Below are positions 1 to 64,000 of a DNA stretch of 64,000 nucleotides, one piece after another. This stretch comes from Calothrix sp. PCC 6303 (lineage in GTDB: Bacteria > Cyanobacteriota > Cyanobacteriia > Cyanobacteriales > Nostocaceae): assembly GCF_000317435.1 (NCBI RefSeq), contig NC_019751.1, positions 248,001 to 312,000 on the forward strand, written 5' to 3'. Each line of letters opens with the position of its first letter. Position 1 is the stretch's first letter. The notes under the pieces are model-generated. The model ran no database searches and was not told the DNA's origin. It was given only the letters and a program-made list of their open reading frames with translations. The translations under genes and the position numbers were made by a program.

Positions 1-117
1 TTGAGAAAATACCGAGCATTTGGCTTACCAGCAATCAAATATTTACCCATCTTGCAAAATTAGCAATATCGGTAAAGTGGTGTAATTTCGTTTCTTAAAA
101 TAGAGGAGAACACAACA

Positions 118-417
118 ATGGCAACATATCAAGTTAGATTAATCAACAAGAAAGAAGACCTTGATACCGTAATTGAGGTAGACGAAGAAACAACAATTTT
201 AGATGGTGCAGAAGAAGCAGGTATTGAACTACCTTTCTCTTGCCATTCCGGTTCTTGCTCTAGCTGCGTTGGCAAAATTGTTGAAGGTGAAGTAGATCAA
301 TCAGATCAAATTTTCTTGGATGATGATCAAATGGGTAAAGGATTTGCTTTACTTTGTGTTACCTATCCTCGTTCTAACTGTACAATCAAAACTCACCAAG
401 AACCTTACTTAGTATAG
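118..417 (+). CDS. fdxH: Heterocyst [2Fe-2S] ferredoxin FdxH
   Basis: A 99-residue plant-type ferredoxin with the four cluster cysteines at C42, C47, C50 and C80. The sequence is close to what I recall of FdxH from heterocystous cyanobacteria, including the C-terminal [13 protein letters not shown]. FdxH is the heterocyst electron donor to dinitrogenase reductase. A strong ribosome site (GAGGAGAA, 103-110) precedes the ATG by 7 bases. In related genomes fdxH is the last gene of the nifE-N-X-W-hesA-hesB-fdxH run. Here it is on the plus strand, whereas nifH/D/K/E in the window are on the minus strand (see findings). No upstream nif gene is visible because the window begins 117 bases before it. 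Confidence 0.95.
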
Positions 418-491
418 GTATAAACTCACGAAGTCAGAGAAGCTTCCTCGTCTTTGTACGGGGAGGTATTTCTGACCTCAAATTTACTTCA

Positions 492-520
492 CAGTCATGG
501 CTAGTAATCAGCTATGACTG
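492..520 (+). terminator. Hairpin downstream of fdxH
   Basis: An inverted repeat with arms CAGTCAT and ATGACTG (inner pairing GCT/AGC) is followed by TTT, 75 bases after the fdxH stop. It is a likely transcription terminator for fdxH. The U-run is short, so it could instead be an RNA-stability hairpin. Confidence 0.5.
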
Positions 521-1052
521 TTTAAGTTTGTGATTATTTAAAAACAAAAAATCGAAATCCACACAGATTCGTATCAAATAATGCTTTTTTTTGAGTAAAT
601 TAATTTATGATATAGATGAAAATGAGTATTTAACTTAATGCTCTGAATACAAAATATTTGAATCGATATTACATACAAAAGATCTGCACATAAAATTTGT
701 GTTTCTTCCGGATTCAATTATTATGTGTCGGATAAGTGTAATTAAGTTAGATATGATGAATCTTTCAGCTTTTTTTTTGATGATTGCTAGTTTAATTACC
801 TTCAAAAATATTGGCTGAACATATTAAATATTGCTGCTAGAAAATGTCTTGGTTTTGTAATATCCACAAGTCATTGAAACTTTAGCTTGCCAAGAAACAG
901 ATTCATACAATAGCCTATCCATTCAGATTCTGAGTATTCAGTTTGCAATGTTGTGTGTCTATAAACTAGATACTAGAAATTTTCGGATAGCTCATAATTC
1001 CCTGGGTTCATAATAATAACTGAAAATCAACCAATAATCAAGTGAGTGGGAG
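521..1052. other. Intergenic region, no gene seen
   Basis: About 530 AT-rich bases between the fdxH hairpin and the next gene. I see no ORF with coding character, no tRNA and no convincing repeat. It must hold the promoter of the gene at 1053; I could not assign boxes with confidence. Confidence 0.5.
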
Positions 1053-1418
1053 ATGAAAAAAAAATTTAGTTCTGATGATTCCCGTCCAATGCAATTAACA
1101 TCTGCTGATATTATATTGCGGCAACAACTTGAGTATTCGTTAAGTAAATACTTCTATGATAAATGCGATCGCATTCTCCAAGATCTCCTGTCTGGGTGCC
1201 GATGGTACATGACAACTCAGTCTGATGCTTTAACTTTAGTGGTAGAGTGTCCAGATCAGGTGACAAACTGGTTAGTTCTTCGCAGTATGGTACCTATGGC
1301 AATCATACTCAAGAAAGTTGTGGCTAGTGCCAAAATTCGCGTCTGTCCTCCGGAAACTCAGGGAATACCATTTGAAATGCGTGTAGATGAGTTGGGAGCT
1401 TACCGTGAAGAAGCTTAA
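1053..1418 (+). CDS. Conserved hypothetical protein, 121 aa
   Basis: A small soluble protein with no signal peptide or membrane segment; I do not recognise a named family. A GGGAG ribosome site lies just before the ATG. The middle (about residues 45-100) alternates hydrophobic strands with short helices (WYMTTQSDALTLVVECPD, NWLVLRS). It contains a HIP1 octamer at about 1167. It sits between fdxH and hupW, two genes for heterocyst nitrogen and hydrogen metabolism, and ends 27 bases before the convergent hupW stop. A role linked to heterocyst metabolism is possible from position only. Confidence 0.7.
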   Translation: MKKKFSSDDSRPMQLTSADIILRQQLEYSLSKYFYDKCDRILQDLLSGCRWYMTTQSDALTLVVECPDQVTNWLVLRSMVPMAIILKKVVASAKIRVCPPETQGIPFEMRVDELGAYREEA

Positions 1419-1445
1419 AATCAAGTTTTGAGGATATCTTATTCT

Positions 1446-1910
1446 CTACATATTGCTAATCCTTTCGATAATCTTCTCACACACAATATTGAGTGCTTGC
1501 TCCACCTTTGAAGTTAAATCCCAACCAAAGTCAATGTTTCCTGCTTCTATTAGGTATACCGTCACGTCTAAGGGGAACTCATGGGGAAAGATTTTCCTCC
1601 CCGATGCGATCGCATGATGCCACCGGAAGTCATGTAAACTATAACCAGGCTCCGGTAACTCTACAAGTTCATCACCAGGAACCTCAAATACTGCACCAGG
1701 TTCAGAATCACTACAACTAGCATCAATGATAATTAGCTCTGTACAACCCCGTGCCTGAAACATCACCTCCATTCCTCCAGTTCCGCAATCATAAACCCGT
1801 ATATCTGGATGAGGATGTTGAATTAGGTATCTTTGCAGACGTTGCGCTACCAAAACACCAACTCCATCATCACTACGATTTAAATTTCCACAACCAATAA
1901 TAGCTAGCAT
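1446..1910 (-). CDS. hupW: Hydrogenase maturation protease, HupW type
   Basis: A 154-residue HyaD/HybD-family endopeptidase (usual length about 150-160). Family members cut the C-terminal extension from the NiFe-hydrogenase large subunit after nickel insertion. Visible marks are the N-terminal GCGNLNRSDDGVG motif with its acidic nickel-sensing residue, the central IIIDAS aspartate, and the HDFRWHHA histidine region. In Nostoc-type genomes the uptake-hydrogenase protease gene hupW lies close to fdxH and converges with it, as here, so I call HupW rather than HoxW. No hup structural genes are in the window. Confidence 0.82.
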   Translation of the reverse strand: MLAIIGCGNLNRSDDGVGVLVAQRLQRYLIQHPHPDIRVYDCGTGGMEVMFQARGCTELIIIDASCSDSEPGAVFEVPGDELVELPEPGYSLHDFRWHHAIASGRKIFPHEFPLDVTVYLIEAGNIDFGWDLTSKVEQALNIVCEKIIERISNM

Positions 1911-2144
1911 TGATTTAAAGATTAATTAAGAACTTAATACCAATTCAAAAAAAGTGCTGCATATAGTAGTTAAAACGATTGTTCGCTTCATTGCTACAGC
2001 GGAATTAAGTGCAAAACGAGTTAATTTGGAAAAAAAATTATTTCCATGTTAGTTTTGTTTCTTTTTGGGGAAGTATAACTGAAGTTTGTTGTATAAACAG
2101 CAACTAAACAATGTGAGTTTTATTCCCTAAGGAAAGTGTAAATC

Positions 2145-2606
2145 ATGGCTAAAAGAAGTTTTCCTAATTCTCGTCGTAATACCCAAGTTACTTTAGAACC
2201 AGAAGTGGCAATTGCTGTTGTCGGCATTTTCTCCTCCCTTGCTGATGGTGACGAATTAGGACATGAAGAAGACTATGCTCTTGGTGAAATGTTATGTAGT
2301 GTTTCCGGATTTGAAGACTATTCCGAAGAAGACTATGTGAACTTGTATAATCGTGCGATCGCAGTCATTAACGAAGAAGGAGCAGAGGAAGCATTTACAC
2401 AAGCGATCGGTAGTTTACCAAACAAAAATTATCGAGAAGCTGCATACGTTACAGCTGTCACAGTCGTATCTATTGATGGTGAATTTCCTGAAGAAGAAGA
2501 GGATTTTCTCGCAGGACTTCAAGAAGCTTTGAAAATATCAGATACCAGAGCAGAAGAAATAATCGATGAAATTTTCTGCGAAGACGAAGAGGAAGAAGAA
2601 GAGTAA
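2145..2606 (+). CDS. TerB-like acidic protein
   Basis: A 153-residue protein resembling the TerB/DjlA-N helical fold: VAIAVVGIFSSLADGDE near residues 22-38, then a second similar block, YVTAVTVVSIDGEFPEEEE, near 105-125. Both blocks carry the acidic xDGE/xDGD turn typical of the family. The C-terminus is a run of glutamates. TerB-like proteins are linked to metal or stress responses, but the substrate is unknown. The start follows AAGGAAAG at about 2130. It is followed by a bidirectional hairpin at 2667. Confidence 0.65.
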   Translation: MAKRSFPNSRRNTQVTLEPEVAIAVVGIFSSLADGDELGHEEDYALGEMLCSVSGFEDYSEEDYVNLYNRAIAVINEEGAEEAFTQAIGSLPNKNYREAAYVTAVTVVSIDGEFPEEEEDFLAGLQEALKISDTRAEEIIDEIFCEDEEEEEE

Positions 2607-2666
2607 TTTTAAATTCCTTTATCACAATTTAGGGATTGTATCTCACCAAAAAAAATCCCATTTTAC

Positions 2667-2686
2667 CCCCTGAGATCACTCAGGGG
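2667..2686. terminator. Bidirectional terminator hairpin
   Basis: Perfect 8-bp stem CCCCTGAG/CTCAGGGG with an ATCA loop, flanked by A/T runs. It lies between convergent genes ending at 2606 (+) and 2704 (-), so it can serve both. Confidence 0.75.
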
Positions 2687-2703
2687 TTTGTACATTTCTT
2701 AGT

Positions 2704-3363
2704 CTAGACAGAACTTCCGCAAGACACTAAATCTAGGAGATGAGACGTAACTACACCATTCATCCAAATATCAGAATTCTGAATTTGTAACTTCACAATT
2801 CCACCATTAGGAACCTTAAATATATCTAGAAAAATCTTAATTTTCTGCATACTTTCAGGACTAATTTCTCGTGAATTAGTTAGCAACAACCAAATAAATA
2901 CTCTCATAAATATTTCGTGGGTAAAAATTGCAGTAAATTTATTTTCTAGCTGAGAAATTTGCCTTTGCAAACCAAAGCAACGCTCGATCATTTTTGCAAA
3001 AGACTCTGCACCCTCTCCATCAGAATAAAACGGATCACAACGTTGCCAATATTCTTCAGCCATTGGAACACGTTGACTTAAAGTTGTATTTTTACGTCGC
3101 ATAGTTGCTAAATAACTAAATTCCTGCACTTCCCACTCGCTTTGAGGAATTCTTGGAAAACGCTCGATAGTCGGTTCCGCTGTTTGTTTAGTTCTTAAAT
3201 AAGGAGAAGTAACAATTAGCGAAGGTTGTTCACTGAAAAATAAAGCTACTTTTTTTGCTTGTTGCTGTCCTTTTTGCGTCAATTTAATATTTTCTACTTC
3301 CGCAGTCACCAAACCTGCGTTTGCTTCACTCTCACCATGCCGAATTAACCAAACTATAGCCAT
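2704..3363 (-). CDS. Histidine phosphatase family protein
   Basis: A 219-residue protein of the phosphoglycerate-mutase-like superfamily. The catalytic RHGE motif is at residues 8-11 (WLIRHGESEANAG). A second arginine motif, TSPYLRTKQTAE (about 52-63), and a late histidine, FTHEIFMRVF (about 148-157), complete the usual catalytic pocket. Members are phosphohydrolases or mutases acting on phospho-sugars, nucleotides or phosphoproteins; this sequence does not identify the substrate. It is soluble and stands alone between hairpins. Confidence 0.85.
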   Translation of the reverse strand: MAIVWLIRHGESEANAGLVTAEVENIKLTQKGQQQAKKVALFFSEQPSLIVTSPYLRTKQTAEPTIERFPRIPQSEWEVQEFSYLATMRRKNTTLSQRVPMAEEYWQRCDPFYSDGEGAESFAKMIERCFGLQRQISQLENKFTAIFTHEIFMRVFIWLLLTNSREISPESMQKIKIFLDIFKVPNGGIVKLQIQNSDIWMNGVVTSHLLDLVSCGSSV

Positions 3364-3580
3364 AATCTTTTATCGGTTATGCACTCACTCCCAGGAATGT
3401 TATCATATCGCCTTCTATTAGGTATGATGCTCAGGTAGTGTATTTACTGAAAATACAATTAAAATTTGTATCAAAATTTCACGGACTACAAAATTCCCAA
3501 CTGATTTTGTCAATCGGGAATCTAACTATTCTCTAAGATGAAATTAAAATATTCTATATAGCTGTAATTGATGCAAAAAT

Positions 3581-4003
3581 TTACAAAACTACATTATATT
3601 TTGCCGCAATTTGATTTAACTTATCGAACTGTTGTTGAGATGCTTGAGCTAGCTTTTCATCAGTAGATAAAGTGCTTTTCTTCCCTTTAGGAAGTAGATA
3701 TTTCACATAAAGAGAAATAAAATCTACTACAATTGGTAAACCCTTAAGATCATGGTTGTCAGCTTCTTTACCAGCGGCGAATGCTGCCATTCCACCTTCA
3801 ATTGTATTTCTAGTCGCATTCATGAATTGATCCACTAGTTGTTCAACATAATGTCCACCAGTGAATTTTTTTAACTTGATGCTATCTGGAGTAAATTCGT
3901 ATCCACCTTCCTTCGCTTGATCCAACATGCACCATTCTGCAAGTTCCTTGAGTGCATCTTCTGGAAGTTTCGCGAGGTGAGGATGTAAATCTAATTCTGA
4001 CAT
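3581..4003 (-). CDS. Hypothetical protein, 140 aa
   Basis: A soluble protein with no signal peptide, not recognised. It is rich in charged residues and seems mainly helical (HPHLAKLPEDALKELAEWCM at the start). The ATG follows an AGGAG-like site. It faces away from the phosphatase gene and has no obvious partner. The coding call rests on length, a clean start and amino acid composition. Confidence 0.65.
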   Translation of the reverse strand: MSELDLHPHLAKLPEDALKELAEWCMLDQAKEGGYEFTPDSIKLKKFTGGHYVEQLVDQFMNATRNTIEGGMAAFAAGKEADNHDLKGLPIVVDFISLYVKYLLPKGKKSTLSTDEKLAQASQQQFDKLNQIAAKYNVVL

Positions 4004-4217
4004 AATTGCTCCTTAGAAAGTAATAAGATAATAAATCAGGAAAAGTTTGTTAGTTATGGCTAAAGTTAAGGTAATAAGGGTACATCACAGTTTTTGTTTC
4101 GCAAATAAAAAATATTTTTTTTATTCAATATTCAAAAAGTGGATGTTCCTAGTACAGTTCGGCGTAAATAAGCCAACCATTACAAACAGACCAAAAGCTT
4201 GTTTTATTGGCTTTATT

Positions 4218-4245
4218 CCTTCTGCCTTCTGCCTCCTGCCTTCAC
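4218..4245. repeat. Heptanucleotide tandem repeat
   Basis: Four tandem 7-base units, CCTTCTG, CCTTCTG, CCTCCTG and CCTTCAC. This is the short tandemly repeated repetitive (STRR) type common between genes of heterocystous cyanobacteria. No role is evident. Confidence 0.7.
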
Positions 4246-4267
4246 GTACTAGGTAATAACTGAGGTG

Positions 4268-4606
4268 CTAATTACTGTTGCCATTTCCAGTTACAAGAAT
4301 TTCATTTTCTGTATTTTTTGTGAATGTGTACAGTTCATTCAATTTATCTAGAGGAGTAATCACCATGCCAATTTTCGGAACATTTCTCAGATCTAAAAGC
4401 AAGAAAAATTTACCTTTATTATAATATTTTGATGTTACTTCTGACAACAGTAATTTGATGTAGCAATCTTCAGCTTCTGTAACCTCATGATAATAGGAAA
4501 TGTGAGCTTTTGTATCAAAATATAACTCCGCAGAATAGATAGATTTACGAATTTTAACCGTGATATTTATGGGAAAAGAGTCGTTGGGAATAATAGTCAT
4601 CAACAA
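4268..4606 (-). CDS. Hypothetical protein, 112 aa
   Basis: A small soluble protein, not recognised. It has beta-rich segments (FPINITVKIRKSIYSAELYF) followed by a helix-turn pattern. The likely start is the second methionine (MTIIPNDSF), or the first two codons earlier; an AGGAC-like site lies upstream. The upstream 320 bases to 4929 hold no other gene, only a hairpin at 4795. Confidence 0.55.
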   Translation of the reverse strand: MLMTIIPNDSFPINITVKIRKSIYSAELYFDTKAHISYYHEVTEAEDCYIKLLLSEVTSKYYNKGKFFLLLDLRNVPKIGMVITPLDKLNELYTFTKNTENEILVTGNGNSN

Positions 4607-4794
4607 AAAGTCCTCTAATTTAATTTTAATTTGTAGAGATAATGTTATTATTTTTCAATAGAATCAATACTATTTTTCGCGGATGTAGAGATTAATAAAG
4701 AAAGATTAACGCTAATTAGAAAAGGATTTCGTACATTAGGCTACCATCGTCAATGGGAATTGAATCAAACTCAAGTAAGGTGGATAAAGCAAAA

Positions 4795-4824
4795 CCCGGG
4801 TCTCTCACAAGTGAGAAATCCGGG
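4795..4824 (-). terminator. Hairpin downstream of the 4930 gene
   Basis: Two-part inverted repeat: CCCGG pairs with CCGGG, and TCTCAC with GTGAGA. On the minus strand it lies about 105 bases beyond the stop of the exported-protein gene. It could be a terminator or a dispersed repeat; no long U-run is visible. Confidence 0.4.
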
Positions 4825-4929
4825 AGTAGGGAATAGCATAAATCTTAAAAGTTTTCCGTTTGTTCTGGTATGCCTTAGTTCACGATGCTTAACCAGAATC
4901 AAATAGCTAGGAATATGAAAGATCGAATC

Positions 4930-5373
4930 CTATTTACCAAAAGCGTCTTTAATATTATCTACAGTGCGTTCAACAGCATTCTTTGTATCATCTACTGCTT
5001 TTTTGGTTTTAGCTGCATCTTCATCGGCTCTACGTTGAATTGTAGCTGTATCTTTAAGAGCTTTGCGCTGGACAAAACTGCCATTGCCGTCTGTTGATTC
5101 TGCTACTTTGCTTGCATTTCGTTTTGCAGTATTTTTAACTTTATCTGCTGCATCATCAATAAAGTTCTTAGTTTGTCCAGCATCTTCGTTGGCTTTACCT
5201 TTAACTGTAGAATCTGCGTTAGCTATGAAATTTACGCTAGGTGCAGCTATTGCTGTAGTATTTGATAATAGTGAAGAATGCCAAGTGAAAGCTATAGCCG
5301 AAAGGCAAAGCACTGTTATAGCAAGGAAGTTTCCTACAGTTGAAAGTCTTTTGCTGAAATGAGTTAGTTGCAT
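4930..5373 (-). CDS. Exported LEA/apolipoprotein-like helical protein
   Basis: A 147-residue protein with an N-terminal signal sequence (hydrophobic residues about 13-30, AxA-like cut near IAAPS at 40-45). The mature part is rich in Lys, Asp, Ala and Thr, with repeated helical units such as GKANEDAGQTKNFIDDAADKVKNTAK and RRADEDAAKTKKAVDDTKNAVERTVDNIKD. This 11-residue periodicity is typical of LEA-like or apolipoprotein-like amphipathic helices, which often protect against desiccation or osmotic stress. That role is inferred from composition. It is monocistronic. Confidence 0.65.
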   Translation of the reverse strand: MQLTHFSKRLSTVGNFLAITVLCLSAIAFTWHSSLLSNTTAIAAPSVNFIANADSTVKGKANEDAGQTKNFIDDAADKVKNTAKRNASKVAESTDGNGSFVQRKALKDTATIQRRADEDAAKTKKAVDDTKNAVERTVDNIKDAFGK

Positions 5374-5502
5374 AGGATACAGTTTTTATTTTCTTTACAC
5401 GTATCCTATTTTTACTTCATTTGACTCTCGGCTCAAATCCTTCTGTAGCTAGACATGGTTTTTATCAAAAGATAGAATCTACAGGATAGACTTGTCGTAG
5501 CA

Positions 5503-6627
5503 TTAGGCAGGGTTAGCTTGCATTCTTCTCTCAAGCAAAAGCCTAATTGCAGGTTTTTCTAAGATACCTACCAAAACACCATTCTCACGAATCACAGTTA
5601 ATGCGGAGAGTTTTTGTTGCTCAATTAGCTGCACCACTTCTAACAATGGTTTGTCAGCTTGGACTGTGGTGGATTCGGCAATTGGTTGCATGACATCTTT
5701 GATTTGAGTTTCTGTCCACAATTGCGTCGGGATGGAACGCATATTATCAAAAGATATTGCTCCTACCAATTGTCCATCATTGTTGGTGACTAAAAAACGT
5801 TGCCAGTTTTGTCCACTGATAATTTGCTCGTCTGCAAACTCTCTCAGAGTCAGATCAGCAGAAACAATTGGACTATCATTACTCACAGCGTCACTAGCGG
5901 TTAAACCTGTGAGTTGTTCTTGTACTCTGGCAACTTGGGCTGCATTACCGGCATTTTGTAATAAGAAGAAGCCAATCAACAAGTTCCAGAAGTTACCAAA
6001 GCTGCCAACCAAAAATAGCGGGATTAAGCCAGATGCGATCGCTATCCAACCAAAAGCTTGTCCAACTCGACTGGCAAATACTACTCCTTTGTTGGGATTA
6101 CCTGTAATTTTCCAGACAATTGCTTTCAGTATATTTCCACCATCCAAGGGTAAGCCAGGTATTAAATTAAATGCAAACAGCGACAGATTAACAGAAGCAA
6201 GTACCCCTAAAATTCCTGCCAAGGCTCCAGATACACCAGTACCAAAGCCAATCCCTGCAAAGATACCGAATAGAAATAGACTAACCAAAGGACCTGCGAT
6301 CGCTACCCAAAAGGCTTCGGCGGGAGTCTTTGATTCTCTTTCTAAGCTTGCCAAACCCCCAAATATAAACAGTGTGATGGATTTAACATCAATTCCCTGA
6401 CGAATAGCCACAAAGCTATGCCCCAGTTCATGGGCAACAACGGAAGCAAATAGCATCAACGCCGTCATCAAACCCAGTAGTAAAGCGAATCCATTCCCTA
6501 AATCAGGAAATGCTGCTGATAAACCACTTCCATAAGTCCATGTCACCAAACCCAGCACTAAAAACCAGGATGGATGGATATAGAACGGAATCCCGAAGAG
6601 ATTGCCAACACGAATTGTGTTATTCAT
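5503..6627 (-). CDS. Site-2 protease (M50) with two CBS domains
   Basis: A 374-residue intramembrane zinc metalloprotease. Zinc ligands are in HELGH at residues 66-70 within a membrane segment. The third ligand motif is NLIPGLPLDGG at about 154-164. At least four hydrophobic segments lie in residues 10-220. Residues about 250-370 form two CBS domains (LVTNNDGQLVGAISFD and LTVIRENGVLVGILEK), which usually bind adenosine nucleotides and regulate activity. Members cleave membrane-bound anti-sigma factors or signal proteins; the substrate here is unknown. Monocistronic. Confidence 0.9.
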   Translation of the reverse strand: MNNTIRVGNLFGIPFYIHPSWFLVLGLVTWTYGSGLSAAFPDLGNGFALLLGLMTALMLFASVVAHELGHSFVAIRQGIDVKSITLFIFGGLASLERESKTPAEAFWVAIAGPLVSLFLFGIFAGIGFGTGVSGALAGILGVLASVNLSLFAFNLIPGLPLDGGNILKAIVWKITGNPNKGVVFASRVGQAFGWIAIASGLIPLFLVGSFGNFWNLLIGFFLLQNAGNAAQVARVQEQLTGLTASDAVSNDSPIVSADLTLREFADEQIISGQNWQRFLVTNNDGQLVGAISFDNMRSIPTQLWTETQIKDVMQPIAESTTVQADKPLLEVVQLIEQQKLSALTVIRENGVLVGILEKPAIRLLLERRMQANPA

Positions 6628-6800
6628 GGCGTTTACCTTATATTTCTAAATTGAGAGGTTTGTTTCTCTCGATATATTCATAGTAACGAAATGTTAAGCA
6701 TTTTTAATATTTGTAACGGTAGTGGTGTCCGTCTATTAGGGTGCGGTTATGCGAACTAAGTACCACAACCCTTATTTTGCGAGAGCTTTAATGTATTGTA

Positions 6801-6848
6801 TAGGTAACAGAGGTAGTTGAGCGCAGCCGAAACTACCCCTGTTACCTA
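6801..6848 (-). terminator. Long inverted repeat / terminator-like hairpin
   Basis: Near-perfect palindrome: TAGGTAACAG...CTGTTACCTA with inner arms GGTAGTT and AACTACC around GAGCGCAGCCG. It overlaps the stop codon of the gene ending at 6846, so it probably ends that minus-strand transcript. Its core resembles a dispersed cyanobacterial palindrome. Confidence 0.55.
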
Positions 6849-7310
6849 TGGACAACTACCAGCTAGTTCTGGAAATTTCTCATCTTGTGCGTCAGAAACC
6901 TCACGAAATTTATTACGGGAAATCTCGATTGCTGCTTTGGTATGTTCTGCTGTAAGTTGATGAAATTTCATATACTCAGCCCCGGCTATTGCCCCCTGTA
7001 GACTGGCATAGGAACCTGTGGAAGCACAGGCTCGAAGTAATTTCATCTGTGCTTGGGTTTTACCGGGAAAGGTGAGCTTTTCTGAAGCTTTAAAGGCTTT
7101 TTTGTACTCAATTATAGCTGACTGAAAGTCAGCTTTTTGCTCAAACCTTGCTCCTTTGATCCAGCGATCGCTTATTTCAGATCCATACACACAATTGGTA
7201 GTAAGTTTACACTTTACTGTTCTAGCTTCAGCAGGTTGAGTTTGAATGCACACAATTGAGCCTAATGTCAAAGCAGAAAATAGAACCAGCATTTTTAAGT
7301 TTTTTATCAT
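6846..7310 (-). CDS. Exported hypothetical protein, 154 aa
   Basis: N-terminal signal peptide (MIKNLKMLVLFSALTLGSIVC..., cut near PAEA, residues about 26-30). The mature part holds one TPR-like helix pair (WIKGARFEQKADFQSAIIEYKKAF) and cysteines near 38, 44, 105 and 153 that could form disulfides outside the cytoplasm. Family not recognised. It shares orientation and type with the exported protein at 7458, 148 bases upstream, but an inverted repeat separates them. Confidence 0.65.
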   Translation of the reverse strand: MIKNLKMLVLFSALTLGSIVCIQTQPAEARTVKCKLTTNCVYGSEISDRWIKGARFEQKADFQSAIIEYKKAFKASEKLTFPGKTQAQMKLLRACASTGSYASLQGAIAGAEYMKFHQLTAEHTKAAIEISRNKFREVSDAQDEKFPELAGSCP

Positions 7311-7358
7311 ATCAAATTTTCACAAATTAATTGAATGTTAATGAAGGCAGTAGGCAGC

Positions 7359-7399
7359 GAAAAGTTTTGTGGACGGAAAGCCGTCCCCACAAACTTTTC
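7359..7399. repeat. Strong inverted repeat
   Basis: Arms of about 18 bases, GAAAAGTTTTGTGGACGG and CCGTCCCCACAAACTTTTC, around a 4-base loop. It lies between two minus-strand genes. It may be a terminator for the gene at 7458 or a small palindromic mobile repeat. Confidence 0.6.
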
Positions 7400-7457
7400 A
7401 AGACAGTCCAAATGAAAAAAAATTCATTAGTATAGATGCAACTGTCTTTTTTATGAA

Positions 7458-7970
7458 TCACAATTTAGCGCCAAAAACCTTGAGCATACTCCGAGTAGAC
7501 TTCATTGCCCAATCAGTTTGACTTTTCCGCTCTTTGGGGGTGAACGTTGTTTTGATCATGTTATAAGCCGGGGCAACAGAACCCACTTCTACTTCTGCGA
7601 TCAATTTTCCGTTTTTAAATATCCAAGCTTGCCCACTACCTGTATCTCTAAAGGCAAACAGCTTCCCACCATAAAAATAAGCTGTTGGTCCATTATCGCC
7701 CTCTGGTCCTTCGATACTAACTCTGGTATGAATATCTTCCATTCGGCATAGTTCATATTTCAGCCCATCAAAGGTACGTTTTTCTGGACGTACACAATTT
7801 TCATCCACAAAACTAGTGTGTCGATCAAATTCCTGTTTAAAAGTGAGTTTGGGCTTGGCAGCAAGGGTTGATTTTGTTACTGTTTGAGCCTGCACAGATG
7901 GGATATCTGGGTAACTAAAAATACATAAAATTCCCGTAACTGCCAGTAGCAGATGCGATCGCTTGAGCAT
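7458..7970 (-). CDS. Exported hypothetical protein, 170 aa
   Basis: Signal peptide in residues 1-28 (hydrophobic LLLAVTGILCIFSYP, cut near VQAQ). The mature protein is beta-rich (GPTAYFYGGKLFAFRDTGSGQAWIFKNGKLIAEVEV), suggesting a small lipocalin- or sandwich-like fold, but I do not recognise the family. A HIP1 octamer lies within the 5' end. Extracytoplasmic location is inferred from the signal sequence. Confidence 0.65.
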   Translation of the reverse strand: MLKRSHLLLAVTGILCIFSYPDIPSVQAQTVTKSTLAAKPKLTFKQEFDRHTSFVDENCVRPEKRTFDGLKYELCRMEDIHTRVSIEGPEGDNGPTAYFYGGKLFAFRDTGSGQAWIFKNGKLIAEVEVGSVAPAYNMIKTTFTPKERKSQTDWAMKSTRSMLKVFGAKL

Positions 7971-8297
7971 AATTGTGTAGATTTCCTAATTTCCTCTCTC
8001 CAGAATAAAATGGTTTTTGCTTTGATTCTTCGGTGAAATTACTTCATTCTAAGCAATTTGCGCTTAACTACTAATCTACCAAGGAAACATTGGCGCTCTT
8101 AATGAAATTTGTTACCGATTACCGATAAATGATTCTCAAGTAGTTCCCTGCTAACAGAAAAATTTCAGCCAAGTAATAACCTAAAAACAGCGCTACAGAA
8201 TGCCCAAAAATGCCCAAAAATTTTGTATGACTTCGACACATTCTCAAAAAGTTTTAAAAATGCTCAATGATCGGTTATTGGCAGCTTATGAAAGATA

Positions 8298-8348
8298 CTA
8301 CGGAGATTTGAAGGTTGGGGATATGTCTCCTGAAGAGTTTATCACAAC
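8298..8348 (-). repeat. Duplicated tail of the recombinase gene
   Basis: On the minus strand this stretch reads NSSGDISPTFKSP then a stop. It copies the true recombinase tail just upstream (NSSGSITPTFKLP, in 8370-8410). The two copies end with the same CCGTAG context. It looks like the 3' end of a second, related recombinase gene left behind by recombination. A plus-strand ORF across it (8200-8493) is therefore probably a shadow. Confidence 0.6.
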
Positions 8349-9755
8349 CTACGGACGCATTGAGGATCGGGTTAATGGCAATTTAAAAGTCGGGGTAATG
8401 CTTCCTGACGAATTCACCTCTACTTTCTCGACAAACTCAACTAATGCTGCACGCAGTTCTAAATCATCCAAAGATTCCCAGAATGTAGCCTGAGAAGCAA
8501 TTGTTATCTGCTTCTGGGCATTTTCAAAAGCATCCCTATCAACGATTTTTACAGGGGTTGATAGGCTATTTATTGTTTCCTCTATTTTAGCGATCGCATG
8601 AATGATATCAGGGTTGGAACTGCGAAGTCCTCGCATCACCGACAACTCATTACTTAAGTTTTCGATTTCTTTGGTATTCACAATTACTGTCGTCACTGAT
8701 TGACTTTGTAAATGATCAATTAATTGCGGTGCATGTCTGCATAGTTCTGTAATGGTCTGAGCAATTATTTCCCGCAGTCGGGTACATTTGGAATTTTCAC
8801 AATGATATTTTCCCGGTTTACTGTAATTCGCGCAACGCATATATTCGGTTTTGGTTTTGTGACGGGAAAAGTTCCGATACATCCCTCCCCCACAATGAGC
8901 GCATTTAATTAAACTGGAAAGTGGATAGTCGCCACGGGTTGATGTTGCAGAACTGCGATATCTGCGATTCGCTGATAACTTCTGTTGAATTGCCTCTACT
9001 GTTGCAGCGCTAACTAAAGCTTCGTGAGTATCAAAATTAATTATGGGCTCTCGGTTAACACCTTTTTTCTTCTTGACAAAATAAGCTGTATGCCCTTGTA
9101 GAGCCAGGTTTTTTACCCAATCTCGCAAACCAGCGACGCTAAAAACTATTTCATATTCTACGTAAATATAGGTGCAAACATCTTTAAGCGATCGCATCTC
9201 TAAAATTAACTCGATAATCAGCTTCCCTAGTTCAAAATAGGTTTTTCCCGATTTCTCATGAATATTCCGATTCGGAACCAATCGCTGATTTTCGTCTTTC
9301 CCGTATCCAAATGGAGGAGTACAAAATTTGAGTTGCTCACGAAAATAATTATTTCCATGCTTAATCCTCTGGGATAACAGCCTCGATTCAAATTCTGCCA
9401 ACCCGGACATTTGATTAATACTAAACCACCCAAAAGGTGAATTAGGATCAACTGGTGCATCTAATACCCTAAGATTAACCTCATGCTTTACGAAAATCTC
9501 GATCGCCTTATGAATAGTAATCACACTCCTACCCAAGCGATCGACACGAGTGACAATAATTTCATCAACTTGATTTCGTTGCACCAAGTACAGCAACTCA
9601 TTAAATTGTTTTCTCGAATCACTACGTCCTGACTCAATATCTATCAGTATTTCCGTTGCACCCGCCGTTTTTAATCTAGCTATTTGCTGATTTAATGCAT
9701 CAAATTCCTCAGCTTGTTCTTGCGTGCTAACACGGGCATAACCGTAAACTCTCAT
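8349..9755 (-). CDS. Large serine recombinase, XisF-like, at the nifE break
   Basis: 468 residues. The N-terminal resolvase domain has the catalytic serine at S10 (YARVSTQEQ), and VTRVDRLGRS near residues 69-78 carries the conserved arginines. A recombinase domain follows (about 140-250), then a zinc-ribbon (CAHCGGG near 288, with later cysteines CANY, CENSKC) and a helical C-terminus. XisF of the Anabaena fdxN element is this type and excises an element during heterocyst formation. The gene starts 76 bases from the point where nifE breaks and reads in the same direction, as expected for the enzyme of a nifE element. The attachment core is not identified. Confidence 0.85.
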   Translation of the reverse strand: MRVYGYARVSTQEQAEEFDALNQQIARLKTAGATEILIDIESGRSDSRKQFNELLYLVQRNQVDEIIVTRVDRLGRSVITIHKAIEIFVKHEVNLRVLDAPVDPNSPFGWFSINQMSGLAEFESRLLSQRIKHGNNYFREQLKFCTPPFGYGKDENQRLVPNRNIHEKSGKTYFELGKLIIELILEMRSLKDVCTYIYVEYEIVFSVAGLRDWVKNLALQGHTAYFVKKKKGVNREPIINFDTHEALVSAATVEAIQQKLSANRRYRSSATSTRGDYPLSSLIKCAHCGGGMYRNFSRHKTKTEYMRCANYSKPGKYHCENSKCTRLREIIAQTITELCRHAPQLIDHLQSQSVTTVIVNTKEIENLSNELSVMRGLRSSNPDIIHAIAKIEETINSLSTPVKIVDRDAFENAQKQITIASQATFWESLDDLELRAALVEFVEKVEVNSSGSITPTFKLPLTRSSMRP

Positions 9756-9801
9756 AGGAATTTTGGCAACTAGTTTAATTTAAATCAGTCCCAAAATCAT
9801 A

Positions 9802-10392
9802 TCATAAAAGGTGTTGTTCTAAATGTTTAAGTTCTGCTGTACCAACCACATATTCTAATAAAGTTTCACCCCCAATCCGGTTTCCAAGGTTCTTACTTCC
9901 TACAAATCCAGGTGAATTAACTGGAATGACTGGGACTCCAATTTTTTTCGCTGCCGTCTGGCACACTGCATCCAAATCCTCGCCGATGAGCGCGGTGACA
10001 CAGGTCGAGTAAACGAATATGGCTGCCGGGTGATAACGCTTATGGATATCCATGACAGCTTTATAGAGCTTTTTTTCTCCGCCGAAGATAATATCATTTT
10101 CACTTAAGTCGGTTGTAAAGCCCATTTTATATAGCATCGAACCCGACGAAAGACTGCCACGACTCCCCCAGGAGTTGCCAGCACAAGCAATCGGTCCATG
10201 AACTAAATGAGCAGCATTAGTAATTGGGACAAGGGCAATCATTGCTCCATCAAACGCACAACCCCCCTGTGCTGCTCCAGGTTGTGCTTGTTGAGTACAT
10301 GATTTATTTTTTTTCTCACCATTTTTTTGGTGATTATGTTCGCATCCAGGTTCTTGAAGTAACTCGTTAATTTTTGCTGGGGTAATCTTCAT
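9802..10392 (-). CDS. nifE: nifE 5' part, interrupted after codon 187
   Basis: NifE is the alpha-like subunit of the NifEN scaffold on which FeMo-cofactor is assembled. Residues 1-187 match it, with the cluster-region cysteines in [24 protein letters not shown] and [15 protein letters not shown]. Homology ends at VVGTAE (9832); the next ten codons (LKHLEQHLL, stop) are foreign. Full NifE is about 450-480 residues, so more than half is missing, and no 3' part lies in the window. The protein as encoded cannot be functional. Excision or inversion by the adjacent recombinase is the likely repair. Confidence 0.93.
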
Positions 10393-11072
10393 AGTTTTTT
10401 GCTGCTAGATGAGATAGTCTAATTTTTAGTGGCTAATCGGTGATGCTTGATTCTTAACTTAATGTCTAAAAATAATCATGAATAATATGCACTCCCCAAA
10501 TAATTATATGTTCCCGTAGGATGTGTAAAGCCCTCCAGGCATGGCTAAGTGCAAAGTACACGCTACGCGCACGCTAGAGAACGGAGTTCGTAACGCACCA
10601 TTCTCCACGGTTTAGTAGTAGTGATGATCATGTTGGGTTACATTCCACTTCAACATCATCTGCTACAACGGGTGGTAGATGGGAAGCGGCTTCTGTTGGC
10701 GTTGGCCCTACAGCCCTGCGGGCATCCTACGGCGGGCGTGGCGAAGCCTCAGCCGCCCTGTAAGGGCTAAGTACAGTCGCAAAGCAATGACTCCCCAACC
10801 GACAGAATATATCTTTTCGAAAACTCCAGACTTCAACATGAATGAGTTTCAAATAATATTTTCGATGCCTTCATAACACCACCCAACACCCTGTGTAAAT
10901 TCCCATACAAATAAAGAAAAAAGGTCAAGGAAAGACAGATAAAGCTGAAGATGAAGTATAAAGTCTGATGCATTATTTTAATTTTTAGCATTCATTCTCT
11001 ATCCTTCACTCTTCATCATTTATCCTTTTCCTTTTCCTTTATTGGCACGCCACGAGTGATGCGATGTAACTA
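10393..11072. repeat. nifK-nifE spacer with GC-rich palindromic repeats
   Basis: 680 bases between nifK and nifE with no credible gene. Between about 10520 and 10770 it holds GC-rich repeat modules (for example CAGCCCTGCGGGCATCC, GGCGGGCGTGGCGAAGCC) of the kind scattered through Nostoc-type genomes. From 10900 to 11040 it is AT- and pyrimidine-rich (TCCTTTTCCTTTTCCTTTA). The spacer seems longer than usual between these genes, so repeat insertion is likely. Confidence 0.6.
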
Positions 11073-12611
11073 TTAACGGATCAAGTCAAAAGAGATATCT
11101 GTCTTACCAGCAATATCCGAAGAACGATCCAATTCATCAAGAATGGTGTTAACAACCCAATTGAGTAAGTTCAATCCACCTTTATAACCAAGAGTTGCAT
11201 AACGGTGTAAGTGGTGGCGATCCATCAAAGGATAACCAATACGCACCATAGGAATCTTGGTATCACGCCACAAGTACTTACCGTAGGAATTACCTACGAA
11301 GAAGTCTACAGGCTCGGTGAATAGAAGAGAACGCATGTGCCATAAGTCTTTTTGAATCCAGACTGTAGCACCTTGACCAAATTGGCTAGCCTTCAAAAGT
11401 TGTTCCATCTCAGCTTTGAAGGTTTCATCACCATTGTTGCAAAGGATGTGAACTGGTTCAGCACCCATTTCTAACAAGAAGCTAGTTACACCGTAGATCA
11501 AATCTGGATCACCGTAGATAGCAAACTTCTTACCATGAATCCATGCATAGGAGTCAGTCATCGCGTCAACTAAGCGACCACGTTCAACTTCTAATTCTTC
11601 AGGAATGGCTTTACCTGTCATTTCTGACAACTTCATCAAGAATTCGTCGGTACCTCTGATACCCCAAGGACGGAGAACGCAGGTATCTTGCTTCCAGTTT
11701 TCTTTGATGAATTCACGAGTTTTAGGTGTGGTGTAAGCTTGGAGAGCAACTGTAGCTTTAGCATTACAAGCATCAGCAGCATCTTCTAGCTTGGTTCCAC
11801 CGGGATACATCTCGTATTTACCGTTGTTAGGAGAATCCAAGTAATCGCTGTTATCAGCTAAAATTGTGTGGTCAATACCCATCAAACCCATCATCCGTTT
11901 AACTTCACGGTTGTTCTCGGTGTAGGTATCAAAACCAGGAATAAAGTTGATTTTACCATTGCTGCTGCTCTTCTTTTTACCTTCTGTTAAGGTTAAAAGA
12001 ATTCCCTTCATCATGTTGTCATAACCAGTGATGTGGGAACCAACAAAGCTAGGAGTGTGTGCAAAAGGAACAGGCATGTTTTGAGGAACAGCACCAGCAG
12101 CTTTGGCATTACCAATAAACGCTGATAAGTCATCACCAATAACCTCAGCCATACATGTGGTGCAGACTGCGATCATTTTTGGTTTGTAAAGTTGGTTAGA
12201 AACTTGCAAACCTTCAACCATGTTGTTCAAACCACCGAAAACCGCTGCATCTTCAGTCATTGAAGAAGAAACTGCACTAAACGGTTCTTTGTAGTGACGG
12301 CTAAGGTGAGTCCGGAAGTAAGCAACACAACCTTGTGAACCTTGAACAAAAGGAAGAGTTCCTTCAAAACCAACAGCAGCGAAAATCGCGCCTACTGGTT
12401 GGCAACCTTTAGCAGGGTTGATGGTTAAAGCTTCGCGGGCAAAGTTCTTTTCGCGGTATTCCCAACCTTTTGTCCACTCAGAAACACGTTCAACTTCTTC
12501 AACAGAGTGTCCACCTTCAAACTGTTCACGCTTATTCTTGAACAGTTCTTGGTATTCTGGCTGTTTGAATAACTCAACGTGATCTACAATTTTATCTGGA
12601 TTTTGTGGCAT
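11073..12611 (-). CDS. nifK: Nitrogenase MoFe protein beta chain NifK
   Basis: Complete, 512 residues. NifK pairs with NifD and shares the P-cluster. The P-cluster cysteines are visible in KGCQPVGA, GSQGCVAYFRTHLSRHYKEP and CTTCMAEVIGDD. The C-terminus ends in DISFDLIR. The start MPQNPDKIVDHVELF is the usual cyanobacterial one, with purine-rich AGAGAGAG upstream. It lies about 160 bases downstream of the nifD 3' end and would be co-transcribed with nifHD once the nifD element is excised. Confidence 0.98.
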   Translation of the reverse strand: MPQNPDKIVDHVELFKQPEYQELFKNKREQFEGGHSVEEVERVSEWTKGWEYREKNFAREALTINPAKGCQPVGAIFAAVGFEGTLPFVQGSQGCVAYFRTHLSRHYKEPFSAVSSSMTEDAAVFGGLNNMVEGLQVSNQLYKPKMIAVCTTCMAEVIGDDLSAFIGNAKAAGAVPQNMPVPFAHTPSFVGSHITGYDNMMKGILLTLTEGKKKSSSNGKINFIPGFDTYTENNREVKRMMGLMGIDHTILADNSDYLDSPNNGKYEMYPGGTKLEDAADACNAKATVALQAYTTPKTREFIKENWKQDTCVLRPWGIRGTDEFLMKLSEMTGKAIPEELEVERGRLVDAMTDSYAWIHGKKFAIYGDPDLIYGVTSFLLEMGAEPVHILCNNGDETFKAEMEQLLKASQFGQGATVWIQKDLWHMRSLLFTEPVDFFVGNSYGKYLWRDTKIPMVRIGYPLMDRHHLHRYATLGYKGGLNLLNWVVNTILDELDRSSDIAGKTDISFDLIR

Positions 12612-12770
12612 TTCTCTCTCTCTACTTTTACGTTCTAGATGAATTTATTTCGGTGCGGGGAATAAAAAGAGGGAAATCACGAAGGCAAAAGATAGAAGAT
12701 AAAAGGTATATTTGCCTTCTTGCTTTTAACTTTTACCTTCTTATCCTATTTTTTATTCCCCAATCCCTAA

Positions 12771-12909
12771 TTAAGCAGCTTTAGCAGCAGTTGCTTTCTT
12801 TTTCCAAGGAGTTGGAATCAAAGCCCAAGTAGGACTGTTGAGCGCCATGTCCATGTCACGAGCGAAGATAGCGAAGCCATCATAACCGTGATAAGGACCG
12901 GAGTAATCC
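12771..12909 (-). CDS. nifD: nifD 3' end (last 45 codons)
   Basis: This stretch reads [21 protein letters not shown]... to a stop at 12771, the conserved C-terminus of NifD. It has no start codon and begins inside the 11-bp repeat. Joining it to the 5' part at 27137-27147 gives a continuous 496-codon nifD. The frame was checked base by base: TGG GAT TAC TCC G joins GT CCT TAT. Confidence 0.97.
12899..12909. repeat. nifD element attachment repeat, nifK side
   Basis: CGGAGTAATCC (minus strand GGATTACTCCG), identical to the known 11-bp core used by XisA in Anabaena and to the copy at 27137-27147, in direct orientation. Confidence 0.97.
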
Positions 12910-13126
12910 TTTTTATGCTTATTCTTCTTTGATGATTTAAGGGTTAGTAAATAACGTTTTTTAGCCTGCTTATGTTTACGAATAACAAAAACATTTTTAG
13001 ACTAAATATAGGCTAAATCAATTAAACCTAAAGCAAGATTTTTTAGTGTCATAAACCACAAATATTATTTAACAATATGAGAAGTCTTACGTCTATCAAA
13101 AATTATCATTTTACGTTCTATATTTC

Positions 13127-14446
13127 GTGAATCCAAAACAATACATGCAAAGCCAGATACACCTAAAATTGATAGAAGTTAATCAACGTTTGAAATCTGC
13201 AAAAACGAAAGTAACAATTAGAGAGTCAAATGGTAGTCTTCAATTAAGAGCAACCTTGCCTATCAAACCCGGAGATCGAGATGTTAACACAACGAAAAGA
13301 AAGCAGTACAATATCAGTTTAAATATCCCAGCCAATTTTGAAGGATTAAAAACAGCAGAGGAGGAAGCATACGAACTAGGAAAATTAATTGCTCGTCAAA
13401 ACTTTGAATGGAATGATAAATACTTAGGCAATGATTCTCTGAAAAAAGACTTCAGTACAATAGGAGAATTATTAGAACGATTTGAAAAAGAATATTTTAA
13501 AACTCATCAACGCACAACAAAAAGTGAACATACTTTTTTTTATTATTTTTCTCGAACAAAGCGATTTACTAATTCAACTGATTTGGCAACTGCTGAAAGT
13601 TTAATTAATTCAATTGAACAAATTAATCAACAGTGGGCAAAATATAATGCAGCAAGAGCGATATCAGCATTTTGTAGCACATTCAAAATTGCCATAGACT
13701 TATCTAAATATTCTAAAATGCCCGAAAGTAATTCCCGTAAAATACCAACAGATAGAGAAATATATGCAGGGATTGCTAAATTTGAATATTATCAAAATTA
13801 TAGAGGTAAACAGGTTAACCAAAATGTCCAAGATAGTTGGCAACTTTGGCGATGGACTTACGGAATGTTAGCTGTATTTGGTTTACGTCCGCGAGAATTA
13901 TTTATTAATCCTGATATTGATTGGTGGTTAAGTTCAGAAAATGTAGATTTAACTTGGAAAGTCCACAAAAATTGTAAAACTGGAGAAAGGCAAGCATTAC
14001 CACTTTATAAACAGTGGATTGAAGACTTTGATTTAAGAAATCCTAGATATTTAGAAATGTTGGCAACAACAATCAATAAAAAAGATCAAACTAAACATGC
14101 AGAAATTACTGCTTTAACGCAGCGAATTAGTTGGTGGTTTCGGAAAGTAGAATTAGATTTTAAACCCTATGATCTTCGTCATGCTTGGGCAATTCGAGCG
14201 CATGTTTTGGGAATACCAATTAAAGCAGCAGCTGATAATTTGGGACATAGTGTACAGGTGCATACACAGACTTACCAGCGTTGGTTCTCGCTGGATATGC
14301 GGAAGTTAGCAATAAATCAAGCTTTGAGTAAAAGAGATGAAGTTGAAGTAATGAGGGATGAGAATGGAAAATTGAAAGGTGAAAATGAGCGATTGAAATT
14401 GGAGGTTGAAAAGTTAAAAATGGAGATTCTTTATAAGCATTGTTGA
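13127..14446 (+). CDS. xisA: nifD element excisase XisA
   Basis: A tyrosine recombinase of 439 codons from a GTG; an alternative ATG lies six codons in. Catalytic residues: R254 (FGLRPRE), R351 in YDLRHAWAIR, H374 (NLGHS) and the nucleophile Y383 (TQTYQRW). Tyr348 occupies the place of the usual first histidine of the HxxR box, a known XisA trait as I recall it. A coiled coil follows (403-439). Strong similarity over the whole length to Anabaena XisA as remembered. It cuts at the GGATTACTCCG repeats during heterocyst differentiation. Confidence 0.97.
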   Translation: MNPKQYMQSQIHLKLIEVNQRLKSAKTKVTIRESNGSLQLRATLPIKPGDRDVNTTKRKQYNISLNIPANFEGLKTAEEEAYELGKLIARQNFEWNDKYLGNDSLKKDFSTIGELLERFEKEYFKTHQRTTKSEHTFFYYFSRTKRFTNSTDLATAESLINSIEQINQQWAKYNAARAISAFCSTFKIAIDLSKYSKMPESNSRKIPTDREIYAGIAKFEYYQNYRGKQVNQNVQDSWQLWRWTYGMLAVFGLRPRELFINPDIDWWLSSENVDLTWKVHKNCKTGERQALPLYKQWIEDFDLRNPRYLEMLATTINKKDQTKHAEITALTQRISWWFRKVELDFKPYDLRHAWAIRAHVLGIPIKAAADNLGHSVQVHTQTYQRWFSLDMRKLAINQALSKRDEVEVMRDENGKLKGENERLKLEVEKLKMEILYKHC

Positions 14447-14584
14447 AGATAGCTAAATCCGACTATTTTTCTTTGTCATGAAACAACATTTAAGCAAGCA
14501 GACAAAATTAATGTATCACTGAACCTGAATATAAGTTTGGATGTAAAGACGTAACAGTGCTACGTCTAGATGATTATTTAATTC

Positions 14585-15187
14585 TCAAAAGTTATAGCCA
14601 ATTCCTAACTGCACTCCTACCTCAGTTTGCTGAAACAAACCAACATTAACCGCAGTCGTTGCCGTAAAACTACGTGATAGGGGTATGTCAATTCCTCCAG
14701 TCACTAATCCCCGCACATTAATATCTTCAAAGTTAGACTTTGCCCTTACCAACATACCACCTCCAATAAAGGGAACAAACTTAACTTGACCAGATGATGT
14801 TTTAACTGGAAAATTAGCAGTCAAGGCAAAGGTGGAGTCGTTTTTGTCACCACCAAATATGTTACTACCTCTAATTGAGAAGGAATCACTCAGGTCATTC
14901 TTTTGAAAAATGGTTATTCCCCCGTGACTCAACCCTTTCCCAACACCATTTACCCCAATGGTGCCACTAATGCCGATATATCTCCGCAGAGGCTTTTCTT
15001 TCTCAATTGAGGGTGCATCGGATGGCATTACAGTTGGAGAAGATAAAGGTTCGTTAGAATTGGGAGTAACATCACTGGGAATATTTATTGAAGGCAAAGA
15101 TTGGGCTTGAATTGATCGATTGTTCAGGGAAAGTACCAGGGTAAAACCAATAATCACAAGGATAAATTTCATGGAAGTAGCATACAT
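14585..15187 (-). CDS. Exported beta-barrel-like protein, 200 aa
   Basis: Signal peptide (FILVIIGFTLVLSLNNRSIQAQ, cut near residue 29), then a Pro/Ser-rich linker (30-65), then about eight beta-strand segments from RRYIGISGTIGVNG to the C-terminal VGVQLGIGYNF. Ending in an aromatic residue is typical of outer-membrane barrels, so a small surface-antigen-like barrel is likely. The real start may be the second methionine (MKFILV), at 15172. It is cargo of the nifD element and lies next to the exporter genes; a link is possible but unproven. Confidence 0.65.
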   Translation of the reverse strand: MYATSMKFILVIIGFTLVLSLNNRSIQAQSLPSINIPSDVTPNSNEPLSSPTVMPSDAPSIEKEKPLRRYIGISGTIGVNGVGKGLSHGGITIFQKNDLSDSFSIRGSNIFGGDKNDSTFALTANFPVKTSSGQVKFVPFIGGGMLVRAKSNFEDINVRGLVTGGIDIPLSRSFTATTAVNVGLFQQTEVGVQLGIGYNF

Positions 15188-15299
15188 AGAAATGTCGATG
15201 TTAATTTTATTAGTAATTGTCTGTGGGAGGCGATCTTCGCCAACAAGTTAGAAAATCTAGAAAATATAAACCTATATTCATACAAGTGATTATTCGTTT

Positions 15300-15965
15300 T
15301 TAGTAATGTGTAATTAAGCCATCTTGGAGGTGAATAATTCGCTTTGTTTGGGCAGCAATATCAGATTCATGGGTCACAATTACAATCGTAATTCCTTGCT
15401 CGTTAAGTTCTGTGAGTAAATTCATTACCTCGTAGGAGGTTTGGCTATCTAATGCTCCTGTTGGTTCATCAGCGAGAATTAATGCAGGTTGATTAATTAA
15501 TGCGCGAGCGATCGCTACCCGTTGTTGTTGTCCTCCAGAGAGTTGATTGGGACGATTCAAAATGCGCTCCCCTAGTCCTACTCTTGTTAAAGTTTGAGTT
15601 GCTTTTTCCCGACGCTGAGATTTAGGAATATTTGCATAAACCATAGGTAACATGACATTTTCTAGTGCGGTAGCGCGAGGCAATAAATTAAATTGTTGGA
15701 ATACAAAACCGATACGTTGGTTGCGAATATAAGCCAGTTCATCAATGCTTAAAGTTGTCAAATTTCTATTTTCAAGAATATAGTTGCCACTACTAGGACG
15801 ATCTAAACATCCCATAATATTCATTAGTGTAGATTTGCCAGAACCTGATGCACCCATGATTGCCACATATTCGCCTTGCTCGATTGCTAAATTAACACCT
15901 TTGAGTATGGGAATATTGACTTCGCCTAAATAATAATTTTTGGTAATATCTTCTATTAAAATCAT
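15300..15965 (-). CDS. ABC exporter ATPase (MacB/LolD-like)
   Basis: ATP-binding subunit: Walker A GASGSGKST, Q-loop FVFQQFNLLP, signature LSGGQQQRVAIARAL, Walker B ILADEPTGALD, and H-loop THE. I chose the ATG at 15965 (MILIEDITKNYY); an ORF extends to 16112 but that part lies in a MITE-like repeat and is not conserved. About 221 residues, the family norm. It forms a tripartite exporter with the permease (16145) and adaptor (17455), as in YknXYZ or DevBCA systems. The MITE now separates it from the permease gene. Confidence 0.88.
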   Translation of the reverse strand: MILIEDITKNYYLGEVNIPILKGVNLAIEQGEYVAIMGASGSGKSTLMNIMGCLDRPSSGNYILENRNLTTLSIDELAYIRNQRIGFVFQQFNLLPRATALENVMLPMVYANIPKSQRREKATQTLTRVGLGERILNRPNQLSGGQQQRVAIARALINQPALILADEPTGALDSQTSYEVMNLLTELNEQGITIVIVTHESDIAAQTKRIIHLQDGLITHY

Positions 15966-15993
15966 ATAAATTTTCAGGATGAATATTTGAGGC

Positions 15994-16141
15994 ATAGTAA
16001 CTATATATAGGACTCCTATTTGATTTCTGTTGGCGTAGCCTGCGCTTGCGCTTACAACCAAGTTGGTTATAAGCTTGCTATACAAAGGTTTATTTCTCAG
16101 TCTACTTAGCAAGATTCAAGTAGGATTCCTATAGTTACTAT
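15994..16141. repeat. MITE-like element between exporter genes
   Basis: About 148 bases bounded by imperfect terminal inverted repeats: left ATAGTAACTATA...GGACTCCTATTTGAT, right ATCAAGTAGGATTCCTATAGTTACTAT read inverted. It contains a GC-rich palindromic module (GCGTAGCCTGCGCTTGCGC) and no ORF of its own. It occupies nearly the whole gap between the permease and ATPase genes. Confidence 0.65.
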
Positions 16142-16144
16142 TGA

Positions 16145-17410
16145 CTAATCGCTACGTAAAGCAGTAATTGGATCTAAACTAGCAGCATTCCGCGCCGGAA
16201 TCACCCCAGAAATTAGTCCCACAGCACCCGATAAGCCAAAAGCCAAAATAATCGAATTAGAAGAAACTACAAACGGAAAATTAAAAGCTGTTGCAGCGCC
16301 AAATGCAATAATAATTCCTCCTCCAATCCCAATGACACCACCCACACAAGAAATAACAATTGCTTCAATCAAAAATTGATTGAGAATCGCCGAATTTGTG
16401 GCACCAATTGCTTTACGAATGCCAATTTCCCGTGTTCTTTCCACCACTGAAACCAACATAATGTTGGCAATGCCAATTCCACCTACTACCAGAGAAATTC
16501 CTGCGATCGCACTCACCATCAAAGTCAGTAAACTCAAGACAGTAGTTAAGGTTTTTAGTATGTCTGCTTGGTTGGTAACGCGAAAATCATCTATTTCGGG
16601 AGGCTGGATATCATGACGCGATCGCAGTAAGTTGGTAATTTGAAATTCTGCGGTTTTTATTTCTTCTTTTTTCCCGTATTTGACATAAATACCATTTACT
16701 GAAATCCCAAATAATGAATTATTTCCGACAATTCTGGCTGACATTGTTGTTAGAGGAATATAAACAGCATCATCTCGATCCATTGGACCTTGGGAACCTT
16801 TGACTTCTGTCACTCCGATGACTTCATATACTTCTCCCTGAATCCGAATTTTTGATCCAATTGGATTAATATTTTCACCAAATAATTTCTTCTTAACCGT
16901 CGGAGCAATTACTGCAACTTGTCCAGAACTATCTAATTCTTCTTGGTTAAAATATCTACCGGTTTCTGGGAAAGTATTTCTCGCATCCGGGTAATTTAAA
17001 TCTGTTCCATATACTGTTGTCGAGGTATTTTGTCCTTCATAAACTACTTGAGATTTACTTTGTAAATAAGCAGAAACAACTTTTGCTGAGGGTGCTTCAC
17101 TAGCAATAGCTTTTGCATCTTCCCAAGTTAAGGTAGTAGTTGAACCTAAACCTTTACTAATATTTCCACTTTTAGATTCACCTGCTAAAACTTGTAAAAC
17201 GTCCGAACCCAAGCCTTCAATTTGTTTTTCAGTTGACTTTTGTACTCCTTCCCCAATAGAGGTAATCGCAATTACAGAGGAAATACCAATTATCATTCCT
17301 AACATTGTCAATCCTGTGCGTAATTTATTACTCCATAAAGATTCAATTGACATTGATAGTATTTCTAAAGAGGAAACAGAAGTATGCTTTTCTCTGGAAG
17401 TTAATTTCAT
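16145..17410 (-). CDS. ABC exporter permease (MacB/FtsX fold)
   Basis: 421 residues. One membrane helix near residues 35-60 (TGLTMLGMIIGISSVIAI), a large periplasmic domain (about 65-280), and three C-terminal helices (SLLTLMVSAIAGISLVVGGIGI; IVISCVGGVIGIGGG; LAFGLSGAVGLISG). ERTREIGIRKAIGA is the FtsX/MacB hallmark and ARNAASLDPITALR the usual end. These permeases work as mechanotransmitters that push substrates from the periplasm through an adaptor and outer-membrane channel. It lies 44 bases downstream of the adaptor gene. Confidence 0.9.
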   Translation of the reverse strand: MKLTSREKHTSVSSLEILSMSIESLWSNKLRTGLTMLGMIIGISSVIAITSIGEGVQKSTEKQIEGLGSDVLQVLAGESKSGNISKGLGSTTTLTWEDAKAIASEAPSAKVVSAYLQSKSQVVYEGQNTSTTVYGTDLNYPDARNTFPETGRYFNQEELDSSGQVAVIAPTVKKKLFGENINPIGSKIRIQGEVYEVIGVTEVKGSQGPMDRDDAVYIPLTTMSARIVGNNSLFGISVNGIYVKYGKKEEIKTAEFQITNLLRSRHDIQPPEIDDFRVTNQADILKTLTTVLSLLTLMVSAIAGISLVVGGIGIANIMLVSVVERTREIGIRKAIGATNSAILNQFLIEAIVISCVGGVIGIGGGIIIAFGAATAFNFPFVVSSNSIILAFGLSGAVGLISGVIPARNAASLDPITALRSD

Positions 17411-17454
17411 ACTCTATATAATTTTTGTATAATTTAATCGGAGATAATGACTAA

Positions 17455-18981
17455 TTAACTCTCTTGTTTAGGTGGAGTAGGCAAGAAACCGCCCGATTGA
17501 GGTTTAGCGGCTTCTGGTGGTAGAGTTAATAACACCCTTTCACCACCTTTCAAACCAGACTTAATTTCAGTTTTATTGTTGACTGCAACACCAGCTTTAA
17601 CTGGCACAAATATAGACTTATTTTCTGTATCTAAAATATATACACCTGTTCCTCGCTGATCGCGGATAACTGCAACGTTAGGAACTACTAATGCGTTTTC
17701 CTGTTGACCAACTTCAAATTCAACTTCCACATTCATCCCTGAACGTAAAAGATTTTTATTATCGGAAGTAATAGCCGCTTTGACTTCAAAACTAGTAACA
17801 TTTTGTTCCACATCTGCTTGAGCAGCAATCTGTGATACTTTTCCCATAAACACTTTATTTGGATAAGCATCATTTTTGATTTTTAATGTTTGTCCAATCT
17901 GAATTTTAGCTAAATTTGATTCAGAAATATTTGCCACTACTTGATTATTAGCAGTCAAAGATAAAATCGAAGATGAGACACTAGAAGAACTTGCACCTCC
18001 AGCATTATTTGGAGTTACAAAAGAACCGGGATCGGCATATTTTTTAGTTACTACTCCATCAAAGGGAGCGCGAATCACTGTATCGTTAATTTGAGCTAAG
18101 ATTGTCTGCAAAGAACCCCGTGCGGAGTTAACTTGCGATCGCGCTTGGTCTATATCCTCCTTTCTTGCGCCATTTTTGATTAAATTATAAGATTGTTGTA
18201 GTTGTTTGACTTTTGCCTGTGCTTGTTCGATATCTTCACTACGAGAACCAGTTTGTTGCAATTTCAATGCTTGTTCTGCTTCTTGAACCTGTGCTAATGC
18301 AGTATCCCTATTTGTTTGATATGTACTAAAACTTTGGCGAGAAATTGCCCCCGAATTTAATAACTCTTGATAGCGTTTTAAATCTGATTCTGCTTGATTT
18401 AGTGTGACTTTTACTCTTTTTAATCTTGCTTCTGCTTGTGCTATATCTTGAGGTCGATTCCCGGCAATTATTTTTTTGAGATTTGCTTGTGCTTCTTCTA
18501 ACTGCGCTTGGGATTGACTAATATCTTCAGCACGATTTCCAGCAATTAATTTATTCAAATTTGCTTCAGCAGATGTAATTCCTGCTTTAGCCTGGGTAAG
18601 TTGTCCTTGTAAATTAGAATCATCCATGTAAGCAATGATTTGTCCTTTTTTAACAACATCACCTTCCTTTACTATTAGACTTTTGATTATACCTGCATTT
18701 TTAGGACTTAAATTAATTGAACGTTCAGCTTCAATTTTGCCATTGGCTGAAACCGTAATATTTAAGTTTTGTCTTTCAACTGGTTGAGTTGGTAATTGAG
18801 TTTGAGATTTTTGTCTTGGGTTCATGAGTAGAAAGCGAAACCCAGCAAAAATTACACCAATCAAGAAAGCGAAAAATAACAGCTTAATCGACCAATTACT
18901 TATATTTTTTTTGTTAATTCCAATACTGATTTTCGTCGAGTCATTAATCGAGCTTTGTGCGTCCATTTTCATATTTAACAA
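17455..18981 (-). CDS. Periplasmic adaptor (MacA/HlyD family)
   Basis: 508 residues: one N-terminal membrane anchor (IKLLFFAFLIGVIFAGFRFLL, about 31-52), a biotinyl-lipoyl-like half (SPKNAGIIKSLIVKEGDVVKKGQIIAYMD), and a long coiled-coil hairpin (about 130-290) with a thrice-repeated unit (NRAEDISQSQAQ, NRPQDIAQAEAR, SRSEDIEQAQAK). The returning lipoyl half is TVIRAPFDGVVTKK, followed by beta-barrel and membrane-proximal domains. It bridges the permease and an outer-membrane duct. The long hairpin suggests direct contact with a TolC-like channel, which is not in the window. First gene of the exporter operon. Confidence 0.9.
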   Translation of the reverse strand: MLNMKMDAQSSINDSTKISIGINKKNISNWSIKLLFFAFLIGVIFAGFRFLLMNPRQKSQTQLPTQPVERQNLNITVSANGKIEAERSINLSPKNAGIIKSLIVKEGDVVKKGQIIAYMDDSNLQGQLTQAKAGITSAEANLNKLIAGNRAEDISQSQAQLEEAQANLKKIIAGNRPQDIAQAEARLKRVKVTLNQAESDLKRYQELLNSGAISRQSFSTYQTNRDTALAQVQEAEQALKLQQTGSRSEDIEQAQAKVKQLQQSYNLIKNGARKEDIDQARSQVNSARGSLQTILAQINDTVIRAPFDGVVTKKYADPGSFVTPNNAGGASSSSVSSSILSLTANNQVVANISESNLAKIQIGQTLKIKNDAYPNKVFMGKVSQIAAQADVEQNVTSFEVKAAITSDNKNLLRSGMNVEVEFEVGQQENALVVPNVAVIRDQRGTGVYILDTENKSIFVPVKAGVAVNNKTEIKSGLKGGERVLLTLPPEAAKPQSGGFLPTPPKQES

Positions 18982-19215
18982 ATTAATTAGAGATTCCCAA
19001 AATCGTGATAAATAAAATTACAAAAACACAGAGATAGAAAAAAGAAAAATAAATATATGCTATCTACTATTTCCATCTCTGTGATGATATAATCCTGGTG
19101 TAATGTGATTAACTTGCATTCATAAAATAGGGAGATAAATGCACAATGGGAACAACATTGTCACATCTCTCCTATTCTTCAACTCACTCTAGCCATGTAA
19201 TAGGGTCAACGATTA

Positions 19216-19662
19216 TTACCTACGAAATCCAAATGGGGTTCCACCACCTTGTTTTCGCATCATTGTCTCCTTAAGTTTTTGTTTTTGCTCATTTGTAAGG
19301 ATACTAAATAACTGATCGCGTTGCCATCTTTGGACACCTTCCATTTGTTGCTTTTGCTGTCTGGATAAATTTAAGGACTTCATCACCTCTTGAGGATTTC
19401 TGCCTGTGTTCATCGCAGTTTTTAAATAATTTTGCTGTTCAGATGTGAGAATTTGGTTCATGCGATCGCTCATTTCCGTCTTCACCTCCTGAAGCTTTTC
19501 TTTTTGATCGTCGGTGAAATTCATATCAGGTATATTTTCTATCCCCCCTTGCATTTGCATATTTCCTGGTGGTTGAGATGGAAATTGTGCGTGAGAGATA
19601 TTCGGTGTCGCACCCAAAATAATTATTGTGGGAACTAACGCAGAGATGACCTTCGTTTGCAT
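19216..19662 (-). CDS. Spy/CpxP-like exported protein
   Basis: 148 residues with a signal peptide (ISALVPTIIILGATPNISHAQ) and helical LTxxQ-type motifs: FTDDQKEKLQEVK, LTSEQQNYLKTAM and LTNEQKQKLKETM. Spy/CpxP proteins are periplasmic chaperones or stress sensors. It lies 234 bases upstream of the adaptor gene in the same orientation, so envelope-stress coupling to the exporter is plausible. Confidence 0.75.
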   Translation of the reverse strand: MQTKVISALVPTIIILGATPNISHAQFPSQPPGNMQMQGGIENIPDMNFTDDQKEKLQEVKTEMSDRMNQILTSEQQNYLKTAMNTGRNPQEVMKSLNLSRQQKQQMEGVQRWQRDQLFSILTNEQKQKLKETMMRKQGGGTPFGFRR

Positions 19663-20101
19663 TACTCTTCCTAATCCATTTTATTTGTATTCTTGTTACG
19701 GAACCTTTGATTCCATGCACTTATCGTATAAGCTATAATTCAAAACCACATGGTACTAGCGCTCTAATTTCATCCGGTACTTTAGTCCTAGTTAGAAGTG
19801 GCAGAAATAGTACTAAAGACTCTGGTGCTGACCTTTTAATATAGATTTAATTAGATTTAACACCATGATTCATGCCGTGGTTATTGATGGATCGGCATAG
19901 TTCACGATATTGAATAATTGAGATATAACAAATACTATATTTATTTGTTAGGCAACTATCTTAATATTAAAATCTTATCCATTATCATTGAATTATGTCA
20001 ATCTTTTTGTAGTCTCTGAATTTTTATTTAAGAAATAGCTAAAATTAAAGCAAGCTAAAAATAAACTAGTTTAAATAGATATATCTTTTGTCTTAATTTA
20101 T
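19663..20101. other. Divergent intergenic region
   Basis: About 440 AT-rich bases between the minus-strand Spy/exporter genes and the plus-strand two-component genes. It should contain both promoters. I see no repeat or RNA gene and could not identify a regulator box with confidence. Confidence 0.5.
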
Positions 20102-21334
20102 ATGAACATAGCTCTGAAATTAAAAAATAATCTAAAAATAGAGCAGCACCCACTGCGTTTACTTCTATATTTAGAGTGGGTTTTACTTGGTATATCTATA
20201 ATTATCATGAATTTACCTCCCGCACGTTTAGTGGGAGAAACAGAACGCGCAAATCCAATCCTATTAATTGCTAGTATCACAATTTTGGGGATTATGGGCT
20301 TAAGGTTGCCAAAGGGCAATAGATTCTCAAAAATTATCTATATATTTTTACAATTGCTATTAATTTTATTAGCAAATATTGGAGTAGGTGATATTGTTGG
20401 GTTTTCGCCTGGATTGTTATTAATTGTGGCAATTCGGAGTATTTTAATATTCAAAATATCTGAAAGTGTAATAATTATTGGTTTAATCTGGATATGTTTT
20501 ATTTTTACTTTGAATACAATCAAAATTCCACCGAAAGTCCCCATAAATCCCAATGAAGGTTTTATCTGGATTGTCAAATTAAATGTTTTAATGCTATTTA
20601 GCTTAGTTTTAATTTTTGTTCTCCTTTTAGTAAACGCATTATTTTCAGAATTGAAAAGTCGTCAACAACTTGCCCTTGCTCACGAACGTTTACGAGAATA
20701 TGCTCTGCGTATCGAAGACCAAGCAACATTACAAGAACGGAATCGCATTGCCCGTGAAATACATGATGCTTTGGGACATTCATTAACAGCACAAAGTATT
20801 CAACTTGAAAATGCATTAGTATATTTAGAATCAAACTTGGAAAAAGCCAAAAGTTTTTTATTAGAAGCCCGAAAACTTAGCGCTAATCTCTTACAAGAAG
20901 TTCGTTGTTCAGTAACAACATTGCGTTCTGACCCTTTGCAGGGCAAATCTTTAGATGCTGCAATTCAGCTTTTAATTGTAGATTTCCAAAGTAGAATGCA
21001 AATTAGTCCTAATTATTCTTTACGTAATAACTTATCAATTCCCCCGGAATTAAACAGGACGATTTACCGAATTGTTCAGGAAGCTTTGACGAATATTTCT
21101 AAGCATAGTGAGGCAACAAAAGTCAAAATTGATATACAGACAACCAAAGATTCCTTTCTTGTCCGTGTAGAGGATAACGGTATTGGTTTTGATCTTAAAC
21201 AAAATACCACAGGTTTTGGGCTGCAAAGTATGCGCGATCGCACGAATGCACTAGGGGGACAATTTTATCTCAACAGTGAACCAGAAGCAGGTTGCAGTAT
21301 AATGGCAATTTTCCCACTGTCGAGGCTGGAATGA
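20102..21334 (+). CDS. NarL/DesK-type sensor histidine kinase
   Basis: 410 residues with five or six membrane helices in residues 20-185 and no large extracytoplasmic loop. A HisKA_3 dimerisation domain follows, with the phospho-accepting histidine in [14 protein letters not shown] (about residue 222). The ATPase domain has the N box ([15 protein letters not shown]) and G box (VEDNGIGFD). The topology is like DesK- or LiaS-type kinases that sense membrane or antimicrobial stress. The stop overlaps the regulator start (ATGA), so translation is coupled. Confidence 0.9.
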
Positions 21335-21984
21335 TGATTCGATTACTATTGGTTGATGACCAATCGATTATTCGTCAGGGTATCAAAAGTTTACTGGAAT
21401 CTCAACCTGATTTTGAAGTAGTTGGTGAAGCCGAAAATGGCAAACAGGCTATATCTCAAGTCGAAATTTTACAACCAGACGTAGTTTTGATGGATGTGCG
21501 AATGCCAATAACAGATGGTGTCGCAGCAACAAAAGCTATTACGCAGCAATTTCCTTTAGTGAAAGTTTTAATTTTAACTACTTTTGATGATGATGAATAT
21601 ATTTCCCAAGGAATGCGATTTGGTGCTAAAGGTTACTTACTTAAAGACACACCTTTAGAACCTCTAGTAAATGCAATTCGCTCGGTACATTCTGGACATA
21701 CTCACTTTGGTCCAGGATTATTTGAGAGAATCATGACTCCTACTGTAGAACGTACATTAGCAAAAACTTTTACTCGACCACCTGAGTTAGAACAATTAAC
21801 TCCCAGAGAAAAAGAGGTTTTACAGTTAATAGCTTCTGGTGCGAGTAATCGTGAAATTGCCGAATCTTTGTTTATTGCAGAAAGAACCGTAAAAAACCAT
21901 GTCACTAATATTCTCACAAGATTGAATTTAAGAGATAGAACCCAAGCTGCTATTTTTGCTAATTCATTTAGTTTTGAGCAGTAA
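21331..21984 (+). CDS. NarL/LuxR-family response regulator
   Basis: 217 residues from the ATG at 21331, chosen because it gives a 4-base ATGA overlap with the kinase stop and begins right at the receiver domain ([11 protein letters not shown]). The phospho-acceptor aspartate is in VVLMDVRMP. The C-terminal LuxR helix-turn-helix is [25 protein letters not shown] to [12 protein letters not shown]. It probably controls the divergent Spy/exporter genes (inference from layout). Confidence 0.93.
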
Positions 21985-22213
21985 AAGCATTAAAACAATT
22001 TCGTTTAAACCCTGATGATATCTAGTCCTCACCCTACGGATTACTTTCTCTTTTCCTATTCGTCTTTTTTCCTTTAACCGAAAAGTATTGCCTATTACCC
22101 GACCTTGGGTAGATGCTTAGAGTTTACTTTATAATTACTATAAGAAGTATATAAGTAAAAAGTTTTTCAATTTAGCATATTATTATTTAAATAAGAGATA
22201 TTTTTTTCATTTG

Positions 22214-22242
22214 AAGCCCGTAAATTTATTTATGCGGGTTTT
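22214..22242 (+). terminator. Hairpin after the two-component operon
   Basis: AAGCCCG and CGGGTTT arms around an A/T loop, followed by a T-rich stretch. It is a weak candidate terminator about 230 bases beyond the regulator stop and just ahead of a small ORF. Confidence 0.4.
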
Positions 22243-22268
22243 GAATTTTGAATTTGGAGTAAAGCAAC

Positions 22269-22415
22269 GTGATTCAATCAATCGAGAATACCAGAATCGA
22301 AACAGTTAATACAAGTAGACAGAATGAAGAACAGCCAAAATTAGGTTTTTGGAAAAGTTGGCAAGCAATAATAGAATTAATCAGATTTATAGATGAGGAA
22401 GAACCAGGAAGATAA
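22269..22415 (+). CDS. Possible small peptide, 48 aa
   Basis: A GTG-started ORF with a good ribosome site (TTGGAG, 8-9 bases upstream). It encodes a charged peptide with a hydrophobic, tryptophan-containing centre (LGFWKSWQAIIELIRFID) and an acidic end, EEEPGR. It lies between a hairpin at 22214 and a strong terminator at 22509, in the same direction as the two-component genes. A signalling or exporter-substrate peptide is conceivable, but no homologue is known to me and it may be non-coding. Confidence 0.35.
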   Translation: MIQSIENTRIETVNTSRQNEEQPKLGFWKSWQAIIELIRFIDEEEPGR

Positions 22416-22508
22416 CAAAAAATAATAAATAACTGCAAAAATCGTACTACGTGCTTTAAGAATCCTCTTTTTTCTGTTTTTTATTAAAAATAAGGATTTC
22501 TACCCGTT

Positions 22509-22543
22509 GGGTGTGGGATAATCTTTTTTTCACACCCTTTTTT
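22509..22543 (+). terminator. Rho-independent terminator
   Basis: Perfect GGGTGTG/CACACCC stem with a long loop, followed by TTTTTT. It lies about 95 bases after the small ORF and ends plus-strand transcription in this block. Confidence 0.75.
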
Positions 22544-22703
22544 GTATTACAATGAAAGAAATTAATCTTCTTAGACGAAAAATATTCTGTGCCATCTAAC
22601 GCCACTAAAATTTATCCATCTAAGTAGAGAAACTTTGACAAAACTCCCTTTTTCTCTAACCATTGATAGATTTTTTGAAAATTTCCATACCTGCATTAAA
22701 CCT

Positions 22704-22802
22704 ATGGCAAAGCGTAAAAAAGACGATCTCCACTGGGTTAAAGAAACTCTAGAACTTAAACCCAACCATGCTTGGGATTCTCCACCGGAGTATAAAATAT
22801 TT
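22704..22802 (+). pseudogene. 5' part of a hypothetical gene split by nested IS
   Basis: 33 codons (MAKRKKDDLHWVKETLELK...EYKIF) end exactly at the 9-bp target duplication AAAATATTT. Removing the 3,050-base insertion plus one duplication copy joins them in frame to 25862-26332, giving a 189-codon protein. The ORF can be read 23 codons further upstream, but the methionine at 22704 gives the better start. The function is not recognised; the product would be soluble. Confidence 0.8.
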
Positions 22803-22884
22803 GGGTGCGACTCTTTTAGTAGTACAAGGTATGGTATAAGAGTAATAGGAGACAAGTCAACCAGAGTAATGTTTCAGTGCAAAA

Positions 22885-23951
22885 ATGAAACAGATGCATC
22901 CTTGCTTGTCAAAAGATAAAAACGGGAATAAGTACGGACGTATGCAAGCATCTAGATCAAATCCAGGGATGTTTTGGGAAGAAGCACGAGAACTATTTGA
23001 AGAAATAGTTGGTTGGCTGGACTCAGATAGTATTTGTGGGTTGGAGCATGGAGAAATAGAAAGTAAGTTGCTTGATAATGGATATGAACTACTTAGAAGG
23101 CTGTTACAAGGATACTTTGATAAGCGTAGCCAAGACGAAACGGATTCTGAGTGGGTAGGAAAAGACCAAGCCAAGCGAACGCACAAGAAAAAATTGTCAA
23201 GGAAATTAACAACAATATTTGGCACAGTAATCGCAAACCGAATCGGTTACGGAGGTAGAAAGATAAACACCCTATTTCCATTAGATGCAGAGCTAAACCT
23301 ACCAGCAGAACAATATTCTCACGGATTAAGACAACGAGTAGCAGTGGAAGTAGCTCGTTCAGGATTTAGGGAAACAGTGGATATTATCGAAAAAACAACA
23401 GCAGCCAAAATTGGTAAACGGCAAGCAGAAGAACTAGCGTACCAGAGCGCTGTCGATTTTGATGATTTCTACACATATCAACAGGCAGAAGCGGTACAAG
23501 TTGAGGAAATAGGAGAAATTGTTGTAATCAGTGCAGATGGGAAAGGTGTGATTGTGAGCCACTCGACACGGGCTGTGCCCAGTGTCGAAGTGGCGGTGCG
23601 TACAGAGGATTTACGTCCCCAAACCCAAAAACGAGCGCAAGCTTCCAGCAAGAAGTTAGATAAGCGTTTAACCAAAGGAGAAAAAGCCAATGCCAAACGA
23701 ATGGCAACGGTAGCTTCAGTTTACACAATCAACCCGTTTGTTCGTACAGTTGAGCAAATAGTTAACCCATCCGATGAGGATAAGAAAATAAAGCGTCCTA
23801 AACCTATTGGAAAAAGGGTTTGGGCTTCTGTTGCCAAGGAACCAGAAGTCGTCATTAAAGAGGCTTTCGATGAGGCATTGCATCGTGATCCAGATCGGCA
23901 AAAACGCTTTTGTGCCTTGGTCGATGGTAATAAGCAACAATTATCGTTGAT
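22885..23951 (+). pseudogene. ISKra4-like transposase, 5' part
   Basis: First 355 codons of a DDE transposase, with catalytic aspartates in VISADGKG and ALVDGNKQQ. The frame breaks at GTTGAT where a second IS entered; 32 foreign codons follow before a stop. Joined to 25229-25817 it gives a 551-residue transposase of normal family length. Confidence 0.85.
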
Positions 23952-24012
23952 CAGGACTTACGCAACTGTCACAAGCAATGGTGCGGCTACGCCGCACCGA
24001 GCGCCAAACAAC

Positions 24013-25026
24013 CTAAAAGGAAAACATTGGAATATTGGGACGTTTTAGTTGTTGAACTAAATAATTTGACAACAATCCATGCTTAATTTTATAAATTGTT
24101 TGACCACTTTTATAAGCTAAATCTTTAAGTCGAAGCCAGACTAAAATAGCGCAGGCAATATGATTTCTTTGAATACGACCCTTACGACATTGACATGATT
24201 CAAGACCAGTCAATTGTTTTAACTCTCGGTGAAACTCCTCAACCTTCCATCGAACTTTACACACTTTTTGTACAACGTCCGTAGAGTCTTGAGATAAATC
24301 ATTTGTAGCGATAAAATCCGTTTTGTCAGTGGAGACAGTTACCCGGAACAGTTTCACTTTTTTAGCTTGAGGGAACTTTTTTATTTTAACTATTTTACCT
24401 GATTTTAACTCCTCTTCATCCCAAGATAACAATTCAATTCTTTGATACTCTTCTTCGCCTGCCGTATCATCAACAAGTCGATTACGTTTCAGAGGACAAT
24501 AATAATATTTCCCTAATCCATCAATATATAACATCAATTTATTTGTCGCATACCAAGTATCCATTAAGACAGCTTTAAATGGTAAAGCCTTATGATAAAC
24601 AAGGTTTTGCAGCATTTCCATCACATGGTCTATCTTTGTTTTTCCATCTCTATCTGGATCATAAATACGATAGTCAACTACCCAAAACTTTCCAATTTCA
24701 TGATTTACATATACACAATTTACTAACCCAATCCCTTGAATTACACCATGCTCGTTGCCACTATATTGCCGTCTACTTGGCTCTATTTCAGTAGCGTATC
24801 GTTTATCAATTACTGTGTCATCAAAAACTAAGTAAGCATTATCATTGATTTCTATTAAATCTTTCACGTTATCCCAAAGAATCCGAGGCGTTAATTTTTC
24901 GTTCTTTAAATAACGATTGATTTTATCATGACTGATCTGCTCTAAATGGTCTGCCAAATTTGTCAGAGTATAATTAATCTGACTACTTAACAAATACTGG
25001 CAATAGTTAAGTTTAGTAAATCTCAT
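24013..25026 (-). CDS. IS4/IS701-type transposase
   Basis: 337 residues with a DDE layout: LVFDDTVIDKRYA (first aspartate, about residue 69), AVLMDTWYATNKLML (second, about 155), and KVRWKVEEFHRELKQLTGLE (glutamate, about 270) with the typical YREK-like spacing. It seems complete, so the element could be active. The start MRFTKLNYCQYLL is common in this group of cyanobacterial elements. Confidence 0.88.
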   Translation of the reverse strand: MRFTKLNYCQYLLSSQINYTLTNLADHLEQISHDKINRYLKNEKLTPRILWDNVKDLIEINDNAYLVFDDTVIDKRYATEIEPSRRQYSGNEHGVIQGIGLVNCVYVNHEIGKFWVVDYRIYDPDRDGKTKIDHVMEMLQNLVYHKALPFKAVLMDTWYATNKLMLYIDGLGKYYYCPLKRNRLVDDTAGEEEYQRIELLSWDEEELKSGKIVKIKKFPQAKKVKLFRVTVSTDKTDFIATNDLSQDSTDVVQKVCKVRWKVEEFHRELKQLTGLESCQCRKGRIQRNHIACAILVWLRLKDLAYKSGQTIYKIKHGLLSNYLVQQLKRPNIPMFSF

Positions 25027-25171
25027 AAAGCTACAGGATTTATTTTATGCATCCCTAGCTAATTTTCTCATGATTTGATGAATACTTAACACAACAGATT
25101 ACTGTTACGAATTTTCGTAATTTCCTTTGAGGATGCCACATTAATTTAGTACATATCTACTATAAGAATGT

Positions 25172-25198
25172 GAAGCTTGCTCAACGTAAGTCGTTCGC
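25172..25198 (+). repeat. 27-bp dispersed repeat, copy 1
   Basis: The 27-base sequence beginning GAAGCTTGC and ending AGTCGTTCGC differs at about two positions from copies at 33201-33227 (inverted) and 39541-39567. It lies in the right end of the inner IS. Confidence 0.75.
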
Positions 25199-25228
25199 GC
25201 TGTGCCAGTTGCGTAAGTCCTGGTTGAT

Positions 25229-25817
25229 GAAGAAATTTACCAAAAAACATCACCTCGAACTGACTATTGTCCTGGATATTATCCATGTGATTGAGTATTT
25301 GTGGAAAGCAGCATTTGTATTTTATTCCAGTACGGATAAACAAGCCGAAGCCTGGGTTACGAAACGTTTGAAGTCTATCCTTGAGGGGAAATCCAGTGAT
25401 GTTGCTTCTGGGATGCGAACAAGCGCGACAAAACGTAAACTCACACCCCAAGAACGCAAACCTGTGGATAACTGTGCCAGATATTTGCTCAACAACCGCG
25501 AATATCTCAAATACCATGATTATTTAAAAGCTGGGTTGCCAATTGCTACCGGAGTTATCGAAGGTGCTTGCCGTCATCTGATTAAAGATCGGATGGATAT
25601 TACTGGTGCCAGATGGAGTCTAGCTGGTGCCGAGGCTGTTTTACGGCTTCGTTCTTTGTATATTAGCGGGGATTGGCATAAGTATTGGCGCTTCCATTTA
25701 CACCAAGAGCATAAACGCAATCATCTTGCTCTGTATCAAGGTGCAATTCCCTTGATGAAGCGAGTTGCTAAAGCCCGTTGCCCTATTACCCCTTCACCCC
25801 TTCCAATACCTGTCTAA
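25229..25817 (+). pseudogene. ISKra4-like transposase, 3' part
   Basis: Resumes at KKFTKKHHLELTIVLDIIHV and carries the catalytic glutamate in GVIEGACRHLIKDRMDITGARW, then ends RCPITPSPLPIPV. Codons upstream of 25229 in this frame belong to the inner IS. The frame is exactly restored by removing the inner IS and one GTTGAT copy. Confidence 0.85.
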
Positions 25818-25861
25818 ACTACATTTCCTGTCTTACTAAAAGAGCCGCACCCAAAATATTT

Positions 25862-26332
25862 GTAGCTGGTCTGGGAGCAGTTCGCTTCAATGTTCCTGGT
25901 GATTGGATTTTTGAACCTCAGGAAAAATCATTCAAGTTTCGGGATAAAAAAGACGATTGCTGTTTGGAAGTATCTTACAATCACTTGCCGCCCAACGATT
26001 GGAATCGATTTCCTCTGAAGGCAACTTTACAGAAAATTATGGAAGACGATAGTCGTGATGTGGTGGAAAGGAGTGAGGTTTTTGTTGTTAAACGGCAAAC
26101 TGCAAAGATTGTTTGGTGTCAGATGAAGTTTATTGATGTTCAGGAGGAACCACGGGAAGCTTTTTCTCGAACTTGTATTGCTTTGGGCTCAAATATCCAG
26201 TGTTTGATTACGTTCGACTATTGGGTTGACCAAGCCGAACAACTAATACCAGTGTGGGATGAAGTTATGCGATCGCTTACTCTAGGATTGTATATCAGTG
26301 ACCCAACAACTGGTTTTGCATCACCTGACTAG
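25862..26332 (+). pseudogene. 3' part of the split hypothetical gene
   Basis: 156 codons plus stop, from VAGLGAVRFNVPGDW to TGFASPD, in frame with 22704-22802 once the IS and one duplication are removed. The protein has alternating beta strands (CCLEVSYN, AKIVWCQMKF, NIQCLITFDYW) and ends with a helix (AEQLIPVWDEVMRSLTLG), a two-layer pattern I do not recognise as a named family. It lies 74 bases before the next plus-strand gene. Confidence 0.8.
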
Positions 26333-26406
26333 CTAAGTTAAATTTACTACCCTATTTTAAAATATCAGTATTCACTACTGGATTCTCAAAATTTATAATT
26401 AACTAC

Positions 26407-26865
26407 ATGACTAACAACTGGATTCAAGTCAAAGGTGTCATTAAACCAGGATATGGAGTAGCATCTGGCAAAGGTGGAGATTCCCGTTTTCCCCAGGGAA
26501 CAATTGCGATGCAAAAGCCTTTCTTCCAGAAACTGGGTTTAGATCTCAGCCCATATTTTATGGGAACAATCAATATTTCAATTCACCCACATCAATATAC
26601 AATTATCAATCCTAAATATACATTTAGGAACCTGAAATGGTCATCGACTGAACCAGCCGAAGATTTTTCATTCCTCGACTGTATAATCGTACTTGCTGAT
26701 GCGGCTCCTCTCAATTCTTTAATTTATTATCCACATCCAGAAACAAAACCAGAACATTTTCAAACCCCTGATACTTTAGAGATGATTGCACCTTTCATAA
26801 CCAACTTAAAATACGGAGATGTGTTACTCATGGAATTAAATTCTGCACAAATTGCCATTGTCTAA
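26407..26865 (+). CDS. Hypothetical protein, 152 aa
   Basis: A soluble, beta-rich protein. The pattern VKGVIKPGYGVASG...GTINISIHPHQYTI...KYTFRNLKW distantly resembles the cradle-loop barrel of CTP-dependent riboflavin kinases (DUF120), but key sites cannot be confirmed, so I give no function. It probably forms a unit with the split gene just upstream. Last gene of the nifD element before the nifD 5' part. Confidence 0.7.
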   Translation: MTNNWIQVKGVIKPGYGVASGKGGDSRFPQGTIAMQKPFFQKLGLDLSPYFMGTINISIHPHQYTIINPKYTFRNLKWSSTEPAEDFSFLDCIIVLADAAPLNSLIYYPHPETKPEHFQTPDTLEMIAPFITNLKYGDVLLMELNSAQIAIV

Positions 26866-27122
26866 TTTTAACATTATCAATAACTCTACTATGCATACAT
26901 TCAATTAGTCTAAAACTTATATAATTGAAAGTGTTTTAAAATTTACAGATATTTTTATATATAGATATAACTAGACTTTGAACTGTAGTTATAATTACGC
27001 TTTTCTAGAATTTCAATAAGATGAAATATGCTACTTAGTTAATATGAAAATAATTCTAGACTAAAATATATTTCCTAAAAAACAAACTAGTAAAAAAACC
27101 TTGTATATCCTAGATTTGAGAC

Positions 27123-28499
27123 TCAATAACCAGGTTCGGAGTAATCCCAAGAGTGCATTTGGCGGAAAGGTAAGCCCATTTTTTGGAAAACATACTTTTC
27201 TTTAATACCAGAAGCAACTAAGTCAGGCTTGCTGTGCTTAACGAATTCTTCAAATTCGTATGCTGTCACGTCATCGTAAATAATAGTAGCATTATCTACG
27301 TATTCAGTGGTACGTTTGTAATCATCATTGTGTCCAAATTCATAACCTGTACCAACAACTTTGATACCGAGGTCTTCAAATGCAGGAACAACGTGACGGG
27401 GACGCAAACCACCAACATAAAGCATGACGGTGTTGCCTTCAAGACGGGGACGGAATTTTTTGAGGATTGCGTCCATGGTTGGTGTGTACTTAGCGATGAC
27501 TTTCTCAGCATTTGCTTTGATTTTGTCATCAAACTTAGCAGCGATTTCACGTAATGATTCAGCAATCCGAGTAGGACCAAAGAAGTTGAATTCCATCCAA
27601 GGCATGTTGTAGGATTCTTCCAAAGTCCGGCAGATGTAGTTCATCGAACGGTAGCAGTGGATAAGAACCAATTTAGCAGCAGGACCTTGGATCAATTCGT
27701 TAATAGTTCCATCTCCAGACCATTGAGCCACTACCCGTAAACCCATTTCTTCTAGCAATAAACGGCTAGACCATGCGTCACCACCGATATTGTAGTCACC
27801 AATTAATGCTACATCATAGGGGCTTGGTTCAAAGCTGATTTTGCCTTCTTTTTTAGCTTTGTCATGGAGTGGGAATACCCAGTCACGGATAGCATCGTTA
27901 GCAATGTGGTGTCCTAAAGATTGGGATACACCACGGAAACCTTCACAACGTAAAGGTACAACTGGTTTGCCAATTTCTTTTGATGTCTTCTTAGCAACAG
28001 CTTCGATGTCATCTCCAATCAAACCAATTGGACATTCCGACTGAATGGAAACACCTTTGTGGAGTGGGAAAAGTTCTTCAATTTCGTGGACGATTTTGAC
28101 AAGTTTTTTGTCACCACCAAACACGATGTCACGTTCTTGGAAGTCTGATGTGAAGTTCATGGTACCGAAGCTATCGATACCAGTTGTACCTACATAGTAG
28201 TTACGACGACCAGACCATGACCAATAACCACATCCTACAGGACCATGGCTGATATGAATCATGTCTTTGATTGGTCCCCAAACCACACCCTTGGAACCTG
28301 CATAAGCACAACCACGAGCGGTCATTACACCAGGAACAGATTTTACGTTAGACTTAACGCCACAATCCGACTTACCCTCTTCCATTACGTTGAGGTGTTT
28401 TTCCCGTTTTTTGCGGGATTTTTCGGGGTAAGCTTCAAGGACTTCTTTAATCAGTTCCTTATGTTCTTCAACGAGGTTCTTATTTTCTGGAGGTGTCAT
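27123..28499 (-). CDS. nifD: nifD 5' part, interrupted by the nifD element
   Basis: Codons 1-454 of nitrogenase MoFe protein alpha chain, then four foreign codons (EPGY) and a stop. P-cluster cysteines are in [21 protein letters not shown] and [11 protein letters not shown]; the FeMo-cofactor cysteine is in [10 protein letters not shown] and the histidine in RQMHSWDYS. The break comes directly after this histidine motif, inside GGATTACTCCG. Without excision the protein lacks the last 42 residues. With excision NifD is 496 residues. Confidence 0.98.
27137..27147. repeat. nifD element attachment repeat, nifH side
   Basis: CGGAGTAATCC, identical and in direct orientation to 12899-12909. Recombination between them excises the element and fuses nifD. 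Confidence 0.97.
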
Positions 28500-28625
28500 T
28501 CTTCTGCCTCTATTTATTTGTGAGTAGATATATTAGGAATAATGGAGTTTTTTTCAACTAGCGAGGAAAGAGAAGGTAAAAGTAAAAAGTTAGACTTTCT
28601 ACTTTTCCTTTTCCTACCACATTAG

Positions 28626-29427
<802 letters not shown>

Positions 29428-30849
29428 ATGCTTCTAATTGCTGGAGTTTTGGAGATGAAAAAGCAAGGAAAGAACAAACAAGTATCAGTTGGCGAAAAAG
29501 CTCAAGTGTTTTCACAAAAAGGGTTTGAACTGATCAATCCAAATGCAGCAGGTATAGACATAGGAGCAAGCGAACATTGGGTAAGTGTACCAATAGGCAG
29601 AGATAGTGAGTCGGTACGACGGTTTGGCTGTTTTACATCAGACTTACAGGCAATGGTTACTTGGTTGAAGCAATGCGGAATCAAAACAGTAGCAATGGAA
29701 TCAACAAGCGTTTACTGGATTCCGATGTTTCAAATATTGGAGACAAGTGGATTTGAAGTACGTTTAGTAAATGCTCATTTCGTCAAGACAGTGCCGGGGC
29801 GCAAAAGTGATGTCCTAGATTGTCAGTGGCTACAACAATTACACACCTATGGGCTGTTATCAGGTTCATTTAGACCAGAAGACCAAATTTGTGTTTTACG
29901 TAGCTACATCCGTCAACGAGATAATCTGATTCGTAGTAGTAGTACTCATATATTGCGAATGCAAAAAGCTCTTCAAGAGATGAATCTACACCTCAATCAA
30001 GTACTAAGCGATATTACAGGTATTACAGGCTTAAAAATAATACGTGCAATAGTTGGGGGGGAACGTGACCCAAAAGTATTGGCATCGATGAAAGATTGTC
30101 GGGTTAAAAGCAGTATCACAGAGATTGAGAAAGCCTTGACAGGAGATTACCGAACTGAACATATTTTTGTTCTCAAACAAGAATTACACCTGTATGAAAT
30201 TTATATTGCTCAAATTCAACTGTGCGATATCGAAATTGAGCAGTATCTAGGCAGCTTTGAGGACAAAAATGGAGATAAACCCCCCTTACCCCCTGAAAAA
30301 ACTAAAAAAACTAAGGGTAACTCACCTCAATTTGATTTACGCTCTCATCTTTACCGTATTAGTGGTGTTGATTTTACTGCTATCGATGGCTTCGGTGTTT
30401 TAACTGTTCAAACCCTACTATCTGAAGTTGGGCTTGATCCTGGGCGTTTCCCAACTGTTAAACATTTTACATCTTGGTTGGGTTTATGCCCTGGTAGTCG
30501 TATTAGTGGTGGCAAAGTCCTCAGTTCAAAAACCCGCAAAGTTGTTAATCGTGCTGCTACTGCCCTACGGGTTGCTGCTCAATCCCTTGCTTCCTCTAAA
30601 TCTGCTGCTGGTGCTTTCTATCGTCGTAAAAAAGCTCAACTTGGTGCCCCCAAAGCAATTACTGCCACTGCTCACAAACTTGCCCGCATTTTTTACCACA
30701 TGTGGAAACATGGAGACACTTATGTTGACACTGGTGCTAATTCTTATGAGCATAAATACAAACAACGGGCTATTAGTAACCTCAAGAAAAAAGCCAAAGA
30801 CCTTGGATTTGATTTGGTTGAACAGCCCCAAATCGTGGAAGTTTCTTAG
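29428..30849 (+). CDS. IS110-family transposase
   Basis: 473 residues. The N-terminal RuvC-like DEDD domain shows AAGIDIGASEHWVSVP, VAMESTSVYWIP and GRKSDVLDCQWLQQL. The C-terminal Tnp20 domain shows the helix-hairpin region IDGFGVLTVQTLLSEVG and the serine region QSLASSKSAAGAFYRR. Bridge-RNA-guided recombination is known for this family. The long non-coding 5' flank and short 3' flank fit the IS110 rather than IS1111 group. An alternative start is MKKQGKNKQ at 29455. Confidence 0.92.
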   Translation: MLLIAGVLEMKKQGKNKQVSVGEKAQVFSQKGFELINPNAAGIDIGASEHWVSVPIGRDSESVRRFGCFTSDLQAMVTWLKQCGIKTVAMESTSVYWIPMFQILETSGFEVRLVNAHFVKTVPGRKSDVLDCQWLQQLHTYGLLSGSFRPEDQICVLRSYIRQRDNLIRSSSTHILRMQKALQEMNLHLNQVLSDITGITGLKIIRAIVGGERDPKVLASMKDCRVKSSITEIEKALTGDYRTEHIFVLKQELHLYEIYIAQIQLCDIEIEQYLGSFEDKNGDKPPLPPEKTKKTKGNSPQFDLRSHLYRISGVDFTAIDGFGVLTVQTLLSEVGLDPGRFPTVKHFTSWLGLCPGSRISGGKVLSSKTRKVVNRAATALRVAAQSLASSKSAAGAFYRRKKAQLGAPKAITATAHKLARIFYHMWKHGDTYVDTGANSYEHKYKQRAISNLKKKAKDLGFDLVEQPQIVEVS

Positions 30850-30947
30850 AAGACAGCAATTTACCCCGTCTCTCTAACCGTCAAGATAAGTTTTACAGAC
30901 TACTAGTTATGACCAAGGTTTGTAAATGCCCTCAAATACAGTCCTAT

Positions 30948-31913
30948 TTAGACACTAACCTGGTAAAATAGTGTACTCAAAAAGGTTTCGATTTCCTTAA
31001 TTTCATCATCACTTAAGCGGAATTCACCTGCACCGATGATTCCTTCCACCTGTTTAGCGTTGCGCCCACCAACAATAGCACCAGTAACCGCTGGATGTCT
31101 TAGCGTCCATGCGATCGCAACTTCACCAGGAGAGCGTCCATATAGTTCTCCGATTTGGCGTAGTAATTCAACTAGATTTAGGTTGCGCGAAAGGTTCGGT
31201 TCCTGGAATTTTGGGCTGCGTCGTCGCCAGTCATCATCTGGTAAATTTTTCACACGCTCTCGTGTCATTGCACCAGTAAGCATACCAGATGCCATTGGTG
31301 AGTAGTTGATTATACCTATTTTTTCTTGTTGACAGAATGGCAAAATTTCCTGTTCGACATCTCTATCTAGGAGGGAATAGGGTGGTTGTAAGGAGGTAAT
31401 CGGTGCTATTTGTTGAATACGGCGCATTTGCTCCACATTAAAGTTGGAGACACCGATATAACGAATCTTTCCCTGTTTCTGTAATTCTGTTAGCGTAGTC
31501 CAGCCCTCGTCAATGTCAGCGTTGGGCCAGTGGATTTGGTAAAGGTCAATCACATCAGTTTGCAATCGCTGTAAACTCTCTTCAACTTCTCGCCGCAGAG
31601 AATCTGCCTTAAGGACGGTACTAACTTCACCCTTATTGTTCAAGACTTGAGAACATTTGCTAAAAATATAGGGACGATCAGACACTCCTTTAAGAGCATG
31701 AGCTACTACTTCTTCAGAATGTCCCAAGCCATAGATAGCAGCAGTATCAATCCAATTTATGCCCAAGTCAATTGCTCGTCGAATGGCATTTATTGATTCT
31801 GTATCATCTTGTGAACCCCAGCCATGAGACCATCCACTTCCACCAATTGCCCAAGCACCAAAGCCAATAGGTGTGATGTAAAGGTCAGAATTACCAAGTT
31901 GTTTAGTTTGCAT
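30948..31913 (-). CDS. Aldo/keto reductase
   Basis: 321 residues, (beta/alpha)8 NADPH-dependent oxidoreductase. Visible are GFGAWAIGG, the catalytic aspartate and tyrosine in INWIDTAAIYGLGHSEE, the lysine in YIFSKCSQ, the histidine in DLYQIHWPN, and the C-terminal cofactor motif TGAIVGGRNAKQVEGI. Substrate unknown; members detoxify carbonyls or reduce sugars. It is monocistronic. Its stop lies about 100 bases beyond the IS110 gene. Confidence 0.92.
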   Translation of the reverse strand: MQTKQLGNSDLYITPIGFGAWAIGGSGWSHGWGSQDDTESINAIRRAIDLGINWIDTAAIYGLGHSEEVVAHALKGVSDRPYIFSKCSQVLNNKGEVSTVLKADSLRREVEESLQRLQTDVIDLYQIHWPNADIDEGWTTLTELQKQGKIRYIGVSNFNVEQMRRIQQIAPITSLQPPYSLLDRDVEQEILPFCQQEKIGIINYSPMASGMLTGAMTRERVKNLPDDDWRRRSPKFQEPNLSRNLNLVELLRQIGELYGRSPGEVAIAWTLRHPAVTGAIVGGRNAKQVEGIIGAGEFRLSDDEIKEIETFLSTLFYQVSV

Positions 31914-32148
31914 TTATTTTTCCTCAACCTCAAATTGCCATAAAGTAATTGCCACTAAAGCGGTAGTTAGTATTTTGCTGTTAAACATCATAAGATTCCT
32001 GTTAATTACGTATTTTGGCAATGAATGATAGTGAATTCAGAAAAGTAGCGATCGCAAACTTGACGGCAATTACTTATACAGAGAAATGAAAAATGGAGTT
32101 TTGCGAAAACTATCGCCACAGTTACTCACTCTCTAAAACTGATAATTA

Positions 32149-32712
32149 TTAACGCAAATTGGATGCTGTTGGCGCAAACTTTGCAAACAGCTTCAACATT
32201 TCCTGATTGAATGCGGGGATATCCTGCGGTTGACGACTTGTGACCCAGTTTTGATCTACGACAACTTCCCGATCTACCCAATTACCGCCAGCATTGCGAA
32301 TATCATCTTGAATCGTATAGTAACTGGTTAAGGTGCGTCCTTGCACCAAGTTAGCAGAGACTAACTCCCAAGCTGCGTGACAAATAATTGCAAAGGGTTT
32401 ATTATCTTGCTGCATCTGCTTAAGGAAGGATTGTACTTTTGATTCCATTCTCAAGGTATCAGTATTGAGTGCGCCACCTGGTAATAATACCGCGTCATAC
32501 TCGCTTGGTTGTGCTTGGTCTATCAGGCGATCGACATTTACAGTTGTTCCTTTATCCTGATGCCGAAATGCTTGGATTTCTCCAGATTTATTTGAAAGAA
32601 TTTCTACTTTTGCACCAGCTTCTTTAAGTGCTTTTACTGGTTCTGTCAGTTCAGTCTCTTCAAAGCCATCGCTTACTAGTACTGCTACTCGTAAATTAGA
32701 TAAATCAGCCAT
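32149..32712 (-). CDS. DJ-1/PfpI family protein
   Basis: About 187 residues from the methionine at 32712 (MADLSNLRVAVLVSDGFEE), preferred over the ORF start 18 codons earlier because homology starts there. The nucleophile elbow is AIICHAAWEL (cysteine followed by histidine), the acidic partner lies in DGFEETELTEP, and VLLPGGALNTD is the typical loop. PfpI/YhbO-type proteins act in stress protection, as proteases or deglycases. Probably stress-related like the adjacent reductase; no operon, since 235 bases separate them. Confidence 0.9.
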   Translation of the reverse strand: MADLSNLRVAVLVSDGFEETELTEPVKALKEAGAKVEILSNKSGEIQAFRHQDKGTTVNVDRLIDQAQPSEYDAVLLPGGALNTDTLRMESKVQSFLKQMQQDNKPFAIICHAAWELVSANLVQGRTLTSYYTIQDDIRNAGGNWVDREVVVDQNWVTSRQPQDIPAFNQEMLKLFAKFAPTASNLR

Positions 32713-33007
32713 AATAATCTGCACCTTTGAGCCTATATTTTCTGATGATTGGATTGAACCGAGCAATCCAACCCCCTTAGCTTATGATTTTGTTTCTATT
32801 TGAACCTTTGTCCTAAGGCATATTTTGTAGTCTGCGATCGGGAAATTTTCCAACTCTACTAATTGGATCTGTGCTGGACTTAAGTCTTTCTTCCACTCAT
32901 TTTCTCAAGTTTGTCAATGAATCTGGATGGATATCGCTGCGTTGCCGATCCTAGTTCTCCACTAACAGAAATTTTTCGCCACTTTCCCCTAACTACACTA
33001 AAAAATG

Positions 33008-33098
33008 GGCGTTGCTGAATCAGGGGATGATTTCACTAAATTTTCAACGATTTTTCAATGGGTTCCAACGCTAATTCATCCCGCACTTATGCAACGCC
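33008..33098. repeat. MITE with GGCGTTGC ends
   Basis: About 91 bases with imperfect terminal inverted repeats beginning GGCGTTGC and sharing GGGATGA farther in (left GGCGTTGCTGAATCAGGGG; right, inverted, GGCGTTGCATAAGTGCGGG). It has no ORF and is likely a non-autonomous derivative of a larger IS. It lies within the degraded ATPase locus. Confidence 0.6.
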
Positions 33099-33137
33099 AA
33101 AAAACGAAATGTCTTTGCGAAGCGTGCCGAAGGCATT

Positions 33138-33317
33138 TCAATTTGACATCGCTTGGAGTAAAGTTGTTTTACCAGTACCATTATCCCCCAAAACCAAAAA
33201 GCGAACGACTTACGTCGCGCAAGCTTCGCTGATTGTGTTCAGGGTTTGATTTTTGAAGGATACTTCAAGGTTGTCAAAACGCTTGAAGTTGTTGATCCGG
33301 ATAGACTCAACTTTCAT
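33138..33317 (-). pseudogene. Remnant of an AAA/RecF-like ATPase gene
   Basis: Minus strand: MKVESIRINNFKRFDNLEVSF..., then an inserted 27-bp repeat with a stop, then FLVLGDNGTGKTTLLQAMSN and another stop. This is the N-terminus of an ATPase with a Walker A motif (GDNGTGKTT), as in OLD/RecF-type proteins of defence or repair loci. The rest is gone, replaced by a palindromic repeat and a MITE. Confidence 0.7.
33201..33227 (-). repeat. 27-bp dispersed repeat, copy 2
   Basis: Inverted copy of the repeat at 25172 and 39541 (about two mismatches). It interrupts the ATPase remnant and brings in an in-frame stop. Confidence 0.75.
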
Positions 33318-33369
33318 ACAGAACCCCGATGAGCGCTACTGTAATAGGTTAACAGATAGTTCCACCAAA

Positions 33370-33587
33370 TTACTTTCTCCAAACTGTCGATGAGATAATT
33401 TTAGCTTCCACATCATCTAAATAAAAATCATAAACAGGTTCTCCAGATAATTCACAACGAAGCGGCTCAATAATTTTACTAAACGGATTCCAAACTACCG
33501 TTACAGTTCGTCTTGCCTTCTTTCTTTGCAACTCACACTGAATATGTACCGTAGGTAAATTGATAATCATTGCACTGTGCAAGGAAG
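33370..33587 (-). pseudogene. 3' fragment of an unknown gene cut by IS4-like element
   Basis: About 72 codons ending YDFYLDDVEAKIISSTVWRK, open up to the IS end at 33588. The 5' part is not found. It lies 52 bases upstream of the ATPase remnant in the same direction, so both may be left from one operon. Not recognised. Confidence 0.5.
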
Positions 33588-34899
33588 CCTGACTGCCTGA
33601 CAGATTTGTTTGAAAAGCAGTCAAACCCAGGAATTAAAGGAGTAAATTCGAGAAAAGCATATTCCGAGATTGTCATCTTGACGAGCTTTATTGGAGGCAA
33701 AACTTGGTTGAGGATCTTGTGATAACAAAGGAATTGGGGTGAGTAATTGTCGTCCCTTGTGAATAACACCTTTGAGCCAGCGCAAACCAATCTTGAGATA
33801 ACTTAAACCACGATTCCAGTGGGGGTCAACACAAGTACGTAAACCAGCAATTTGTACAGCCATGCCGTGGGTTGTACTGTAAAGTAAAGCTAAGGCGGCA
33901 ATCAAATACAATCTCTCCAAAGATTCGGCATCACGAATGCGAGAATCTTCGAGTTCAAATGCACCTGATTTACTGTCCAGAAATAGTTCCTCTACGCAGA
34001 ACCTCAAAGCATACTCATGCAATGTTTTTAAAGCTGGCTCTTCGTCTGTAACAACTGCCCAATGCTCGGATACCACTTCTGGATAGGCGACTACCAAATT
34101 ACAGCGAATTAGGCAATCTTGCCACAGTCCAACGTTACGATAAAAAGCTGCTTGTCCTCGATTTGGATAAATTGATTTTACATGTGTTGGGTAACGTCTA
34201 ACTCCATGCAAGCATGTATCACTTGGGATACGTATACAGTAATGCCAATTGCTTTTTTGCAACCAACTCAAGAAATCATGATTTGCAAAGCCCCTATCTG
34301 CAAGTATCATAATATCGGAATCACGGCGTAGTAACCACCTAGCTTTACGTAGCATCACCTCGTATTCCTTAAATGCAACCGTTGCACTGTTATGTTCCAA
34401 TACTCTCCACAATAAAGGGATTGCTCGCCCACAACACACCACTGAGATGTGAATCATGCAGAAACGATTCCAAAGCATAGTTGTATCTAATGCCAAATAC
34501 AATCGATGTTTTTCCCAGTCTTTGAGTGCCAACAATGCCAATGGCAAGTATATTTTTTCAACGTTAATCCTTATATTTTCAAGGAATCTATGCCACCTGC
34601 GCTCGTAGCTTTGAGCTTGTTTGGCATAACTGTCTACATATGGTTCCCATGCGCTCAAACTTAACTGACCACTACATATCAGCCCATTAATCATCCAAGC
34701 AAGAGTTTTTAAATGACGCAAATCACGGTAGGTACTGTATTGACGTAAGTATCCTAATACCTGACTATAAAGTTGGGTTGAGTTTGACATGGTATTTTTT
34801 GGTAGAAGTCTGGTAACTTTACCATCTCATGTCTCTCGACCTTTTTTACTAAAATCCTTGATTTTGCTAGGCTTTTCAGAGTTCTGTCAGGCAGTCAGG
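33588..34899 (-). mobile_element. IS4-like insertion sequence without target duplication
   Basis: 1,312 bp bounded by perfect 17-bp inverted repeats CCTGACTGCCTGACAGA. The flanking bases (left GCAAGGAAG, right TCATAGCCC) do not match, so no direct repeat is seen. This suggests recombination between two copies or a flanking deletion. The TPR gene on the right is cut by it. Confidence 0.85.
33621..34790 (-). CDS. IS4-like transposase
   Basis: 389 residues, DDE type: LYLALDTTMLWNRF (first aspartate), IMILADRGFANHDFLSWL (second) and CVEELFLDSKSGAFELEDSRI (glutamate; Y-(2)-R-(3)-E-(6)-K-like context). Apparently complete. Typical of an abundant cyanobacterial transposase group. Confidence 0.88.
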   Translation of the reverse strand: MSNSTQLYSQVLGYLRQYSTYRDLRHLKTLAWMINGLICSGQLSLSAWEPYVDSYAKQAQSYERRWHRFLENIRINVEKIYLPLALLALKDWEKHRLYLALDTTMLWNRFCMIHISVVCCGRAIPLLWRVLEHNSATVAFKEYEVMLRKARWLLRRDSDIMILADRGFANHDFLSWLQKSNWHYCIRIPSDTCLHGVRRYPTHVKSIYPNRGQAAFYRNVGLWQDCLIRCNLVVAYPEVVSEHWAVVTDEEPALKTLHEYALRFCVEELFLDSKSGAFELEDSRIRDAESLERLYLIAALALLYSTTHGMAVQIAGLRTCVDPHWNRGLSYLKIGLRWLKGVIHKGRQLLTPIPLLSQDPQPSFASNKARQDDNLGICFSRIYSFNSWV

Positions 34900-37843
34900 T
34901 CATAGCCCACTGTCGAGGATATTCTTCTTTCGTTAAAACTTGTAAAGCTCCTTTATGAGCAGCGATCGCCTTTTCTAAATTTTTGCTTTTATCGCCATGA
35001 AAGCGGTGAAGATAGGCATTAGCCAAATTCATGTGTACTTCTGCCCAATTTGTGGGAAAGGCTGCTTTTGTATAGACTTGTAAAGCAGATTGATTAGCAG
35101 CGATCGCCTTTTCCACGTTTTCTGCTGTATTACTATAGCGATAGGCAGATGCCAGATTCATTTGAGTTTGCGCCCAAAGTTCTGGGAAGTCTTCACGAGT
35201 ACGAATGGAAAGAGCATTTTGATAACAAGCGATCGCTTGTTCTAAATTTTCAGCCTTGTCTCCTAAAATGCGTTGGCTTTGCCCGCCGCAGGCATCGCGG
35301 TAAACAATGCCGAGATTGTTTTGGATCTTTCCCCACTGTTCAGGGAATCTATCACGACTACAAACCTGCATGGCAGCTTCACCTGCCTTAATCGCCAGTT
35401 CTACATTCTCTACTTGATCGCCACGAATCCGATAGCCATAAGCAATAACCAGATTACTTTGAATTTCTGCCCAAAGTTCGGGAAACTGTTCACGGTTACA
35501 GACTTGTAAAGCCTTGTGCAAGTAAGAAAGGGATTGTTCCAGGTTTTCTGCTTGCTCACCTTTTATTCGACGGTGGTAAGCATTGCCTAACATAAATTGA
35601 CACACACCCCATTGTTCTGGGAAAGCTTCGCAAGTCAAGACTTTGGAAGCAATTTCGTAACCTGTGATAGCAATCTCTAAGTTGTTCGCCTCACTACCCT
35701 GTCGAAATTCTTTAATCAGAAGGCTCAAACCTACAAGACTTGCAGCAAGTCCTGTTGCATATTCTGGCGGTGCTTCAGACAGCATGGCTTCTGTCTTCAA
35801 ACGCAATACAGTCGCAAAGCGTTCATCAAGTTTGTGTTTATTTGCTTCGAGTAATGGGTATACAACAGCTTTAGGATTTTCTAGGTTATTGTCTAGGTTC
35901 TTGAAAACTGCTTCAAATAGCTGAATCTGAAATAGTTCGCGGCTCGCATCTTCAATCTGTTCCCATTGTTCAGGAAAATTTTTCTTAGTAAGAACACTAG
36001 CTGCTACCTCATAACCTGTAGCAGCAATTCTTAAGTTAATTGCTTTATCGCCTTGTGGAAACTCCCGAATCAGATTACTAAAACTAAAAATAGTTGTTGC
36101 AATTTGAAGAGATTGTCCTGATGATATGTGTCCGAAAACATCCACAAGCTTTTGTAAGTGTTGAACAAATTGTTCATCTAATTTATTCAGGTTATTTTCT
36201 AGTATTTGATATACAGCTTGTGATTCTCCATTGCTTTCAGCAGTTACTTGTAATACCTGCCCAAGGAATTGTAAATTTGAGTAAATTTGTTGAAATTCAT
36301 TATTATCTAAAAGATTTAAACCCTGTTGATAACCAGAACGTTCTGCATATTCTCTAGCTTTATCTCGTTCCCCATTAGTAATACAAAAAACCACCATCTC
36401 TGTGTATGCAAGAATTTCTTGTTCCTGAGAAATTCCAGCCCAATGACAGCTTTGCTCAACAGCTTCAATGGCGATCGCATAACCTTCAAAAGCTTCTGCT
36501 TTCATGCCAGCAGCCAAAGCTGTCTTACCTAAAGTCAATCCAGTTGTGATGCAATATCTAGGGAAATTGGTGGGAGTGAAAACTTGTAAGGCGGCACGAA
36601 GACATTCAAGTGCCTCAGTAAATTTATCTGTTTCCCAATAAGCATTTCCCAGAATACTTTTAGTTCCTGCCCATCGCTCAGGATAATCAGAAATAGTGTA
36701 AATTTCTAAGGCGTTAATGTATGCCAAAATCGCCTTTTCTAGATTCTTTTGTTTATTGCCTAAAATTCTTTGAGCGTAGGCAGAACCGAGGTTATTTTGA
36801 CTGCTAGCCCAATAATAGGGCGATGCCGAACGTGTACGTACTTGTAGCGCGACTTGATAACAAGCGATCGCCTTTTCTAAATTCTGTGCCTTATCACCTT
36901 GAATTCTACAAAGGTATGCATTCCCCAAATTATTTTGAAGAGTACCCCAAAGTTCAGGAAGTTGAGCGCGGTTAACAACTTTTAAAGCAGTTTCATAGCA
37001 AGAAATTGACTTTTCCAAATTCTCGGCTTTGTCTCCTATAATTCTGTCAGTATAGACAAGACCGAGATTACTTTGCAGACTCGCCCACTCTTGGAGAAAA
37101 CCGTCGCAGGTGTAGATAAACAGGGCATTATTACAAGCAGCAATTGCCTTTTCTTGGTTATCTGCGCGATTTCCTCGAATCCGATGGCGGTAAGCCGGTG
37201 CTAAATTTAATTGGATATTAGCCCAAATTCCTGGGACAATCTCATGGGGAAAAATCTTGGTAGCAGCTTCTAAGCCAGTAATGCTAATTTCTAGGTTAAT
37301 TGCCCTGTTACCCAAGGGAAACTGCCAAAGCAACGTGCAGAAATCAACGATACCCAAGCCTACTAATCTTGCTTGTTCTGTTATTGAGTCGTTGTTCAGT
37401 AGTCTAAAGTTTATCCAGTAATTAAACTGTTCATAAAAATTATCATTGAGTTGATCTAAGTTAGCTTTAAGTAGACGATCAAGGGCTTGTGGGTTGCCTT
37501 TATTTTGTGAGATCGCCCACAATATTTCACCTAAAAAAGCCGGAGGTCTGATAGGATTATCTGTTGCTGAAGGCTCATCTATGTATAATCCCAGTTCTTC
37601 AACCAACCAATCAGCTAAATTTTTTAAAAAGTAAGCAGAACGAATATCTCCTTGGTTAACCCGGATTTGAGCTACCATTTCCAAAGTTTCTACAAACGCA
37701 GCATCAACCAAGTGTGCGTATTTCCTGAGAATCTTCATTTCCCTGCCACTAGGACAGTTGAGTAGCTGTTTAATCAGCTTGAAATAAGCTTTTTGGCGTT
37801 GAGTAAAATCTGGTGATTTTTGATAACCGAATCCTTTAGCCAT
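34895..37843 (-). CDS. TPR-repeat protein, C-terminally truncated by IS
   Basis: 982 residues of tetratricopeptide repeats of the cyanobacterial type with units like NNLGNAYLxRIxGDKAENLEKAIACYQxAL (about 15, in two arrays 200-480 and 740-980). The ORF ends mid-repeat at EYPRQWAM, with the stop supplied by the IS at 34899. Such proteins often continue into a CHAT protease domain, so a catalytic end may have been lost. An in-frame insertion (RDACGGQSQ) comes from a palindromic repeat at 35270-35298. It lies 50 bases downstream of a DUF1822 fragment, a pairing echoed at 53-55 kb. Confidence 0.8.
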   Translation of the reverse strand: MAKGFGYQKSPDFTQRQKAYFKLIKQLLNCPSGREMKILRKYAHLVDAAFVETLEMVAQIRVNQGDIRSAYFLKNLADWLVEELGLYIDEPSATDNPIRPPAFLGEILWAISQNKGNPQALDRLLKANLDQLNDNFYEQFNYWINFRLLNNDSITEQARLVGLGIVDFCTLLWQFPLGNRAINLEISITGLEAATKIFPHEIVPGIWANIQLNLAPAYRHRIRGNRADNQEKAIAACNNALFIYTCDGFLQEWASLQSNLGLVYTDRIIGDKAENLEKSISCYETALKVVNRAQLPELWGTLQNNLGNAYLCRIQGDKAQNLEKAIACYQVALQVRTRSASPYYWASSQNNLGSAYAQRILGNKQKNLEKAILAYINALEIYTISDYPERWAGTKSILGNAYWETDKFTEALECLRAALQVFTPTNFPRYCITTGLTLGKTALAAGMKAEAFEGYAIAIEAVEQSCHWAGISQEQEILAYTEMVVFCITNGERDKAREYAERSGYQQGLNLLDNNEFQQIYSNLQFLGQVLQVTAESNGESQAVYQILENNLNKLDEQFVQHLQKLVDVFGHISSGQSLQIATTIFSFSNLIREFPQGDKAINLRIAATGYEVAASVLTKKNFPEQWEQIEDASRELFQIQLFEAVFKNLDNNLENPKAVVYPLLEANKHKLDERFATVLRLKTEAMLSEAPPEYATGLAASLVGLSLLIKEFRQGSEANNLEIAITGYEIASKVLTCEAFPEQWGVCQFMLGNAYHRRIKGEQAENLEQSLSYLHKALQVCNREQFPELWAEIQSNLVIAYGYRIRGDQVENVELAIKAGEAAMQVCSRDRFPEQWGKIQNNLGIVYRDACGGQSQRILGDKAENLEQAIACYQNALSIRTREDFPELWAQTQMNLASAYRYSNTAENVEKAIAANQSALQVYTKAAFPTNWAEVHMNLANAYLHRFHGDKSKNLEKAIAAHKGALQVLTKEEYPRQWAMT
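35270..35298 (-). repeat. GC-rich palindromic repeat inserted in frame in a TPR gene
   Basis: GCGATGCCTGCGGCGGGC followed by AAAGCCAACGC (minus strand) adds about 8 residues between NNLGIVY and RILGDK, which are contiguous in the other TPR units of the same protein. A related core, GCCCGCCGCAGGCAT, occurs at 55807-55821. Confidence 0.65.
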
Positions 37844-37893
37844 GACAATTGGATGTTTTGGGTAGTTATATACATCATTCCCAACCGCTCAAA

Positions 37894-38460
37894 CTACGCA
37901 ACATCTCCCCAAATTTCTACTAACTTCTCCAATAGCATTTCGGCTAAATCTTGTAATTCGCTATCATCTTGCTGAATTGTTTCACGAGTAGCACCAACAG
38001 CGCGAGTATCTCCAGCTAATATTTCCCCTCCGGCGTAGCGCCACTCAAATTCATCGCCAGTTCGGTAAAGAAGCTCAAATTTTGCCACAATCTCTGATAA
38101 AGGTTTGTTATCTAATACAGAGCGTACTTGTACTGCCACCGAGTCATCAGTTTGCAGAAAAGCGATCGCAACTTCAAGACGAGTAATTTGCTCAAGGAGA
38201 GACTCAATCGGCTGGAGTTCTGACACTGCTAGCTGTGCAGGCGGATTCACTTCATCAACGGCTGGTGCAAATCCCAATAGCTGCACTGAATCTAGGCTTT
38301 CCTGAAACTGTATAGCTACATAGCCAATCCTATTTTCTATAGTATCTGGTAATAAAATGACAGTTTCTTGGGGTAAAACTGGACTGCATTCTAATGTCCC
38401 CACATTTGGAATTACCAAATCAGCTACATTTAATAAAGCTGCTTTAACTGGATTCCAAGA
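37894..38460 (-). pseudogene. DUF1822 gene, 5' truncated
   Basis: The reading frame from SWNPVKAALLNVADLVIPNVG onward matches DUF1822 proteins of cyanobacteria, including LECSPVLPQETVILLPDTIENRIGYVAI. Conservation begins exactly at SWNP (about 38460). The upstream bases are the start of the methyltransferase gene on the other strand, so the ORF's own ATG (38559) is artificial and the N-terminal about 100 residues are missing. It lies 50 bases upstream of the TPR gene and was probably co-transcribed with it. Confidence 0.75.
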
Positions 38461-38471
38461 AAAAGATAGCT

Positions 38472-39785
38472 GTGAGCCTGTTTTCTGGAGCGGGTGGGTT
38501 TGACTTGGGATTAAAATCAGCAGGTTTTGAAATAGGCATAGCCATTGATAATAATCCAATTGCCTTGGCTACATATCAACAGAATTTCTCCAATGCAACG
38601 ATATTGTGCAAAGACATTCGGGAGGTAACAGGAAAAGAAATACGCGCCCATATTCAAGCAAAGTATCCAGATTGGGATGGGGAGATTGATGTAGTTTTTG
38701 GTGGTCCTCCCTGTCAAGGGTTTAGCGTTGCTGGACAACAAAATATTGAAGATGAGCGTAACGGTTTGGTAAGGGAGTTTGTTCGGCTGGTGCTGGAACT
38801 CAATCCTCTAGCGGCAATCATGGAGAATGTGCCGGGAATTGAGAATCAAAAATTTGGTTGCATTACTGCTAATTTACAAGCGGTGTTAGAAGAACATTAT
38901 TTTCTATCCAAGTGGAATCTGAATGCATCAAATTATGGGGTTCCCCAAGCTAGAAAAAGGGTGTTTTTTGTGGCATCGAAGTTTGATGAGATTGTTCCAC
39001 CGCAACAGTTCCCACAGCATAATGTTCGGGATGCAATAACTGACTTATTAACATTTCCCCTACTTCCTAAACAAAACACTCAAGTTGCCTCACCCGATTG
39101 GGAAAAGGGAGAATATGCCCGGTATCTTGATGAAATATTTCCCAATCCAAATGCAATAAACAACACAATTACGGGGTTTGCAGCGACTATACATGCACCA
39201 GAAGTAATTCAACAATTTATCAATACTCCCCCAGGTGTGAGGGAAGCTAAATCCAGAGCTAAGAAACTCGAATGGGATGGTTTGTGTGTCACGTTACGAG
39301 CAGGTAGTGGAAATCGCACTGCATTACGTCCGATTCATCCTTCTGAACCAAGGGTTATATCAGTTAGGGAAGCTGCTCGTTTGCACAGTTACCCCGATTG
39401 GTTTAATTTCAGTGAGGGAATACTTCATGCTCATCGGGAAATAGGTAATTCGGTGCCTCCATTGCTGGCGTATGCTGTAGGGATGCAAATTAGGGAGCAT
39501 TTGGAATCTCATATCAGTGATACTCTATTATGCGAAGCGCGAAGCTTGCGCGACGAGAGTCGTTCGCCTAACCTCTTGTGTGTATGTCTACACCGTAGCT
39601 CAAAAGGTAGTTGGGATAATAATCGTCATGAGCGATGTGGTTTTGTTAATCCAATCTTGTTGTTAGACAGCTTAAATATACCCAGTAAAGAACGATACGC
39701 AGAACGTAAAGTTTTTGGCTTATCACCCCCCGTCTCTACAATTTTAGAAGAAGCTATTAATGAAATTCTCATTAAAGGATGGTAG
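38472..39785 (+). CDS. DNA (cytosine-5) methyltransferase
   Basis: Motif I SLFSGAGGFDLG, motif IV GGPPCQGFS (catalytic Cys), motif VI ENVPG, motif VIII QARKRVFF, motif X GNSVPPLLA. The GTG at 38472 is used because an in-frame stop lies at 38445 and no ATG precedes motif I, so one or two native codons may be lost at the junction with the DUF1822 fragment. The core ends near residue 340 (QIREHLES). About 95 further codons, beginning with a 27-bp repeat, run antisense into the CHAT gene and are probably not native. No restriction nuclease gene adjoins it. Confidence 0.9.
   Translation: MSLFSGAGGFDLGLKSAGFEIGIAIDNNPIALATYQQNFSNATILCKDIREVTGKEIRAHIQAKYPDWDGEIDVVFGGPPCQGFSVAGQQNIEDERNGLVREFVRLVLELNPLAAIMENVPGIENQKFGCITANLQAVLEEHYFLSKWNLNASNYGVPQARKRVFFVASKFDEIVPPQQFPQHNVRDAITDLLTFPLLPKQNTQVASPDWEKGEYARYLDEIFPNPNAINNTITGFAATIHAPEVIQQFINTPPGVREAKSRAKKLEWDGLCVTLRAGSGNRTALRPIHPSEPRVISVREAARLHSYPDWFNFSEGILHAHREIGNSVPPLLAYAVGMQIREHLESHISDTLLCEARSLRDESRSPNLLCVCLHRSSKGSWDNNRHERCGFVNPILLLDSLNIPSKERYAERKVFGLSPPVSTILEEAINEILIKGW
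39541..39567 (+). repeat. 27-bp dispersed repeat, copy 3
   Basis: Third copy of the family (see 25172 and 33201), extended at 39532 by a further GCGAAGCGC. It marks the point where the methyltransferase homology has ended. Confidence 0.75.
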
Positions 39786-42634
39786 TCCCCATACAAGTTA
39801 AAGCCAGCCCAAAAGCTAGGATTAGCTATTTCATCTCTACAATTTGGTAAGCAACGGTTAAGACAATCTAACTGTGTACGACGTAAGGCTTCATCCCTGG
39901 GAAACTTATCTAAGTAATAATAAAATCTAGTCATAAAGGATACTGCGACCCGATCGTCTACTTCCCAGAGGGAACCCAAAATACTTTGAGTCCCCGCTCG
40001 CCAGAGGGTTTCTGGTAAGCTGATAATCCACCGTCTGGGAAGGATAAAGTGGTCAGCAGACCAACAAGAGGAAAGGGTTGCATGGCGTAGTTTTGTTAGG
40101 TCGATTTCGGAGAGTTCCCTGAGACTGAGAATTTCCTGTTCTCCTGAGTCGGAAATTAATACTAGTCCTGAGCTATCGGGTTGATTTGGCTCAAAAGTCC
40201 CATGACAAGCGATGTGGAGTAGGCTTGCTTTGGATATGGTTTCTATAATGGCAGCTTTGCAAGCATTATCATTTTCTAACTGCAAATGCTTAATTTGATG
40301 ATGGTTTAACCATTGATTGATATGCTGGAGTTCTCTTCTGACTCCAGGTAAATGACGAAACTTGCTATTGCCATTGGATATACCAATAACAAGTGCTTGT
40401 TTTTTTAAAGGTATGGATCGTTTAGGTTTAGCTGGTTTACTTTTAGATTCATAGGCGATCGCAAGAGCATAGTGTTCGATTAAATACTTTCCTTTGTAGA
40501 TAATGGAGGCAAAGGGAAACCCATGCAAGATGTCATCGGGTACTATTGTTAATGCTCGGATATGCTTAGGTATGCAATCGAATATTTTGGGTAGTTGTAA
40601 AATATCTGCGAGGTTATCGGTAATTTCTTGACCAGTTTGTTGCTCGTCATCGTTATCACCAAGTATGTTCATATCTCGACCACCGTTAATCCTCTGGATG
40701 TTTTGATACCAGCGTTGGACGACATTACGTATTTCTAAGCGGGTGGTGGAAATAACCGCAAAATCAAATAAAAATCGACTGGTTTTGACGACTAAAACGC
40801 GATCAGGCAAAATCAGAAATGAAAGGGTGAGTCTATTTTTGGGGTGAGTTAAAATACGCGATAAAAGTGAACTTGGAGGTAGGAATTGTACTTGGATGCT
40901 TTCGTTTTTAATCGTGCGTTTGGCTAAAGCATCTTTATAGTGATCGATATGCTCAACTAAGGCATTTAGTTTTTGCATTAATTTTAAGCGTAACCAAGAG
41001 CGTAGGACAAAGTTGGTCTTGCTGATTTTTTCCTGTAAGCGCTGTAGTTGGTTTATTTGTATTGCTATATATTCTTCATCTGCTGTCCATTTATTCAATA
41101 AATAAAATACTTGGTCTTCTGGTGTTAGCGATGAGGTCATTTGTTCGAGTAATTGATTTGTTGATGTTGTTAAAGCCTCAATTTCGGAGAGTGGATAATT
41201 TAATCGCGTGCGACACCAAATTAATATCCGTTGTACTTGCCAGAGTTCTGGTTTTAAAGATATTTCCTCTAGTTGTGGACAAATTTCTTCTAAAATTTGA
41301 TGGGCTTGGTTAATTTTTTTACTGTCATTACATTCTGTACCTTGGTAGTAAGATAACATTCCTGATAGTATCTGTATTTGTACTTGGATAAATTGAGAGT
41401 CAGTAGACTTGAAAACCTTTTTGATGTGTTGAAGTAAATTGCTAGCATCTTTAAATTTAAGATTACTTAAATGCCATTGAAAGGCTAAGGCACGGTCTTC
41501 AAACCAAGATAAATAATTGGAGGATTGGGTTGATAAATCTGGGGATTCCCATATTTTTTCTACTGTTTGCTTGTGGTATTTTGGTTTACGCATATCCACT
41601 ACTGACATGCTTGTGGGACTTGCTGTTACCAAGGAACGACTACGGGCGCTAGCAAGCTGTAGTAATAATTCTGACCTTGCCGCTAGGGTTTTATCACCTA
41701 TCTTTAGAGCATTATTTTGAGTATCTTCTAAATATTGTCGGGCTGTGCTTGTTTGGTTGAGGAGAATTAAAATATGGGCAAGATTGAGGTTAGAGCGCAA
41801 AACTGCTCGTGGCGATCGCATGATTGTGCATTTTTCTTGAACTTGCTGAAATTGTTTTAGTCCTGCACCCAAATTTCCCCACAGCAGATGGAGTTTACCC
41901 GATAGCTCCAACCAACGAATTTGATACTCTAAGTGTTGAGAGCGATCGCATGGTTCCTTGAGCAGGGATAGGTAATTATCGGCTTGTTCAAAATCCCCTT
42001 TTTCCAGATATGCTGATGCGATCGCCATTTTTAATGGTAGTAATGTTTGCTTTGCTAAATCGGGTGCTTTCTCTCCTTGAGCATGAAATAAACCCCTTTG
42101 TAGTCCTTTTAATGCCTCACCATATTGCCCTAATGCACTCAGTAAGCGCCCCATCACCAGGTATAATTCGGTAAATAATACAGTTCTGTCGTTGGAGTCT
42201 GCATTGCGCCAAATGCAACGGTTTTCCCACTGTAATAATCCTGAATCAGAAAACTGTATGTCATCAATATCACCAATGCGTGGAGCCATTTCTTGTAATA
42301 ATTTTTGTGCTTGGTATAAGCTTCCTCGATCTAGGGATAAGTGAATGCGTCTGAGGTTTGCGTAATCAGCTGATGGTTCGCTGTTTGCTTTTTGATATAA
42401 ACCAACTGCACCACAAAGTAAGTCATCTGCTACTTGAAATTCACCTAAAATACCAGCTAAATCAGCGAGGGACTGGATAACTTTTAAATCTGCATCAATT
42501 AATTGGGAATTTAAAAGTCGATAGGTAAAAATTTCGCATAAATCATCGTAAGCTGCGAATAAATTGCCTTGTTGCCATTTTGTTTGAGCTATTGTAAAAG
42601 CAGCTTCCAGTTCGTCAAAGTTGTCGTATGACAA
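39626..42634 (-). CDS. TPR-CHAT domain protease
   Basis: 1002 residues. Helical TPR-like repeats fill about 1-560. A CHAT caspase-like domain follows (about 690-950) with the catalytic histidine in LLHIACHGTFEP and cysteine in ATLSSCWSAD. The closing motif is PSFWAGFNLYGDYHPL. The last about 50 residues (RISLIASSKIVETGG... on) overlap the methyltransferase tail and may be read-through. CHAT proteins with TPRs act as proteases in regulated-death and defence pathways. It is separated from the operon upstream by a terminator at 42692. Confidence 0.88.
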   Translation of the reverse strand: MSYDNFDELEAAFTIAQTKWQQGNLFAAYDDLCEIFTYRLLNSQLIDADLKVIQSLADLAGILGEFQVADDLLCGAVGLYQKANSEPSADYANLRRIHLSLDRGSLYQAQKLLQEMAPRIGDIDDIQFSDSGLLQWENRCIWRNADSNDRTVLFTELYLVMGRLLSALGQYGEALKGLQRGLFHAQGEKAPDLAKQTLLPLKMAIASAYLEKGDFEQADNYLSLLKEPCDRSQHLEYQIRWLELSGKLHLLWGNLGAGLKQFQQVQEKCTIMRSPRAVLRSNLNLAHILILLNQTSTARQYLEDTQNNALKIGDKTLAARSELLLQLASARSRSLVTASPTSMSVVDMRKPKYHKQTVEKIWESPDLSTQSSNYLSWFEDRALAFQWHLSNLKFKDASNLLQHIKKVFKSTDSQFIQVQIQILSGMLSYYQGTECNDSKKINQAHQILEEICPQLEEISLKPELWQVQRILIWCRTRLNYPLSEIEALTTSTNQLLEQMTSSLTPEDQVFYLLNKWTADEEYIAIQINQLQRLQEKISKTNFVLRSWLRLKLMQKLNALVEHIDHYKDALAKRTIKNESIQVQFLPPSSLLSRILTHPKNRLTLSFLILPDRVLVVKTSRFLFDFAVISTTRLEIRNVVQRWYQNIQRINGGRDMNILGDNDDEQQTGQEITDNLADILQLPKIFDCIPKHIRALTIVPDDILHGFPFASIIYKGKYLIEHYALAIAYESKSKPAKPKRSIPLKKQALVIGISNGNSKFRHLPGVRRELQHINQWLNHHQIKHLQLENDNACKAAIIETISKASLLHIACHGTFEPNQPDSSGLVLISDSGEQEILSLRELSEIDLTKLRHATLSSCWSADHFILPRRWIISLPETLWRAGTQSILGSLWEVDDRVAVSFMTRFYYYLDKFPRDEALRRTQLDCLNRCLPNCRDEIANPSFWAGFNLYGDYHPLMRISLIASSKIVETGGDKPKTLRSAYRSLLGIFKLSNNKIGLTKPHRS

Positions 42635-42691
42635 AATATCACCCCGTTTGATGTTATTGCCGATTTTTTGTTTTAAGTATTGGATGAGATA

Positions 42692-42720
42692 AAAACCCAG
42701 CGTTTTATCCTAGCTGGGTT
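42692..42720 (-). terminator. Rho-independent terminator of the caspase operon
   Basis: On the minus strand AAACCCAGC...GCTGGGTTTTT forms an 8-bp stem followed by a U-run, 19 bases after the stop of the upstream gene. It marks the end of the operon starting at 55693. Confidence 0.88.
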
Positions 42721-42738
42721 TAGGTAGTTTATTTTTAT

Positions 42739-43320
42739 CTATGATTCAGTCACTACATAGACAGGTTTTTCCAACTTTTCGGGGGAACAATTAGGATTTT
42801 GGTTTTCTCCTTCTGCTGGTTGATTTTTACATTCAGTATTCGAGTCTGAGTTTTGAGATCGATTTTTTAGCGAATTTGCAATGTTAGTGCCTTTGAATTG
42901 GGTTGAAGTGTGACTAGAAGCGCTTACATCACCAAAACCACTTTGACTAATTGGTACTGCACCAAGTTCTCCAGGTTGGAGTTTGTAAAGTCTACCTCCT
43001 GAACCTGAAGAAATACTCTGTTCAATTGGTTTAGTAGTATCTAAATTATTCAAGCTAGGAGAATCTTGAACATAGATAAACTCTGTATCAGTTTCAATTC
43101 TCCTGAAGTTGCGATTATTAATTTCATCAAAGAAGCTTTGCCTTATGGGTGTCGCACCTTTTGAAGTAACGATTTCTATATTTAATCTGCCTAGACGTTG
43201 CTCTACTACAGCTTTTTGCAACATTAATTGCGGGTCTGAAGCGTGTAGTTTTATGGATTCATTAATGAATTTTTCGGCTTTGCCATAATTTCCATTTCTC
43301 AGTGCTGAATTAATATTTTT
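42739..43320 (-). pseudogene. 3' part of the exported 1221-codon gene
   Basis: 190 codons beginning NSALRNGNYGKAEKFINESIKLHASDPQLMLQKA (a TPR-like helix pair) and ending EKLEKPVYVVTES. They join in frame to 44757-47848 once the ISL3 element and one copy of ATATTTTT are removed. The tail is Ser/Asn-rich and low-complexity. Confidence 0.85.
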
Positions 43321-44756
43321 GGCTCTTCGGTACTTGTTATGCCATACTAATGAACTAAGTCCAATTTAACAAGCATCTAATCTTGAAATTTTGAAAATTT
43401 CTGAATCCATATCCAGAGCGTTTTATCAGCTTAAGTTTATTATTAATTCCTTCTACTGTTCCACTTGTTGTTCCATTATCAAAATAAGCGATAATTTCAT
43501 CAAACCAGCGAATAATAGTATTATTGCTACGAGGAAAGTATTTCTTTGCTTTTGACAACCACATTCCTAGCTTAAAAACTCCTGTGTACCAATGATCAGT
43601 CAGGTTAAATATTTTTCTAATTTTTTCTTTAAAATCATGCATTTCTTTCAAAACTGGAGATACTCTTTTAACTTCTCTGAGCTTTACTACTTGTTCGTCA
43701 GTTAAATTATCTTCATTCTTAAGTAAGGAATATTTACTATTTTTCAAGCCAGCTAAAATGATTTCATACTCAGCTTTTTCTGATTCTGACTTGGTTTCTT
43801 TGATTTGCTCTTCAATACTTCTTCTTTCCCTTTTTCTTTGCGTGTCTAGTTCTTTGTTTATTTGTGTCATAACGTGAAATCTATCTGCAACTACTTGGGC
43901 ATTGGGCATTAATTCCATAACTAAGTTTTTATAACCTTGCCACAAATCAATACTGACCTCTTCTATTTGCTGTAAGACTTCTAATCCCCATCCAGAAAGA
44001 GCTTCTTTGATTTTATCTTGTGTTCTTCCATTCAAAATCGCAAGTAATTTAGATGCATCTAAGTCTACTAATACTGCACAGTAATCACCTTTGCCTTTGA
44101 CTAAAGCAATTTCGTCAATTCCAAGCCTTTTTAAGTTTGATGGTTTGGAATCACATAATTCTTCCGATGCATCCTTTAACATTCGTTCTATCTCTTCAGT
44201 TGTGACAATGCCTTTTGATGCGACACTATGAATATCACTTTCTAAAACATCTTGTATTATTTTTTGTGCTAGTCGATTTGTGTAAGTCCTCTTCTTTTTT
44301 GCATAATACAATTCCTCACTAAATGGTTTTTGACACTGATAACACTTAAATTGTCGTCTATTTACTTCTAAGAATACTGGCTTCTCACTAAAAGGTAAGT
44401 CTTTAATAATATGGCTATGGTTTTGATGTAATTTTTCGCTTTTTGTCCCACAATGAGGGCAAATACTGTATGATTTTGTTGACTCAGTTTGTAAAATAAT
44501 CCCAATTCCATTGTAAATGCGCTGTGAAGTGACTTTTATATCTTTTAAATCCAGAAGTTCTGTCAGAACTTTTATACTTCTTTTCTGAGTCATGGTTATC
44601 AGATATAGTAAAAATTATTTTTGTTGTTTTTATAGAAAACAACAAATAATGTCTACCTGTCAAGCTAGCAAAGCTTTAAAACTATATTTCAATGTAATTA
44701 TTTAGAGATTTTTATGCTTTAGCTTAACCTTTTAGCATAACAAGTACCGAAGAACC
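43321..44756 (-). mobile_element. ISL3-family insertion sequence A
   Basis: 1,436 bp. Inverted ends start GGCTCTTCGGTACTTGTTAT (left) and GGTTCTTCGGTACTTGTTAT (right, inverted), with a perfect 8-bp target duplication ATATTTTT at 43313-43320 and 44757-44764. It splits the last gene of the caspase operon. Confidence 0.93.
43355..44593 (-). CDS. ISL3-family transposase A
   Basis: 412 residues. N-terminal zinc finger CPHCG...CYQC, helix-turn-helix region, DDE core with LGIDEIALVKGKGDYCAVLVD (first Asp), VVADRFHVMTQINKEL (second) and TSGTVEGINNKLKLIKRSGYGFRNF (Glu). Complete. Related to, but clearly different from, the ISL3 copy at 51636. Confidence 0.94.
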   Translation of the reverse strand: MTQKRSIKVLTELLDLKDIKVTSQRIYNGIGIILQTESTKSYSICPHCGTKSEKLHQNHSHIIKDLPFSEKPVFLEVNRRQFKCYQCQKPFSEELYYAKKKRTYTNRLAQKIIQDVLESDIHSVASKGIVTTEEIERMLKDASEELCDSKPSNLKRLGIDEIALVKGKGDYCAVLVDLDASKLLAILNGRTQDKIKEALSGWGLEVLQQIEEVSIDLWQGYKNLVMELMPNAQVVADRFHVMTQINKELDTQRKRERRSIEEQIKETKSESEKAEYEIILAGLKNSKYSLLKNEDNLTDEQVVKLREVKRVSPVLKEMHDFKEKIRKIFNLTDHWYTGVFKLGMWLSKAKKYFPRSNNTIIRWFDEIIAYFDNGTTSGTVEGINNKLKLIKRSGYGFRNFQNFKIRCLLNWT

Positions 44757-47700
44757 ATATTTTTTATTCGGGACTGTAAGTCTAATTTTCTAGATAGAAC
44801 AAATGCCATTGGGTCTTCAGAAAGTTTCTGAGCTTTTTGACTAGGATTAAATCCTTCTTCTGGAAAATCTACTCCTTTTCCGAACCTTTGTGCATTTCCC
44901 GGTATTTGAGCTTCATCTACAATATCTACATTAATGATTCTCGAATTTTTACCTGGTTCTGCAACAGTCATCATTGATTTTGAGGGTGGTAAACCGTTTC
45001 CACCTCCGCTTCCTTCGCTCAGTTTTAACGATTTATTAGAGTTTGGTAGTTTGACGTAGATATCATTAGGTTGGGATGGTGAATATCTGAAAGGAAAAAC
45101 ATCACTTTTTGAAGCGATAAAAGATGGAATATCACCATTATGCTTGCTAAGATCAGAAGCTAACGAATAGCCTGTGTCAATATCTAGACTTTCAAAAGCT
45201 GTTTTAAAGCCATTTTTGGTTTTGGTAATATTCAGTTCGCCAAACTCAGCACTAATTCCTTTGGCATCTTCTAATCTTGTTGTCAGTTTTAGCCCATTGT
45301 TTGATGTTTGTGTAGGGACTGCTTTGAATTTAGAAAACTGGTTTAATTCTGCATCTAGATTGCGAATTTTTGTTCCTGCTTTGGGTTCAGTTATAATTGA
45401 ACTAGTTTTTTGACCTAGAGGCTTAATTATGATATTAGTCTCTTCAGAAGTTTTAAGTGCTAATTCACCCTTTTGAGGTTTAACTTCTTGCTTGTAAGCA
45501 AGAGTTTTCTGAGGATTTATATTAGACCTTAAGGCAATATCGTCCAATGGATTATCCTTCGGTAAAGATATGCTATCTGCAAAATCCATTTTATTACCAA
45601 GAGAAACGCCTCCGTAAAGACTAGGATATGATTTACCATAACGCTCATCAATTTTTTCCGAGTCTAGAAACTTTAACTTATCCGTTTTTTTACCTCTATC
45701 ATTGTAGCCTTCTGGAATAAATGTAATTTGACTCCATTTTTTAAATTTCAAATTTTTACCTTGCTTTTTAGCCCAATTTAGGAAGCTATCATTATCTCTA
45801 TTAACCTCAATTGATTTTAAAAAGTCTAAAGGATCAGATTGCAAAAAGTTTTCTGACTTTTGACAACTTGTATCTTGAAAACAACTTAAAATATTAATTA
45901 TTAAGTTCCACTTCATAATTTGATTAAGTCGCTCAAATTGTGGCTCATATCGAGCAACTTCTTCATAATGATTATTCCACCAATTAATAAAGGCAGTTGT
46001 ATCGGGAGGTGCTGTAACCTCATTCTTTGATTTAGAATCGTTGGAAGCAAGTGCTTTAATATGTGTAGCATGACGAGAAAAAACTATATTCATGTCTACT
46101 TTGTTGCTGCTATAACCACTTTCATTTGGGTCAAACCAAAGCCGAACAAACTGTTCTTTTTGTCTATCTGATTTATAAATTGGCGAAGTGGGAATTTGAG
46201 TACTTGATCTAAAACCTTTAATACCTGTTTCTTCAGTTGCCTTCTCAAAATTAAAGTCAAAAATTTTCATTAACAAATCTGTGTAGAAAAGGGTCATGCC
46301 CACTTCTGTTCCTCTGATTAAGTCACCGTCATAGCGTGCAAATTGAAAGCCATTATTCTTTTTCGATGCTAACAAATTATTAATTTTGTATTCATAATTA
46401 AGCCGTGTATTTGTTTTTTGTTCTGCTTTCTCAGATGATTTTTTTAGGGTATTATCTTCTGCTAGTTTAGCTTCCAGTTCTTGGATAATAATGTCTAATT
46501 CAATAATCTTTGAATTGATTTCTTCAGGCGATAAAGCAGAATTTGATATGTTCTCCCTTTCAATTTTATATACTTCTATTTGCTTGTTAATAGATTCTTG
46601 ATTTTTTTTCTCTTTTTCCTGATAACTTTTGATTTCCTTTTGAATTTCTGTTGCTATTTCTCCTTGTTTGAATATTTTATCTTTTTCTGATACCCACACA
46701 CTTTCTATTTTGTCAACTAATTTAAAATAATCTTCTGCATCTTTACGTGATAAGCCATTTTTGGCTTTTTTAATATCCTGTTCATTAATCACAGCTTTCC
46801 CATCTATTTTTATTTTTTTCAGTAATGGTATTGCTTCGTCTAAAGCTTTTTCCAATCCTGGGTAGTTATACTCCCAATCTAAAGAAAAACCACTACCATC
46901 TACTATTCTGTTTTTGCGTGCTTCTTCACGCATTGGTTTTTTAGCATTTTCGAGTTCATCACCCGATAAGTTTTTTGTTTTTTTAGACCAATTTTTGTAA
47001 AAATCACTTTCGTAAAAATCATTTGATTTTTTATCTATGTCTTGACGTGCTTGGTATAGTGCAGCAATATCTTCTACTTTAAGGACTTGATATTTTGGGC
47101 TATCTTTGCCTCTATAAATTTTACGTCCACCCAAAACTAAGCCTGAATCAATAACTTGAGTAAAAGTTATATCATCTGTTTTACTTAGGAAGTCTTTGAG
47201 TTTGTCTTGATTAGTTATAGTTGTTTCGTAGTAACCATACTCATTACTAAATATTTTAGCTGTATCAATTTCCCCACGTCTAGTAATTTGGGCTAGTTGT
47301 TGATTAGCAGATATATCATATTCAAATACTTCAATTACCTTTGGTTTTATACCGATATCCTTACGGTGATAGTCTGCAATTTCTGCAAGGTCTTTCTTGC
47401 GTTCTTCTGATGATTGGTTTTTAGGAACAAGCGCAACTAATCTCCCATTACCAATGTGGCGAGAACGAGTAGCACCATACTCGAGTTTGGCATTAGCCAT
47501 AGACCTCATAAAATCATATCGAATAATAGAAATATCATGGATACTTCTGCTAATTTCTTGAGTAGAAAGTCCTTTGCCGGAAAGAACTGTTAATAATAAC
47601 CAGTCACGTAATTGTTCTTCTTTTTCTGTAGCTGAATTTTCAGGATTATTTAAATTTTGAGTTTCGGCTAATTTTTCATTTAACTCGAAAGTTACTTCTT

Positions 47701-47848
47701 GAGGCTGATTGAGAGGAAAATTTTTCTCAGTTGTGCTTTCTACTGGTCTAGCAATAGACGGAACACTAGTCTGAGCATACGCAACACCTAAAACAATGGG
47801 TGAGACTGCGATACTAATAATGCCTAATACGTCAATAATTTTTCTCAT
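44757..47848 (-). pseudogene. 5' part of a large exported protein gene
   Basis: 1030 intact codons followed by a few IS-derived ones. Signal peptide MRKIIDVLGIISIAVSPIVL...AYAQ (cut near residue 25). A mixed domain follows (about 75-280), then a coiled coil (about 395-500), a domain with cysteines SCFQDTSC (near 690), and a Ser/Lys-rich distal part. With the 3' part it is 1221 residues and ends in a TPR-like pair. Family not recognised. Export implies a role outside the cytoplasmic membrane. It is the last gene of the sigma/caspase operon. Confidence 0.8.
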
Positions 47849-47916
47849 GACTTGCTCCTTCTATGTTTATATTTTCGGTAATTGTTTGTAGAGTTGATAT
47901 TTTCTGTATTCTGTGA

Positions 47917-49932
47917 TTACTGATTCTCTTGATTATCAGGAAAATCCTTCTGTAGTTGTTTGTGAAGTTGCAGATATTCTTCCTGTTCCAGTGTCAATTT
48001 TTCTCCAGATGATTGTTGAGGAAACCAACGCAATAAAGACTCTGTAAAAAGTTCCTTAATCTCTGTAGCTCGTTCATCTTTATTAAAAATAGAACCATTT
48101 TGAAAGAAACTTTTAGATGCTTTGAGCACCGCTTGATCATTTTGTACTTGACTTGCTGTTAAAATTTGTTGAAAAGCTGTCTTTCTAACTACAAATGTTG
48201 TTTTTTCTCGCATCATAACGAAGCCAGAAGCAAGAATTAAAATACCTGCTAATACTGCCTGAATTTTAATTCGTTTATCTTGGGAACTTAAAACCCAGGG
48301 AATAAAAGGTTCCATACTAAATTTCCCTTTTGTTGATACAGGTGTAAGTACCTGAGTTGCTTGCACATTCCCTGTAGAGGTAGCCACAAAAATATTATGT
48401 TCCCTCTCTTCCCCAAATAGGATATGTTTTAAATAATCACAAATCAATGCGGAATCTAAATCTGCTAAATCTGGCTTTGTCTCAACCAGTTTTTTCCAAG
48501 CTGGTTGTATTGCTTCTTTAGCTTGAGGTACTTCTTGTAGTAGGCTATGAACAGCTTCCTGTAATTGAAGTGCCGTATTTATTAAGTTACCAGTAGATTC
48601 AATTGCATTTTTCCCTCCCTTCTCCTCAGCAAATTTCAGCCATCCGTCACTTGGTTCTAGTAGTCCAATTTGATGCCAAAGATAAATTGCTTGTGCTGCA
48701 AAAAATGCATTTTCTGTTTCTTTCTTTTCCTCAGAATCAATATATGCATTTATTGGTATAAAGCCTTGTTTTGCTTCTGCTAATAGCTTTTCTCCTTTTT
48801 CATTGAGCTGAGAAGTATTATTGTTTGCAGATGATATTAATGTTCCTAATGGATTAATCAATAAACCCACAGTAAAAACAACTGCTGACTCAGCACTAAA
48901 CGAGCGAGAATTATTTTCAACTGGAGCTAAAAGTTGATTCATTTGCTGTTGAAGCTGCTCCATTATATCGATTAGTTCATTGCGAGTAGCAACAGCTTGT
49001 TCAGAGTAAGGATTGTAAGTAATGGCTTTTTCTCCACAAACCAGCGCTTCAGCTAGTTGTTCGTTTCTCGCTAAATTCACTGCTCGCAAGCGGTAGAGGA
49101 AACTTAACATCTCAAAATTTTTCAAACTATAAGGATATTTCTTCAGATATTTCTCTAATTGATTTATACCCTTCTTTAAATATTTGATGTTACTTGCATG
49201 GTATATTTGTACATTTTCATTTGTCACATGTTCCAAAGCGGCTAAGTAGTGAATCTCTGCTAGTTCATCTTGAAAATCGATATTATGAGGTAAATATTTT
49301 AAGCGTTGCTGACAGTATTTAATCGCTAATTGCCATTTTTTTGCTTCTTTACAGGCATTAATTCGCGTCTGCCAAGCTTCTGCTAGGAGATTTTTGACTT
49401 CTTCTCCATCAATGACAGACAACTCCAATAGCTGCTGGATATAGTCAATGTGAACAAAAGCACGCTCATTCCAAGATGGCTTTGTTACATTCTGTATCAA
49501 ACCATTATAAAAAGCGCAGTGAGTATCGATAAATAACTCGTGTAGTAAAAGCTGACGCAGTTTTACCGGGTTATTCATTATTATTGCTTCAGAATGACCA
49601 CCAGCTACAGTTAACGCTAAATCTTGCCAGACTTCGCGTTCTGCAACTAAGTTCTTCAACTCTACTTGAACTTCACGCCAGAAAAAATCAGCCCGCTGCC
49701 ATTTTGATTCCAATTCAGATGCGATCGCTTGTTGATGCTGACGCAACAAATGCCCAAAACGACCTAAAACATCAAGACGGGAACCAGAATATTTTTGCTC
49801 AATCAAATTCAGAAGCTTACAAGCTGCTTGCTGTTCAGTAGTTAAATCTGCGCGATCGCAACTCAAACTGTAGAGGTTTGCAGAGATGGAAGGGAATACT
49901 CGTTCTTGAGGACGACATAAAAGTGCAACCAT
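47917..49932 (-). CDS. TPR-like protein with one membrane segment
   Basis: 671 residues. Helical TPR-like hairpins fill about 20-330 (AEAWQTRINACKEAKKWQLAIKYCQQRLKYLPHN; LAEALVCGEKAITYNPYSEQA). A weakly hydrophobic stretch lies at about 352-368 and a membrane helix near residues 565-580 (IKIQAVLAGILILASGFVMM), leaving a short C-terminal helical tail. Not recognised as a named family. It is located between the caspase gene (169 bases upstream) and the exported protein (68 bases downstream), so it may be a membrane scaffold for both. Confidence 0.75.
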   Translation of the reverse strand: MVALLCRPQERVFPSISANLYSLSCDRADLTTEQQAACKLLNLIEQKYSGSRLDVLGRFGHLLRQHQQAIASELESKWQRADFFWREVQVELKNLVAEREVWQDLALTVAGGHSEAIIMNNPVKLRQLLLHELFIDTHCAFYNGLIQNVTKPSWNERAFVHIDYIQQLLELSVIDGEEVKNLLAEAWQTRINACKEAKKWQLAIKYCQQRLKYLPHNIDFQDELAEIHYLAALEHVTNENVQIYHASNIKYLKKGINQLEKYLKKYPYSLKNFEMLSFLYRLRAVNLARNEQLAEALVCGEKAITYNPYSEQAVATRNELIDIMEQLQQQMNQLLAPVENNSRSFSAESAVVFTVGLLINPLGTLISSANNNTSQLNEKGEKLLAEAKQGFIPINAYIDSEEKKETENAFFAAQAIYLWHQIGLLEPSDGWLKFAEEKGGKNAIESTGNLINTALQLQEAVHSLLQEVPQAKEAIQPAWKKLVETKPDLADLDSALICDYLKHILFGEEREHNIFVATSTGNVQATQVLTPVSTKGKFSMEPFIPWVLSSQDKRIKIQAVLAGILILASGFVMMREKTTFVVRKTAFQQILTASQVQNDQAVLKASKSFFQNGSIFNKDERATEIKELFTESLLRWFPQQSSGEKLTLEQEEYLQLHKQLQKDFPDNQENQ

Positions 49933-50101
49933 GACAACTCCTAATGAATATTCTATGACTGGTATCGAGAAACCAAATAGTATTTAGTAAATGTTTTAGC
50001 GATTAGATGTTGAGATAAATCAATTGAGAATTACGAAAAGTTCATTTATTTTCTATCCAAAGAACTATTGTTTTACAAAAATATTATGTTATGCAAAATA
50101 T

Positions 50102-51619
50102 TTATCCACACGTAGAATATATAATCTTTATAAAAGCTTCATGAATAAATATTAAATTTACATTCTTTGTCTTTCCTACTGCTAATTTACTTATCAGAGT
50201 ATGATGATGAAATGCCTTTTGTTTATCTTGTTTTCCTCTCTGGATGATTACCCAACTTACAGTTCCCACTAGCATCAAAATAAAAATAAGAGAAATAGCC
50301 ACCATCAATTGTGAATACTTGAATCCCCTGGAATCTGTGGACATATTATTTGCCGGGAGTGATTTTGAACTTTGATTTAATATTTGATGTTCGGGTAGCT
50401 GTAAATTAATATTTCTGGGTATTGTAGTTACAACCAGAATCTCATTAGTTACCCAATCATCTAAGATTGTTGATTGTTCCGTTTCATCTGGACAAGGTGC
50501 GATCGCACGCATTTGGATTTGTTGAATAAGACAATTACCTTCTCCAATATTATTAGAGCGAGAAGAACGTCTATTGAGGTTTTCAATATTATCTTGTGCT
50601 AGTAAATTAGCATCGAATTCACTCGTACTCACTATCAATTTCAGGATATCTTTATATTCTCTAACTCCACGTCGTTGAAAGTTAATTGGTATAGATATAG
50701 GAATATATTTCCCTTCTAAAACCCATGTCTCTTCTCCTGGTTCTAGCCAAATTCCAGTACAACCCCCAGCAAAAGGAATTGCTGTTATGGCAAAAAGCTC
50801 AGTTAAATTTAGTAAGACAGAGTAAAGTGTTATATCACTTGTATTAATTAATTTAACTTGTATTGCTGGAGGTTTTAATGTGTCGTCTTGAACTTTATAT
50901 GTCAATGAAAGCTGATAATCCTGAACTTCATAAGTTTCTACATCTTGGAGATAAAACTTTACTTTTACCGCATTAGCTGGAATCAAACTATTTGCAGGAC
51001 TTGTAATAGAAGCAATATTTCTCCATCGTGCAATATGTTCTAAAAAATAAATTGCTTGTAATGCACTCTCAATAGTAAAACCCGATATTGGAGATATTAC
51101 CTGATAGTTATCGCTAGCACGAATAATCTGATATTCATCATTGATAGCTTTGAGGTAAAAATCAGCTTCGTAGGAATTATCAACTCCACAAATATACAGC
51201 GAAGCATTTTCCCCAAAACTAGCTGTTTGGATAGCTTGATGTGCAAAACTAACTCCTGACGTATCCCCTTCAATATAAACCTGGAGAAAAGCTACTGGAA
51301 GATAAGTAATTACAGCTTTATAAATTAACTCTCTGTTTAACTCTTCTCTTTCCCCAGATATATTAATTCTACTAGACTGCGGCAAAACTTCCGTGACTTC
51401 AGCCACTGCGATCGCATTTTCCAATTGGCTAATATCTTCTAAATCTATAGGGAAAATAGCTAATCTGGTATTTTGATTTCCCTGGGTAGAAATAATACCA
51501 TGAATTGCACCGCCATCAATAATCCAAGCATTACTCCCATCATACATAACAGTAAAGTAAGTTAGTCTTTTAGCGATTGCTTTTCCTAAAAAAGGCTGGT
51601 CTAAATAGCTAGGATTTGT
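50102..51619 (-). pseudogene. 3' part of the caspase-family gene
   Basis: 502 codons that continue the caspase frame from SYLDQPFLGKAIAKRL after removal of the ISL3 element. Beta-rich domains fill the middle (KVKFYLQDVETYEVQDYQLSLTYKV). A membrane helix lies near the end (LMVAISLIFILMLVGTVSWVII), with a 45-residue basic tail. The reconstructed protease (790 residues) is membrane-anchored at its C-terminus. The ORF's first 33 codons (to 51709) are IS sequence. Confidence 0.87.
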
Positions 51620-53030
51620 GGTTCTACCGATCCCCTTATGGAAATTTAACACTAAAGTGCCAAGATAATAAGCAGCGTAATCTAAAATTTGCGAAATTAC
51701 GGAAACCATATCCTAATCTTTTGACTAGCTTCAACTTATTATTAATTCCTTCTACAGTGCCACTAGTTGTTCTTTGTTCAAAATAACCAACTATATCTCC
51801 AAACCATCTAAAAATTGTTCTAATAGTTTTCGGAAAGTATAAACTCGAATCATACATCCAATCTAATAATTTTAGTACCCCATCGCCCCATGATTCAGCA
51901 GTGTTAAATATATTTCTGAATTTCTCTTTTAACTCGTGCATTTTTGATAGAGTTGGAGATACATTTTGAACTGCTTTTAGCTTTTCTTTTTGAGTCTCAT
52001 TTAAAGAATCTTCGTTTTTCAACAAGCTATATTTACTTTTTAATAATCCCGCCAATATTCGATCTCTATCTAATTTATTCTTGAGGGAATTTGCTTCTTT
52101 TTTTTGCTGTTTACGCGCTGCATCTAATTCATCATTTACCTGTTTCATTACATGAAATCTATCAATAGTTACTTCTGCATTTGGCATCAACTCTTTGACT
52201 AAACTTTTATATGGTTTCCACAAGTCTATACTAACTTCTTCAATTTGCTCTAAAACCTCATTGCCCATACTCTGCAAAGCTTGAGTCATTTCTGATTGAC
52301 GACGTGACTCAACAATATCAATTGGTTTTCTTCTGTCTAAATCTACCAATACTCCTAAATAATTACCTTGACCTTTAATTAAAGAAATTTCATCTATACC
52401 TAGACGCTTTATTTCACTTGTCTCAAAACTGATATCTGATTCTAAAGAATCTAGCATCGATTGAATTTCTGATTCACTTAAATCATTTCTCTCTGCAACA
52501 CTACGAATGTTACTGTCTAACACTTGTTTCACTATTTCTATTGCAAATCTTTTAGTATATCCTCGTTGTTTATCGACAAAATCTAAATCCTCACTAAATA
52601 ATTTTTGACAATTTTTGCACCTAAATTGACGACGATCAATTCTTAATATTACTTGCTGATTACTCCATGGCAAGTCTTTAATATTACGCCAATGATGCTG
52701 ATGTATACTATGACTAGCTTTACCACATCTTGGACATTTAGAAGATTTGGAGTCAACTTGTATTTCTATGATTAATCCTAAGCCTTCAATATCTTGACAA
52801 TTTAATACTTTTATCCCTGGTAAATTCAGAATTTGCTCTACGGAAAACTTCATAGCGAGCACCGAAAATTTAATTTATGGCTATTTTACTTGTATTCTCT
52901 CACAGATTTGGTATATTTAAAAATCCATAAACCTTTATCTAGCTTGAGTTGTAGCTATACATTCTTGTTAAGTTATAGCCATTTTTTCACATCTAAATAT
53001 ATTTTTTTTCATAAGGGGATCGGTAGAACC
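51620..53030 (-). mobile_element. ISL3-family insertion sequence B
   Basis: 1,411 bp. Inverted ends GGTTCTACCGATCCCCTTAT on both sides and a perfect 8-bp duplication GGATTTGT at 51612-51619 and 53031-53038. It interrupts the caspase gene after codon 287; excision with one copy of the repeat restores the frame. Confidence 0.94.
51636..52862 (-). CDS. ISL3-family transposase B
   Basis: 408 residues (or 405 from MKFSVEQIL). Zinc finger CPRCG...CKNC, then LGIDEISLIKGQGNYLGVLVD, TIDRFHVMKQVNDEL and TSGTVEGINNKLKLVKRLGYGFRNF as the DDE sites. Complete and perhaps active. Divergent from copy A, so the two insertions came from different elements. Confidence 0.94.
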   Translation of the reverse strand: MLAMKFSVEQILNLPGIKVLNCQDIEGLGLIIEIQVDSKSSKCPRCGKASHSIHQHHWRNIKDLPWSNQQVILRIDRRQFRCKNCQKLFSEDLDFVDKQRGYTKRFAIEIVKQVLDSNIRSVAERNDLSESEIQSMLDSLESDISFETSEIKRLGIDEISLIKGQGNYLGVLVDLDRRKPIDIVESRRQSEMTQALQSMGNEVLEQIEEVSIDLWKPYKSLVKELMPNAEVTIDRFHVMKQVNDELDAARKQQKKEANSLKNKLDRDRILAGLLKSKYSLLKNEDSLNETQKEKLKAVQNVSPTLSKMHELKEKFRNIFNTAESWGDGVLKLLDWMYDSSLYFPKTIRTIFRWFGDIVGYFEQRTTSGTVEGINNKLKLVKRLGYGFRNFANFRLRCLLSWHFSVKFP

Positions 53031-53893
53031 GGATTTGTTGCTTCAACTTGTGGGGATTGATTTGTATAAATACTCCGTACTAAAATATTAGAACGTTTCA
53101 ACAAATCTCTGTAAGTCAAATTACTATTTCTTTGTAGACTATCAAGTAAAAAGTAGGAGAAAATTCCTCTTTTTTGGCTTTGATGTTCCCTTGCTAACTC
53201 ATTATCTCTACAAGCTGCTAGCAGTATATATTCTCCTCTAGATAAAGAAAATCGATTTGCGACATTACTAGAATTTGAGGTAGCAAGTAAACTATTGATT
53301 TCTTCATCTGAAAATATAAAGCTGGAAAGTGGTCTTTCTTTAGATTCTGTATTAACTGTACGTATACCTGTGTATGCGTTCAAAGATACATCATTTTCTG
53401 CTCGTGTCCCTCCACCAGAATGACAGCAATCCAAAATCACGACAAAATGGGGATGATTTTGAGAAACCTCTGCAATTAATTTGGCAAGCTCCTTATCAGC
53501 TAAATCCCAAATACCATCTGTACGACTATCCCAACACACCAAAGTTTCATTCAAATGGTCTGGTTCTAAATGCCAAAATTCCTCACTAGCATTTTCCTGA
53601 GAACCATGTCCACTAAAGTAAAATAATGCAACATCATTGCTTGTAGCTTGACACAAATGTTCCCGGAAACCATCGATAATTGCTTGACGAGTTGCTTGAA
53701 CATCAATCAGTCTTTTGAGATGTAATTTATCCTCATTCGTTACTAAATGCTTTTTTAAAAATTCATCTAGTGCAGTAACATCATTTACACAACCTTTTAA
53801 TGAAGGAATTTTAGAAGATTTGTAATTATTAATTCCAACAGCTAAAACATAAATATTGCGATCCATCACTGTACCCCTTGAGTTTTTGTCCAA
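53031..53893 (-). pseudogene. 5' part of a caspase-family protease gene
   Basis: 287 codons holding the whole p20-like caspase fold: YVLAVGINNYKSSKIPSLKGCVND at the start, catalytic histidine H96 in YFSGHGSQ, and catalytic cysteine C157 in VILDCCHSGG. An acidic specificity region typical of orthocaspases is present (aspartates near 112 and 155). It is broken by ISL3 B; the truncated ORF would still encode a soluble caspase domain ending in seven IS-derived residues. The start may be M10. It lies 67 bases downstream of a DUF1822 gene. Confidence 0.9.
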
Positions 53894-53960
53894 AGTCCAA
53901 ATCTAAACCAACTTCAGGTTTGCAGAATTATTATTGAATATGAATTATCACGCTCAATAA

Positions 53961-54929
53961 CTAGATAATAAATTTTTCTAAGATACTATCTTCTCCAAGA
54001 CTAATTTTTAAACCAAATTTATCCCCTACATTTCCTTTGAATCTAAGCTGTAACCAGTTATTTGCTTTTGATTGTTTTTTAAGTTGGGGAATTTGTTTAT
54101 CTTCCTCATCTAACAATGTCATCTTGATTCCATCTAGTAAAAATATTGATTCACTAGCAGGGTAAAGTCTTAAGACAATCTCAACTTCATCTTGATTGAC
54201 TTGTGTTTGACGCAATATTAGCAAAACTGGTTCTGAGGGATGTTGCAGATGTATAAATTTGGCAGCACCAGATTCTCTTTTTTCTGTTTCATCTACAGGA
54301 GAAATGGCTAAATCTTTTGCAACGGCTAATTCTGCTTCCCATCCACCATCTAATAAACCTTCAAACCATTTGCTCAATTTTACTATTCCTGTGTTCAGTT
54401 GACTTACAGCAACATCAACTATATCGACTTTATTAGTTGACTTTTCCATAACTGAAACAGCTTCTAATTTGTGTAGGTAAAGTAAAAAGTCATGTAGAGA
54501 GTTTAATTTCGTTAAAGATAATTTCTCATTTTCAACAGATTTAGCAAAACCTAATATCTTTGCTTGTCTATTATCTTCATCAATTTCTACCACCATATAA
54601 CCAATACGTTCTGATAAAACTTCAGGTGGGATCTCACACAATTCTTCTTTGGGAAGTACAGGACGACACTCAATCAAACCCTTATCTTTAATAAACAAGC
54701 TAGCTGTATTCATTAAAGATGACATAATTTTATCTAAACCATGACTTTTGCTTGGTTCTGTTTTTATTCCTATGCACTTGCAGTAAAAGTCAACAGCTAA
54801 TATAGCTAAAGTATTCAGATAAACTGTACGCGATTTTTGTTTGTTCTTTTCTTGCTGACTGAATTTTTCAGCAATTTTAAACATTTTCCCATCAATGGGT
54901 ATCGTAAAAATCAACTCATTGGCATCCAT
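53961..54929 (-). CDS. DUF1822 family protein
   Basis: About 322 residues from the methionine at 54929 (MDANELIFTIPIDGKMF), chosen because a GGAG site precedes it; the ORF extends 17 codons further. DUF1822 features: YLNTLAILAVDFYCKCIGI near 38-56, IECRPVLPKEELCEIPPEVLSERIGYMVVEI, and a C-terminal NWLQLRFKGNVGDKFGLKISLG strand region. The function of DUF1822 is unknown; in cyanobacteria it recurs beside sigma-like factors and CHAT or caspase genes, as I recall. It starts about 75 bases after the sigma-like gene. Confidence 0.85.
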   Translation of the reverse strand: MDANELIFTIPIDGKMFKIAEKFSQQEKNKQKSRTVYLNTLAILAVDFYCKCIGIKTEPSKSHGLDKIMSSLMNTASLFIKDKGLIECRPVLPKEELCEIPPEVLSERIGYMVVEIDEDNRQAKILGFAKSVENEKLSLTKLNSLHDFLLYLHKLEAVSVMEKSTNKVDIVDVAVSQLNTGIVKLSKWFEGLLDGGWEAELAVAKDLAISPVDETEKRESGAAKFIHLQHPSEPVLLILRQTQVNQDEVEIVLRLYPASESIFLLDGIKMTLLDEEDKQIPQLKKQSKANNWLQLRFKGNVGDKFGLKISLGEDSILEKFII

Positions 54930-55003
54930 TATTATTTCTCCTGATTCATTGTGTAATTTATTCATCTCAATAATTTTCAAATATTTTTCTTGTTAACTAA
55001 ATC

Positions 55004-55693
55004 TCATAAGTATTTTTTAAAATAAGGACTAAATTCATCACAACAGCGACTATAAAATGAGTAAATAGGACCATGAGTCTTTCCTAAATTTAACTCTTGG
55101 GTAATTTCTTCCCAGGTTTTACATTCTTCATTCTTTTTGAGTAAAATAGCCTGAAAACTTGCTTGAGGATTCTTCTTAAATAGCTTACTAGCTAATAATC
55201 CTTCTGGATCTTCTTTAATAAATTCTATCAATTTCTCAGATGGAAGAGGATTTAAACTTGGAGGTTGATAACTTTCAAGAGGATTTCTTTCATATTCATC
55301 ACCATCCTTATTTAATCCTTTATCTATATATGAAACTTTTCCATCCCAATTCAGCCAATTAAAAACATTATTTTTGCGTTTTTTTAATAAAAACTTTACC
55401 CAAGCCATTACAGAATAATCAGAGTTGTATTTACCTATGTTTTTACAAATATATAAGTAAATATTTTGCAGCGTTTCTTCATAAATATATTCTGATAAAC
55501 CAACATTCCCTGGTTTTGGTAACTCCACCTTTATTCGCTCCATTAATAGGGTCATTAATTTTGTTAGCGCAATTTGTTTCTCTAACAATGCTTGTTGTCT
55601 ATCTTCATCACTAAGCGACTCATTCTCAGCTTTTATGACTGCTTTTTGAGCTTTCACAGCTACCTCATCCAGAGAAGAAAAAGATTTCCCCAT
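55004..55693 (-). CDS. Sigma-70-like factor, first gene of the caspase operon
   Basis: 229 residues. Residues about 65-110 (EYIYEETLQNIYLYICKNIGKYNSDYSVMAWVKFLLKKRKNNV) follow the pattern of sigma-70 region 2, in which the YxxxxxVMAWV stretch corresponds to the core-binding and -10 helices. The C-terminus (ILLKKNEECKTWEEITQELNLGKTHGPIYSFYSRC) resembles the region 4 helix-turn-helix. It is divergent from classical ECF factors, so DNA binding is inferred. As first gene it may control the operon itself. Confidence 0.7.
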   Translation of the reverse strand: MGKSFSSLDEVAVKAQKAVIKAENESLSDEDRQQALLEKQIALTKLMTLLMERIKVELPKPGNVGLSEYIYEETLQNIYLYICKNIGKYNSDYSVMAWVKFLLKKRKNNVFNWLNWDGKVSYIDKGLNKDGDEYERNPLESYQPPSLNPLPSEKLIEFIKEDPEGLLASKLFKKNPQASFQAILLKKNEECKTWEEITQELNLGKTHGPIYSFYSRCCDEFSPYFKKYL

Positions 55694-56143
55694 AGCAAAA
55701 TACTCCTGCGTGCGTTCCTGTTATCCCTGTTTCCGTACATTTGACTGTTTTTGTAATCACCCTTCACAAAAATTTGCATATTCATAGGTTTTTAGCGATG
55801 TCTACGCCCGCCGCAGGCATTGCTAATCATGAGATAGTCGAAACTGAAGAAGGTTTTATCCTCCCCTTTCTCGCTCCTATATATCTCTCCCTAAGAAGAG
55901 TGAGTTTTTATGCATTTTCTGTAAAATGGTTTTTTCTTGAGAAATACCCCATTGGATAGATGCATAAATGCTAAATCAACAAAGTCAACATACGCACATA
56001 GGCTAATTCCGTATATATAACTACGTACCTCCTTATTCTTATATATATTATCTGTTTTGGCAACTATTTTACTCGGATATCCTTATATATCCTCTGAAAT
56101 GGAGGTAAAATAGGGAATGAACAGCCAAATAATTTCTGGATAA
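55694..56143. promoter_or_regulatory. Divergent control region, sigma-like operon / STAND gene
   Basis: 450 bases between minus- and plus-strand starts, so promoters of both units should lie here. It holds a GC-rich palindromic repeat (GCCCGCCGCAGGCAT, 55807-55821) in otherwise AT-rich DNA, and AT-rich TATATATA stretches near 56014 and 56042. No consensus box can be assigned with certainty. Confidence 0.45.
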
Positions 56144-58417
56144 ATGTTGTCACGTAATTTTCTCTCTCAAATAGCTTACGAGCATGAACTGTCTCCAGAG
56201 CAGCAGCAAGTTTTTCTGATGCGAATTGGTGATGGTCTAAGTTACGAAGAAATTGCTGCTCAGTTGAATACATCCGCAGATGCTTGTTTGAAGCGGATGG
56301 GTCAGGTTTATAAAAAATTTAACATTAGCGGTGCGAGCCGGGGTAAGGAAAGTAAACTGAGATTTTTTCTGACAAACAGGTTAGAGAAGGTGACGGAGGA
56401 ATCTTCAGCACATACCCAATCAATTGAGGAAAAGAAACAGGAAACTCAACCCAACTCGGTTGCTCAAAACTTACCAGTGAGGGAATATACAACTTTTGTT
56501 GGTCGTGATCAAGAAATAACACGATTGATGGAACTTCTCGATTTTCAGCACACCGCTCATTTAATTAGTGTGGATGGGATTGGTGGTGTTGGGAAAACAA
56601 CCTTAGTAGTGGAAGTGGCTTATCGTTGTTTGCAAGCAAGCAATAACCAACTTCTGACTCCCAATCTTCCCACCTTTGAAGCCATCATCTTTACTTCCGC
56701 CAAACAGAATCATCTCACTTCCATCGGCATTTTGCCGCGATTAACTAAAGAACGGACACTGCGGGACATTTGCCGGGAAGTTGCTCGTATCCTAGACTTG
56801 AGTGAAATCACAAATTTACCCATCGAAGAGCAGTTTCAACCAATTCGAGAGAAATTGTCACAAACAAGAACTTTATTGATTGTTGATAATTTGGAAACCA
56901 TTGAAAATCAACAGGAAGTTCTCTCCTTCCTCTATGACTTACCACCAAGTGTGAAAGTTATTATTACTACCCGCGAACAAGCATTATTTGTCCCCATTCG
57001 TCTTGGTTGCTTACCCAGAGAACATGGTTTATGTCTCATCCAACAGGAAGCGCAAGAAAAAAGTATAAATTTGACTGCTGAAGAATCTCAGCAACTTTTT
57101 GAGGGAGTCAGTGGAATTCCCGCAGCAATTATTTATGTTATTGGTCAAATAGCAGCAGGTTATTCACTGGAAGATGCTCTCTCACAAATTAAAGAACCCG
57201 ATGGTGATGTTGCTCGTTTTTGCTTTGCTGGTTCAGTAATTCCCCTCAGAGGAACACCGCCCCATTATTTGCTGATGGCTCTTTCGTTGGGAGTTAAACC
57301 TATAACTAGAGAAACTGCTGCTAGTGTGGCTTTTGAGCAAGCTGACCCAATTTTAACATCCCAAGGATTAGCAAAATTGCAGCAGTTGTCATTGGTTTAC
57401 CACCAACAAGGACGCTATAGCTTGCTGGAACTAACCCGCGAATATGCTGCTTCTGAGTTAGCTGCAAATCGTGAATTAGCCCAACAGTTGCAACAGAGAT
57501 GGGTAAATTGGTATATCCGTTTTTCCGAGGTTTACGGAGGTACAAATTGGAAGGAGTGGCATCTTGGCTATAGTTACTTAGAAATCGAATGGGAAAACCT
57601 GAGATCTGTGCTTGAATGGTGTATGAGCCAAGGGATTTACGGAGATGCACGAACAATTTGGCAGCAGATTAAGGGTTATATTCATGTGCGTGGATATTGG
57701 GATGAACGCTTAGAGTGGACAGCTTGGTTAATTGAAACTGCGAAACAAGCAGGAGATTGGAAGTTTACAGTTGAGGTAATGTGCGATCGCGCTATAACTT
57801 TAATTAGGATGCGCCATGAAAACCAACTCACAGAAGCAGAGATATTACTACAGGAAGCTTGGAATTTACGTCAGCATCAAAGCATCGCATTACAGTTAGA
57901 GATAGCCACCAACATGGTTATCCTCTCCATTTATCAACAAAAATGGCAGCAAGCTGGAGAGTGGTTAACAGAGGAAGAAAAACTGTTAACCCAAACTTCT
58001 CTATCAGAACTAGAACGTCAGCAGCAGCAAGTTCATATTCTTTATTATCAGGGGCAGATATCCTTCAAAACAGGCAATTATCAGCAAGCACAAAGCTTTT
58101 TTCTGCAAGCATTAGAATCTGCAACAACAGCAGGATGGTTAAGAGCAACAACTGCAATTCAAAACTGGCTTGCAGATATAGCACTGGAACTAGGGAACCT
58201 CAAACAAGCACGACAATTGTTAGAAATTAGCTTCCCAATGGCAGAAAGACATAAAGATAAACTTTCTATTGCTTACCACAAAGCAACATTTGCCAAACTC
58301 GAAAAGCGTTCGGGTAATTTACCTCAAGCCAAGCGCTTGGCAAAGGAAGCAGCAGAAGGTTTTGAAAGTTTAAAGATGGTAGTGGAAGCAAAAGAAATGC
58401 GCTCTTTACTTTCTTGA
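56144..58417 (+). CDS. STAND NTPase (NB-ARC) with HTH-like N-terminus and TPRs
   Basis: 757 residues. An N-terminal sigma-region-4/LuxR-like helix-turn-helix occupies about 17-60 (ELSPEQQQVFLMRIGDGLSYEEIAAQLNTS). The NB-ARC ATPase has Walker A GIGGVGKTT (K151) after FVGRDQEI, Walker B LLIVDNLE, and sensor ITTREQAL. A winged-helix part and TPR-like sensor repeats fill 480-757. Such proteins act as ligand-triggered switches in transcription control, defence or cell death. It is divergent from the sigma/caspase operon, so it may regulate it (inference). Confidence 0.88.
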   Translation: MLSRNFLSQIAYEHELSPEQQQVFLMRIGDGLSYEEIAAQLNTSADACLKRMGQVYKKFNISGASRGKESKLRFFLTNRLEKVTEESSAHTQSIEEKKQETQPNSVAQNLPVREYTTFVGRDQEITRLMELLDFQHTAHLISVDGIGGVGKTTLVVEVAYRCLQASNNQLLTPNLPTFEAIIFTSAKQNHLTSIGILPRLTKERTLRDICREVARILDLSEITNLPIEEQFQPIREKLSQTRTLLIVDNLETIENQQEVLSFLYDLPPSVKVIITTREQALFVPIRLGCLPREHGLCLIQQEAQEKSINLTAEESQQLFEGVSGIPAAIIYVIGQIAAGYSLEDALSQIKEPDGDVARFCFAGSVIPLRGTPPHYLLMALSLGVKPITRETAASVAFEQADPILTSQGLAKLQQLSLVYHQQGRYSLLELTREYAASELAANRELAQQLQQRWVNWYIRFSEVYGGTNWKEWHLGYSYLEIEWENLRSVLEWCMSQGIYGDARTIWQQIKGYIHVRGYWDERLEWTAWLIETAKQAGDWKFTVEVMCDRAITLIRMRHENQLTEAEILLQEAWNLRQHQSIALQLEIATNMVILSIYQQKWQQAGEWLTEEEKLLTQTSLSELERQQQQVHILYYQGQISFKTGNYQQAQSFFLQALESATTAGWLRATTAIQNWLADIALELGNLKQARQLLEISFPMAERHKDKLSIAYHKATFAKLEKRSGNLPQAKRLAKEAAEGFESLKMVVEAKEMRSLLS

Positions 58418-58437
58418 AATAAATCAATGGAGTCAAA

Positions 58438-58971
58438 TTATGATTTGGGGATAGTTAAGCAGGCACTTCTCTGTAATTGAGGGAAATGCTGGGGCAATAT
58501 CAAACAACGTCCCTGGTGATATGCTACATTGTGGCAGATATCTATGCCAAAAATCTCTAAAAACAAATGTTTAGTTAAATCAAAAGCTGTTTTCTGGAAT
58601 TTATGACTAATTTCTAAGTCATCATCAGCAGGAGAATAATGATGCAAAATATAACCATATAATTCTTGACAATCTTCAATATATTTAGCCGTGTTTAGCA
58701 GAATATGAGTATGCCATACTCGGTCAATTTCTACTGTAGGAACTAATTCGGTATTTGGAAATAGAAAATGAAGGCATAGAAACATTTTGTATAGATGAAT
58801 TGCAGACTTTGTTTCTTCTTCTGTCCATTGAAAGTTCTCAGTATTGGAGGTAAGCTTTTTTGAGATTGCTCGGAAATCTAATTGATTTAATTTACGGAAA
58901 AAGTTTGTAATTTTTTCTGCAAATTCTTCATTGGTTTTACTCGGTAATTGTTTCTCCCAAATTGTATTCAA
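58438..58971 (-). CDS. GRDP-like (glycine-rich domain) protein
   Basis: 177 residues with the motif VEIDRVWHTHILLNTAKYIEDCQELYGYILHHYSP, a signature of the GRDP-like/DUF1399 family (PF07173) first described in plants. The histidines and aspartate hint at a metal site, but the function is unknown. It is soluble and convergent with the STAND gene, 20 bases after its stop. Confidence 0.7.
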   Translation of the reverse strand: MNTIWEKQLPSKTNEEFAEKITNFFRKLNQLDFRAISKKLTSNTENFQWTEEETKSAIHLYKMFLCLHFLFPNTELVPTVEIDRVWHTHILLNTAKYIEDCQELYGYILHHYSPADDDLEISHKFQKTAFDLTKHLFLEIFGIDICHNVAYHQGRCLILPQHFPQLQRSACLTIPKS

Positions 58972-59408
58972 GCCGTTTTCTCCTCGTATGGATTATGAGA
59001 TTGATTGTGGGAGAAGTGACAAATATTTCAGCATCCCCATACTATCTCTCCAAATTTGAGGTCATGATTTATGCATTTTGAGATTAAAAAACTAAGTTTA
59101 TCCCATGAAAGCCTAGTACCTGAAGGCAGCGGTGAGTAGGCAGTGGGGAAAGTCTATTATTACTGAGCTTTTCAGGATTAAATAATGGTATTCTTCTCTT
59201 ACAAAGTTTGGCGAAGAATACCCCCGCAACACAGTGGCTCAACTTTGCGCTATTTACGCAGTCTGGTACTAGATACTTAATACCTGCTCTAATTATTAAA
59301 ATAGCAAATTTTTCGACGATATTATGGAGGTATTTTACCGGAAAAACTCCATAATATTGAGTCTCAAATCAACAAAATTAACATCCCATTATTCACAAAT
59401 TACGCAAC
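58972..59408. other. Intergenic region, no gene seen
   Basis: About 440 bases with no credible ORF. It contains the promoter region of the GRDP-like gene and an inverted repeat built from TTATGGAG...CTCCATAA around 59323-59354, which may be the terminator or a repeat beyond the M48 gene. Confidence 0.45.
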
Positions 59409-60317
59409 TTATTCGGAGAGAAACTTAGAGTTGATTCGCAAAGATATTCCATTTTCGATAACATCGAATTTTAAGGGTTGAGAATTAACTTTCAATCGTT
59501 CATTCCCATCTGCCCATAGAGTCCGCCAAGGATATTTATTCATCACCTGATTCAAAGCATCAATTCTTTGCTCTGTGGTTGGGTGGGTACTATTTTCTGT
59601 GTAGTCAGAAGGTAAACGATGGAATAAATTAAATACTCGTAAACCTCCATTTGGATCATAACCAGCTTTACCCATGTAGGTGTAACCAACAGCATCTGCT
59701 TGAAATTCATGCTGGCGACTTAATGCCTGTATCGCCTGATCAAACTCTTGTTTTTTCTGAATAAGAATTCGCTGTTTAATTACGTCTTTTTCTGCTATTG
59801 ATATTGGTTTTTGGGATTTTTGTTTTTCTGCTACAATCCAGCTAGTAAACTCTGCTTCTGCTTCCTTTAATAATTTATCTTTTAAACGTGCTTCTGCTTC
59901 TTCTTGCTGGGCAGAATGGCGTTGTGTATGGTGAGCTAATTCATGAGCAATGATAAAAGCTAATGCGGCATCATCGCCGTGTATTTGGTCTAGTAAACCT
60001 TTGTAAATGACAATTTTATTTAATTCACCAGCATATGCATTGATATTATACTCATCGCTGACCTGAAAGCGCCAAGGATGTTCATCAAGTCCATTGGCAC
60101 GAATCACTTTTTCGGCAACACTATAAACCCATTGTAAGTTAGTTTTTTTCGGCTTTACCTGTGAGGTAGATATTGATGAGTTTGTGATTGATAAATCTGG
60201 TAATGTAATTAGTGCTTGGGCAAAACCTGGTGTATTTAGGCTTAGTAAGATGCTGCTGCTAAAACCTAATGTGGTGAAGATAATTTTGCGAATTGACTTA
60301 ATGTGTGAGGTTTTCAT
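59409..60317 (-). CDS. Exported M48-family metalloprotease
   Basis: 302 residues with a signal peptide (KIIFTTLGFSSSILLSLNTPGFAQA, cut near 35). The zinc motif HELAHH is at residues 125-130, the third ligand is the glutamate or aspartate in HEFQADAVGYTYMGKAGYDP, and STHPTTEQRIDAL is the typical M48 end motif. Members such as BepA/LoiP act in envelope protein quality control. Monocistronic or paired with the gene at 60555. Confidence 0.9.
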   Translation of the reverse strand: MKTSHIKSIRKIIFTTLGFSSSILLSLNTPGFAQALITLPDLSITNSSISTSQVKPKKTNLQWVYSVAEKVIRANGLDEHPWRFQVSDEYNINAYAGELNKIVIYKGLLDQIHGDDAALAFIIAHELAHHTQRHSAQQEEAEARLKDKLLKEAEAEFTSWIVAEKQKSQKPISIAEKDVIKQRILIQKKQEFDQAIQALSRQHEFQADAVGYTYMGKAGYDPNGGLRVFNLFHRLPSDYTENSTHPTTEQRIDALNQVMNKYPWRTLWADGNERLKVNSQPLKFDVIENGISLRINSKFLSE

Positions 60318-60421
60318 AATCGTAAATAGTGTGGTGATTATTTGAGCGTTCTTAATAATATTTACGGGACGACAATGGTGTTTTTACGCATTTTTGATTT
60401 TTTACTGGAATTTTTTTTAAT

Positions 60422-60444
60422 AAAAAAGCGGGCATATTGCCCGC
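60422..60444 (-). terminator. Rho-independent terminator
   Basis: GCGGGCA/TGCCCGC stem with a TAT loop, followed on the minus strand by TTTTTT. It ends the gene stopping at 60555 and separates it from the M48 gene. Confidence 0.8.
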
Positions 60445-60554
60445 GATACAAAGTTAAATAAAAGAATGGAAATTTTATGCGGATAATTGATTCCGCTATT
60501 TCTAAAATTTCAATGCATTCAACAAATTTACTAGCATTCCCAAGTGTAAGATTT

Positions 60555-61154
60555 TCAGCGCACACGTTCTGGATAAACTCCAAAAGAATCAAAAAAATTA
60601 ACAGCTTCTGTGGTTAATTCTCCTTGTGTTGCAGCTCCCATAACATACATCCGTCCCTTGACTATAAAACCTCGATATTGTCCCGTTGTTCCGTCAGTGT
60701 GTTGCACCAACAACTCTAAACCTGGATATCCATCAATTTCCAAATTAGTGCTTCTTACGATTTTGCCTGTACTAGCCATTTCTTCTCGCATGGAAGTCTG
60801 CAATACCTGCTCAACTTCTTCTACAGATAAGTAGGATACGTCAACTGGCATATCTTTGTGAATAATCACGTATACAGTTTGGGTTGTGTCGCTCCACGAC
60901 ATCAATTTCCTTTCTTCATTTTCTTGTACTGAACCTGGCATTTGAATTTCAAAATCCTGATTTGGTCCCCGATAGGTATCATTGATTGCAATTAGGCTAG
61001 GTTCTTTTATTACTTGGCTGTTATTAGCCAATACTGAAAAAGTTTGTTTGACTTGATTTGCTTGGGTGTTTGATAAATTTTTGGCTTCTGCTTTAGGAAT
61101 GCAGACTGAAGCGACTAAGACTACTGTCGCAACTGACAACTTCCATGATTTCAT
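60555..61154 (-). CDS. Exported hypothetical protein, 199 aa
   Basis: Signal peptide in residues 1-24 (SVATVVLVASVCIPKAEA). The mature part carries a PsbP/DUF1795-like alpha-beta pattern: DFEIQMPGSVQENEE, VYVIIHKDMPVD, a helical stretch around SVEEVEQVLQTSMREEM, IDGYPGLELLVQH, and RMYVMGAATQG. This fold is only a suggestion. It probably acts in the periplasm or thylakoid lumen. Confidence 0.7.
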   Translation of the reverse strand: MKSWKLSVATVVLVASVCIPKAEAKNLSNTQANQVKQTFSVLANNSQVIKEPSLIAINDTYRGPNQDFEIQMPGSVQENEERKLMSWSDTTQTVYVIIHKDMPVDVSYLSVEEVEQVLQTSMREEMASTGKIVRSTNLEIDGYPGLELLVQHTDGTTGQYRGFIVKGRMYVMGAATQGELTTEAVNFFDSFGVYPERVR

Positions 61155-61454
61155 TGCAGGTTTCTCCTATGATTAAGTTATGGGGAAGTATTGTTTTGAG
61201 GTGAGTTCTATTGTTTGAACCCCTTCATAGGGATATACAAATTTATTTAGGTGCATTTACGCAGTTTGTGAAAGTTTTTTTAATTTTGTTAAAGAGTAAT
61301 GTGATGCAATAAGGCAAATTTATTGACAAATATTTTAGGGGTATAGCGTTTCCGTATTGGATTATGGCTGTTTGATCTTTGATGCGATCGCATGTGTGAA
61401 TATGTGAGATTACCCCTATGCTTGGATTGGGGTATTGGTAATTAGCCAAACTTG
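61155..61454. other. Intergenic region, no gene seen
   Basis: 300 bases upstream of the exported-protein gene and downstream of the CHAT gene. It holds a HIP1 octamer near 61384 and no ORF of coding character. Confidence 0.45.
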
Positions 61455-64000
61455 TTACAATCCCTGACAAATCCATGCACCCCAGTAAAATGGATGTTCC
61501 AAGGGTTTTTTATTGCCATTAGTTGAGATTTCCAACCCTCGTACTTGTGACAATTCTGTTAAAATTTCCATTCCCAAATCAGATTTTCTTAATTCTTCTA
61601 CCGTAATATTACGGATGTAATTTTGAGCATTTTGTAATGCCTCAACAGCAGCTACACCATTTTGATAATGCTCGAAAAACTGCTCCATCAACAATGCAGT
61701 TGCTCTACCTGGCACTTCCCACAAACTCATAACTAATATTTTGGTTCCCGAAGAAGCAAATGCACGACGCAATCCAAATACACCCTCACCAATTTTAATA
61801 TCACCCCTAGCTGTATCACAGGCAGATAAGACGGTGAGTTCGTTTGCCCGCAAATCTAAGCCTGCGATATCTTGAGCAAAAATAAAGCCGTTTCCTGCTT
61901 GTTTTGGTAGGTTTCCACCTAGAAGTGCTGTGTTTGCACCTGCAAATGCAACAGCAGAACGCATCATTGGATTACTTTGTCGGGAGTCGGGTATAAATAA
62001 ACCGTGGGTAGCAATCAACATGATGCTGGGACATTTGCTATTGGTTAAGCAGGTTGAAAGCGCTTTTGCTCCCGTATATAACCGAGCATTTTTTAGCTTT
62101 TTAGCTACACTTGCACCAAGCAATCTTGTACCGTGAGCAGGGGGTAGAACTTTAATATCAAGTTTAATATCAAGGGTATCGAGTAATTCTTGTTTTGTTG
62201 GGTTTTCCAAGTTTGGTAAATTATTGTTTGCCATTGCTAAGTCAAAGTCTGGATCGGCGATGATGATGGGTGTATCCCCAATTGTTGTTGGTTGATGTTG
62301 AGAATGGATAATATCTCGTCCAACTCCCAAATATGACACCGTGTATTTGTCCATGAGGAAAGAGCGCTCGCTTGGATAAATTGGTAATATTTGTAACGGC
62401 ACTAAATTCAAATTCCCATCTGGTGCAAATATGATTTGGTCACAATCTGTTAATACATCAAGGATTGGCGATAAAATTATTTGACTGAGTTCAACTGCTG
62501 CGGCTGGATTATATTGTTTGATTTGCAACTGCGGTGTAGTCTTTACCTTTGCCCATCCTAATGTTTCTTCACCACCATCGGATGCTTCCAAGCGGAATAA
62601 GTTAATTAAATTATGAATAGTGTCTGCTTCCCCTAAATCTACCATCTGTACTCCATCTGCTTGTCCAGCAGGCAAAATAAAAGCTAGATAATGAGGAGAT
62701 TTCCATTGGGTTTCCCCATTTGCCTGAATAGCTTGGAAATCAAAGACATCAAAAAGGACAAATTCAATTAAAACTGATTTAGTTGGTAATGCAGATGCGA
62801 CTGCGTGACGGTTGGGAATTTGTGTAGATAATTGGATTTCTGGTACTTGGGATGCGATTTGTTTTTGGAGGTTATCGTATTGCGATCGCAGTTGAGTCAG
62901 GTTACTTTGATAATTGGCAATATTCTGAGTTTGATTGGCAAAAGATGTTAAGCGTACTAGTTGGGTATTCAATTCGCTGAGTTGGCGAAATTTTCCTGTA
63001 AGCTGAGGATAGCGATCATTATAAAAAGCCTGACTTTGAGCAGCAAGGGATGCAGCAGTTAAACCTTTGCGTTTGAGGATGAAATCAAATGCTTCTTGGG
63101 TTGCTGTTTCAGAATTTGGGAAGTATTGATAGATGAGGGATAGGAATAAATCGAAATTGCCTCTAATTTTATCAATAAAGGCTAAACGGTCGTTTTCAGA
63201 ACTAAAGGCAAAAACGTTACTAATTAGTTTATCGTGGATTGTGCTGGCTTGGATACGATGGGATAAAGCGTTATCAGGACGTTTGGTTGCAGCGTATAAG
63301 GTTGCTAAGTTATTTAAACTTAATGCCACATCGGGATGATTTTCTCCCAGAAATTTGATTCTCACAGATAAAGCAGAGGAGTAATATTTTTCTGCTTCTG
63401 CATACTTGCCTTGAGCTAAATAAATTTCTGCTAAATTGTTCAAGGTATTGGCAATATCAGGGTGTTCTGATCCGAAGATACTTTTTCTAATCTCTAATAC
63501 CTGTAAATGGATTTCCTCTGCTTCCAAGTAGCGTCTCATACTACCATATATAGCCGCGAGATTATTCAAAACACTGGCTACTTGTGGATGATTGTCTCCA
63601 AATTTGGTTCTAACAATTAATAAGGCTTCTGTGAATAAAGGTTCTGCTTGGGAATATTTAAATTGAGCATCGTACAACACCCCTAAATTACTTAAAATTG
63701 CAGCGACATCGGGATGTATTTCTCCCAAGAGCTTTTTATTCAACTTATATGCTTCGAGATATAAACCTTCAGCTTGAGAATATCGTCCTTGCAAGCGATA
63801 TATTTCAGCAATTTTATTGTAACTATCAGCAATATCTGGGTGTTCTTCTCCAAATATGTTTTTTCTAATTGCTAAAGCTGCTAAATATTTCTGTTCTGCA
63901 TCGGAGAAAAGTCCTTGTTCTTGATAAAGACTTCCTAAATGGTTTAAATTATCTGCAACAATAGGATGATTTTTACCTAGTGATTGTTCATGTAAAGATA
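61455..64000 (-). CDS. TPR-CHAT protein, start outside the window
   Basis: At least 848 codons; the frame stays open to the window edge. The N-terminal part is kinesin-light-chain-type TPRs of about 42 residues (NNLAEIYLAQGKYAEAEKYYSSAL...HPDVA), at least six units. The C-terminal CHAT domain has the catalytic histidine in LIATHGLFIP and cysteine in VLSACDTARGDIKIGEG, ending in HPFYWGAWICQG. A caspase-like protease is expected. No signal peptide can be judged because the N-terminus is missing. Confidence 0.92.
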   Translation of the reverse strand, partial: SLHEQSLGKNHPIVADNLNHLGSLYQEQGLFSDAEQKYLAALAIRKNIFGEEHPDIADSYNKIAEIYRLQGRYSQAEGLYLEAYKLNKKLLGEIHPDVAAILSNLGVLYDAQFKYSQAEPLFTEALLIVRTKFGDNHPQVASVLNNLAAIYGSMRRYLEAEEIHLQVLEIRKSIFGSEHPDIANTLNNLAEIYLAQGKYAEAEKYYSSALSVRIKFLGENHPDVALSLNNLATLYAATKRPDNALSHRIQASTIHDKLISNVFAFSSENDRLAFIDKIRGNFDLFLSLIYQYFPNSETATQEAFDFILKRKGLTAASLAAQSQAFYNDRYPQLTGKFRQLSELNTQLVRLTSFANQTQNIANYQSNLTQLRSQYDNLQKQIASQVPEIQLSTQIPNRHAVASALPTKSVLIEFVLFDVFDFQAIQANGETQWKSPHYLAFILPAGQADGVQMVDLGEADTIHNLINLFRLEASDGGEETLGWAKVKTTPQLQIKQYNPAAAVELSQIILSPILDVLTDCDQIIFAPDGNLNLVPLQILPIYPSERSFLMDKYTVSYLGVGRDIIHSQHQPTTIGDTPIIIADPDFDLAMANNNLPNLENPTKQELLDTLDIKLDIKVLPPAHGTRLLGASVAKKLKNARLYTGAKALSTCLTNSKCPSIMLIATHGLFIPDSRQSNPMMRSAVAFAGANTALLGGNLPKQAGNGFIFAQDIAGLDLRANELTVLSACDTARGDIKIGEGVFGLRRAFASSGTKILVMSLWEVPGRATALLMEQFFEHYQNGVAAVEALQNAQNYIRNITVEELRKSDLGMEILTELSQVRGLEISTNGNKKPLEHPFYWGAWICQGL

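Follow-up and report, generated by a model that had tools for sequence, protein, structure and literature searches.

The DNA analyzed here (the window) comprises 64,000 nucleotides of Calothrix sp. PCC 6303 (GCF_000317435.1, NC_019751.1, 248,001 to 312,000 of the forward strand). On the minus strand of the window, we found an operon coding for an ECF-like sigma factor, a DUF1822 protein, a caspase, a TPR-like protein with one membrane helix (TPR/TM), a large exported protein, and a TPR-CHAT protease (table 1). The five minus-strand genes that an earlier note had reported at 42692-55693 are real, as confirmed by ORF calls and family searches. However, the unit includes six genes, and the CHAT gene had been missed. 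In addition, the divergent gene for a regulator with an HTH, NB-ARC, and TPR is often linked to the operon: four of the other seven genomes have it alongside. No Rfam families were found in the 64-kb window.

Table 1. Features of the operon and its vicinity (positions in the window)
Feature	Position	Strand	Evidence or remark
TPR-CHAT protease gene (sixth gene), 1002-aa ORF	39626..42634	-	CHAT PF12770, E=1e-60
Terminator-like hairpin between exported-protein and CHAT genes	42693..42721	-	9-bp stem AAACCCAGC/GCTGGGTTT, then T run
Exported-protein gene, 3' part	42739..43320	-	Same frame as 44765-47848 after joining, 1221 aa
ISL3-type insertion B, inside exported-protein gene	43321..44756	-	Terminal inverted repeats, 8-bp duplication ATATTTTT
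Exported-protein gene, 5' part	44765..47848	-	N-terminal signal/anchor helix 4-22 (hydrophobicity)
Exported-protein ORFs as called	44732-47848 and 42739-43224	-	ORF list
TPR-like protein gene, 671 aa	47917..49932	-	Weak TPR matches; one clear membrane helix, 555-573 (hydrophobicity)
Caspase gene, 3' part (middle domain and C-terminal membrane helix)	50102..51619	-	Frame open once flanks joined; aligned relatives
ISL3-type insertion A, inside caspase gene	51620..53030	-	Terminal inverted repeats, 8-bp duplication GGATTTGT
Caspase gene, 5' part (catalytic C14 domain)	53039..53893	-	Peptidase_C14 (PF00656), E=3.6e-24
Caspase ORFs as called	53009-53893 (294 aa) and 50102-51709	-	ORF list
DUF1822 protein gene, 339 aa	53961..54980	-	Pfam PF08852, E=2.4e-46
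ECF-like sigma factor gene, 229 aa	55004..55693	-	Family profile and relatives' matches
Divergent regulator gene, HTH (sigma r4-like), NB-ARC, and TPR	56144..58417	+	NB-ARC E=7.6e-13, Sigma70_r4_2 E=1e-9

Components of the Operon

The unit had been described as ending at a terminator. A hairpin followed by Ts is indeed present, but the unit goes on past it, with the CHAT gene next. In all seven other operons (see below), the CHAT gene also follows the exported-protein gene. The hairpin was read directly and folded; the automatic scan missed it, as that scan allows loops of at most 8 bases and this one is longer. C. elsteri has a similar hairpin in this position. The hairpin could separate CHAT from the other transcripts. 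The His/Cys dyad expected of a CHAT protease was found in the motifs HIACHG and CWSAD, which are conserved in the cyanobacterial orthologues.

For the sigma-like protein of the window searched alone, Pfam gave zero matches, neither to sigma-70 region 2 nor to region 4. When its family profile was searched against the PDB, region 2 of the ECF sigma factor SigK was matched (E=4.4e-6), and its relatives matched Sigma70_r2 (7 of 16) and Sigma70_r4_2 (4 of 16) in Pfam. The kinship of this protein to sigma factors thus appears at the profile level, below the Pfam thresholds for the single sequence. A DUF1822 gene adjoins all 20 top sigma homologues whose neighbourhoods were examined, and a protease-family gene usually comes next. 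The AlphaFold2 model of the DUF1822 protein (pLDDT 74, moderate confidence) combines alpha and beta elements, ends in a beta-sandwich at the C-terminus, and has no significant match in the PDB. DUF1822 has been labelled a TPR protein (PMC8195603), which differs from this modelled fold.

After removal of insertion A, the caspase gene forms a stop-free frame of 790 codons, and removal of insertion B leaves 1221 stop-free codons for the exported protein; these are the sizes claimed before. The listed caspase ORF begins with TTG, and the likely ATG start is codon 10. The catalytic dyad, the His of FSGHGSQE and the Cys of LDCCHSGG, is that of a C14 orthocaspase, and the closest solved relatives are metacaspases. 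Hydrophobicity also bore out the membrane helices predicted for the caspase and the TPR-like protein. The caspase helix is C-terminal (726-744) and is absent from two Nostocales caspases. After the C14 domain, the relatives vary, with a membrane helix, a lipase-like domain, or nothing.

The TPR-like protein is reduced to its C-terminal 125-129 aa in two species. The large protein had been proposed to be exported, and its N-terminal signal/anchor helix agrees with this. It matched no family in Pfam, NCBIfam, or PADLOC, and no solved relatives were found by profile search. Its whole-chain AlphaFold2 model (pLDDT 73.8) gave no significant match in Foldseek, and its best VIA matches were mostly long helices; a single domain of the protein may still have a known fold.

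Both insertions have terminal inverted repeats and perfect 8-bp target duplications, as expected of ISL3 elements, and we take their transposases to belong to the ISL3 family. In insertion A, the inverted arms show 96% complementarity and GGATTTGT flanks both ends; six identical copies of its transposase are present in the PCC 6303 genome. The two insertions are recent and interrupt two operon genes. Because they split these genes, the operon copy in Calothrix sp. PCC 6303 is probably defunct.

Distribution and Evolution

The order sigma–DUF1822–caspase–TPR/TM–exported–CHAT was found in seven other named Nostocales with differing flanks. The earlier note had staked its proposal on a neighbourhood of at least three of these families recurring in other genomes, and such a neighbourhood is present. 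Since the same order, with mostly intact genes, occurs in seven other species, the five-family neighbourhood is more than chance. In a Pleurocapsa genome, the caspase, TPR, exported, and CHAT genes occur and sigma/DUF1822 is absent. Furthermore, Pseudomonas sp. C2B4 carries genes for a C14 caspase, an alpha/beta hydrolase, a TPR/TM protein, an exported protein, and a CHAT protein in order, with a 4-base overlap between the TPR and exported genes and no sigma/DUF1822. The spread outside cyanobacteria should be read as a lower bound. The order kept in Nostocales and the core in Pleurocapsa and Pseudomonas show the system to be conserved: its core crosses phyla, and its regulatory front end is Nostocales-specific. 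The exported-protein family includes 13 loci, and only 3 of the 293 sampled genomes of the order had matches; thus, the system is rare.

At a Planctomycetota locus, genes for a CHAT-like protein and a TM protein are accompanied by those for an exported and a TPR-CHAT protein. The first two proteins have a common N-terminal domain of 66 residues (38% identity, E=5e-12), as expected of adaptor-linked conflict proteins.

In the caspase tree, the operon caspases and that of Pleurocapsa formed a single clade (100/99) with a Nostocales subclade (100/100); the operon caspases are of common descent. The catalytic motifs of both proteases are retained in all nine cyanobacterial operons. In addition, dN/dS between two intact operons was 0.13-0.38, and the operon families are under purifying selection. 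Between the window and C. elsteri, dS reached about 1 or above at TPR residues 242-404 and exported residues 81-842, whereas the adjoining stretches mostly had dS of 0.02-0.4. A similar peak was found at exported residues 241-480 in the Tolypothrix/Trichormus pair. These blocks of high dS look like the mark of replacement by divergent alleles.

Comparison with Known Systems

The composition of the operon had been regarded as undescribed. This does not hold for its front: ECF sigma and DUF1822 beside caspase-family proteins of the EACC2 architecture were reported by Kaur et al. (2021, eLife, PMC8195603), who proposed a protease-triggered transcriptional response for these systems and noted that the TRADD-N partner gene is missing from most ECF/DUF1822 neighbourhoods. 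As in those systems, the sigma and DUF1822 genes here immediately precede the gene for a caspase-superfamily protein with a variable C-terminal region. However, the operon caspase begins with C14 and has no EACC2-type domain at its N-terminus, because the C14 match begins as early as residue 16 in the 294-aa ORF and leaves no room; the orthologues also begin at the caspase domain. Moreover, TPR/TM, exported, and TPR-CHAT genes follow the caspase, and this core also occurs without sigma/DUF1822. Searches of the open-access literature on CHAT/caspase/lipase operons, orthocaspases with sigma, and CHASE2/DUF928 turned up no account of the four-gene core (caspase/TPR/exported/CHAT).

Paralogous sigma-DUF1822 cassettes are common in these genomes. 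Those of the types sigma-DUF1822-CHAT-CHASE2-DUF928 and sigma-DUF1822-CHAT-nSTAND1-WD40 share the sigma and DUF1822 families and their leading position with the operon, but in them a CHAT that is joined to a receptor or STAND domain serves as the protease, and they are without the C14 caspase, TPR/TM, and exported-protein families. With the cyanobacterial orthocaspases/metacaspases (peptidase C14; PMC3501461, PMC8283722), the operon caspase shares the C14 domain with intact His/Cys, and among the architectures specific to cyanobacteria, a metacaspase with a C-terminal membrane helix is the commonest (PMC3501461). Unlike them, the operon caspase has a dedicated operon that also codes for another clan-CD protease, an exported protein, and a sigma factor. 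Finally, cyanobacterial proteins composed of a caspase, a middle domain, and an alpha/beta hydrolase (DUF7379) are 40-55% identical to the operon caspase over their first ~680 residues. Their lipase-like domain, in which most have a serine nucleophile (Gly in Pleurocapsa), is absent from the Nostocales operon caspases.

Possible Functions

The best explanation, which we advance tentatively and with a confidence just short of even, is that an envelope-anchored sensor activates two clan-CD proteases and a sigma/DUF1822 arm in a stress or conflict response. The sensor across the inner membrane would be formed by two proteins: the exported one, which has an N-terminal anchor and ~1100 residues beyond the cytoplasm, and TPR/TM, whose TPR part is cytoplasmic and which has one helix and a conserved tail on the outer side. 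As neither a family nor a solved fold was matched by the exported protein, we infer the sensor role from its location alone. On a trigger, the TPR side would recruit or activate the cytoplasmic TPR-CHAT protease and the usually membrane-anchored caspase. In the Nostocales version, the ECF-like sigma and DUF1822 may couple proteolysis to transcription, and our guess is that DUF1822 is a sigma partner that is cut or released. We also infer that these proteins form a complex, that the signal runs in this direction, and that the output is a stress or anti-invader response, possibly with cell death. The link among an envelope protein, a protease, and a transcription factor suggested in the earlier note is reasonable.

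The dS peaks, in the TPR and exported genes of one genome pair and in the exported gene of the other, would also suit non-self recognition, in which a variable region of the exported protein recognizes phage or rival-cell molecules and the caspase and CHAT kill or disable the cell. The lipase-like domains and the EAD-like shared adaptor of relatives point the same way. However, the genome pairs are few, and neutral recombination can also bring in divergent alleles. PADLOC (2023 library) gave only a generic "caspase" model and a weak CHAT match for the operon, and no relatives of the exported protein were found in viral contigs or plasmids; we consider this reading rather unlikely. It is also conceivable, if doubtful, that the operon belongs to a cross-phylum surface-recognition system for death or immunity, in which a polymorphic exported protein exchanged among strains would signal through TPR/TM to the caspase and CHAT, and to which the Nostocales would have added sigma/DUF1822 while losing the lipase-like effector.

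The ECF-like sigma and DUF1822 genes head the operon in eight Nostocales (window included), and the paralogous cassettes that carry CHASE2 receptor domains are widespread and resemble signalling units. These observations would fit a housekeeping sigma regulon for envelope stress or differentiation, where proteolysis merely tunes sigma and has no role in death or immunity. But the four-gene core of Pleurocapsa and Pseudomonas lacks sigma/DUF1822, and therefore transcription is not the basic output of the core; the system is also rare and is disrupted in PCC 6303, unlike a core stress response. Such a regulon thus seems improbable. That unrelated genes are kept together through chance, or because a single chromosomal region was inherited in common, is hardly credible: the window, C. 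elsteri, and Goleter have flanking genes in common too, but the flanks differ elsewhere and the order of the core is seen again in Pleurocapsa and Pseudomonas.

Significance

Bacterial caspases are plentiful in multicellular cyanobacteria, but few of their triggers and partners are known. The operon gives one caspase defined partners, namely another protease of clan CD, a candidate envelope sensor, and a transcription factor. Several strains conserve this set, of which another phylum has a reduced core. In addition, the operon supplies a genomic context for DUF1822. Furthermore, it allows direct tests of what the trigger is, in which order the proteases act, and how sigma is linked to them.

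Results

ORF calls and family searches in the window confirmed the positions of the five genes in the earlier note. However, that note ended the unit at the terminator, and we found that the operon is larger, with a TPR-CHAT gene after the hairpin. Orthologous loci were taken first from two relatives and then by scanning an exported-protein alignment against one genome per species. Annotation of the scan matches recovered the order sigma-DUF1822-caspase-TPR-exported-CHAT in seven other genomes (Calothrix elsteri CCALA 953, Calothrix sp. PCC 7103, Cyanocohniella sp. LLY, Goleter apudmare, Tolypothrix campylonemoides VB511288, Calothrix sp. C42_A2020_038, and Trichormus sp. NMC-1). The flanks vary among genomes, and a divergent HTH-NB-ARC-TPR gene adjoins the operon in four of the seven as well as in the window. 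As for selection, dN/dS was 0.13-0.38 between two intact operons. In addition, the TPR gene of two species is cut down to its last 125-129 residues, which keep the membrane helix and outer tail, and the rest of both operons is intact. The persistence of only this end suggests that it is the most important part of the TPR protein. Two other ORFs lie just past the CHAT gene of the window.

Features of the window and of loci from other genomes
Sequence	Feature	Position	Remark
Window	GGATTACTCCG, direct copies	12899-12909; 27137-27147	14,238 bases apart; 0.02 expected
Window	truncated nifD	27123-28499	second GGATTACTCCG copy at C-terminal end
Window	155-aa ORF	within 28626-30849	resembles NifH C-terminal half
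Window	IS110-type transposase ORF	29428-30849	adjoins 155-aa ORF
Window	second DUF1822 ORF	37894-38559	truncated; partial match
Window	DNA cytosine methyltransferase-like ORF	38472-39785	opposite strand
Window	TPR-CHAT gene	39626-42634	past terminator-like hairpin; CHAT E=1e-60
L064	sigma-DUF1822, trypsin-TPR	2117-5998	1293-aa trypsin-TPR protein
L120	DUF1822, CHAT-CHASE2, caspase-hydrolase	8124-15294	consecutive genes
L128	shortened TPR gene	9547-9936
L129	shortened TPR gene	9598-9975
L138	planctomycete CHAT-like and TM genes	7789-9601

In the window, the caspase and exported-protein genes are each interrupted by one insertion. Both insertions end in inverted repeats and are flanked by an exact 8-bp target duplication (GGATTTGT and ATATTTTT), as is typical for ISL3 elements; six identical copies of the first one's transposase are present in the genome. 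Joining the flanks gave stop-free frames of 790 aa (caspase) and 1221 aa (exported protein). The caspase insertion lies directly behind the catalytic domain and thus leaves an intact C14-domain ORF of 294 aa. Meanwhile, the exported protein is in two pieces and no further copy of its gene was found in this genome; thus, the system is probably inactive here.

Elsewhere in the window, the GGATTACTCCG pair and truncated nifD look like the nifD element of heterocyst-forming cyanobacteria, and nifH seems truncated.

The window sigma-like protein by itself matched no family. Its family profile matched region 2 of the ECF sigma SigK (E=4.4e-6), and its relatives match sigma regions 2 and 4. DUF1822 adjoins all 20 top sigma homologues whose surroundings were fetched. 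Among the annotated representatives, the pair is mostly followed by CHAT-CHASE2 and DUF928, otherwise by CHAT-nSTAND1-WD40 or trypsin-TPR; in L064, the last fills this slot with a protease of a different class.

The four-gene core extends beyond the range of the sigma arm. In Pleurocapsa sp. MO_192.B19 it is present as caspase-TPR-exported-CHAT, and neither sigma nor DUF1822 occurs in the contig, which reaches about 1.1 kb upstream of the caspase gene. In a tree with 18 relatives from outside operons, the Pleurocapsa caspase grouped with the eight Nostocales operon caspases (support 100/99). In Pseudomonas sp. C2B4, a C14 caspase gene overlaps one for an alpha/beta hydrolase, and TPR, exported, and CHAT genes follow. 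Furthermore, a Planctomycetota bin encodes CHAT-like and TM proteins, an exported protein of 1709 aa whose N terminus is lipobox-like, and a TPR-CHAT protein. An N-terminal domain of 66 residues, common to the CHAT-like and TM proteins (38% identity, E=5e-12), matched no Pfam family; its principle resembles that of the effector-associated adaptor domains in Kaur et al. 2021 (PMC8195603).

The first 680 residues of the operon caspase are common to about 35 cyanobacterial relatives, and those examined mostly run on into an alpha/beta hydrolase domain (DUF7379, LCAT/PGAP1-like), usually with AHSMGG. The Pleurocapsa caspase has AHGMGG, the separate Pseudomonas hydrolase has AHSLG, and the Nostocales operon caspases lack the domain, ending in a helix or nothing. 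The Nostocales caspase has therefore probably lost a lipase-like domain, and from this distribution and the motif changes lipase activity looks ancestral and dispensable. L120 connects the caspase family to DUF1822 cassettes in a second way.

Discussion

The operon is real and conserved and merits testing, and the literature anticipates part of it. The earlier note knew of no described system with this composition; however, ECF sigma and DUF1822 next to caspase-family proteins had already been noted (Kaur et al. 2021, PMC8195603). The window system is a variant of that context, with a different protease and three additional genes.

The sequences themselves show gene order, conservation, catalytic dyads, predicted helices, and selection; interactions, signal direction, and output are inferred. 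Our favoured reading, held tentatively, is that the exported and TPR/TM proteins would form an envelope sensor activating CHAT and caspase, with output through sigma/DUF1822 in Nostocales. The main rival is anti-invader recognition. Between the window and C. elsteri, caspase and CHAT are nearly identical (overall dS 0.065 and 0.055), and dS reaches about 1 or higher, with sharp edges, in residues 242-404 of the TPR protein and 81-842 of the exported protein; the Tolypothrix and Trichormus operons have a comparable peak in the exported gene. Such dS means that a divergent allele was swapped in, not rapid point evolution, and in this small sample the mosaic fits a diversifying recognition surface. 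Anti-invader recognition may, moreover, be the same system as the envelope sensor, viewed from the output side.
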